Assembly: GCA_003141415.1 (NCBI GenBank) | Contig: PLLX01000035.1 | Location: 5,290-41,121 of the forward strand | Direction: 5' to 3' | DNA: 35,832 nucleotides | From: Bacteroidales bacterium | Lineage (GTDB): Bacteria > Bacteroidota > Bacteroidia > Bacteroidales > VadinHA17 | Notes under the pieces: model-generated | What the model saw: the letters and a program-made list of their open reading frames with translations, nothing else | What the model was told of the DNA's origin: nothing | The model's database searches: none | Shown: one piece after another, positions 1 to 35,832 of the stretch | Position numbering within the stretch: position 1 is the first letter of the stretch | Layout: each line of letters starts with the position of its first letter | Made by a program: the position numbers and the translations under genes

Positions 1-343
1 GTAGTCTTTTGCGTGGGGCGGCCGTTTGCGCTGGGACCAGCTTTTTTAGGACTTATGGCTAACTTTGTAAAAAACTTGTTTATAGAGGGAGCCAGGGGCG
101 AACACCACTTCTGTATTATGATTTTAGCGTGTACCAATTGTGCCGCTTAAATCATCGCATTAGCGCTGTGAAGGGTTTAGAACACGAGAAGCTTTTTCAG
201 CTTCGAGGCTTCCGAAGCGAAGTGTAGCCCGGAACATAGCGACCACGGGAATAAACAAACAATGTGATCAGAGAGAATACCATCACCCGGGGAATGCCCC
301 AGAGCTTTACATAGATAGAGAACAATTCACGATATGCTTGTTG
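1..343. other. Intergenic or decayed stretch, no gene recognised
   Basis: No convincing reading frame or RNA gene was found. The stretch has short GC-richer patches, including an inverted repeat with arms gcttcg (200-205) and cgaagc (213-218). Together with the broken frame that follows it reads like gene debris at an island edge. Confidence 0.4.
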
Positions 344-652
344 TTAAGCTTTGTAGATTAATTGTAATCTAATTAGAGAGATCCTGCTTAAGCCCATGGA
401 TAAAGCCTTTTTACCTATATCCAGGACAATTTGAGACGGATTATAGGCGTAATTAATTGCCTTAATACATTCTTTAGCTCCTGGCACCTGTTTAAAGACT
501 GCAGATAGAGCATCGAGGGGATCTTTAGCACTGGCCAGGTTCACGGCAGTATTTGCAACCTGAGAAGCTTTGTTGTACTCTTTTACCCCCGGCACATCTC
601 ATGCAACACTCATAGCAACACTCTTTGCGGTGTTTCTCATTTGGTTCTTCAT
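344..652 (-). pseudogene. Broken toxin-like C-terminal fragment with an internal stop
   Basis: Reading the minus strand from the ATG at 650-652 gives 17 codons, then an in-frame TGA, then an open frame of about 83 codons to 344. The part after the stop has a helical, alanine-rich character (ASQVANTAVNLASAK, then KDPLDALSAVF) and contains two similar short motifs, VPGVKEYNKA and VPGAKECIKA. The same frame continues on both sides of the TGA, which suggests one gene broken by a point mutation rather than two genes. The composition resembles C-terminal extensions of RHS or other polymorphic toxins, and it lies downstream of the RHS toxin operon, where displaced toxin tips are often found. That link is inference. 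The alternative is a genuine short gene starting at the GTG at 593-595. Confidence 0.35.
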
Positions 653-658
653 CGTGTC

Positions 659-689
659 GTTTAATAAAACTTATTATTTTGTCAGGATG
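659..689. repeat. 31-bp dispersed direct repeat, copy 1
   Basis: This matches 11040-11070 in the same orientation with 2 mismatches over 31 bases; the core is taataaaactta followed by attttgtca. The two copies bracket the whole RHS toxin operon. A looser match occurs at the 3' ends of the XRE sequences near 33.14 kb and 35.15 kb. Confidence 0.6.
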
Positions 690-723
690 AAATTTAATAA
701 GTATACTTCAATTCAATGAATAA

Positions 724-846
724 CTTGCTCTTATAAACCAGCTCGATGATGACGAGAAGAACAATCTTATGAGGATCATCAACTCAATGCTTACTAAAAA
801 ACGGTTGAAGGATCTGCTTGATGGTAAAATCAAACTGGCTGTATAA
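724..846 (+). pseudogene. C-terminal remnant of an HTH-type regulator
   Basis: A plus-strand frame of about 40 codons, opened by a stop at 721-723 and closed by TAA at 844-846, encodes a segment reading NQLDDDEKNNLMRIINSML followed by TKKRLKDLL. A helical tail with the pattern LDDEEK...LLDAFLTKxK is typical of the C-terminus of small XRE-family regulators. The N-terminal helix-turn-helix is absent. A short start-like ATG at 687 (MKFNKYTSIQ, then stop) may be what is left of the beginning. The family assignment rests on tail similarity only. Confidence 0.35.
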
Positions 847-849
847 GCA

Positions 850-875
850 AAAAGCCTTGGGCAACCAAGGCTTTT
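850..875. terminator. Bidirectional intrinsic terminator after the RHS operon
   Basis: A perfect 11-bp stem, aaaagccttgg (850-860) with ccaaggctttt (865-875), closes a gcaa tetraloop. It lies 24 bases past the end of the putative immunity gene on the minus strand and 3 bases after the regulator remnant on the plus strand, with A/T runs on both sides, so it can serve both directions. Confidence 0.75.
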
Positions 876-899
876 ATAAACTCCCCTTTTGTATGAAAT

Positions 900-1151
900 T
901 CAACGTTTCTTTTTTAAATTTTTAGCTTCAGAATCTTTAACTTTTTTTTTATATGTGGGAGACATAAACAGCAAACCTCTAAAAAAAATAACTGCAAAAC
1001 CTATTATTAATGAGAATGGTAAGTCATGCAAAAATTCACCCCAAGTCATAGGATTGTCACTAAAAATAATCCATCTCATCATTAGCAATAATTCTACAAT
1101 AACAAAAAGTATAAGAAATCGAATTAAAAATTTAATATATTCCTTTTTCAT
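900..1151 (-). CDS. Small two-helix membrane protein, probable immunity protein of the RHS toxin
   Basis: This is an 83-residue basic protein with two hydrophobic segments, roughly residues 8-30 (FLIRFLILFVIVELLLMM) and 44-64 (FSLIIGFAVIFFRGLLF), and a lysine-rich tail (KKKVKDSEAKNLKKKR). No family is recognised. Its ATG overlaps the stop of the RHS gene by four bases (ATGA at 1148-1151), so translation is likely coupled. In polymorphic toxin loci the gene directly after the toxin tip normally encodes the immunity protein, and an inner-membrane immunity protein would fit a membrane-acting or periplasmic toxin tip. The assignment is inferred from position and topology, with no sequence match. 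An intrinsic terminator follows at 850-875. Confidence 0.6.
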   Translation of the reverse strand: MKKEYIKFLIRFLILFVIVELLLMMRWIIFSDNPMTWGEFLHDLPFSLIIGFAVIFFRGLLFMSPTYKKKVKDSEAKNLKKKR

Positions 1152-4100
1152 TTTTTTCTAGAATAATTATTTCTGTAAACCCCAAAAACCGAATACCATG
1201 TTGTCCCATAATTTGCCCCGTTTGCCCATGTTCTAAAAGTTTCTGACCCTCCAAATATCCCTCTGGAAGCTCCAAATGTAAGAACGTCGGCCCCTGATAC
1301 CAGGCGGTCAAAAGTCGTAGCAGGATACCCATACAAATCTACCCCTGTAAAGATAGATTTGAAATCATTAGGAATACCTAAAAGAGGATTTATTAAGGCA
1401 AGTGGCGAAAGAATTTTTCCTACATTTTGTTGCACCCAAAAATCAATGTCAGATGCTCCTATCAATTGTAACTGAAGTCTGAATTTATCTTCCCCGGTTA
1501 AATTCTTATTATTTTCAATCTGACTTCGTATATATTCTCTTGTAGCTTGTTTCTGTTGTTGAGCATCACTTGGCGGATCCCCTGGTCCAGATCTTAATCC
1601 TTCTAATGATGCAGTTAGGTTTTGCTCCGAAACATCACCTAAAATTACAGTAATAAATGATCTGCTTGTATGATACCAATCACCGCCGATATTTGTATAA
1701 GTGTGAAATTTATTATCAACAGGAGTGGCATTCCATAGACTTCCCAGCACATCACTCGTTGTGAAAGTTGGATGTCCGATGTCATAAAAGCCACTCCCCA
1801 TTGTACCATAATGATAGGTATGCCCACCGTAACCTCCGCCACCACCACCGCCACCAGCCATGTTTCCAAAACTCATGCTGCCATCGCAGAGCCAATAAAA
1901 ATATGCATCGAAAGCGGCATCGCCTTCTGGATCCCTGGCTTTCGCCACCATTCCAGATGGATCAGAATATTTCAGTGGATTATTTAGACAATACCCATAT
2001 CTATTATAGTTTTGAGTTGATTCTGGATCTTGCAAATAGTTATCCGGACTTAAAAACATTGCTATAAGAGGGTCATAAAGTCTTCCATTCATATTAATCA
2101 GATTGAACCAGGGCATGTGTTCATGACCTGTATATCCTCTCCCAGCCACAAATAAAGTAGGTTCCGAACCTGAAGTATAATTTACCCATGTTGCAGGATT
2201 TCTCATTCGGCCCCATGAATCATAGCTATATTCAGCTACAACTAAATTTGTCGAACTATTTACAACATGTGTTATGCTACCCAGATGATCACGGAGCAGG
2301 TCATAATAAGTTGTTGTGCCACTTTGAGTAATAGCTACTACCGGTGCTGAATATGCATCCCCTCCAATAAAAGTATAATCTCTGGTTGTACTCCCTTCAA
2401 TTTCTTTAATATAACCACCACCAGAATACCAACGTGTTAGAATAGCACTTCCATTTTGTTTGACAAGCATTTGAACCCTTTCGTTGTCAGAATTATAGAT
2501 AAAATCAGCTTCATAATTTTTCTCGGTAATTGAGCTTATGCTTCCAGCTGAAGTATAATTGATAGATTGAGCATCAGCTGTATCCGCTGGTGTAAAGCCA
2601 ATGGATGGATCAATGCTGCTTATTGAGTAAGGTTTATTATCATAATTGAATGTACCGGCATCGCTCTTACTTACGATACTTCCTGTATTGCCATCATAAG
2701 TTAATGTTGTGGTATCATTCTTTTGAATGCTTGTAAGTCTATCAAGATTATCATAATGAAACACTTCAATCAAAGCGGTATATTTATTATTTCGCCTTCT
2801 TTTCATATTCCCTGTTATAGGGTCAAATTTACATGAATCATTCTTAATTGTTCCTATAGAAGCAAAAGTCGGAAATCCATAATCATCATAATCATATGTC
2901 GCATTGAGGCTGTTTGCGAATTGTCCAGTTGTAATTTGCTGTCTGGCATTCATGCTTCCTATTGTCCATCTGGTGACTCCACCAGCTGAGACTGATGATA
3001 AATATCCATTTGAGTAAGAATAAGTTTCAGTTATTCCAGATGGATGAGTAACAGAGGTAATTCTACCAATATTATTATCATAACTGTATGCGGTTCTTAA
3101 TGTATCTGTACCCGGAATTGTATCAGTAACTGTTGTGACCCTTCCTTTTGAGTCATAGCGGAATGTTTTACTAATGTTGCCAGGGGCACGGGTATTTCTC
3201 AACTGTTTATTAGTGTTATACCTATATTTTGTTGTCCCTTCACTAGTAACTTTCTGAGATATTCTACCATCATCGAGATAGGAGATTGTCGTTGTCTTAG
3301 GACCAGGACTAACCTGAGATGTCAATTCACCAAAGCCATTATAGGAGTATTTGATTGTTCCGGCACTTGGATCAACAAGTTTTTTCTGATTTCCTGCTAA
3401 ATCATAATACATATTAGTCACGTTGCCGCCAAGAGCTGTAACTGTTCTGCTTTTCCCATCGGGATAATAAGTGTAAGTAATTGTTCCTCCATTATCAGTT
3501 GCCGAAGAAATAGTTCCATCCGAGGAGTAGGTTTTATAGGTAGCTTTCCCGGCAGTTGTTTCGGTTACAATATTATCATTGTAATCCCAAAAAGTATTCC
3601 TCCCTGATGGACGAGTCACACTAGTTTTTCTTCCATAATCATCATATTCAAAAGTGTTAAGCTGAAGTGATTCTCCTGAATAGTAAGGTTCTGAGACACT
3701 TTCAACTTGCCCCTTGGTGTTATACTCAGTCTCTGTAAATATCATTGTTCCATCAAACCCTTTCACGTCAGATCTGATTTCTCTGCCTAGTTTATCATAC
3801 CAGCTCTTTTTCTCAGAGCCATTATTACCTGTTATATCCACTGAATATCTTGCGGGAGTTGGAGCCGAAGTTGTGTCTTGCCACGAAATTGATGTTATAA
3901 CTTGACTACCATCACGCGAAAGAATTGAATTTTGCCTTCCCATATCATCATATCCAAAGGTAGTGGAGTTACCTAAGAAATCTTGTTGTTGATATAGCCT
4001 TCCATAACTATCATAAGAATTGGTAGTTATATGAGATAGCTGATCATTTGTAGAATGAATCCTTATATTATCTGTCTCATAAGTCAAGCTATCTCTACGA

Positions 4101-7100
4101 GAAACACTACCAGATGTTACTATTTGTTTTTGGAGAGTTCCATTGGTATAATAAACATAAGATTTTGTTACCTCAAGGTTAGTACCTGGATACCATGTTT
4201 CGCTTGTTAAATGATTACTATTTGAATCAAAAACTCTTGTTCCAGATCTGACTATTGTCGTATCACCATTTTTAAAATATTTAATGTTTGTTGCATCTGC
4301 CCTGCCCAATAACCATTGTGACGTAGTAGCAATGTTAACATAATGACTGGAATCAACTTCTGTTGGACTATTAGAATAATTCTTTGTCAACTTATATGCA
4401 TTTCCGTAATTATCATATTGGCTACTGCTTGTCACGGAAAAACCGGTAAGCTTATTAATTTGTGTAGAACTCTGAACAAAAGGGAAAATACGTTTATTTG
4501 TTGCATCCAAAACAATCTGTGACCACGAATTGGATACTCTTTCAATTGTATCAGTAGTTCCAACTAATCTTGAGAAAGACTTAAGAGGCGTTGGATAGTA
4601 ATACGTTGAATTATAACCATAGATACTATGTGATTCAATTCCTGAGGTAACATCTGTAACAATTGTTTTAGAAAAGCCTAATAACCCTTTTCCTTTCATA
4701 TGTAACTTTGGTGCCTCATAATAATAATTGAAAGTATTTTTTGATCCATTTCCATTATCGACCCTCACCGATTTTACTAAGGTTAAAGGCCCATGAAAAT
4801 CAATTACCGGATAGACAGCCCCGGTACCTACTTGATACACATTTGAAGACGCCTCAGATGATTTTGTATAAACCAATTTGGTAAGTTTACCAAGTCCATC
4901 GGCCACTTTATCCATTAGTATTGAAGCTTTTCCGGTATTTTTATAGTATCTGTATCCATACAGACCAGGAACAGGGTCGCTGCAGACAAATTCTATGCTC
5001 CCATCCCCATTAAAATCCGCTATATAATAATTGCGTGAGAAGCCTGGATGTGAAGAAAAGCTTTCACTTCTTAAATTTGTACCATTGTTTTTAGATAGAT
5101 AAAAATATGAGTATGATATAGAATTATCAACATAATTGACCATAATATCAAACGCTCCATCCCCGTTAAAATCTCCAGAGCGAACATAATCATCTTTCAG
5201 GTTGCTCTTTAATTGGGGAATTGAATGTACTTCAAAACCACTGCCTGAAGAAAGATAAATTTGCCAATTAGTCATATCATACGGTGATCCTGTACCTTTT
5301 CCCCCTCCGTATACAAAAATATCAACCTTCCCATCACCATTAAAATCGCCAAGATTGTAATAACTTTTATTTGTAATCGCACTTGTTTTATACAAAAGAA
5401 CAAGCGAGGTCCCGTTTAAGGAATATATCTTTAAACTATCATTTTCGAAGCTCCATAAATCGGATTTTCCATCACCATTAAAATCGCCAGTTAACACATC
5501 TCCGTTCAAAGTGCTATTATAACCATATGCCAATGTATGCATGGATGATGTTAATTGTCCTGTTCCATCGACAAAAGACATTATTGACCAATCTCCTGAA
5601 GAAGTATTTATGAAAATATCATTTATTCCATCCCCGTTGTAATCTGCTTCAACTGTCGTTTTGAGTCGAGATAGTCTCCCAGTACGCTCATTATCCATCT
5701 CTTGTTTGTCTATTCGTTTCCCTTTTCCTGTGTACCCTACATGTGCGTTATATGTTTGTTGGGTTAAGTAAACAGGCTGAGATAATGAACTTCCATTACA
5801 AATCATATAATAAAAGTTAGATCCTGTTGGTCTTGTATATTCATACAATATATCATCTTTCCCATCACCATTAATATCAAGAGCTTTTAAATCTTTTAAT
5901 TTATCTATATGGATTGAATTATTACTTGTTATTGATGCAGAATCTGGGAAATTGCCATTACCGTCACCAAAAAATATACGAATACCAGTCCATGTAGCAC
6001 CATTTACGGTATCAGGTAGACAAAGAAAGTCGGCTTTCCCATCACCATTAAAGTCTCCACTGTATAAAATTGATTTCCTGGTAACATATCGATGGGTAGT
6101 ATTCCAAGTATTAAGTTCAAATGAGAGATCTTCAGGCATTTGATAGGAAATGGCTGTAGAATTAAGTCTACTGGTGCCTGTTCCATACTCAATTATCTCA
6201 TTTAAAATTGAATAAGAGTTATAATCTGAACCCTGATAAGATTGTTTAAACTCATATGTTTTAACAATATTCGAATTGTATTTTATTGTAATCTTATCCA
6301 GCAGAAGCCATTGTTCAATTTTCCCTCCTTTCAAAAATGAAAACATCTTGTCGCTTCGTTGCTTATATGAGAATGTTATTGTATTCGGACCATAGGTAAT
6401 TACTGAAGGATATACACTGTGGTGATCCTGAATATAAGAAAAATCAATATGGTTGCCAAATAGATCACTTATCTTCGATACGAACCAATTCAATACCTGA
6501 GAATGACCACTTATCACCTGTTTTGAAGCTGTAATATTGCCATATTCATATGTGAGTCCAGATTTAGTCTCTGCTTTGAACCAAGAAGGTCCATTTGAAT
6601 CTGTTCCTTCAGGGGTAACACGTGTAAATATGTCATTTTCTGTCTGGTACTGAGCATCTGAAGCACCATAGGTTGATGATGTATTTACCAATCTTTGCCC
6701 ATCCAAATAGAACCTATCATTAATATCCAGATTAACTCCACTTACCTCCCCATCATTATAAATTGTTTGTGGGCCCCTACCAATTGATGAGATTCCACCA
6801 AAATGCCAGCCAAATCCGGCAATACCTGAACCACTACTACTTGAATATGAGATAGAAAGTTCTGGACCTAGACCATTGACCCCTGGAGGCACTACAATTG
6901 GAAGAGAATAAGATGCACCTCCCATAGGGTTCACATTGAAGCTTCCACTGGTTGCACCAACTAAATAAGATGTGTTTAGGGCACGTGTTTCTGGATCAGG
7001 AATATCATTCCCAGTCAGATAATTGATATTTGAATATTGAAGGACTATTTTAACCTTATCTGAATAAATTGTGCTACAATCAGATGTTACTCTACACTGA

Positions 7101-9682
7101 TAATAATTATCCTCAAACGAGGTGGACCCCTTGATAGTTAAACTAGACGTTTGGTACCCTTGGGCAGGTAATCCTGTAAGGTCCGTCCAAGAATTCCCAT
7201 CCGGTGATACTTGCCATTGATATTGTAGATTGGGACCGATGGCAATTAATGAGAATACAGCATCACTTCCAAGATTAATATTCGAGTTCTGAGGTTCATA
7301 AGTTATATAAGTTATATCTTTTATATTCACTGTAGTATTTGCACATGAAGTAGTCACACAGCCACCTTCAGCACGTACCGAGTAAGTAGTTGTCACCATT
7401 GGATTAACAGTGATACTTGTGGTACCAGTTCCTTCATTTGTACTACCACAAGGTGTTCCTCCTGAATACCAATGCCATGCTCCATAACCCGTTTCCAAAC
7501 TTCCACCAGAGAGAGTTAAGACAGAACCGCCTCCCGGGCTTCCTCCAGGACATATAATTGGTTGCGATGAAGTTATCAATGTGGCCGGTGTTGAAGGTAT
7601 TCTGACTGTAACTGTAGCACTTCCATTCATTGGAATTAAGCACCCTTGCGGAGTAGTTACTCCCTTCACTGTATATACTCCTGCAGCATTAGCGTTCGAA
7701 AATGAAATTGGCCCTCCTGTTCCATGTACAGGCTGCTGGGTAACTTCATTTCCATTCAGAAAGAGCTTATATATAACTGCAGAATTTGGATCCGAACCAT
7801 TAAGTCTGATCTTATGTTGATCACCCGGACAGATTGTCGTATCTCCAAGAACAGTATAAGCAACTAGACTACTGAAGAAAATAGTTGCATTATTCGATGG
7901 AGTTGTAAAACAAGAATTTGTTACCGCACACTTAAGAACTCTACCACCCATTCCGGTAGTAGATGGAATGTTATACGTTGAACTTGTTGCTCCTGAAATG
8001 TTGGTCCATGTACTTCCTGCAAGATATTGCCATTGATAAGTATTAGTTCCTGAGGCTGATACACTGAAGCTTGTTGATGCACCATCACAAATATGCACAT
8101 CGACAGGTTGAATACTAATTACAGGTGCATTAGTTACTGTAATGGTTATTGATGCGCAACCATTTGTACCGCAAAGTCCAACCGGCTTTACCCAGTATGT
8201 TGTCGTTGTGGGGGGATTGATGTTGAGCGTAGGACCAGTACCAACGGGCGATCCAACTCCACATCCAGCTGTATACCAGTTCCAATTTGCATTTGTGCCT
8301 AAACTACCACCATGTACAGTTAAAGTCGTTCCTGCTCCATAACACATAGGGTTTGCATTTGCGGTGACTGATGTAGGATCTGTTGAAGCTGTATAATTAT
8401 TTATGGTAGCACTACCACTCATAGGTATTTCACAAGTCCCATTTACTCCTGTTATTGTATAGGTTCCAGGGTAGTGTTTATTCCATGAAACGTTATTTCC
8501 ACCATTTCCTATTATCATGTCACCACTCGACCAAGACCCGTTAAAATAAAGCTTATAAGTGATTCCATTAGTTGAACCTTGTAAGCTAACAGGGATACCA
8601 ATACCAGGACAAGTTGTTCCTGTCCCTATCACTGAATATTGATTTAAGTAGCTTACTGTTACTCCGTAGGAAGCAGTATTACTTGTACAGCCATGTGCGT
8701 CAGTGCCTGACACCGAAACATTCCCTGAAGTTGTTCCAATTGTGACATCAATATAATAAGTTGAACTGCTTCCTGTTGAGCCAGAAGGGATAGACCAGTT
8801 GTATGTTGTTAATCCAGTATTACCAGCTGTATATCTGTATGTTGAGCCGGGACAAACAGGGGTAGTTCCTGTAATTGAAGATATTACCGGAGCTTGATTT
8901 ACGGTTACAGTTATATTTTTGCATGGTGAATTGCCACATCCGGTTTCCCACCGACCGTAATAGGTTGTTGTTGTTGTGGGTGCAGCAATCGTTAAAGAAG
9001 CGCTACCGGTATATCCAACCTGTGTCCCGCCACAACTCCCTGTAAACCATCTGGTATAGACTCCCGATCCGCCATTTGCCGTAAGGGTAATGTAACCACC
9101 AGCGTTGGAGCAGAAATTATTCCTGTCAACAGAAAGACTTGAGGGTTCAACTGGGTTACTTCCACAAGTCTGAGTAACATTCAGAGTATAGCTACCGATA
9201 GTTATAGTTCCGCTGCGTGTAGCCCCATACAATGCATCAACTGAAACTATAACTCTTCCGGGGACGACCTGATAATGAATCCATGAATACGAAGTGTATA
9301 TTGAATAAGTAGTGCAATTTGAGGGAGATGTATTTACAACTACTGATGGAGTTACCTGGCCTGCACTTGGTCCCGTTGACACAGATGAGGGTGATATTGA
9401 AGTTACCGAGCATGTCACTAATGGTTTCATCAGAGTCAGAGAGTCTCTAACACTCAGGGAATCACTAATAATAACTTTTTGAGTCAGAGAGTCAATAACA
9501 AATACTGAATCTCTAATAATTACTTTTTGGGACAGAGTGTCAATAACAAATAAAGAATCACTACTAATTATTTTTTGAGCCAGAGAGTCTGGTAAAACCT
9601 CCTGAGCCATAGAATTACTAACAGAAACCGATACAATGAGTAGAATTAATGATATTCTTAGTTTTAAATAGAAGTTCATCAT
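1148..9682 (-). CDS. Giant secreted RHS-repeat polymorphic toxin (Ig-like, SpvB, FG-GAP, RHS core, variable tip)
   Basis: This 2844-residue protein begins with a signal peptide (about residues 1-26, ending near SNSMAQ). Three 16-residue repeats follow (32-79), then a long array of Ig-like/PKD-like domains rich in Ser, Thr, Gly and paired Cys (about 95-900). An SpvB-type domain comes next (about 905-1190, with GSFNVNPMGGASYSLPIVV), then at least six FG-GAP/VCBS calcium-loop repeats of the form GDFNGDGKxD (about 1205-1565). YD/RHS repeats occupy about 1900-2350. The RHS core signature is at about 2458-2577 (RDHLGSI, then YDPLIAMFLSPDNYLQDPES and NNPLKYSDPSG). The last 267 residues form the strain-variable tip, with a poly-Gly linker near 2611 and no toxin fold I can name. 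By analogy with RHS/Tc proteins the repeats form a cage that holds the tip. There is no T9SS sorting domain. It is the second gene of a three-gene minus-strand operon. Confidence 0.93.
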   Translation of the reverse strand: MMNFYLKLRISLILLIVSVSVSNSMAQEVLPDSLAQKIISSDSLFVIDTLSQKVIIRDSVFVIDSLTQKVIISDSLSVRDSLTLMKPLVTCSVTSISPSSVSTGPSAGQVTPSVVVNTSPSNCTTYSIYTSYSWIHYQVVPGRVIVSVDALYGATRSGTITIGSYTLNVTQTCGSNPVEPSSLSVDRNNFCSNAGGYITLTANGGSGVYTRWFTGSCGGTQVGYTGSASLTIAAPTTTTTYYGRWETGCGNSPCKNITVTVNQAPVISSITGTTPVCPGSTYRYTAGNTGLTTYNWSIPSGSTGSSSTYYIDVTIGTTSGNVSVSGTDAHGCTSNTASYGVTVSYLNQYSVIGTGTTCPGIGIPVSLQGSTNGITYKLYFNGSWSSGDMIIGNGGNNVSWNKHYPGTYTITGVNGTCEIPMSGSATINNYTASTDPTSVTANANPMCYGAGTTLTVHGGSLGTNANWNWYTAGCGVGSPVGTGPTLNINPPTTTTYWVKPVGLCGTNGCASITITVTNAPVISIQPVDVHICDGASTSFSVSASGTNTYQWQYLAGSTWTNISGATSSTYNIPSTTGMGGRVLKCAVTNSCFTTPSNNATIFFSSLVAYTVLGDTTICPGDQHKIRLNGSDPNSAVIYKLFLNGNEVTQQPVHGTGGPISFSNANAAGVYTVKGVTTPQGCLIPMNGSATVTVRIPSTPATLITSSQPIICPGGSPGGGSVLTLSGGSLETGYGAWHWYSGGTPCGSTNEGTGTTSITVNPMVTTTYSVRAEGGCVTTSCANTTVNIKDITYITYEPQNSNINLGSDAVFSLIAIGPNLQYQWQVSPDGNSWTDLTGLPAQGYQTSSLTIKGSTSFEDNYYQCRVTSDCSTIYSDKVKIVLQYSNINYLTGNDIPDPETRALNTSYLVGATSGSFNVNPMGGASYSLPIVVPPGVNGLGPELSISYSSSSGSGIAGFGWHFGGISSIGRGPQTIYNDGEVSGVNLDINDRFYLDGQRLVNTSSTYGASDAQYQTENDIFTRVTPEGTDSNGPSWFKAETKSGLTYEYGNITASKQVISGHSQVLNWFVSKISDLFGNHIDFSYIQDHHSVYPSVITYGPNTITFSYKQRSDKMFSFLKGGKIEQWLLLDKITIKYNSNIVKTYEFKQSYQGSDYNSYSILNEIIEYGTGTSRLNSTAISYQMPEDLSFELNTWNTTHRYVTRKSILYSGDFNGDGKADFLCLPDTVNGATWTGIRIFFGDGNGNFPDSASITSNNSIHIDKLKDLKALDINGDGKDDILYEYTRPTGSNFYYMICNGSSLSQPVYLTQQTYNAHVGYTGKGKRIDKQEMDNERTGRLSRLKTTVEADYNGDGINDIFINTSSGDWSIMSFVDGTGQLTSSMHTLAYGYNSTLNGDVLTGDFNGDGKSDLWSFENDSLKIYSLNGTSLVLLYKTSAITNKSYYNLGDFNGDGKVDIFVYGGGKGTGSPYDMTNWQIYLSSGSGFEVHSIPQLKSNLKDDYVRSGDFNGDGAFDIMVNYVDNSISYSYFYLSKNNGTNLRSESFSSHPGFSRNYYIADFNGDGSIEFVCSDPVPGLYGYRYYKNTGKASILMDKVADGLGKLTKLVYTKSSEASSNVYQVGTGAVYPVIDFHGPLTLVKSVRVDNGNGSKNTFNYYYEAPKLHMKGKGLLGFSKTIVTDVTSGIESHSIYGYNSTYYYPTPLKSFSRLVGTTDTIERVSNSWSQIVLDATNKRIFPFVQSSTQINKLTGFSVTSSSQYDNYGNAYKLTKNYSNSPTEVDSSHYVNIATTSQWLLGRADATNIKYFKNGDTTIVRSGTRVFDSNSNHLTSETWYPGTNLEVTKSYVYYTNGTLQKQIVTSGSVSRRDSLTYETDNIRIHSTNDQLSHITTNSYDSYGRLYQQQDFLGNSTTFGYDDMGRQNSILSRDGSQVITSISWQDTTSAPTPARYSVDITGNNGSEKKSWYDKLGREIRSDVKGFDGTMIFTETEYNTKGQVESVSEPYYSGESLQLNTFEYDDYGRKTSVTRPSGRNTFWDYNDNIVTETTAGKATYKTYSSDGTISSATDNGGTITYTYYPDGKSRTVTALGGNVTNMYYDLAGNQKKLVDPSAGTIKYSYNGFGELTSQVSPGPKTTTISYLDDGRISQKVTSEGTTKYRYNTNKQLRNTRAPGNISKTFRYDSKGRVTTVTDTIPGTDTLRTAYSYDNNIGRITSVTHPSGITETYSYSNGYLSSVSAGGVTRWTIGSMNARQQITTGQFANSLNATYDYDDYGFPTFASIGTIKNDSCKFDPITGNMKRRRNNKYTALIEVFHYDNLDRLTSIQKNDTTTLTYDGNTGSIVSKSDAGTFNYDNKPYSISSIDPSIGFTPADTADAQSINYTSAGSISSITEKNYEADFIYNSDNERVQMLVKQNGSAILTRWYSGGGYIKEIEGSTTRDYTFIGGDAYSAPVVAITQSGTTTYYDLLRDHLGSITHVVNSSTNLVVAEYSYDSWGRMRNPATWVNYTSGSEPTLFVAGRGYTGHEHMPWFNLINMNGRLYDPLIAMFLSPDNYLQDPESTQNYNRYGYCLNNPLKYSDPSGMVAKARDPEGDAAFDAYFYWLCDGSMSFGNMAGGGGGGGGYGGHTYHYGTMGSGFYDIGHPTFTTSDVLGSLWNATPVDNKFHTYTNIGGDWYHTSRSFITVILGDVSEQNLTASLEGLRSGPGDPPSDAQQQKQATREYIRSQIENNKNLTGEDKFRLQLQLIGASDIDFWVQQNVGKILSPLALINPLLGIPNDFKSIFTGVDLYGYPATTFDRLVSGADVLTFGASRGIFGGSETFRTWANGANYGTTWYSVFGVYRNNYSRKK
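9421..9589 (-). repeat. 48-bp in-frame tandem repeat at the mature N-terminus of the RHS protein
   Basis: Residues 32-79 consist of three 16-residue units (DSLAQKIISSDSLFVI, DTLSQKVIIRDSVFVI, DSLTQKVIISDSLSVR), followed by a partial fourth (DSLTLMKP). The DNA is correspondingly periodic at 48 bases. The units lie directly after the signal peptide and before the first Ig-like domain, so they may form a spacer or surface anchor. Tandem arrays of this kind can change copy number by slippage. Confidence 0.75.
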
Positions 9683-9717
9683 AGTATTTTTTTCAGGTTA
9701 CAAATGGAGGGACAGAA

Positions 9718-10272
9718 TTAGTTGTTATATGGAAGATTCTTGATAACTTTCCAGTTAGAGGTCTTTTCATTTATCTTGACACGGAGTATATATATTCCAT
9801 CTATAAATCTGGTAATATCAATTTCAGTATGATTTTCGATATTCTTTTTCATCACAATTTCATTTCCTGACAAATCATAAAGTCTTAGCTCGCTAATAGA
9901 ATTCAATGGCATATTTGATATGTCAATCTTTATCAGTCCTTTATTAGGGTTGGGATAGACACGAGTTACGATTTCTCCTTCTGCCGGGCTAATTCTTTCC
10001 CTTGTAGAATCCGCAAGCGATTTTGCATCATCATTCTGGGAGCTTGCACCTGCGTTTAATCCTTTTGCCATGGCATTCTCCGTAGTTTTTAAATTTTTCG
10101 GATTAATGATAGGAAATTCAACAGACTTTGACTGGAGTTCCTGCACGGTGATTGTTCTGGTGTGTCTGTTGCCGTTATCATCGTAGGTGAATTCGACTTT
10201 CTGGCTAAGTAGAGTCACCATTTGAGACAAAGTCAAGATTATCAGTAGTATTCTTTTGAGATTCATTTTCAT
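9718..10272 (-). CDS. Secreted protein with a T9SS type A C-terminal sorting domain
   Basis: This 184-residue protein has an N-terminal signal peptide (hydrophobic ILLIILTLSQMVTLLS, residues 8-23) and a short motif TYDDNGNRHTRTI (29-41) that resembles a single YD/RHS unit. A Ser/Asn-rich linker leads to a C-terminal type A sorting domain starting at YPNPNKG (106-112) and continuing through LRLYDLSGNEI and a final IDGIYILRVK. T9SS uses such domains to export proteins across the outer membrane and anchor them to the surface. It lies 35 bases upstream of the giant RHS gene on the same strand and is probably the first gene of that operon. Small sorting-domain proteins with a DDNGNR motif next to RHS genes suggest a surface partner or carrier for the RHS protein. 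That role is inference. Confidence 0.85.
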   Translation of the reverse strand: MKMNLKRILLIILTLSQMVTLLSQKVEFTYDDNGNRHTRTITVQELQSKSVEFPIINPKNLKTTENAMAKGLNAGASSQNDDAKSLADSTRERISPAEGEIVTRVYPNPNKGLIKIDISNMPLNSISELRLYDLSGNEIVMKKNIENHTEIDITRFIDGIYILRVKINEKTSNWKVIKNLPYNN

Positions 10273-11220
10273 TTTTGTTAAAGGTTAGAGTGATATTCTT
10301 TTTTGCTTATTTGCTTATGAGTATAAAAAATAAATTACATAAACTATTGATCATTACGGCAATGGCAATAGATACATCAGACTGAGTGATGAAATTGAGA
10401 TCAATCATGATATTAAATTATTGACATGTATTTGCAGAACGATCACTTATACGTGAGTAGTCAAAGAATTGTGACAAGGTTTATCGTTATTTTGATAACA
10501 GTACTTTAATTCATATTCATTCTAAATATAAATTAATGATCTATTGATATATAGTAAAAACCACTGAGAGATAATCTATAACACTATGATGACGCAATTA
10601 GTCAATATTATTGCAGGCGCTTACATAGTCAAGATCGAAACTAAGCATTAGATAATTCTTGAATTCTTCTACAAGTTTGCGCTTTAGCCAAAATTTATTA
10701 AACATTTATTTGCAGAAACCTGGGAGCAATAAGTATTTGTTTGGCAACGAAAATACGATAGCGGAGACGGAATGCAAACGCTTGCTTGCTTTTACAATTC
10801 ACTGCATTAAGACCAGCCTTACAGCCAAATAGTTATCTATGGACTAAAAGTGGACAATCGACCAAAAACCTAAGGTGGTCATTATCATTATTGTTCACAA
10901 TTTGACCAACTTAAGTAATAAAGGAAGTTAAAACATAGCCAATTAGTCTTTAAATTTGAATAATAGTTGGCTTTCTAAGAAAAACAGAGCAGGTTTTTTT
11001 TTGATTTTATGGCTTAAATAAGTTTTTCAAGTTTTGGTAGTTTAATAAAACTTACTATTTTGTCAAGATGGAGAGATAAGAATCGAAATATTTTACCAAT
11101 CTTTTTAACCTTTATCTTATATTCTGGTGTTTCTTTAAACCAGTCAATAACGTTTCTAATATACTCATTAACTATTTATTGAATCATCCCTAACACCTGT
11201 TCTATATTCAGCGACTTATA
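10273..11220. other. Long non-coding or decayed stretch
   Basis: About 950 bases without a supported gene. It must contain the promoter of the T9SS-protein/RHS operon, but I could not pick a convincing minus-strand TAnnTTTG box. It holds the second 31-bp repeat copy (11040-11070). It also holds a minus-strand frame at 11014-11190 of about 50 codons, rich in Lys and Ile, that has no start codon and is probably gene debris. Confidence 0.45.
11040..11070. repeat. 31-bp dispersed direct repeat, copy 2
   Basis: The second copy of the element at 659-689, in the same orientation with two differences. With copy 1 it brackets the RHS operon at a distance of about 10.4 kb. Confidence 0.6.
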
Positions 11221-11352
11221 CCAGCAGGAATCTACGTAATCACGGATCCTTATATTTGGAGAGTTGAAAGACTCCCAAGTACCACAGTTCCGATCGCAAA
11301 AGCTCCATATAATGGCAAGGCTGTTATAAGGAAATTAATTCAGTACGGTTAG
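11221..11352 (+). pseudogene. Decayed third copy of the small TIR-associated domain
   Basis: A plus-strand frame without a usable start codon ends at TAG 11350-11352. It reads IPAGIYV, then IWRVERLPSTTVPIAK, then APYNGKAVIRKLIQYG. This parallels the intact 58-residue protein encoded at 11861-12037: PESGVWKVEGYPTTTAPIAE, then PPYDGRGVTWKLIQYA. A few residues around the GNTM segment are lost, the second conserved Trp is replaced by Arg, and the Gly-Glu-x-Cys-Pro start is not recognisable. It is most simply a degenerate paralogue. The frame is open, so a divergent but translated form using a non-standard start cannot be excluded. Confidence 0.6.
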
Positions 11353-11591
11353 TAAGAATAATCTCCAATTTAGATATCTAATAAATCTAACTCTAAAGGT
11401 TTAAAAATTAAGATCTTATATTCAATAATATTTTTTGTTCATTCTGTAATGAACTAACTGTCAAAACCATATACTTTTTTTGACAAAGTCAAGTAAAAAT
11501 AATTTTTTTTTGTCTTAAAACTCGCCCTTACATTTGTTACTAATCAACTAGTTACAAACATCCATTTGTTTGTAAAAATATTATTATCGAA

Positions 11592-11623
11592 TTGATAAAA
11601 TTGGTAAAGAAGGTTTATCTTTG
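11592..11623 (+). promoter_or_regulatory. Bacteroidota-type promoter of the 58-residue protein gene
   Basis: TTG at 11592-11594 is followed after 21 bases by tatctttg (11616-11623), matching the Bacteroidota -33/-7 consensus TTTG ... TAnnTTTG. Transcription would start near 11630 and give a leader of about 230 bases before the ATG at 11861. The leader contains the stem-loops described next. Confidence 0.6.
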
Positions 11624-11727
11624 TATTGCCGCTTTAAAAATCAGTGTCCATAATCTCATAAACTAATACTGGATATCTTATGATATATTGAATCATTTGT
11701 GTTTAGACATAGCATATAAAAAGAAAA

Positions 11728-11842
11728 CAGTAAGCGCTTTAAAGATACCTTGGCGCTTACTGCAGAAAGGGTAAATACAACTTCGCGGGCGTATACTCTT
11801 GGGGTTAACCCAAGTGTCCCTTTTCAGGTATAAAGGTATCTT
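11728..11842 (+). ncRNA. Structured leader RNA or small RNA with a possible pseudoknot
   Basis: Four perfect complementarities lie within 115 bases. A 10-bp hairpin pairs cagtaagcgc (11728-11737) with gcgcttactg (11753-11762). The loop of that hairpin contains aagatacctt (11742-11751), which is fully complementary to aaggtatctt (11833-11842), 18 bases before the next start codon, giving a possible long-range pseudoknot. Between them aaaggg (11766-11771) pairs with cccttt (11818-11823), and inside that cttggg (11798-11803) pairs with cccaag (11809-11814) around a gttaa loop. The element lies between a promoter and the 58-residue protein gene, so a cis-acting regulator of that gene is the simplest reading. 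I do not recognise a known riboswitch or RNA family. A trans-acting RNA is also possible. Confidence 0.6.
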
Positions 11843-11860
11843 AATTAAAATAGATATACA

Positions 11861-12037
11861 ATGGCTTTTCCTAGAAAACCTATTGGTACCACTGCTATAA
11901 CCGGAGAGAAATGTCCGGAGAGTGGAGTATGGAAAGTTGAAGGTTATCCTACAACTACTGCTCCAATTGCAGAAGGTAATACTATGCCTCCTTATGATGG
12001 CAGAGGTGTTACTTGGAAATTGATTCAGTACGCTTAG
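11861..12037 (+). CDS. 58-residue stand-alone copy of the TIR-associated small domain
   Basis: The protein begins MAFPRKPIGTTAITGEKCPE and continues SGVWKVEGYP, a middle GNTMPPYDGRG, and ends TWKLIQYA. It has one Cys, two Trp and several Gly/Pro turns, and it has no signal peptide or membrane segment. About 25 of its last 45 residues are identical to the C-terminus of the TIR protein encoded 95 bases downstream. The pattern G-x-K-x-P-x-S-G-x-[WY]...G-x-x-[MF]-P...W resembles small bacterial proteins of the YjzC type, but that comparison is from memory and uncertain. The gene has its own promoter, a structured leader and its own terminator (12059-12090), so it is expressed separately from the TIR gene. 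It may compete with, bind or mimic the TIR protein's C-terminal domain. Confidence 0.8.
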   Translation: MAFPRKPIGTTAITGEKCPESGVWKVEGYPTTTAPIAEGNTMPPYDGRGVTWKLIQYA

Positions 12038-12058
12038 TTAAATACTAAGATGTCGTTT

Positions 12059-12092
12059 AGAGGTTGTTCCTATTAAGAACAACCTCTTTTGT
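12059..12092 (+). terminator. Intrinsic terminator between the 58-residue gene and the TIR gene
   Basis: A perfect 11-bp stem, agaggttgttc (12059-12069) with gaacaacctct (12077-12087), has a 7-base loop and is followed by tttgtt. It lies 21 bases past the stop of the 58-residue gene. A possible -7 box tatatttg (12104-12111) follows for the TIR gene. Confidence 0.85.
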
Positions 12093-12132
12093 TAATAACG
12101 TTTTATATTTGATGATATAAACTTTTTTGACT

Positions 12133-12819
12133 ATGAAAGAATTATTGTTCATTAGTTATGCAAATGACAACTATGATAAAGTTAGACTGATAAAGAAAGA
12201 ACTTGTAAATCATCCCTTATTTGAGGCTTTAGTTGTTGCTGATAGAAGAAAACCAAATAAAGCTCTCGTAAAATTAATAACTGAAGGAATTGACTCATCC
12301 TACTGTATTATTCCTATTTTATCACCCCAATCATTTAAGCAACAATGGATAAATCAAGAAATCGGATATGCGTATTGCCATAATAGGCCAATCATACCGA
12401 TTGTTGAGAGCCACATCCTTGATGATTTAAAGGGTTTTATTCATAAACAGAATCAGTGTCCCTATACATATTCAATAAGAATGGGATTATTTAGAAGAGA
12501 TGAAAACATATCTTTTATGGATTGCTTCAAAGTATTAATTAAAGATTTAGAGGATGAGTATAAAGCAGTCAAGAAAAAGAGTACACTAGAAATGGTCAGA
12601 GAAGCGAATAGTAGTTTTTTACCTCCTAATGAACGGTTTTTGTCAAATCTAAAAGAACTTCTAGGTAGTATTGCACGCACAGGGGAAGTATGTCCAGAGA
12701 GTGGAATGTGGAAAGCTAAAAAGGAGCCTCCAACTTCTACAATGCCTTTTACCAAAGGGGTTAAAATGCCGCATTATGAAGGCAGAGCTATTATTTGGAA
12801 ATTAGTCAGCTATGCGTAG
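12133..12819 (+). CDS. TIR-domain protein with a C-terminal small conserved domain
   Basis: This 228-residue soluble protein begins MKELLFISYANDN, the betaA motif of TIR domains. A TTG six bases upstream is possible, but the ATG fits the TIR start better. Catalytic-type features include ITEGIDSSYCIIPILS and SFKQQWINQEIGYAY, where E76 corresponds to the glutamate of NAD-cleaving TIR enzymes and W72 to its usual tryptophan neighbour. The TIR domain covers about residues 1-125, followed by a helical linker (about 125-175). The last 52 residues (GEVCPESGMWK, then MPHYEGRAIIWKLVSYA) match the stand-alone protein encoded just upstream. Bacterial TIR proteins of this class hydrolyse NAD+ or make cyclic ADP-ribose signals in phage defence. 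The C-terminal domain probably senses a trigger or mediates assembly. The function is inferred; the TIR assignment is strong. Confidence 0.85.
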   Translation: MKELLFISYANDNYDKVRLIKKELVNHPLFEALVVADRRKPNKALVKLITEGIDSSYCIIPILSPQSFKQQWINQEIGYAYCHNRPIIPIVESHILDDLKGFIHKQNQCPYTYSIRMGLFRRDENISFMDCFKVLIKDLEDEYKAVKKKSTLEMVREANSSFLPPNERFLSNLKELLGSIARTGEVCPESGMWKAKKEPPTSTMPFTKGVKMPHYEGRAIIWKLVSYA

Positions 12820-12840
12820 GAGATGATTGAATTGATGCAT

Positions 12841-13155
12841 TTAAATAGTATGTTTCAGCAGAACCTCATATGATACAACATCCTGGTAGGGGATTGTTAT
12901 TACTTCTTTTAATTGTTGCCTAGGGGTTAAACTATTAAAATTATTGATTTCTCTGTGATCAACAAATAGTAAGTCAGTACCTTTGGGATAATAATTATTT
13001 GTTAAATTCTCCTCGACTCTTAATCTCTTTAGATAACCTAATAAAAAGGGCCTATCCGTTGTAAGGTCAATTATATGTTCGTATGGTTTTAAATTTATTC
13101 CTTTCCTTAAGTATACCTTAATCTTTTTATCAAAAATATCATACTGTGTCTCCAT
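12841..13155 (-). CDS. Hypothetical 104-residue protein
   Basis: No family is recognised. The protein is soluble, with alternating charged and hydrophobic residues. It begins METQYDIFDKKIKVYLRKG, which suggests beta strands, and contains LTTDRPFLLGYLKRLRVEEN and LLFVDHREINN, ending SYEVLLKHTI. It is convergent with the TIR gene (21 bases apart) and divergent from the 126-residue gene at 13224, with which it shares a 68-base AT-rich promoter region. A single-gene unit of this size between defence and toxin loci could be an orphan immunity protein, but nothing in the sequence proves it. Confidence 0.6.
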   Translation of the reverse strand: METQYDIFDKKIKVYLRKGINLKPYEHIIDLTTDRPFLLGYLKRLRVEENLTNNYYPKGTDLLFVDHREINNFNSLTPRQQLKEVITIPYQDVVSYEVLLKHTI

Positions 13156-13223
13156 TTTTTACTATCTGTAGGTTGCAATACAAATTTGCGAATTTTAATA
13201 TAATCAATTAAAATAGTACTATT

Positions 13224-13604
13224 ATGGATTGGCAAAATCAATTTAGAAAATTATTATGTTCGAACCTCGATAAGGAATGGGCTATTATTGAAACAGAAAA
13301 AACGAATTCAAATTTTCTGATTGTTTTAAAACATATAAATCCGATAAAATCTGAGAATTTGATAAGTATCTTGAAACTCACCTATCGAGAATACTTCAGG
13401 AATATGGAATTTGATTTAAATGAGGCTCTCCCAGGAATTGACGGAACTACAATTCTTGAAAATTTTAATTACGATGTTTTGGACATTCTAAAGGGCATAA
13501 ATTTATTTGATACCGAGTTGGCATATAGAATATTTCTACGTAACTATTTAAACACTTTTGGAGAATTAATTCTTAAATATGAAGATTATATAAATACTCA
13601 TTGA
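13224..13604 (+). CDS. Hypothetical 126-residue protein
   Basis: A soluble, probably mixed alpha/beta protein starting MDWQNQFRKLLCSNLDKEW. It contains a motif-like stretch NEALPGIDGTTILENFNYDV, then DILKGINLFDTELAYRIFLR, ending KYEDYINTH. No signal peptide, membrane segment or family was recognised. It is transcribed divergently from the 104-residue gene. The codon usage and unbroken frame look real. Immunity-like proteins near RHS loci often have this size and acidity, but that is only context. Confidence 0.6.
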   Translation: MDWQNQFRKLLCSNLDKEWAIIETEKTNSNFLIVLKHINPIKSENLISILKLTYREYFRNMEFDLNEALPGIDGTTILENFNYDVLDILKGINLFDTELAYRIFLRNYLNTFGELILKYEDYINTH

Positions 13605-13914
13605 TTTTACATGAAGACAAAGTGATATCCAATAATATAATTGATATTGATTTTAAGAATCGATATAAATCTTTATACTAGAACGTGCCTAATCAAGTAG
13701 GTTCGATAATCTAGAAGTAATAGATCATTAGTCATCCCGCATATAAATAGGACAAGCTTTATTATTGGTCATAATTCCAATACCTCTTTAACATTATATT
13801 TGAAAATCAGTGACCATGACTATACTTAGCTGGCGTTATATGCTTGTTGATTAGTTATGTCCACTTATTTTAATTTGAATGACCAAATGTGGTCAATTGG
13901 TCCGGCTTTTGCAT
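13605..13914. other. Intergenic, nothing recognised
   Basis: About 310 AT-rich bases between the 126-residue gene and the 3' end of the truncated sigma factor. No hairpin with a T-run, promoter consensus or reading frame was found that I would defend. Confidence 0.5.
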
Positions 13915-14364
13915 TTAAACAATTGATTGAAGCGAATTTCTGGTAGTAATGAATTTTAATTTTTCATTTTCATAAATATTATTCAGTTCCTCTGGATCAA
14001 TTATAGGTTGCTTGTCCTCCAAGAGAGCTAGAAGTTCATGCTTTTCTATCTTAATTAACCAACCATGAATCCTTCTCTTAATTTTTTCAGGGTCCGCTTC
14101 GCCATTTACACTGAATGAACCACTGTATTTATAAACATTAATCAATGTATTTTGAAAAACGGCATCTCTAATTTCATTCAAATTGGGAAGCATCTTTGTT
14201 ATATTATATGACATTCCAAAAAGAAATTTTTTAAACCTTCTGTGAAATTCAGAAAATGCCAAATTACATGCAACTGGATCGTCTTTCATTGAGATGATGA
14301 CTATCAAATCCTCATCGGTTTCATTCATCATCGGAGAAGAATGAACATCTTTAACAATTTTCAT
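13915..14364 (-). pseudogene. Truncated ECF-type sigma factor (region 2 only)
   Basis: The 149-residue frame contains a sigma-70 region 2: DEDLIVIISMKDDPVACNLA, then FSEFHRRFKKFLFGMSYNI, NEIRDAVFQNTLINVYKYSG and GWLIKIEKHELLALL, over about residues 18-110. After that the protein runs out within about 40 residues, and the helix-turn-helix of region 4, which reads the -35 element, is missing. ECF factors are usually 160-200 residues. Translating past the stop in the same frame gives no region 4. It is therefore likely a 3'-truncated remnant that could bind core polymerase but not select promoters. A functional single-region regulator cannot be ruled out. Confidence 0.65.
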
Positions 14365-14517
14365 CGTATCCTAAGAATTATACATATAAGCTCAAACCGT
14401 GACATTGACCAAAAAATGATTAAAAGTTCTCTTAATCATATTGCAACTTTTAATTAGACACAAGTTAGCTAAAATTTGCAGAAAGCAAAAGTTGGTCACT
14501 GCTTCAACACGAAAATA

Positions 14518-14550
14518 AGTAAGCCTCAGAGGTGATTCCAAGGCTTACTT
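14518..14550 (-). terminator. Probable terminator after the subtilase gene
   Basis: A 10-bp perfect stem, aagtaagcct (14518-14527) with aggcttactt (14541-14550), has a 13-base loop. On the minus strand it is followed by attttc. It lies about 60 bases past the protease stop. Confidence 0.55.
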
Positions 14551-14611
14551 TTTACAAATATTTCTCTTCTTCTATTTCTTCACTATCCTTTTTTATTGCT
14601 TCAGTTAAAAG

Positions 14612-17143
14612 TTAGTTATGTTTGATAATTAATGGTTGCCGATAATTTGTTTTTCCATCACTAATTTCGATTATGTATGTTCCGTCTCGCATATTAATTA
14701 ATGGTATGTTGAAAGAATTACCACTTCTAACATTTGAGGATAATAATGTTCCTTGGTTGTTATAAATGCGGATAATAAAATTCACTGGTTCTGTTTCTTG
14801 TGAATAATTATTATCTACATTCTTCTCATTATTTAAGCTGTTTGTATTTGAAGAAAAATTTGCATCCAGTGTTATGGTAATATTGTCTGATGCCGGATTA
14901 GGATATATCATAAAATATCTACCACAACCTGATCTTGGATAGACAGTTATTCCTGAATAACCAGATGAGCCGCCACAATTTGTTACGGATACTCTTACTG
15001 TTCCACCACCAGGACTTGATGGCGTATATAGTTGAATAGTATTTTGGTTCTGATTATAAAGAGTCCAACCACTTGGATATGTCCAAGAATAAGAGTATGA
15101 TGATGAATGTCCTCCTGGAACTTGCGCTGTATAAGTATACAATGAATTTGGACACACTGCTGCTGTTCCAGAAACAGAAATGCTACCACTACTAAATGCA
15201 CCAATCCACACATTCATAGTTACTGAACATCCCTGTGTAAGTGTAGCTTTAATCCAACCATCCCCAGTTCCATTTGGACTTACAGTACATGAAGTTGATG
15301 TACTGCTGACTATTGTGAGGTTAGAACTTTTATCCCAAGTTATTGTTGAGCCGGATGGTACACTATTTAGATAATAAGTAGTATTGGTAGGACAGACGAG
15401 ATAAGATCCTGTGATTGTAGGTTGAACTATTCCTAAAGTAGTGTAGGCAAAATTTACATTTGAAGGACTTGTCGGATAGTATCCTAAATATTGCATACTT
15501 ATGTTATATACTTCATAAACGTACGTTCTTAGCGTAAAACCGCTTGTTGATAAAGTACCTGGTACAACTTCGCAAAATCCCATACCAAAATTGGGGCTAG
15601 CTTGACTCAGCCCGTTTGTATTCACACCTCTGCCCCAGGCATCAATTAATGTACAATAAGTGTCTGGGAAAATGATATTTTTTCTTACTTCATGCTTATA
15701 TACATAATAATTTCCTGGTGCAAGACCTTGAACCCCCATTAATTGCATGCCATATAATTGAGAAGTACTATAATTGGAGCCATTAGATGAGCTTGTTTGT
15801 TTAATTGTATAAGGGGCTCTTAAATAAGACATTGTTCTCTCTGCATTAATGCGTCCGTACCCATATTCATAGGTGAAATTCTGGCCCCCCATTCCTGCCA
15901 CTTTATCAGCACTAAGACGAATTATCTGTGCAATATCATCGTTTGAAAGATTAGTGTTATATCCTTTCATCAGGGATGCTAAACCGCTAACTGCAGGAGC
16001 TGAAAACGATGTTCCTGCAATAAACCGATAACCGTTATTGGGCGAGGTAGTATAAATATCAGTCGGATCTGTATCAGGTATTGTCACATCGAAGCCTGAA
16101 CCTCCGGGTGAAACAACATCTATATGGCTACCGCTATTTGAAAACCATGATCGTGCATCATTATTTGTACTAGCACCTACAGAAAATACGTTATAGTACC
16201 CTGCTGGATATATTGTAGTTTCAGAAGCATCATTACCCATTGAGGCAACAGTAAGGCGGTTCATCTTGTAGGCATAGGCAAAGCTTAACGCTAAAGTTGA
16301 TGTACTATTTGGTCCCCCCCAGCTACAATTTAATATATCAGCCCCTGCATCAACTGCATCTATTATTTTCTGTGCAGCTGGAGCATCTCCTATGAACGTA
16401 GTATCTGTACCAAAAACAGCTTTGGATAAAATAGTTGTATTCCAATTAATTCCTCTTATACCGATTGTATTGTTTCCATTAGCAGCAGCAACACCTGCCA
16501 CACCTGTCCCATGATAATGGACAGGAGTATCTCCTGATGCTCTACCTGAAAACTCATCATGATTAATATCAACTCCTGTGTCAAGAAATGCGATTTTTGT
16601 GGATGAGCTGCCATTAGTAATAGCCCAGGCTCCTTCAATCTTTATATCTGCTCCAGATGTCCCTCCATTTCTTCCATCATTTTTGAGATACCATTGAGTT
16701 CCATCAGTAAAACTATCATGAAGAACTACCTTTGAATTCTTTTCAGCATATAGAACGCAAGAAATAGAATTTAATTGAGTCAGTGCATCAGTAGCTTCTT
16801 TTTCTGTAAGAAAAGTAAGTTTGAAAACTCTATCAAAATCAGGTTTTTCAACTAGCGATGTGTTTGAAGATCTTGATAATGAATCGGATCTTCCCCATTC
16901 GGGAAAAGCTTTAGAAATTCCGTTTACATTTAAATTACCAAGTATTTTATTCAATTTTTTTGAACTTACATTTACATGCTTCATATCCACAATTCCTATT
17001 GATCCGGGAGATAAATCAAGGGAATCACGCATTACATACATTAAAACTTCGTTTTGATGATTTTTCACCTTTAAGGACTGAGCGGCACATTGCATATAGC
17101 AAAATAGACAAACGTAAATGGAAATCAGTAATAATTTTTTCAT
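14612..17143 (-). CDS. Secreted subtilisin-like serine protease (S8) with Ig-like domains and T9SS tail
   Basis: An 843-residue protein with a signal peptide at about 1-21 (LLLISIYVCLFCYMQCAAQS) and a propeptide-like segment to about 140. The S8 catalytic domain follows (about 150-435), with the complete triad visible: D188 in FLDTGVD, H211 in HGTGVAGVAAANG, and S379 in AGTSFSAPAVSG, plus the oxyanion N304 in SMGNDA. A beta-rich region comes next, including PKD/Ig-like modules (about 570-740: CPTNTTYYLNS, then CPNSLYTYTAQVPGG). The C-terminal type A T9SS sorting domain starts at about 746 (YPNPASDNITITLD) and ends DGTYIIEISDGKTNYRQPL. It should be exported to the cell surface or medium and degrade proteins. 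It lies 18 bases downstream of the lipoprotein gene on the same strand, so the two are probably co-transcribed. Confidence 0.93.
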   Translation of the reverse strand: MKKLLLISIYVCLFCYMQCAAQSLKVKNHQNEVLMYVMRDSLDLSPGSIGIVDMKHVNVSSKKLNKILGNLNVNGISKAFPEWGRSDSLSRSSNTSLVEKPDFDRVFKLTFLTEKEATDALTQLNSISCVLYAEKNSKVVLHDSFTDGTQWYLKNDGRNGGTSGADIKIEGAWAITNGSSSTKIAFLDTGVDINHDEFSGRASGDTPVHYHGTGVAGVAAANGNNTIGIRGINWNTTILSKAVFGTDTTFIGDAPAAQKIIDAVDAGADILNCSWGGPNSTSTLALSFAYAYKMNRLTVASMGNDASETTIYPAGYYNVFSVGASTNNDARSWFSNSGSHIDVVSPGGSGFDVTIPDTDPTDIYTTSPNNGYRFIAGTSFSAPAVSGLASLMKGYNTNLSNDDIAQIIRLSADKVAGMGGQNFTYEYGYGRINAERTMSYLRAPYTIKQTSSSNGSNYSTSQLYGMQLMGVQGLAPGNYYVYKHEVRKNIIFPDTYCTLIDAWGRGVNTNGLSQASPNFGMGFCEVVPGTLSTSGFTLRTYVYEVYNISMQYLGYYPTSPSNVNFAYTTLGIVQPTITGSYLVCPTNTTYYLNSVPSGSTITWDKSSNLTIVSSTSTSCTVSPNGTGDGWIKATLTQGCSVTMNVWIGAFSSGSISVSGTAAVCPNSLYTYTAQVPGGHSSSYSYSWTYPSGWTLYNQNQNTIQLYTPSSPGGGTVRVSVTNCGGSSGYSGITVYPRSGCGRYFMIYPNPASDNITITLDANFSSNTNSLNNEKNVDNNYSQETEPVNFIIRIYNNQGTLLSSNVRSGNSFNIPLINMRDGTYIIEISDGKTNYRQPLIIKHN

Positions 17144-17161
17144 AATTACTTAATTTTTAGA

Positions 17162-18079
17162 TTAATATTGTTTATCAGATGTTAATGGATATTTATTACT
17201 ACCATCAAGATTTATTATCCAAAGCCTTCCTGAAGAGGTATGGCAATCGGTATAAACAATTTTATTCCCCGTAGGATTCCAATTTGCACTGCAAACCTGA
17301 GACAAAAATTTTACTCTATTTCCACCATCATTGTTCATAAGCCATAAATCGGGAATTGCATTTTTATCATTCGACTGAGATATAAATAAAATTTTCCCAA
17401 AATAGTCTATCTTAATAAATCGATTATCATAATTCGGATTTTGTAGGGAAACAACAAACTTCTTTTCCTGAGAGCCATAATTAAAACTAAAAACTGAATC
17501 TCCCAGAACACGGCCATCTTTTTCAACCCACCTTTTTAAATAAAAAATTTCTTCCTTGGCAGGATTATAAGCTGGAAACATACCATAAGGTACTAGAAAT
17601 GCATTGGTCGATTCTTTTATCGTAAATGACCATATCCCACATTTGTTTTCATCACATATTGTCTGCATGTAGGCAATTTTTTTCCCGTCAGGGCTCCAAG
17701 AAGGATAAAAATGCTTCCCATTCGAAGTAAAAGAAGTAAGGCTATCTCCATTTAACTTTTTTCCCCATAATTGACCACTTTTCGAAAATATTATCCATTG
17801 TCCATCTGGACTCCAATTAGGCGTTTCAAATGTGCCCTGTTGCCAAAGTCTGTTTCCTGTTCCATCAGGCTGTATTAAGTATATTCCATTCTTTTCGATG
17901 ATTGCATCAGAATGACAATAAGCAATCAATTTGCCATCAGGACTCCATGAAGGATAGTTATCGATTAGGCTAATAGTAAGAGGAGGATCCAAGATAGGAT
18001 CATCTTGTGGGACTCTCTTTGTACAATTAAGAGTACTAACTATTATAAGAAATATTATAAAGAGGGATATTCTTTTCAT
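17162..18079 (-). CDS. Lipoprotein with a TolB-like PD40 beta-propeller
   Basis: A 305-residue protein beginning MKRISLFIIFLIIVSTLNC. The lipobox STLNC places the lipidated cysteine at residue 19. At least three PD40/WD40-like blades carry the signature WSPDGKxIAY (YPSWSPDGKLIAYCHSD, NWSPDGQWIIFSKSG, SWSPDGKKIAYMQ), and a fourth degenerate one reads NWNPTGNKIVYTD. These repeats form the propeller of TolB and related periplasmic or surface proteins and usually bind proteins or glycans. The gene lies immediately upstream of the surface protease gene on the same strand, which suggests a partner or anchor, but there is no direct evidence. It differs from TolB in lacking the N-terminal TolB domain. 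Confidence 0.85.
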   Translation of the reverse strand: MKRISLFIIFLIIVSTLNCTKRVPQDDPILDPPLTISLIDNYPSWSPDGKLIAYCHSDAIIEKNGIYLIQPDGTGNRLWQQGTFETPNWSPDGQWIIFSKSGQLWGKKLNGDSLTSFTSNGKHFYPSWSPDGKKIAYMQTICDENKCGIWSFTIKESTNAFLVPYGMFPAYNPAKEEIFYLKRWVEKDGRVLGDSVFSFNYGSQEKKFVVSLQNPNYDNRFIKIDYFGKILFISQSNDKNAIPDLWLMNNDGGNRVKFLSQVCSANWNPTGNKIVYTDCHTSSGRLWIINLDGSNKYPLTSDKQY

Positions 18080-18588
18080 TCTGAATACCTTTGAATAAGA
18101 CTAATTTGGTGAAATGATGTTATAAAATTAAGATCCTTTGTGGCTTATCTTTCTATTATCTTGAAAAAATTCCTCAATAATATTTGATAATCTTAATTTT
18201 TAATTAGAACACTCACAATTCTACATGTCTTGAGATATCATAATGTGACATGGGTTTTAAGATTATTTATAAACAAATTCATAATTTAAAATTATTCTAA
18301 ATATAATATACAGATAATTAACTTATTAACACTTTTCATAATAATGTGCTGGAACATTTAGATCTCAATAAAGATTTCATGAATTTGATACATTGTAAAG
18401 TCACATTTGCATTTTACAGAATTACATTGAGTAATGAATGGAAATAGTCAAGCCCGACATTTTTGATCACGTCTATAAGTTTAATTTAAATACAAATAAT
18501 ATAATATGGAACTTTTAAGAAATGTTTTCGAAAAATAAAATATGCCCGATAGAATTTAACAGCGGGCAATCGATTCCACTACTTGAAA
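18080..18588. other. Intergenic, nothing certain
   Basis: About 500 strongly AT-rich bases. It should hold the promoter of the lipoprotein-protease unit near 18.1 kb, but no box was convincing. A weak 6-bp stem tgcccg/cgggca at 18542-18568 lies just past the recombinase remnant. Confidence 0.45.
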
Positions 18589-19275
18589 TCACCAACTGTG
18601 TGGTGTTCCTCCGCCATCAGGATTATCAAAATCGTTGATGGCAATAATGATCACTGCAATTTTGTTACCTTTCCCTTTTACTATGAGCAAACCTGATTCT
18701 AAATCAATATCATTTGTTCTAATATTACAGAGGTCCGATACTCTAATTCCAGTGGCAAAAAGTAATTCAATAATAGCAATTGACTTTATGGATGACAAAT
18801 AGGTATAAGTTTGTTTGTTTTGAATTTTATTTCTTTCCCTGTATGAAATCCTGAGTATATTCTCGACCTCTTTTAAGTTCATTACTTTGGGCAAAAGTAC
18901 TGACTCTTTTATGTTAATTTTGATTTTTCTGAAAGGATTGACAATTATGATATCATCATATTCAAAAAAATTGAACTTAGTTTTAATAGCAGCTACCTTG
19001 CGCTTTATTGTTTTCGGCTTGTGAATTGAAAGTAATTGCGAGTACTTTTTAATGATTGATTTATCAACAGATTCAAGTTTTGTAGTAAGCTCACTTTCTT
19101 TTAAGAAATGTTCAAATTGTGAAATATCAATATAGTAAGCTTTGATAGTCTTTTCAGAAAGGTTTTTTTCATACCTGCAATGAGTTAAAAAGTCGCTAAT
19201 TCCATTACTTATATCCATTTTGACTGATTTAAATTGTTTTAAACGGTTAAAGTAATATTGTATACTTGTATACAT
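18589..19275 (-). pseudogene. C-terminally truncated tyrosine recombinase (XerC/D-like)
   Basis: The frame encodes 228 residues (from the second Met, MDISNGISDFLTHCRYEKNL, 209 residues). The N-terminal SAM-like core-binding domain is intact (KNLSEKTIKAYYIDISQFEH, HKPKTIKRKVAAIKTKF). The catalytic domain begins with the active-site Arg in LLFATGIRVSDLCNIRTNDI and the beta-hairpin Lys in LIVKGKGNK. At that point the family sequence stops and a foreign tail IAINDFDNPDGGGTPHSW runs to the stop. The HxxR box and the nucleophilic Tyr are missing, so it cannot carry out strand exchange. Intact family members are about 300 residues. The junction suggests a deletion or insertion that removed the last 80-100 residues. 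It may mark the integrase of the element that brought in the adjacent defence genes. Confidence 0.8.
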
Positions 19276-19386
19276 TGTTAGAATGGGATGAATAATCTCT
19301 ACTACTTTAAAAATCTTTTTCCTAATACATTACAGTATTGAAACATAAAGGCTTTATAATATTAATTGTATTATTTGAGAACATGG

Positions 19387-19409
19387 CATTGTTTTAATGT
19401 AAAACAATG
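19387..19409. promoter_or_regulatory. Operator palindrome for the Panacea/XRE regulator
   Basis: A perfect inverted repeat pairs cattgtttta (19387-19396) with taaaacaatg (19400-19409), separated by atg. It covers the -33 box and the spacer of the promoter that drives the downstream XRE-Panacea gene. Binding of the regulator would block transcription, the usual autoregulation of toxin-antitoxin operons. Which protein binds is inference. Confidence 0.7.
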
Positions 19410-19419
19410 CTTATCTTTG
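19388..19419 (+). promoter_or_regulatory. Promoter of the Panacea-RelE-ubiquitin-like operon
   Basis: attg (19388-19391), 20 bases, then tatctttg (19412-19419) fits the Bacteroidota TTTG-N19-21-TAnnTTTG consensus. The start codon is at 19442, about 20 bases downstream. The operator palindrome overlaps it. No second promoter was seen before the downstream genes. Confidence 0.7.
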
Positions 19420-19441
19420 TATCATAATTAAAAAAAATATA

Positions 19442-20245
19442 ATGAATATGAAACTGTCGCAAAAACAAATAGGTCAAAGGATAGCCGAACTTCGTAAAAT
19501 GAAAGGGTTGTCCCAGGAAGATCTGTCTAAAAATGTTGGAATTTCCAGACCTTCATTGGCTCAAATTGAGCTTGGCAACAGGAGTGTAGATATTTTGGAA
19601 TTGCAGAGATTGTCTATTATTCTGGAGTTCTCCCTCGACGAATTTATGTCAATAGATTTCACAATTAACCAGGGACCTGTTAGTGATCCCCAAAAGAAGC
19701 CAGATAAACCTGAGGAACGTATCTCTGTCCCGATTCTGAAAGTAAGCAAGTTTAAAAACATATTGCTATATATTCTGGAGCGGTGTGCAGGAAAACCTAA
19801 TGTTGGAGAGACTGTGCTTTACAAACTTCTTTATTTTTCAGATTTTAATTATTACGAGATGTACGAAGAACATCTGACCGGTGCTAAATACCGGAAGTTG
19901 CCTTACGGACCAGTTCCACAAAATATGGACACAATAATTAATCAAATGATTGAAAAAGGTCAGTTACAAAGAGTAAAAACAGAATTTCATGGATTTCCGC
20001 AGACTCGCTATTTGCCTTTAGTAAAAGCAAGTTTAACAGAAATGAAAGCAAGCGAGAAAGAGATAATTGACAGGGTTATTGAGCAGTTGAGTGATTGGTC
20101 GGCAGCTGCTATCAGTAATTATTCTCATAAGGATATACCCTGGTTAGCTTCAAAAGAAGGAGAAGAAATAAATTATGAATTGGCCTTTTACAGGGACTCT
20201 CCTTTCTCAATAAGAAATTATGGAAACGAAATTGAAGAACAATGA
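19442..20245 (+). CDS. XRE-family regulator with a Panacea (DUF4065) antitoxin domain
   Basis: A 267-residue protein. The N-terminal helix-turn-helix (about 8-62) reads IGQRIAELRKMKGLSQEDLS, then VGISRPSLAQIELGNRSVD. A linker (about 75-95) follows, then a Panacea/SocA-like domain (about 98-250) with VLYKLLYFSDFNYYEMYEEH, LTGAKYRKLPYGPVPQNMD and WSAAAISNYSHKDIPW, all hallmarks of DUF4065. Panacea is an antitoxin domain known to pair with many unrelated toxins, and here a DNA-binding domain is fused to it. The next gene overlaps by four bases (ATGA, 20242-20245) and encodes a RelE-like protein. It likely neutralises that toxin and represses its own promoter at the palindrome 19387-19409. Because the ubiquitin-like genes follow within 15 bases, it may also control them. 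Confidence 0.9.
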   Translation: MNMKLSQKQIGQRIAELRKMKGLSQEDLSKNVGISRPSLAQIELGNRSVDILELQRLSIILEFSLDEFMSIDFTINQGPVSDPQKKPDKPEERISVPILKVSKFKNILLYILERCAGKPNVGETVLYKLLYFSDFNYYEMYEEHLTGAKYRKLPYGPVPQNMDTIINQMIEKGQLQRVKTEFHGFPQTRYLPLVKASLTEMKASEKEIIDRVIEQLSDWSAAAISNYSHKDIPWLASKEGEEINYELAFYRDSPFSIRNYGNEIEEQ

Positions 20246-20586
20246 CCTTTGAAGAACTTACGGAATTCAAAAAGGATTTGAAAACCCTTATAAAAAAATA
20301 CAGAACACTGAACGATGATCTGGATGTAGTGAAAAAGGTACTCGATATATTACCGGATGAAAGACCTCCTTTCAGTTTTCGTATCGATAATCTAGGATTA
20401 AAAACTTGTATTATCAAAGTCAAAAAGATTGCTTGTAAAGCATTAAAAGGACGTGGAGTTAATTCAGGTTTGCGATTGGTTTATGCTTACTTCAAAGAAC
20501 AAGAAAAGATAGTTTTTATTGAACTGTATCACAAAAATGATAAGGAGAATGAGGATAAACAAAGGATTTTAAATAATTTTAAATAA
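20242..20586 (+). CDS. RelE/ParE-superfamily toxin paired with the Panacea antitoxin
   Basis: A 114-residue protein with the RelE/HigB-type fold signature. An N-terminal helical pair (MTFEELTEFKKDLKTLIKKY) leads to the beta-sheet core (PPFSFRIDNLGLKTCIIKVK, RGVNSGLRLVYAYFKEQEKI, VFIELYHKNDKENEDKQRIL). The GLRLVYAYF...IELYHKNDK segment matches the G-x-R-x-x-[YF]...IyxKxdk region of RelE-family ribosome-dependent mRNA endonucleases. Several basic residues are available (K, R and H), but I cannot name the catalytic set. The start overlaps the antitoxin stop, which gives translational coupling, and 14 bases separate it from the ubiquitin-like gene. Pairing with Panacea instead of a classical antitoxin fits the known promiscuity of that domain. 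Confidence 0.8.
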   Translation: MTFEELTEFKKDLKTLIKKYRTLNDDLDVVKKVLDILPDERPPFSFRIDNLGLKTCIIKVKKIACKALKGRGVNSGLRLVYAYFKEQEKIVFIELYHKNDKENEDKQRILNNFK

Positions 20587-20600
20587 CAAAAATTAGAAAT

Positions 20601-21080
20601 ATGGATACTCAAAACAAAGGGCAAGAAAAAGCAGTTCTGCATCTTGCAATTAATGGGAAAAATTACGAATGGCGTCAAGAATATATCACTGGTACTGAAA
20701 TTAGAAAACTTGGCAACATTCCTGCTGAAGATGAAATTTTCCTTGCTATTAAAAAGCCATGGGAAGATGAACGGATTCCTGATGATAAGCAAGTGAATCT
20801 TGCCCGTCCTGAAATTGAACACTTTTATTCAAAAGATAGGGATTTTAAAATTACACTTATTGTAAATGGCAGACCAAAACTTTGGACTGAAAAAACGATT
20901 ACTTTTGAGCAAGTCATTGTTTTAGCTTTTGGAACATATGACCCCAATCCAGCAAAGGTTTACACTGATATTTATGATAGAGGTCCACACGAGAACCCAG
21001 AAGGTTCTATGGTTAAAGGGGATAGAGTCTTTGTTAAAGATAAAATGATATTTAATGTTACAGCAACAGATAAATCTTAG
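20601..21080 (+). CDS. Tandem ubiquitin-like protein (multiubiquitin family)
   Basis: A 159-residue protein made of two beta-grasp units. The first, at about 11-77, runs LHLAINGKNYEWRQEYITG, AEDEIFLAIKKPWEDERIP and LARPEIEHFYS. The second, at about 82-156, runs ITLIVNGRPKLWTEKTITF, VLAFGTYDPNPAKVYTDIYD, and GSMVKGDRVFVKDKMIFNV ending TATDKS. This is the multiubiquitin family, which is encoded next to E1-like ThiF proteins in bacteria. It ends in Ser with no di-glycine, and no GG separates the units, so either the E1 accepts another C-terminus or processing occurs. The next gene (E1-like) begins 26 bases before its stop, which indicates tight coupling. Its role is probably as modifier or scaffold in a ubiquitin-like conjugation step tied to defence. 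Confidence 0.88.
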   Translation: MDTQNKGQEKAVLHLAINGKNYEWRQEYITGTEIRKLGNIPAEDEIFLAIKKPWEDERIPDDKQVNLARPEIEHFYSKDRDFKITLIVNGRPKLWTEKTITFEQVIVLAFGTYDPNPAKVYTDIYDRGPHENPEGSMVKGDRVFVKDKMIFNVTATDKS

Positions 21081-22233
21081 TCCTGACTTAAAGCGACTCA
21101 GAGATGAAGGATTTGAAATAGAAGTTAAATGTGGATACCTTATTGTACATCATATCCCATATGTAAATAGTATTAGGGAGGTAAAGTTTGGGAAGCTTAT
21201 CACAACCCTTACTTTGAATAATGATGTAACTATTAAGCCAGATAATCATGTTATCAATTTTATGGGAGAATTCCCATGTAATAATGACGGTTCAATTATA
21301 ACAGCGATACAGCACTCTAGTCAATTAAACCAAGCCTTGTTTGATGGATTAGTAATAAACTTCTCCTTCTCAAATAAACCACCTAATGGATATGATAATT
21401 ACTATGATAAGGTTGTGAGATATGCTGAAATAATTTCAGCACCAGCAAGGTCAATCGATAAGACAGCAACTGCAAAGACATTCAAAGTTATTGTTGACAG
21501 CGAAGATCAAACTGTATTTAATTACATCGATTCTAATTCCAGCAGAGCCAACATTCACCAACTTAATTCCAAATTCAAAGGACAAAAAATTGCGATAATT
21601 GGTTTGGGGGGAACTGGCTCTTACGTATTAGATTTGGTTGCTAAAACTCCGGTTGAAGAAATACTTCTTTTTGATTCAGATGAATTTCTTCAACATAATG
21701 CGTTTCGTTCTCCAGGGGCTGCAACTATTGAATCTTTAAATAAGAGGTTAAAGAAAGTTGATTATTATTGTGAGATTTATTCCCACATGCGAAAGGGAAT
21801 AAAACCCTTTTCTGAAAAGATAACGGAAATAAATATTGAACTTCTCCGAGGCCTTTCGTATGTATTCATTTGCATTGATAGTAATAGTGCAAGAAGCATG
21901 ATAATCTCCAACCTAAAAAAATTTGGCGTTACATTTATTGATGCCGGTCTTGGTGTTAATGTGGTTGATGAAAATCTTATAGGACAACTTAGAGTTACTG
22001 TTGGTTCGCCAGGTAAGTACAATCATATACCCAATAGAATTGGTTCTGATTCAATGGAAGATGATGAGTATGCAACTAATATTCAGATAGCAGACCTAAA
22101 CGCATTAAATGCATTAATGGCTGTGGTAAAATGGAAAAAGTTGAGTGGTTTCTATCAGGATTTGAAGCAAGAATTCAATTCAACTTACACGATCAACACA
22201 TCGCAATTAATTAACGAAGATTGTATTGAATAA
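21055..22233 (+). CDS. E1-like ThiF-family adenylyltransferase with an N-terminal DUF6791 domain
   Basis: A 392-residue protein. Residues 1-165 form the DUF6791-type N-terminal domain (INLSPDLKRLRDEGFEIEVK, YLIVHHIPYVNS, YAEIISAPARSID), which is possibly E2-related. Residues 175-370 are the Rossmann adenylation fold of ThiF/MoeB/E1, with the ATP loop IAIIGLGGTGSYVLDLV (GLGGTG 183-188), D207 in LFDSDEF, the Asn/Arg pair N215 and R218 in NAFRSPGA, and FICIDSNSARS (271-281). A CxxC zinc pair, common in ThiF, is not obvious. Candidate thioester cysteines are C239 and the near-terminal C390 (INEDCIE). It likely activates the C-terminus of the ubiquitin-like protein encoded just upstream. Its gene overlaps both neighbours, so the three proteins are probably made in fixed proportion. 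Confidence 0.88.
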   Translation: MLQQQINLSPDLKRLRDEGFEIEVKCGYLIVHHIPYVNSIREVKFGKLITTLTLNNDVTIKPDNHVINFMGEFPCNNDGSIITAIQHSSQLNQALFDGLVINFSFSNKPPNGYDNYYDKVVRYAEIISAPARSIDKTATAKTFKVIVDSEDQTVFNYIDSNSSRANIHQLNSKFKGQKIAIIGLGGTGSYVLDLVAKTPVEEILLFDSDEFLQHNAFRSPGAATIESLNKRLKKVDYYCEIYSHMRKGIKPFSEKITEINIELLRGLSYVFICIDSNSARSMIISNLKKFGVTFIDAGLGVNVVDENLIGQLRVTVGSPGKYNHIPNRIGSDSMEDDEYATNIQIADLNALNALMAVVKWKKLSGFYQDLKQEFNSTYTINTSQLINEDCIE

Positions 22234-22240
22234 AGTATAT

Positions 22241-24286
22241 ATGAGCAAAGCTTTAGATCTATCGCACATTTACAGTTTAAGAAATAATTTCACCGTAATT
22301 GGCCTAACAGGTCAAATAGGTTCAGGCTGTTCAGAAGTCGCTGAACAGTTAGTTAAAGGGTTTAATAAAAAAGATTTTGAAGACCCATGCAAAATTGGGC
22401 TTGATAAAGAGAAAGAAGTGTTTAAACACAATTCGTTTCGAAAGTATCGTATCATTTACAACTATGCAAGTATCAATTTCAAAAGCTATGCTAAAATAAA
22501 TTACAAGTGTGTATTGGTGATGTTCTTGCTTAAATATTCTTTTGATGACTTTATAGATTTTTTGGAACCTAAAGGAGAATTATCAATAGCGCTTGAGGAT
22601 TTATTTAAAAAACTTAAAACAACTGGAGCAGAGCCTAATTTTAATATTGAAATTTCGGAATTACAAACTCTTAAAGAATCTTTTAATATACTGTCAGAAA
22701 AATATAATAATATTAAGTTTCAAAGTATTGATTTATATACCTTTTATTTTACAAGTGATTTTCAACCGTTTTGTGAAAAGTTTCTCGCTGCCTTGAAAAA
22801 GAATTCGAGAATTAAACGTAACAAACTATTTCAAATCATATCCTTAAATTTAAGAAAGTCAGGAGAACCATATAAATTTTCTGAACCTTTGGCAGATAAA
22901 GCTTTTACAATCGTTGGGCTTATTAATGACATTATTATAAGTCATGAAATATTCATGAAGGAAATGCCTAAAGAAGGACAAAGCAATGAAAAACGAACTC
23001 AAATAGTAATTGATGATTTACGCAACCCTATTGAAATAATGTTTTTTAGACAACGATACGCTGCATTTTATACTGTTGCTATTAACCGGGAAGATGATTC
23101 AAGGCAGGATGCACTTTCAAATAAATATAGCACACCTGATACAAAGGAAATTCGTGAAGCTTTCTGGAAAGAGGAATATAAAGGAGGTGAAGATGACGAG
23201 TTTTACAAAGCGAATATTTCTGCATGTATTCAGCAAGCTGATATTCACATATCGTTTCTATCTAAAAAAGAAGTTGATGAACAAAATAAAAAATTAGAGA
23301 AACAAATTTCTGATTTAACGAAGTCAGAAAAGCAAGTGAATGACAATTCATCTCCTTACTTTAGTTGGAAGGAGCAACTTTTGAAATATATCTCACTAAT
23401 CAGTCATCCTGGCTTAATCCCTCCCTCTCCTGAGGAAAGGTGTATGCAAATGGCATATACAGCTAAACATAACTCGGGATGTATATCAAGACATGTTGGC
23501 GCAGCTATTACTGACGAAAATTATTCTATCAAGGCAGTTGGATGGAATACAACACCAGAAGGATTAGTCCCATGTGTTTTAAGATGTGCACACGACCTTA
23601 TAAACCCACAGATTTATTCAGACAAAAAAGCTTTTACTCCTTATGAATATGAATATGTAAGAGAAGAGGAATATGAATCCGAAACTGAACCTAAATTTCG
23701 AAACGAGTTAATAGGTAAATTTGAGAAACCTATTGAGCAAAACATAGAAATTTTGAAAGGTAGAAATGTCTGTTTTTGCTTTAAGGATATAAGAAATTCA
23801 TTTTCGAAGGATGGAAAGAATCAGGTACATACACGCTCCTTGCATGCCGAAGAAAATGCTTTTTTGCAGTTAGCAAAGTACGGAGGAAATGGAATTCAAA
23901 AAGGTAAATTATTTACAACTGCTAGTCCTTGTGAATTATGTGCCAAAAAAGCAGTTCAATTAGGTATTAATGTTATTTATTACATTGATCCATATCCTGG
24001 TATCTCTATGCAACACATTATATCAGCAAGTAGCAATGAAATTAAAGTAAGATTGTTCAATGGAGCAATTGGTAATGCATATCATTGGTTGTATGATCCA
24101 ATGATGCCATACAAAGATGAACTGACGTTATTGTTGGGAAACGAGTTTGATGATTATGCAACCCAACAAAAAAAGGATGCTGATAAATATAAAATAGATG
24201 CTGATAAGATTAGGGAAGTATCTAATGAAAAAGATTTTAAAATTGCAGAGCTGGAGCAAAGAATTAAGAAACTCGAAAAAAGATAG
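22241..24286 (+). CDS. P-loop kinase-deaminase fusion related to anti-phage dCTP deaminases
   Basis: A 681-residue protein from the ATG at 22241; a TTG at 22226 inside the E1 gene would add five residues. Residues 15-330 contain a P-loop NTPase/nucleotide kinase-like domain with the Walker-A-like loop GLTGQIGSGCS (21-31) and a later IVIDDLRNPIEIMFFRQRYA. After a charged helical linker, residues 390-620 are a zinc deaminase of the dCMP/ComE type: HNSGCISRHVGAAITD, the zinc ligand and proton shuttle in H535-A-E537 (SLHAEENAF), and P563-C564-x-x-C567 in TASPCELCAKKAV. The tail is a coiled coil (KDADKYKIDADKIREV, ELEQRIKKLEKR). This kinase-plus-deaminase architecture is that of phage-defence dCTP deaminases that drain dCTP/dUTP. 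This one is longer than those I know. Placement between an E1 and DUF6527 suggests control by ubiquitin-like modification. Confidence 0.87.
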   Translation: MSKALDLSHIYSLRNNFTVIGLTGQIGSGCSEVAEQLVKGFNKKDFEDPCKIGLDKEKEVFKHNSFRKYRIIYNYASINFKSYAKINYKCVLVMFLLKYSFDDFIDFLEPKGELSIALEDLFKKLKTTGAEPNFNIEISELQTLKESFNILSEKYNNIKFQSIDLYTFYFTSDFQPFCEKFLAALKKNSRIKRNKLFQIISLNLRKSGEPYKFSEPLADKAFTIVGLINDIIISHEIFMKEMPKEGQSNEKRTQIVIDDLRNPIEIMFFRQRYAAFYTVAINREDDSRQDALSNKYSTPDTKEIREAFWKEEYKGGEDDEFYKANISACIQQADIHISFLSKKEVDEQNKKLEKQISDLTKSEKQVNDNSSPYFSWKEQLLKYISLISHPGLIPPSPEERCMQMAYTAKHNSGCISRHVGAAITDENYSIKAVGWNTTPEGLVPCVLRCAHDLINPQIYSDKKAFTPYEYEYVREEEYESETEPKFRNELIGKFEKPIEQNIEILKGRNVCFCFKDIRNSFSKDGKNQVHTRSLHAEENAFLQLAKYGGNGIQKGKLFTTASPCELCAKKAVQLGINVIYYIDPYPGISMQHIISASSNEIKVRLFNGAIGNAYHWLYDPMMPYKDELTLLLGNEFDDYATQQKKDADKYKIDADKIREVSNEKDFKIAELEQRIKKLEKR

Positions 24287-24287
24287 T

Positions 24288-24644
24288 ATGAAGATTATCC
24301 ACAAGTTTGTTGACTTTATTCCAGAGAAAGTTGAAGAGGGAGTTTTATATATCTCAATAGAATATTGTGTAGCTGTCCACAAGTGTGTTTGCGGCTGCGG
24401 CAATGAAGTGGTAACCCCTCTGTCCCCAACAGATTGGGAACTTACGTTTGATGGCAAAAGTGTTTCACTTAGTCCATCTATTGGTAATTGGAATCTTGAA
24501 TGTAAATCTCACTACTTTATTACACGAAATAAAATTCGTCACGCCAGACGTTGGAAAGATTGGGAAATTGAGAAGGGTAGAAAAAATGACATTAATAACA
24601 AAGAAAACTATTTCAAAAAAAGTATGATTAATCATACATTATAA
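24288..24644 (+). CDS. DUF6527-family Cys/His protein of the ubiquitin-like operon
   Basis: 118 residues from the ATG at 24288, one base after the deaminase stop. A longer frame from 24198 lies inside the deaminase gene and is not the real start. The N-terminus MKIIHKFVDFIPEKVEEGV leads to a metal-binding-like cluster HKCVCGCGNEVVTPLSP (C33, C35, C37), then SVSLSPSIGNWNLECKSHYF (C72, H75). This is the DUF6527 pattern, often encoded with multiubiquitin and DUF6791-ThiF genes. The spaced Cys/His residues could hold a zinc ion. A role as E3-like adaptor, deconjugating enzyme or processing factor has been guessed for such partners, but nothing in the sequence proves one. It is the last gene of the operon. 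A 16-bp palindrome lies over its last codons. Confidence 0.85.
   Translation: MKIIHKFVDFIPEKVEEGVLYISIEYCVAVHKCVCGCGNEVVTPLSPTDWELTFDGKSVSLSPSIGNWNLECKSHYFITRNKIRHARRWKDWEIEKGRKNDINNKENYFKKSMINHTL
24623..24638. other. 16-bp perfect palindrome at the 3' end of the ubiquitin-like operon
   Basis: gtatgattaatcatac reads the same on both strands and overlaps the last codons of the DUF6527 gene. It is too short-looped and lacks a T-run, so it is a poor terminator. It may be a protein-binding site, possibly a recombination or transcription stop signal between converging operons. Confidence 0.4.
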
Positions 24645-24775
24645 AAGTGCGTTTCCGATTCACCCTTTTAATTTTGCTTTTGTATGGGTTTGTCCGAGAG
24701 GACAATGGCAAATATGTGTTATGTGTCGGCATTTGTGAAACAAGACCTACTATCCGAGGTTGCAATGGTTATCTA

Positions 24776-25528
24776 TTATTTCTTATGTGTTTTAGCAACT
24801 CTCAAATTAAATACTGCAATCCAGCTTTCATGTTCAGTTTTAAGTATGCTAACAATGTCTTCGATTAAATCATCATTGATTGCTTCTGGTTTGCCGTGCA
24901 TAAATTCGTTGCGTTTATCCTGAATACGATTTAATAACTCTGCAACATTTTGGAAACCTAATCTATCCAAATCTAAATAGTATGAAGTTGATTTCCCAAA
25001 TAATATTTTATATAAATCATCGATTCGAGAGCTGATTGATTGATATCTTTTAAAGAGGTTCAGACGAACAGAATCTGGTAAATCTGCCATAGCCTTCTCC
25101 AATAATCGTTCAATTCGTGTTTCGAAATAGATCCAAAAAACAAGTACTATAATTGCTTTAACTGCAGGTCTTTTATCTTTGCTAAGATTGGCATATTTAT
25201 CAAATTTAGATTCTGGTCTTTCCCATTCATCTTCAATCATGTTCAAATATATATAGTCTTCATAGCGACCTTCTGCACCCATTAAAGAATTCGAAATGAT
25301 TTCAGATTCTATTTCATCTGAACTTTTAAGTTTAAATCTTTGAGGCATTGTTAACTTCTCTAGACATACAGGACAATTGCCTCTTGACTTTCTAATACCA
25401 CCACAATTTCCGCATATCGTATAATCATACCATAATGATGACCATGTGTACCCTGTGGGTAGGTTTTCAAACCAATATTTACTTTGGAACTTTTTGTCCT
25501 TATTTGTTTTACTCCTTGCACTCGTCAT
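24776..25528 (-). CDS. Zinc-ribbon protein with a HEPN-like domain
   Basis: A 250-residue soluble protein. The N-terminal zinc ribbon (about 36-60) has two CxxC pairs: C39/C42 in YTICGNCGG and C52/C55 in GNCPVCLEK. The C-terminal half (about 120-240) is helical, with VFWIYFETRIERLLEKAM, and the key box QDKRNEFMHGKPEAINDD, in which R206-x4-H211 is the catalytic motif of HEPN ribonucleases. HEPN domains with Rx4-6H cleave RNA in many toxin and defence systems, and the ribbon would supply nucleic-acid or protein binding. It converges on the ubiquitin-like operon with 131 bases between the stops, and shares no promoter with the downstream PfkB operon. It could be a separate abortive-infection gene or an accessory effector of that operon. 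The family was named from motifs only. Confidence 0.7.
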   Translation of the reverse strand: MTSARSKTNKDKKFQSKYWFENLPTGYTWSSLWYDYTICGNCGGIRKSRGNCPVCLEKLTMPQRFKLKSSDEIESEIISNSLMGAEGRYEDYIYLNMIEDEWERPESKFDKYANLSKDKRPAVKAIIVLVFWIYFETRIERLLEKAMADLPDSVRLNLFKRYQSISSRIDDLYKILFGKSTSYYLDLDRLGFQNVAELLNRIQDKRNEFMHGKPEAINDDLIEDIVSILKTEHESWIAVFNLRVAKTHKK

Positions 25529-25766
25529 TTAGAAACAATATCAGGAATACGTACATACAAAACCATCCAAAACAGAATTAAATTCAACATTTTTAAATGT
25601 ATAAAAAATCAACCACGGGAGCAGCTTCCTTTTACTTCCACAGTATCGAGTAGTTGGAAAATTTTGAATATCAGTTAGTAGGTTGGGGCTCATAAATATG
25701 TTATTTGACTTTCAGATTAATTTATAATGTAACTAAATGGATTTAGTAACCATATCCAATTGGGAA

Positions 25767-26834
25767 TCAATATAAAGATCCAATACTAAACTTTTCAATT
25801 GGTTTAAAATCTTCCTTTTTATTAATAAGTGTTAATGGCGTTTTGCTACGCTGAAGCTTTCTAACTAAAGAACCTACTTGTTCTTTAGTTAAAGCATACA
25901 TCAATCCTCTCGCTCCTTCAAAAAAGCAATTTAAAGCACCTAGGGCTTGACCATATTTTAACGATTTTGATACAAATACTTCATTACGATTCTTGAATCC
26001 CTTTAACCCATTCATTGCAATTTTAGAAATAACACCGGCAGAAAACCAATCCCCTGAACCCGCTGCATCAACTACATAAGAAATTTTGTAGCTAGTAAGA
26101 TTTATCCAATTTTTTGACTTTAATTGATGACTAAATCTATATCGCAATCCCTCTTTCCCTAGGGTCTCTATTTCAAGTGGCACCCGTTGATCTGGAAATA
26201 AATCAGCATAATTATTTATTCTTTCATTTGAAAATTTAATTATATCGGCAACATTTAGACACTCTTCAAATTGTTTGTTTTCACTCATTGAAGACGGTTC
26301 GAAAAAAATAACTGCCCCTTTCCCCTTATAATATTTAGCCAGGTCAATTGATGATCTATTTACCCTATCAAAATAGAAAACAGAAGGTATAGGTGATTTT
26401 TTTATTAAGGAATCGACTTCAGTTCGTAAAACTGGCTTATATAAGGGTAACCAATCACCATTTTCTGGGTTTCTAAATTGAAATGTATGAATTGAGTTAC
26501 CATTTTTATCCCTTTTTATTCTTTGAATGATTATTGGGGTACTGCCATCAGGAGACTTAGTAATAAGCAAAGTATTCACATTCCAATCAGTTAGATCGGC
26601 TAATAATTTCTTAGAAGCATCATTGCTTTTTAATCTTGCAACAGGGAAGGCATTCCATTTAAGGAAGGAAAGAATAGTAAGGACATTCCCACAAGAACCA
26701 CCTGCAAATAGCTTTAAAGGAATTTTAGGATCTCCATTTATTACTATATCCAATGCTACCAAGCCTGCCCCGATGCATATTGGATTTTCTTTCTTTTTAT
26801 TTGTGGTTTTTTTCTTTTTATTATTACTATTCAT
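25767..26834 (-). CDS. PfkB-family sugar kinase of the SIS-HAD/PRTase operon
   Basis: A 355-residue protein. A basic, low-complexity N-terminus (KKKKTTNKKKEN) precedes the ribokinase fold. The first signature is the glycine box KLFAGGSCGNVLTILSFLKW (about 41-60). The second is VVDAAGSGDWFSAGV (254-268), which matches the DTxGAGDxF motif with Ala for Thr and Ser for Ala and with D262 as the catalytic base. PfkB enzymes phosphorylate ribose, adenosine, fructose-phosphate and similar sugars. The substrate cannot be told here. It is the last gene of a five-gene minus-strand operon and starts eight bases inside the 3' end of the preceding unknown gene. Placement with PRTase, SIS and HAD enzymes suggests that it makes a sugar phosphate for the same pathway. 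Confidence 0.85.
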   Translation of the reverse strand: MNSNNKKKKTTNKKKENPICIGAGLVALDIVINGDPKIPLKLFAGGSCGNVLTILSFLKWNAFPVARLKSNDASKKLLADLTDWNVNTLLITKSPDGSTPIIIQRIKRDKNGNSIHTFQFRNPENGDWLPLYKPVLRTEVDSLIKKSPIPSVFYFDRVNRSSIDLAKYYKGKGAVIFFEPSSMSENKQFEECLNVADIIKFSNERINNYADLFPDQRVPLEIETLGKEGLRYRFSHQLKSKNWINLTSYKISYVVDAAGSGDWFSAGVISKIAMNGLKGFKNRNEVFVSKSLKYGQALGALNCFFEGARGLMYALTKEQVGSLVRKLQRSKTPLTLINKKEDFKPIEKFSIGSLY

Positions 26835-27960
26835 AAGGATTTCCAGCTAGCCAAAGTTCAACTAGATTATTTCTTTTTAAAATATCTTCAATTATGCATT
26901 CTGCATTCTTATCTAATTCATAATCAAGAGATTCAACATGTTTTATACCGGCATTTTTACCATTTGCTCTTGCTTCATAAACAGCTAAAAACGCCCCAAT
27001 TGTTAACAGTTTACTGGAGAATACAGAAACGATAATTTTACAACCGCTCAAGATACTCAAAGATTCGTCATATCGCATTATTGCCCTCCACATTAATCTA
27101 TAAACCTGAAACGGGTTCTCTTCATGCGCATATATTATATTTTTAGGGTCAAAGCTTCCATCGTTAAATAATAAATCTTGATATTCAATAATTAATTTAT
27201 CCGTTCTTTTTAAATCTTTTGATGGAAATGGAAGTACCGGACAAATTTCTGCCGGATCAATATTTTTTCTTATAATGTCATATTGTTTTGTCTGACCCTC
27301 ACCAATCATAGCAATCCAGACTTCTTTATGTGATTTAGTTTTGGCAGTATCTATTACTCCAAGGCCATGAATGAAAATTCCATCTTCAGCCTCTCCTCGA
27401 TCCTGAATTTTTGCATCAAGTTCTGCATTTTCTGTTACGATAACATGCAAGTTCTTTTTATTAGCAGGATCGCAAGTGGAATTCCAATCAGAAATTACTT
27501 TCAACAACTTATTAATTAAAGGAAGAAAAACTCCCCTAGGCATCGCACTAATGTCAACAATAATGTCACTGTAATCTCTAAAATCCTCTTCGTTAAAAGA
27601 TTGAGTTGCGTTTATTGAAGCAATACTCTTATTGTCCTGAGATCTTTGAATTATGTTTCTCTCCGTAAATGCAGTAAGTGACTTAGAGCTTAAAAATGTA
27701 GTTAATTCCGTCAAATGTTTTTGAACAAGAGGAGAGTTTTGAGTTCCAATATCTTCTTGTTGAGTATAATATCTCAAGACGATCGTGGACTTAAGCCCTA
27801 TGGACTTGATAGAGTAGATTTTTTTAATCCCTACATTAGTCCTTGGGTCAAAACCCATACCCATGATGAATAAAATGTCTCGTTTATTTTCTCCCAGATA
27901 ACCTTCCCAGAATGGGGCAAAAGAGGGACCGGATTTTAAAAAATAGTTTTCCCAATACAT
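26827..27960 (-). CDS. Unknown 377-residue protein of the SIS-HAD/PRTase operon
   Basis: No family is recognised. The chosen ATG (27960) lies one base after the stop of the ATPase gene; a longer start at 28002 would add 14 residues (MGLKVKLKAKCIVK). The sequence begins MYWENYFLKSGPSFAPFWE and contains KRDILFIMGMGFDPRTNVG, IVLRYYTQQEDIGTQNSPL, DIIVDISAMPRGVFLPLINK and KEVWIAMIGEGQTKQYDIIR. Repeated hydrophobic strands followed by glycine-rich turns suggest a Rossmann-like alpha/beta fold, possibly two related halves. The VDISAMPRG box resembles the DITGG-like strand of ligand-sensing CARF/SAVED domains, but this is a weak impression. It overlaps the PfkB gene by 8 bases. It may be a sensor, adaptor or effector of the operon. 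Confidence 0.8.
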   Translation of the reverse strand: MYWENYFLKSGPSFAPFWEGYLGENKRDILFIMGMGFDPRTNVGIKKIYSIKSIGLKSTIVLRYYTQQEDIGTQNSPLVQKHLTELTTFLSSKSLTAFTERNIIQRSQDNKSIASINATQSFNEEDFRDYSDIIVDISAMPRGVFLPLINKLLKVISDWNSTCDPANKKNLHVIVTENAELDAKIQDRGEAEDGIFIHGLGVIDTAKTKSHKEVWIAMIGEGQTKQYDIIRKNIDPAEICPVLPFPSKDLKRTDKLIIEYQDLLFNDGSFDPKNIIYAHEENPFQVYRLMWRAIMRYDESLSILSGCKIIVSVFSSKLLTIGAFLAVYEARANGKNAGIKHVESLDYELDKNAECIIEDILKRNNLVELWLAGNPYE

Positions 27961-27961
27961 T

Positions 27962-29908
27962 TTAACTATACATTTTGCTTTGAGTTTTACCTTTAAACCC
28001 ATTTTTATACCAGCCTAATAATTCTGTTAGCTTTTTCTCCTTAAATTTCCCATTATTCATTGGTAGATTATATTTTGCACAGTACATCTTGTTTAAATAG
28101 AGCAGCATCCATGTTTTATTCTTGCAATTGTAGTTTAATTCAAATTCAATTAGGTTATAAGAAATACAATCCGCGATGCATTTAGCTAAATCATAATAGA
28201 CGTTACTTTTATCCTTTAATGCTATGTCTTTTAGGTAGGCTCTATCTGTCATCAGTATAGCAATGGCATTTATCCCAGGAGAATTCCATGCATTAGGTGT
28301 ATATGTCTCCTGTTGGCAAAATTCTCCAATCGAATCAAGAAGCATCTTTATTTTTACAAAGTTTGGTACTTTGTTTGCCAGCTCATTCCATTTGATTTTA
28401 TTAACTACATTTTTGATAATTTGTTCTTGCCTTCTCGATGATATTTCAATCTTATGATTACTGTTTACAACTCTTCTGATCTCATTATTTTTAATTTCTT
28501 CGAATAAGTGCCCAGAAATCGATAAAAACTGTTCAATATTAAAGGATGAGAGTTTGCAAACTTTTGATATTCCAAAATAGAATGGTATCTGAAACTCTTT
28601 ATTAATAAAAAGCTGCGCAGCTTGTATCACTTGAGCTTCTTGCTGTTTTATAAGTTCGTTCTCTTGTAGTAGATCATCCCCCTCAAAGCTCAATCTTTGT
28701 TGGGCCTTGTTTATATCTCTATAAAGTAAAATCTCTAAGGACCTCCATTCGAGTAATTTATCAAAAGAATCAACATTAAGTTTATCCATATTGGAGATCC
28801 AGACCTTATACCGATCAGAGGAACCATATACTTCAATTACCCTTGTCTTGACTGTTTTAATAGCTTCTTGAATTTTCTCATTATCCACTTCTTCAAAGTC
28901 TTCCATTAAATAACTAGCAAACTCTCGAGGGGTATCCAACGCAAGTGCAACTCTTCTATTGGCTACCGATTTTGCAAACTTTTCAAATGCAGAATGTTTT
29001 TTTGACCAAAATTTTTCGATATGAATTGTATTCATATCTCTTCCTTCAGTATTCCCTTCTGAAAAAAGCTCATCCATTGTTAATGCTTTGAGCCTTTCAG
29101 AAACCCAGGTGTTAACAGCTGGGCGTTTTTGTATAATAGTTGTAACCAAGCGTGTACGTTGAAATGCGGAGAGATTATGGACATCATCTAACATCACTAA
29201 AATCTTCTCCTGCAATTTCTGACCATCAATCGAGAAATTTGATGGAGCAAATAAATCAAGTGAGTATAGGGTGTCTGTTCCCTCAATTGTTCTATGCTTA
29301 TCTGTATAAACGCTGTCAATTTCTTTACAAATAATTTCTTCTTGGTCACATGCCCAATTGTATAAATCAATCCCGTTATTAATACTTCTTATTGAAACAG
29401 GTAAATTAAGATTGTTTTGAAATACAAATAAAATTCTTCTATAGTCTGCTATTGATTTAAAGCTATGGAGGACAGATATTGATTGAAGTGTAGATAATAT
29501 TATTCTAATATTAACAAGAGAGAAAAATACTCGCGCTTTTTGAGCTTCATTCAGATTCAAGAATTCAATTGACATGTATTCGTTATTGAAAGGGACTAAG
29601 GAGCCTATAACTTTAATATTTCCATCATCATCATATACTCCAATTTTTTTTAATTCAGTGTATATTTCTCTGTTATGTTCGTCATGTTTACTTGTTTCCT
29701 TTAGCTTTTTAAGTATTTGCGGTGTGAACATTTTTAATAAAGTTGTTTTACCACCACCCGGAGAACTTCTTAGAATAGTGACATTGTTCCAAATGGTGTT
29801 TTGATTAAAAATATTTAGTACTTCAGGACTAAATAAATTAAGGAACTTATCATCAAGTTCTATATATTCGGAAGCTCTTGCAAAAAATGGATTTATCTCT
29901 GTAATCAT
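27962..29908 (-). CDS. ORC/CDC6-like AAA+ ATPase of the SIS-HAD/PRTase operon
   Basis: A 648-residue protein starting MITEINPFFARASEYIELDD, with a Walker A loop SSPGGGKTTLLKMF (48-61, K54) and a Walker B motif KILVMLDDVHNLSAF (about 232-246, catalytic Asp-Asp). Between them lie extended helices, and after them a long C-terminal helical region (about 300-640) that is rich in Glu, Lys and Ile. This fits the bacterial ORC/CDC6-type ATPases that are found in predicted conflict systems together with a PRTase. Such ATPases are thought to act as sensors or switches that change state on recognising invading nucleic acid. Neither sensing nor DNA binding can be seen directly. The stop and start overlap the PRTase gene by four bases. 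Confidence 0.8.
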   Translation of the reverse strand: MITEINPFFARASEYIELDDKFLNLFSPEVLNIFNQNTIWNNVTILRSSPGGGKTTLLKMFTPQILKKLKETSKHDEHNREIYTELKKIGVYDDDGNIKVIGSLVPFNNEYMSIEFLNLNEAQKARVFFSLVNIRIILSTLQSISVLHSFKSIADYRRILFVFQNNLNLPVSIRSINNGIDLYNWACDQEEIICKEIDSVYTDKHRTIEGTDTLYSLDLFAPSNFSIDGQKLQEKILVMLDDVHNLSAFQRTRLVTTIIQKRPAVNTWVSERLKALTMDELFSEGNTEGRDMNTIHIEKFWSKKHSAFEKFAKSVANRRVALALDTPREFASYLMEDFEEVDNEKIQEAIKTVKTRVIEVYGSSDRYKVWISNMDKLNVDSFDKLLEWRSLEILLYRDINKAQQRLSFEGDDLLQENELIKQQEAQVIQAAQLFINKEFQIPFYFGISKVCKLSSFNIEQFLSISGHLFEEIKNNEIRRVVNSNHKIEISSRRQEQIIKNVVNKIKWNELANKVPNFVKIKMLLDSIGEFCQQETYTPNAWNSPGINAIAILMTDRAYLKDIALKDKSNVYYDLAKCIADCISYNLIEFELNYNCKNKTWMLLYLNKMYCAKYNLPMNNGKFKEKKLTELLGWYKNGFKGKTQSKMYS

Positions 29909-31029
29909 ATTTCTTTATGTCTTGGAACACGAGGGAATAATCCTCCAAATTTAGCATTTTCGTATGCCCACAAAATTGAAAGCGAATTATTGGGACAGTT
30001 ATGATATAATACAACAGGTAAAGCGCAACCACTAAATCCAAGCTTAACTTCACCTGTGTGCTTATCTTCTAATTCATGCCCATCATAATAAAGGTCCTTA
30101 TTACACAAATCAATTATTTGTTGATTATTAACAGTCGATATTTTGTAAGAATCCGGGATCATATGTACAATATGAAGCTCAGGAATATTTTTTAAAGAAT
30201 ATTCCTCTTTCAATTTTTGAAAATTTCCTTCAATAACTGTTTTTGCCTGCTCAGTGCATAAGTATAATACAATGTGAATTTCGAGATTCTCCAAATCAAA
30301 AACATCTTTCAAATCATCTTTGGTGTAAATGCTTTCGTACAAAGCATTAATTTTCCCCTTAAGTTTTTTTTCGGTAGTACTGTATTTCAAGAATGACGTA
30401 CCACTTGCTGAAAAATCATCAAGAAGGAAAAGAACCTTAAATTTATCTTCATCTGTATCTGGGTCTCTTTCAAGGTTCTTTTTTTGATCTGCAACTAATT
30501 CCTCTTGCATTTTTGAGGCCCTTTTTGCAGATAATTCATAAGTTTGGTATATCTGTTCATGTGAAAGTACTCCTGTATTTGATCTACGAAATATTTCAAT
30601 TCTTGCTCCATCACTCAATCCACAAAATAATGACTGTCTCAAGAGTGATTTAAATTTGGGACTATTAGAAATTAAACTAACCATGTACTCCGGAATTCCT
30701 AATTCCAAACTAACTTTATTAAATAGTATTGGTTTAATGACATCGGCATAACAACTAGAAACTAATAGATCCAATTCTGGCCCTGATATATATACTAAAT
30801 AATTTTTTACAAAATCTAAAGCGACTTTTCTGTCATTTAAATCTTCAAATTGTTTTAACCATAAGGCAAAACTTTCTATAAATCTCATCCCCGGAGAAAA
30901 CTGTTTATAATCGTCATATTTAAACTTTGCCATATTTAAAAAAAACTTTCTATTATTTGAAAGTTCCTCCGGCTCACATATTTCACTTGTAAGCTGAAGT
31001 AAAAGACCCTGCAATATTTCAGTTTTCAT
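29905..31029 (-). CDS. PRTase-CE-like phosphoribosyltransferase
   Basis: A 374-residue protein. The N-terminal half (1-150) is helical (QLTSEICEPEELSNNRKFF, ALWLKQFEDLNDRKVALDF). The PRPP-binding signature KVLFLLDDFSASGTSFLKYS (about 198-217, with D204-D205...S209-G-T-S) is the classic VxxxDDxxxSGxT loop of type I phosphoribosyltransferases. Downstream strands include LEIHIVLYLCTEQAKTVIE and ELHIVHMIPDSYKIS, and the end SGCALPVVLYHNCPNNSL may form the base pocket. It fits the PRTase-CE group, described together with ORC/CDC6 ATPases in predicted defence operons. Plausible activity is transfer of a base, or hydrolysis of a nucleotide, using PRPP. The acceptor is unknown. It overlaps both neighbours by four bases. 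Confidence 0.82.
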   Translation of the reverse strand: MKTEILQGLLLQLTSEICEPEELSNNRKFFLNMAKFKYDDYKQFSPGMRFIESFALWLKQFEDLNDRKVALDFVKNYLVYISGPELDLLVSSCYADVIKPILFNKVSLELGIPEYMVSLISNSPKFKSLLRQSLFCGLSDGARIEIFRRSNTGVLSHEQIYQTYELSAKRASKMQEELVADQKKNLERDPDTDEDKFKVLFLLDDFSASGTSFLKYSTTEKKLKGKINALYESIYTKDDLKDVFDLENLEIHIVLYLCTEQAKTVIEGNFQKLKEEYSLKNIPELHIVHMIPDSYKISTVNNQQIIDLCNKDLYYDGHELEDKHTGEVKLGFSGCALPVVLYHNCPNNSLSILWAYENAKFGGLFPRVPRHKEI

Positions 31030-32933
31030 ACCGAAAAATTAAAATAATTTTTTTTGACACTTATTCGCCGTAAATAAGACATTGTTGCTTGAGTACTTTT
31101 CCATCCATCCCTTGTAAGATTCCAGCAACTATCTGGATGGGCCGAAACATCATCAACACTTAACGAATTAGGTGTGGATAATAGTTCGTAGTCGTTTCCA
31201 GGCCATTGCCCCTTATCGCCGATTGTCAAGCAGTTCTCACTTTTGGACAATTCAATGCACTTGTTTACCACGTTCAGCTTAGATGCTTTATCCCTAACAA
31301 CTACATCTATTGAATGGCTTGATTCTAAGAGTTGCAATTCCCCATCTGAAGATACCATTACGATATTCTGAACAATCTTTTTAATCATATTCCAAATAGA
31401 TGCATCACAAGTTTCAATTGTTAGCTGAAAAGGACGTAGTTTTATTTTCAATTCCGAATATGGCAACTTTAAACTTTTTATAACGGCTTCTATGTTAGAA
31501 AGTTTTAAATTGGTTTTCAATTCTGTATTTGGGCAACTATCATCATTTAAGGAGCCAATGTTAGCACCATTATAGTAGCCAATAATAATATTCTTCCAAT
31601 ATGCTTTTGGAATTTTTGAATTACGTAAATCGGTTTTTACAGATTGTCCACGACCAGTTGCAATACCTATCTTTATTCCTGCCTTTAACAATCTTATTAA
31701 TTCCAATGATATGTCTTCTGTTAAAAAGCCAGCATATCTTCTATCATAAGAGCAGAGAGTACCATCATAATCAAACACTATTGAAGAAAATCGAGTCTTC
31801 TCTACACGATCAATAAAAGTCAAATATTTTTTTCTCCAAAAAAGTAATTCATCATTTTGCAGTTGATGGATAGAAGATTTATTTGTCTTTTTTAAAATAG
31901 CATATTCTTCAACGGGATTTAGTTTAACTTTTGAGAATGGTTTATAAAATGAAGCATATTTCAAATGATATAACTTGCTTCCAAATTCAGGTACCCCTGG
32001 CCGACCAGGATCAATTTGAAACGTTTCACCTACGGAATTAACAAGATTAAATGACTTTAGCAATAGTTCTATCGAAGAGTTGACTCCAACTTTGTCACTG
32101 GCTATTAATAACAGGGGGATGGAAGTTGGGATTAGACTAATCGTCTTTTCAGCAATTTGTTTCTCTTCAGGGGTAACAAGTGCTATTATAGCGGAGTTAT
32201 TTTCCCTTTTAGCGAACCAGTGATGACGGCCATGACCAAAATTTCGATAATCTGTAAGTAATACACTACCCAAAGCGGCCTCTGTAAATTTTGATTCAAT
32301 ATCATAAGCAATTGCAGTTGCCCAGCCACCATATAAAACAATTATGGTAGAATCAAAATTTAATTTTTTAACAAAATCACTAACTTCATATTTAAATGCG
32401 GATGTTACTTCGATATCTTTTACTTCTACACTAATTTGTCCAGAGGATTTTGCAAAAACTGAAAAGAAAGCTGTTAAAGAATTAGTTGCTAAAAATCCAT
32501 CTTTCTTCGTAGGTATATCGTATTCAATTCCTTTGCTAACAGAAAATGAATTTGCCAGCTTTGTAAGGGGAGATTCCATGCGCATACATATTGTTGTGAT
32601 GTCGCTCGCATGGTTTTGAATAGCCATTTTAAATGCAAATAATATGTCATTATTTCTTCCACTTGAGCTAATGAATAATACTTTGGCATCCTTTAACGCA
32701 TACCTTGAATAAAATAAATCTAAAGGAGTTATTGCTTTAGCTAAATTCCCAAAGTTTTGATAAATACTTGCAACAAAATGACATGCACTCAGTGAGCCTC
32801 CAGAACCTACAACGAACAATGGCTTGGTTGTATCACGAAAAATATGTTCGTAAACAGACACAGTATCCTGACTTAAAGCCCATTTTATTGTAGCAAAACT
32901 TTCTTCAATTTCTTTTTTAAACGGTTTCCCCAT
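31026..32933 (-). CDS. SIS (sugar isomerase)-HAD phosphatase fusion protein
   Basis: A 635-residue two-enzyme fusion. Residues 30-330 form a SIS domain with the phosphosugar loops VVGSGGSLSACHF (43-47 GSGGS) and SSSGRNNDIL (89-92), plus FTEAALG. Residues 385-620 form a HAD phosphatase with a C2-type cap: motif I D388-x-D390 in FDYDGTLCSY, T426 in GIATGRGQSV, K549 in VRDKASKLN, and the motif IV acids in IGDKGQWPGNDYE (D573, D581). The DGELQLL strand also fits the Cof/PMM-like subgroup. A SIS isomerase plus phosphatase would remodel a sugar phosphate. It is the first gene of the five-gene minus-strand operon, with PRTase, ATPase, unknown and PfkB genes downstream, so it could supply or destroy a ribose-like substrate. 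The natural substrate is unknown. Confidence 0.88.
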   Translation of the reverse strand: MGKPFKKEIEESFATIKWALSQDTVSVYEHIFRDTTKPLFVVGSGGSLSACHFVASIYQNFGNLAKAITPLDLFYSRYALKDAKVLFISSSGRNNDILFAFKMAIQNHASDITTICMRMESPLTKLANSFSVSKGIEYDIPTKKDGFLATNSLTAFFSVFAKSSGQISVEVKDIEVTSAFKYEVSDFVKKLNFDSTIIVLYGGWATAIAYDIESKFTEAALGSVLLTDYRNFGHGRHHWFAKRENNSAIIALVTPEEKQIAEKTISLIPTSIPLLLIASDKVGVNSSIELLLKSFNLVNSVGETFQIDPGRPGVPEFGSKLYHLKYASFYKPFSKVKLNPVEEYAILKKTNKSSIHQLQNDELLFWRKKYLTFIDRVEKTRFSSIVFDYDGTLCSYDRRYAGFLTEDISLELIRLLKAGIKIGIATGRGQSVKTDLRNSKIPKAYWKNIIIGYYNGANIGSLNDDSCPNTELKTNLKLSNIEAVIKSLKLPYSELKIKLRPFQLTIETCDASIWNMIKKIVQNIVMVSSDGELQLLESSHSIDVVVRDKASKLNVVNKCIELSKSENCLTIGDKGQWPGNDYELLSTPNSLSVDDVSAHPDSCWNLTRDGWKSTQATMSYLRRISVKKNYFNFSV

Positions 32934-33119
32934 ATTAAATTTTCTTCATTTTTTAGCTTAATTACCTACTCATAAGGTTATTATAAAATTAACTTCCATT
33001 TATTTAGCTGATTTAAATCTTAAAGTTACGGATTCGTTGCTAAATTGTGGTTCAAGGTGCCAAAAAAGTATCTCGTTAAATAGGGGCAAGTTGCGTTTGA
33101 ACATCGTGATAGTTGAAGA

Positions 33120-33140
33120 GAAGGTCTGAAAAGTGTTCGT
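33120..33140. repeat. 21-bp exact direct repeat flanking the AbiE pair, copy 1
   Basis: Identical to 35126-35146 in the same orientation, and continuing imperfectly into the homologous XRE sequences on the upstream side. The copies bracket AbiEi/AbiEii at a distance of 2.0 kb. Core: ggtctgaaaagtgttcgt. Confidence 0.8.
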
Positions 33141-33316
33141 CAAATAAAACTTATTTTGCGCTCAAAGTGATCCAGGATAACTAATAGCGCGTCTATCCGG
33201 TAATCCAGCGTTCCTTTCTCGATCTGACTTATCCCAAAGTCGCTTCGTAGATCTTTACCGAGCTCCTCGTTCCGCCTTCTCTCCTCCCCTGTAAAATTTG
33301 TATTAAAGTATCTTTT
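33140..33316 (-). pseudogene. XRE regulator copy with an internal in-frame deletion
   Basis: The minus-strand frame reads KRYFNTNFTGEERRR, ..., SDFGISQIEKGTLDYRIDA, then LLVILDHFERKISFI and stop. The intact gene at 35146-35394 encodes NFNTNLTKQERERI, ..., GISQKELAFKVGVSPARITQ, IEKGTLDYRIDT, LIVILDHFGRKIGFI. The copy lacks the segment between GISQ and IEKG, about 16 residues covering the recognition helix of the helix-turn-helix, without a frame shift. No start codon remains, because its 5' end runs into the last codons of the AbiEii gene. It is a dead or dominant-negative form. It is clearly a tandem-type duplicate of the gene 2 kb away. Confidence 0.85.
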
Positions 33317-34157
33317 TAAAAAGGGTTAATAATTCATTTTTTACAGTTTCAAAATCAGGCAATTCTCCTGTTATCTGATGTGCCAGACTATTCTTCCAAG
33401 CTGCTGACAAATGTTTGTCATTTTCTGAGTTTATCAATTGTTCTACTGAGCTAAATGAATGTCCTTTAAATGCAAGTTTCTTATGAAATGCATCAGCTAT
33501 AAGTTTATAGTCAAGTTCCGGAAAGTGTTTTGAAAGATACCAGATATCATAAAAATCTCGTGGAGCAGTATAAGACCGCTGGATTAATGAACGTATCTTT
33601 TCAGCCAGAACTTCTTCAATACTATAGCAAGGGATCTGTAAAGCATTTTCTGTAAGTTTATCTGAATAAGAATGGACAACATCTCTGTATGATACAGTGA
33701 ACAATATCAATTCATATAGAATTATCTCAATTTTTACTTTGGTCTGCCAGCGTTGTGTCGCAGGTGGAGAATCGTTGTGTGGATGGTCGGAACCCCAGAA
33801 TTTGATTATTGCTTCGTATCCTGTAAGCTTATCTTTAAATTTTAATTCTTTCAAAGATTCGATGTGTGTGGGCATCTCAACCCTTTGTTTTAAAAAGGCC
33901 GAGATGTTATCCAAATGTTTCCCGGTAAATATGAAATCCTTATCCGTTGAAGTAAAGTCGAGATCTTCTGAAAATCGATAATCCCGAATGTAGCATTTTT
34001 TCAAACAGGTACCTCCTTTGAAAATCAGCTTTTGTCTAAGTTCCGGTATCGAGAAAATAGCATCAATGAAGTGCCCTAACGCCCAATCTTTATCAATAGT
34101 GCTTTTTACTACTCCTTTTTGTGCTGCGATAGTGACTATTTCTTTTTGTAAGATCAT
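33303..34157 (-). CDS. abiEii: AbiEii-type nucleotidyltransferase toxin
   Basis: A 284-residue protein of the nucleotidyltransferase AbiEii/AbiGii family. Motif I is KGGTCLKKCY (47-56) with the acidic pair D65-x-D67 in RFSEDLDF. Motif II is the KxKIE-like stretch WQTKVKIEIILYELI (about 135-150). The conserved box EVLAEKIRSLIQRSYTAPRD followed by FYDIWYLSKH (about 185-210) is diagnostic. The toxin uses NTPs to modify tRNA or other targets and stop growth. Its ATG directly follows the AbiEi stop (34158), so the pair is co-translated, and it is neutralised by AbiEi. Its 3' end merges with the damaged XRE duplicate, which suggests recombination there. The length is normal. Confidence 0.9.
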   Translation of the reverse strand: MILQKEIVTIAAQKGVVKSTIDKDWALGHFIDAIFSIPELRQKLIFKGGTCLKKCYIRDYRFSEDLDFTSTDKDFIFTGKHLDNISAFLKQRVEMPTHIESLKELKFKDKLTGYEAIIKFWGSDHPHNDSPPATQRWQTKVKIEIILYELILFTVSYRDVVHSYSDKLTENALQIPCYSIEEVLAEKIRSLIQRSYTAPRDFYDIWYLSKHFPELDYKLIADAFHKKLAFKGHSFSSVEQLINSENDKHLSAAWKNSLAHQITGELPDFETVKNELLTLFKKIL

Positions 34158-34958
34158 TTAGTATTGCTTGTTACAAATATCCATAATTTCTTCGCGACTA
34201 ATGTTTAACCTTAACCTCCAGTCATTTACAAATTCTCCATTGTCGGTTCCTGCCGGGTCAAATATATTGTACTTTTTGTTTATTTGCTGCTTAGCGTACC
34301 TAATGAAGTTTTTTAAGCCTTTCTTATCAAGTAACTCAGCCAAGAAGCCCATACGCTTGGTTGCTGCAATGTTGTTGATAGCTGTACAATAGGTTATCAT
34401 TTTTTCGCTATTGAGTTTTGCCTGGTTGAAAGCACGGATAAGCTCGGCATATCCTCCGCAGTGTTCGGGTAAGTCAAAACAGTCCACAATGGTCTTTTCG
34501 ATATCGGTAATCCAATATTTTCTATTGCCCTGTCCCTGTGTAAGTATTCCGGTAATTTTGGAGGCAGCTACATTGACGAACTTATATGAAGTCCCGAATA
34601 CTGTTTTATTCCTCTTAGGCTTTGAGGTTTGAATAAACACATTATTGGGAAACTGTTCGGTAAGCCCATGAGCATTCAGTGCAGACCAATAGGCAATAGC
34701 CCCGGAATTGCCAATAAAGCATCCTATTATTTTTTCGTCTGTGAAATTTGCACGGCAGTATTTGCCCCGTTCAATCCTGGAGAGTATTTTTTTATGAACT
34801 AAATTCTCTACCAGTTCATTTATTTCAATAAATTGCTGGCTGAATTTCTTCTTAAGGTCATCCAATGTGAAAATATCCAGTTCATAATCGTCTAATGACA
34901 GCATAAAATCAATCTGTCGCTGGTTCAGATTCTCTGATATGTATGTGCTTCTTGCCAT
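34158..34958 (-). CDS. abiEi: AbiEi-type antitoxin/repressor
   Basis: A 266-residue protein starting MARSTYISENLNQRQIDFML. The winged-helix-like N-terminal segment (ELDIFTLDDLKKKFSQQFIE, INELVENLVHKKILSRIERG, KYCRAN) leads to the AbiEi antitoxin domain with GNSGAIAYWSALNAHGLTEQ and NRKYWITDIEKTIVDCFDLP (HCGGYAELIRAF). This is the antitoxin of the type IV AbiE system. It represses its own promoter by binding inverted repeats and it counteracts AbiEii without forming a stable complex. The near-perfect palindrome at 34975-34999 lies 16 bases before its start and is the expected operator. The AbiEii gene follows without a gap. Confidence 0.9.
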   Translation of the reverse strand: MARSTYISENLNQRQIDFMLSLDDYELDIFTLDDLKKKFSQQFIEINELVENLVHKKILSRIERGKYCRANFTDEKIIGCFIGNSGAIAYWSALNAHGLTEQFPNNVFIQTSKPKRNKTVFGTSYKFVNVAASKITGILTQGQGNRKYWITDIEKTIVDCFDLPEHCGGYAELIRAFNQAKLNSEKMITYCTAINNIAATKRMGFLAELLDKKGLKNFIRYAKQQINKKYNIFDPAGTDNGEFVNDWRLRLNISREEIMDICNKQY

Positions 34959-34974
34959 TACTTACTATTGTATG

Positions 34975-34999
34975 ATAAACCCTAATAATTGGGGTTTAT
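34975..34999. promoter_or_regulatory. Probable AbiEi operator
   Basis: A 25-bp palindrome, 11 of 12 pairs complementary around a central A: ataaaccctaat (34975-34986) with attggggtttat (34988-34999). It lies 16 bases before the AbiEi start. AbiEi proteins are known to bind inverted repeats in their own promoters. Confidence 0.65.
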
Positions 35000-35125
35000 A
35001 GTCTATTAAAAAGTAATGCTAATGTATAAACAAAATTTATATTTACAAAAAGATTTAATCAAGCTCTTTTCTTACCTAACAAAAGTGACCAGCAACCAGG
35101 TTCTTGCAATTGCTGAGCTTTTCGG

Positions 35126-35146
35126 GAAGGTCTGAAAAGTGTTCGT
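35126..35146. repeat. 21-bp exact direct repeat flanking the AbiE pair, copy 2
   Basis: The second copy of the repeat at 33120-33140. It overlaps the stop codon end of the intact XRE gene. Outside the repeat the two copies continue as homologous XRE sequence with many differences. Confidence 0.8.
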
Positions 35147-35394
35147 TAAATAAAGCCTATTTTACGGCCAAAGTGATCCAGGATAACTATAAGCGTATCG
35201 ATCCGGTAGTCTAGGGTTCCTTTCTCTATCTGGGTGATCCGTGCCGGAGAAACGCCGACCTTAAAAGCCAGCTCCTTCTGACTTATCCCTGAATTATTGC
35301 GTAGTACTTTAACCAGCTCCCCGATCCGCTCCCTCTCCTGCTTGGTTAAGTTTGTATTAAAATTCCTTTTAGGCATATTGTTATTTTTTAACAT
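35146..35394 (-). CDS. Small XRE-family regulator, intact copy
   Basis: An 82-residue protein. The helix-turn-helix covers about 26-62: RIGELVKVLRNNSGISQKEL, AFKVGVSPARITQIEKGTLD. The C-terminal strand-helix reads YRIDTLIVILDHFGRKIGFI. The start at 35394 overlaps the preceding 127-residue gene by 14 bases, and a second ATG (35376, MPKRNFNTN) lies just after that gene's stop. This gene order, a small partner followed by an XRE regulator, is that of HigBA-like toxin-antitoxin pairs. The 127-residue partner has no recognisable toxin motif, so the pairing is only a hypothesis. The partly deleted duplicate at 33140-33316 shows this gene has been copied. Confidence 0.85.
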   Translation of the reverse strand: MLKNNNMPKRNFNTNLTKQERERIGELVKVLRNNSGISQKELAFKVGVSPARITQIEKGTLDYRIDTLIVILDHFGRKIGFI

Positions 35395-35764
35395 AAGATG
35401 TGTAGAAAGCTCCCATCTTTTTCATAAGCTTCTCTATTTGAGATATATCTTCCGGGGGCTGATCGATCCATTCCATCTTATCATACGTCCCATCGACAAA
35501 CAGAGCACGGAATTTTGGAGATTTTAAATGATGTATGATCTCTTTAAAATCGCTGACCTTTTCAATTTTAAAGATTGGATCTTTCTTAGAGTATTCTTTT
35601 ACAAGTTCATCAATTGGTTTCTGCAGGTAGTAATCTTCGGTCGTGTAACTAAATAGTTTCCCGTCAAGTTGGAAGACATGGAAGACTTCATCAGTCTGCC
35701 GGATACGGTAAACAGTGGATTTGCTCCTGTCCTCCAGGATCTCAAGGGTGCAAACCTCCATCAT
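35381..35764 (-). CDS. Unknown 127-residue protein preceding the XRE regulator
   Basis: The sequence starts MMEVCTLEILEDRSKSTVYR and continues IRQTDEVFHVFQLDGKLFSY, LKSPKFRALFVDGTYDKMEW and ISQIEKLMKKMGAFYTSYVK. It looks like a soluble mixed alpha/beta protein with no signal peptide and no family I can name. The frame stays open upstream to the window end, adding at least 22 residues (AVQPGIDIVKRLK before the MM), so the true start may lie outside the window and the gene may be incomplete here. It is likely co-transcribed with the XRE gene (14-base overlap). Confidence 0.7.
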   Translation of the reverse strand: MMEVCTLEILEDRSKSTVYRIRQTDEVFHVFQLDGKLFSYTTEDYYLQKPIDELVKEYSKKDPIFKIEKVSDFKEIIHHLKSPKFRALFVDGTYDKMEWIDQPPEDISQIEKLMKKMGAFYTSYVKK

Positions 35765-35832
35765 TTTTAACCGTTTTACTATATCAATACCAGGTTGAAC
35801 TGCAACATCAGCAAAATGCTCATTAAAAAGAC

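Follow-up and report, generated by a model that had tools for sequence, protein, structure and literature searches.

The stretch of DNA analysed here (the window) comprises 35,832 nucleotides from a Bacteroidales bacterium, and it carries five co-directional genes that overlap or abut one another, as had been predicted earlier; all five were confirmed as long minus-strand open reading frames.

31026..32933, minus strand: gene 1, SIS domain fused to a HAD-IIB phosphatase, 635 aa (Pfam/NCBIfam)
29905..31029, minus strand: gene 2, PRTase-CE, 374 aa (PF24390)
27962..29908, minus strand: gene 3, ORC-CDC6-like AAA+/STAND-type ATPase, 648 aa (PF24389)
26827..27960, minus strand: gene 4, CARF6, 377 aa (PADLOC PDLC01910)
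25767..26834, minus strand: gene 5, PfkB-family sugar kinase, 355 aa (PF00294)

Genes 1 and 2 share 4 bases, as do genes 2 and 3, while genes 3 and 4 are separated by 1 base when the 377-aa start is used, and genes 4 and 5 overlap by 8. An alternative start at 28002 would extend gene 4 to 391 aa; homologues favour the ATG at 27960, giving 377 aa.

Genome contigs were scanned with a SIS-HAD alignment, so that the resulting set of loci is conditioned on this gene, and the analysis went forward with the 80 best of 284 relatives. When compared for genes that travel together, as the original prediction had proposed, 71 of these 80 loci contain all five, 70 of them in the same order and on the same strand, and the remaining 9 run into a contig end within 6 kb. 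Such collinear recurrence on a single strand, in 70/80 loci spread over many phyla, makes the set more than a chance assemblage. With longest-ORF starts, neighbouring genes overlap or lie within 30 bp of each other at 77/78 SIS-PRTase, 77/78 PRTase-ATPase, 76/77 ATPase-CARF6, and 56/71 CARF6-PfkB junctions.

The distribution of the system is patchy. Among 296 genomes of the same phylum, the CARF6 model matches in the window's own genome alone, carriage on plasmids was found in 17 of 72,556 plasmid records, and the neighbouring genes include those for integrases, AbiE, restriction, and transposition, a defence-island context (neighbour clusters were labelled by eye unless annotation or Pfam names a member). 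This agrees with the earlier view of a packaged conflict-type system rather than a core sugar cluster, and we infer that the five-gene system very probably defends against phage. SIS, HAD, and PfkB are nevertheless catabolic folds, and a distant SIS-HAD protein (our locus L019) lies within a sugar ABC-transporter cluster, as might be expected if the operon served ordinary sugar catabolism. That protein, however, has neither the SIS active site nor the other four genes. In the window, the operon has no matching transporters beside it, and the full unit of five genes is mobile and patchily distributed; a catabolic role is almost certainly wrong. A phage-encoded origin was also considered and is unsupported: SIS-HAD has no match among 50,697 phage records, and a viral scan with a single protein found no relative; three IMG/VR contigs carry SIS-HAD.

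Genes 2 and 3 exceed the Pfam cut-offs in the profile searches suggested with the original prediction, gene 2 as PRTase-CE (PF24390, 1.6e-23, 84.4 bits) and gene 3 as ORC-CDC6-like (PF24389, 9.7e-25, 87.7 bits), each against a curated cut-off of 27. Gene 2 is predicted to be a phosphoribosyltransferase effector. Its PRPP-loop residues D204-D205 and G210 are kept in 96/96 relatives (residue counts here and below omit loci L001-L003, L018, L019, and L104-L106 as well as short pieces), and its AF2 model (pLDDT 94.6) has a strand-then-loop arrangement at the predicted PPi and PRPP loops alike. By sequence, the PDB returned a weak orotate PRTase match (E 0.15), and the NCBIfam DS32 antiphage PRTase model was not matched (E 0.85). 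The protein is akin to PRTase_III-A of PADLOC (1.7e-18), which belongs to retron type III-A (RT + winged helix + PRTase); the retron RT profile is matched in 0/100 five-gene-type loci, the window included.

Gene 3 belongs to the very ATPase family that had been named together with PRTase-CE, and it is a predicted sensor or gate. Walker A residues G51, G53, and K54 and also D241 are kept in 95/95 sequences and D242 in 92/95, and searches of the PDB by sequence gave P-loop matches only. The concern that the protein might be a conventional replication factor is not borne out, as the family adjoins PRTase, CARF6, and methyltransferase genes, not replication genes.

Gene 4 had been described as a 377-residue member without a recognised family. 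It has no Pfam or NCBIfam family and no PDB match by sequence, but that description no longer holds: the protein matches PADLOC CARF6 (PDLC01910, 2.4e-95) over its full length (residues 15-391 of the 391-aa form). Its AF2 model (pLDDT 94.5) has alternating strand/helix halves at ~27-192 and ~210-375; the name of the CARF6 model says three CARF domains, and the structure model, on our own reading of its elements, lists two Rossmann-like halves. G36, D38, D136, P244, and E280 are kept in 93/93 sequences, and the protein is a predicted nucleotide sensor. Since PADLOC lists CARF6 among the CARF families, the operon could be an accessory of type III CRISPR systems in which CARF6 responds to cyclic oligoadenylate made by Cas10. 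Against this, the system occurs on plasmids and beside AbiE/restriction genes, with no adjoining cas genes at the loci examined. Dependence on Cas10 was rejected, given 0 matches in the window's own genome (82% complete) and, among 50 host genomes, any match in 10, one over cut-off in 1, and none in 40; the accessory role is very improbable.

For gene 1, Pfam reports HAD Hydrolase_3 at 4e-8 and SIS at 0.003, the latter below the Pfam cut-off. A SIS profile of 16 relatives, compared with the PDB, finds SIS structures of the NagB-II/GlmS type (glucosamine-6-phosphate deaminase NagB-II, 1e-7), in an alignment that runs through the catalytic Glu and the His-Gly motif; its top matches are NagB-II deaminases, with no named deglycase among them, just as those of PfkB are fructokinases. 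E218, R230, H234, and H237 of SIS are kept in 98/98 sequences and K215 in 89/98, and we take the catalytic positions to be equivalent to K485/E488/H504 of GlmS. In the HAD part, D388, D390, R428, and D573 are kept in 98/98 and K552 in 96/98. Gene 1 is thus a predicted sugar-phosphate isomerase-deglycase and phosphatase, with a double phosphosugar isomerase/deaminase fold of the GlmS/NagB-II type. Gene 5 matches PfkB (PF00294, 9e-7), its profile is closest to fructokinase/ketohexokinase structures, and G45, G46, N50, G259, G261, and D262 are kept in 88/88 sequences. PADLOC holds no model matching the SIS-HAD, ORC-CDC6-like ATPase, or PfkB of the window.

Across 84 loci, evolutionary distances correlate at r 0.955-0.964 among PRTase, ATPase, and CARF6 and at r 0.93 between SIS-HAD and PfkB, against 0.70-0.74 between these groups; for every pair, 0/200 permutations reached the observed value. 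Plasmid loci with shuffled gene order split in the same way. The five-gene set thus consists of two modules, PRTase + ATPase + CARF6 and SIS-HAD + PfkB. Relative to the bare trio, whose families genes 2-4 of the window match (PF24390, PF24389, and PADLOC CARF6), the window adds SIS-HAD and PfkB, in an order fixed in 70/80 loci (best 80 of 284). The single sugar-phosphate or PRPP pathway first suggested for the operon fits less well, because PRTase co-varies more with ATPase/CARF6 and occurs without the sugar enzymes elsewhere.

The range of partners was surveyed in 34 PRTase-CE loci from two phyla. One sample comprised 16 weaker-to-strong PF24390 matches and the genome's own second locus, the weakest matches over the cut-off (E ~1e-6 to 1e-5) being omitted; from the second sample, 17/18 were taken, the 18th being L085, already in the set. 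Of these loci, 17 lie beside a retron RT, 5 are NADAR pairs, 2 have NADAR beside a DUF1156 protein, 3 combine ATPase, CARF6, and a DNA methyltransferase, 4 are of the SIS-HAD type, and 3 are fusions. PRTase-CE is therefore independent of the sugar enzymes. The strict PRPP-loop pattern is present in only 9/17 PRTases linked to retrons and 5/7 linked to NADAR. In both groups the HN-P-N motif of the C-terminus is mostly missing, and PRTase-CE may therefore differ in catalytic state from one context to another.

The window's own genome contains a second PRTase-CE/ORC-CDC6-like/CARF6 trio, with a DNA methyltransferase. Such an enzyme fills the partner slot in L111, L142, L179, and L197, and in L199 without PRTase; ATPase and CARF6 occur without PRTase in L198 and L199, and the two are found beside a methyltransferase or phosphoesterase with no sugar enzymes. 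This slot sharing in sister systems raises the idea that SIS-HAD/PfkB write or trim a sugar-derived self mark, which the ORC-like ATPase checks before PRTase is released. The methyltransferase type of L111/L142, the sole type sought there, indeed has no relative in the 100 five-gene-type loci, which on this count also sets them apart from restriction-modification-like systems. The operon, however, has no glycosyltransferase able to place a sugar mark on DNA, and such a check is improbable.

NADAR proteins free the amino group of guanine from ADP-ribose and act as antitoxins, according to excerpts of PMC11543638 and PMC11125620. A NADAR adjoining PRTase-CE was confirmed with Pfam in 5/5 cases, and was also found in 2/4 NADAR plasmid records examined. 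To count NADAR and PfkB, 104 loci were taken, from which 6 that lacked a complete core and 4 lying at a contig end were removed; L018 was scored as present despite its broken genes. PfkB or NADAR occurs in 94/94 scorable five-gene-type loci. NADAR itself is found in 13/94 and lacking from 81/94, the window among the latter, and is therefore no general antidote. It is present in 3/3 loci without PfkB and 10/91 with it (Fisher p 0.002, uncorrected for kinship); given that the PfkB-less L013 and L190 look related, there may have been only two swap events. The set resembles DarT1-NADAR in having NADAR beside a ribosyl-transferring enzyme (5 PRTase-CE pairs and 13/94 five-gene-type loci), and differs in that its writer would use PRPP rather than NAD+, with no ART identified.

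These observations bear on two further explanations. PRTase, SIS, HAD, and PfkB might catalyse successive steps towards a modified nucleotide or phosphosugar that CARF6 reads, with SIS serving as an Amadori isomerase (cf. TrpF after TrpD and HisA after HisG) and the ATPase triggering synthesis at infection. Active sites are kept in all four enzymes, and with a CARF sensor present and no Cas10 match in the genome itself or in 40/50 host genomes, a source of ligand is needed. In the Ter stress system, PRTase and HAD enzymes occur alongside ligand-binding proteins and are proposed makers of a nucleoside-like signal (excerpt of PMC7824862); in contrast, no TerB/TerC/TerD-type partners were found among the scanned window proteins. 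However, PRTase co-varies with ATPase/CARF6 and not with SIS/PfkB, CARF6 and ATPase occur elsewhere without sugar enzymes, so the ligand there would be independent of SIS/HAD/PfkB, and NADAR, of an N-glycosidase family, can replace PfkB. Such signalling is unlikely. Alternatively, an active PRTase could burn PRPP or run in reverse on nucleotides, while SIS-HAD and PfkB recycle pentose phosphates. Depletion of this kind is a common abortive strategy, the acidic pair of the PRPP loop is invariant (96/96), and PfkB weakly matches a ribose-1-phosphate kinase model (1e-8, far below its cut-off). This would leave unexplained both the pairing of PRTase-CE with NADAR, a ribosyl-amine eraser, and the substitution of NADAR for PfkB, and we regard it as quite unlikely.

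The computational observations are the gene set and its division into two modules, the conservation of the active sites, the partner swaps, and the PRTase-CE/NADAR link. The explanation we prefer for them, tentative as a full chain, is a mobile two-module defence system in which PRTase phosphoribosylates an amine target and SIS-HAD, PfkB, and NADAR undo the reaction. PRTase-CE, probably the toxic part, would move 5-phosphoribose from PRPP onto a target with an amine group and thereby arrest the infected cell; this target would most likely be a nucleotide or a nucleobase within nucleic acid. The ORC-CDC6-like ATPase and CARF6 would restrain it, freeing the effector upon a DNA or nucleotide-ligand trigger. 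The adduct would be cleared by SIS-HAD and PfkB, with NADAR added or substituted: NADAR, as an N-glycosidase, might hydrolyse the N-glycoside adduct, while the HAD phosphatase, PfkB kinase, and GlmS/FrlB-like SIS could remove the rearranged one (Amadori, ribulosamine). The latter route is modelled on the action of FrlD and FrlB on fructoselysine; in the excerpted text of PMC5270733, Amadori compounds are deglycated by FrlD kinase together with FrlB, which is homologous to the isomerase domain of GlmS. The FrlD/FrlB (FraD/FraB) pair is likewise a sugar kinase with a GlmS-isomerase-like SIS, and the window SIS retains the Glu/His positions; in contrast, it is fused to a HAD phosphatase, tied to an effector, and located outside a transporter operon.

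PRTases are proposed effectors of retrons and DprA-linked systems in excerpts of PMC9122126 and PMC12548924, and they recur across retrons and defence systems with a mode of action still called unknown in the former in 2022. The swapping of retron RT, NADAR, amino-methyltransferase, and SIS-HAD + PfkB as partners allows the chemistry to be guessed at in a concrete form open to testing, namely that an amine receives a phosphoribosyl adduct. It is logical to speculate further, albeit with rather low confidence, that PRTase-CE is a counterpart of DarT fuelled by PRPP: it would glycate nucleobases by 5-phosphoribosylating an exocyclic amine, and would be an immune effector common to retrons, NADAR pairs, and methyltransferase and five-gene systems, the last of which would carry deglycation repair (HAD, PfkB, SIS, and NADAR). 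If so, glycation repair enzymes would enter immunity, and this would be the first enzymatic glycation/deglycation cycle serving as immune weapon and antidote. No description of the five-gene set was found in open-licence PMC full text; an earlier one is possible in the 2020 CARF classification or the 2020 conflict-system survey, and likely there for the PRTase-ATPase-CARF6 trio. CARF6, mostly without Cas10 here, gains an operon in which to search for its ligand. PADLOC also includes CARF6 fused to a kinase and an AAA domain.

The operon comprises five closely packed genes:

25767–32933, minus strand: five-gene operon, in the order SIS-HAD, PRTase, ATPase, 377-aa protein, PfkB

As the original prediction had it, these genes share a single strand and overlap or abut, with overlaps of 4, 4 and 8 bases between neighbours and the remaining pair 1 base apart. 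The profile searches it proposed for PRTase-CE and ORC-CDC6 matched both families in Pfam (PRTase-CE, 1.6e-23; ORC-CDC6-like ATPase, 9.7e-25), alongside HAD (4e-8) and, below the cut-off, SIS (0.003) in the SIS-HAD protein, and PfkB (9e-7). The 377-aa protein had been considered familyless, which holds for Pfam and NCBIfam but not for PADLOC, whose CARF6 model matches it over the full length (2.4e-95); given this match and an AF2 model (pLDDT 94.5) of two halves of alternating strand-helix, as judged from the element list, it is predicted to be a nucleotide sensor.

Selection appears to maintain all five as functional proteins, as suggested by near-invariant catalytic positions counted over 88–98 members per family. 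In SIS, the GSGGS motif hardly varies, and E218, R230, H234 and H237 are kept in 98/98 members and K215 in 89/98; HAD retains D388, D390, R428 and D573 (98/98) and K552 (96/98), the PRTase D204, D205, G210, H343, N344 and N347 (96/96), the ATPase K54 and D241 (95/95), PfkB G259, G261 and D262 (88/88), and CARF6 G36, D38, D136, P244 and E280 (93/93). The closest PDB relative of the SIS half is the glucosamine-6-phosphate deaminase NagB-II (1e-7), in an alignment spanning the Glu and the His-Gly motif, and those of PfkB are fructokinases and ketohexokinases. In the PRTase AF2 model (pLDDT 94.6), the N-domain is helical, and strands run into the predicted PPi and PRPP loops.

Comparison of which genes travel together, another check suggested at the outset, bears out the operon as a unit. 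With the SIS-HAD alignment as query, 284 relatives turned up in 84,980 species genomes; among the best 80, 71 loci hold the complete gene set according to profiles of each protein, 70 of them in the order SIS-PRTase-ATPase-CARF6-PfkB on a single strand, and PfkB is inverted in locus L040. In the remaining 9 loci, the sequence stops within 6 kb past the SIS gene. Record titles place hosts in Bacteroidota, Chloroflexota, Nostoc, Planctomycetes, myxobacteria, Acidobacteria, Nitrospirae, Armatimonadetes and Proteobacteria, among others. In a rumen-type Bacteroidales group (10/71 loci), PfkB lies 1.3–2.6 kb downstream, and in several of these loci an AbiE-like pair lies in the gap between CARF6 and PfkB. 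Among 72,556 plasmid records, CARF6 occurs in 17, all within the 18 that hold SIS-HAD. Sixteen of the 18 were inspected, and 15 carry a five-gene-type system, in Alpha- and Betaproteobacteria and one actinobacterium, including one with broken genes (L018) and one without PfkB (L013); the sixteenth (L019) has a solitary, distant SIS-HAD protein. In L018, a Rhizobium plasmid, the whole system is broken (4882–12370) and a NADAR gene still adjoins it; in L019, the SIS-HAD gene (8131–9825) lies inside a sugar ABC-transporter cluster, its product having lost the SIS active-site residues and retained those of HAD.

The system consists of two modules, the trio of PRTase, ATPase and CARF6 and the pair of SIS-HAD and PfkB. 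In 84 loci with the complete set of proteins, the correlation of pairwise distances is 0.955 (PRTase-ATPase), 0.955 (PRTase-CARF6) and 0.964 (ATPase-CARF6) within the trio, 0.929 between SIS and PfkB, and 0.70–0.74 between the two groups; for no pair did any of 200 permutations reach the observed value. Gene order on plasmids agrees with this split, as trio and pair are rearranged relative to each other in L004, L006, L009–L012 and L014; in L009 and L012, trio genes are present in more than one copy.

The trio also occurs with other partners. A second one (L111, contig C122, 1223–6509) lies elsewhere in the genome of the window; there, a leading DNA methyltransferase (N6_N4_Mtase, 3e-15) is joined by PRTase-CE, an ORC-CDC6-like ATPase (1e-129) and CARF6 (PDLC01914, 1e-110); a 1947-aa protein with a PADLOC match to PDC-S37 follows. 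In a PRTase-CE census of 395 same-phylum and 398 Pseudomonadota genomes, 34 loci were inspected: 17 have a retron-type RT, 5 are pairs of PRTase-CE and NADAR (an N-glycosidase family), 2 have PRTase-CE and NADAR next to a DUF1156/methylase-like protein, 3 combine the trio with a DNA methyltransferase (L111, L142, L179), 4 are of the SIS-HAD type (L184, L188, L189, L190), and 3 are PRTase-CE fusions, with an AAA protein (L143), an HD domain protein (L149) and an OLD-like TOPRIM (L178). CARF6 is present in 7/7 census loci having the ATPase. An ATPase-family census of 292 + 195 further genomes gave six matches, two of them already known five-gene loci; the others are methyltransferase-PRTase-ATPase-CARF6 (L197), two loci without PRTase, in which CARF6 accompanies a methyltransferase and a protein-kinase/ATPase fusion (L199) or a calcineurin-like phosphoesterase and an ORC-CDC6-like ATPase (L198), and a locus with neither PRTase nor CARF6 (L200). 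Therefore, on both censuses, ATPase and CARF6 are the steadiest pair, with PRTase as their most frequent putative effector and either a DNA methyltransferase or SIS-HAD and PfkB in the third position.

NADAR directly follows PRTase-CE in L144–L148 from the Bacteroidota-sample genomes (5/5 by Pfam), and PRTase-CE lies immediately upstream in two of four NADAR plasmid records inspected (Methylobacterium and Vibrio algicola; L201, L202), the other two having a Dam-like methyltransferase and a protein without Pfam match. These two-gene pairs (L144–L148, L201, L202) are candidate toxin-antitoxin pairs in their own right. Among 104 five-gene-type loci examined, 94 were scorable: 81 have PfkB only, 10 PfkB and NADAR, 3 NADAR only and 0 neither. 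The association of PfkB-less loci with NADAR gives a Fisher p of 0.002 with no kinship correction; L013 and L190, both among the PfkB-less three, seem to be related. In L013 and L106, NADAR shares 4 bases with the SIS-HAD start, and in L190 it lies 6 bases upstream of SIS-HAD. According to PMC11543638 and PMC11125620, NADARs are antitoxins that hydrolyse ADP-ribose on the guanine amino group. The E. coli member YbiA additionally acts as N-glycosidase on riboflavin intermediates, and its gene is in one operon with ybiB, which codes for a predicted DNA-binding phosphoribosyltransferase.

The partner swaps would be most simply explained if PRTase-CE were an amine-phosphoribosylating effector with clean-up by a third module. 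PRTase-CE would place 5-phosphoribose on an amine, ATPase and CARF6 would restrain it, and the third module would handle the outcome, NADAR by N-glycoside cleavage and SIS-HAD with PfkB by taking the adduct apart in Amadori form, by analogy with FrlD/FrlB; the methyltransferase of sister systems could shield the same amines. The HAD domain would fit a phosphatase acting on ribulosamine 5-phosphate. FrlD/FrlB, a kinase and a GlmS-isomerase-like SIS protein, form a known route of Amadori breakdown (PMC5270733), and in the related Fra pathway the phosphorylated intermediate is toxic without the deglycase (PMC4941530). However, NADAR is missing from 81 of the 94 loci and the strict PRPP-loop pattern is found in only 9/17 retron-linked and 5/7 NADAR-linked PRTases, both of which count against the mechanism. 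With gene content, modules, motifs and partner swaps observed, we infer a part in phage defence, toxicity, the target and the repair role.

PRTase-CE and ORC-CDC6-like (Pfam), CARF6 (PADLOC) and PRTase effectors in retrons are already catalogued. A literature search whose reach stopped short of the papers likeliest to treat the trio found no account of the five-gene set and no description of PRTase-CE with NADAR or of the PfkB/NADAR swap; the predicted chemistry of the five-gene system is possibly new.

The window is a defence island in a genome that looks Bacteroidota-like from its T9SS sorting domains. It also holds an integrase and the following features:

1148–9682: SpvB/RHS/FG-GAP surface-type protein of 2844 aa with Ig-like domains
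12127–12819: TIR_2/ThsB-like TIR protein
19442–24644, plus strand: operon of SocA/Panacea-HTH, multi-ubiquitin, DUF6791-ThiF (E1-like) and a 686-aa protein
24776–25528, minus strand: 250-aa ORF just downstream of the five-gene operon
33303–34958: AbiEii/AbiEi pair adjoining the five-gene operon, directly upstream

The 250-aa ORF has no match in Pfam, PADLOC or NCBIfam. Cas10 was not found in the window's own genome (82% complete) and had no match in 40/50 carrier genomes, with 1/50 above the cut-off, in a search that was positive in 7/14 control genomes. Over 100 loci of relatives, neighbour clusters, with labels partly assigned by eye, include the following, with the number of loci: integrase-like (13), AbiEii-like (12), RHE_PE00001 (12), NADAR (9), serine recombinase-like (8), HsdM-like (7) and HsdR-like (6). 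AbiE-like pairs lie beside or within the five-gene system in other genomes too. The 686-aa protein matches PADLOC dCTPase (1.6e-122) and has a deaminase at its C-terminus; its operon is a ubiquitin-like conjugation system linked to a nucleotide deaminase.
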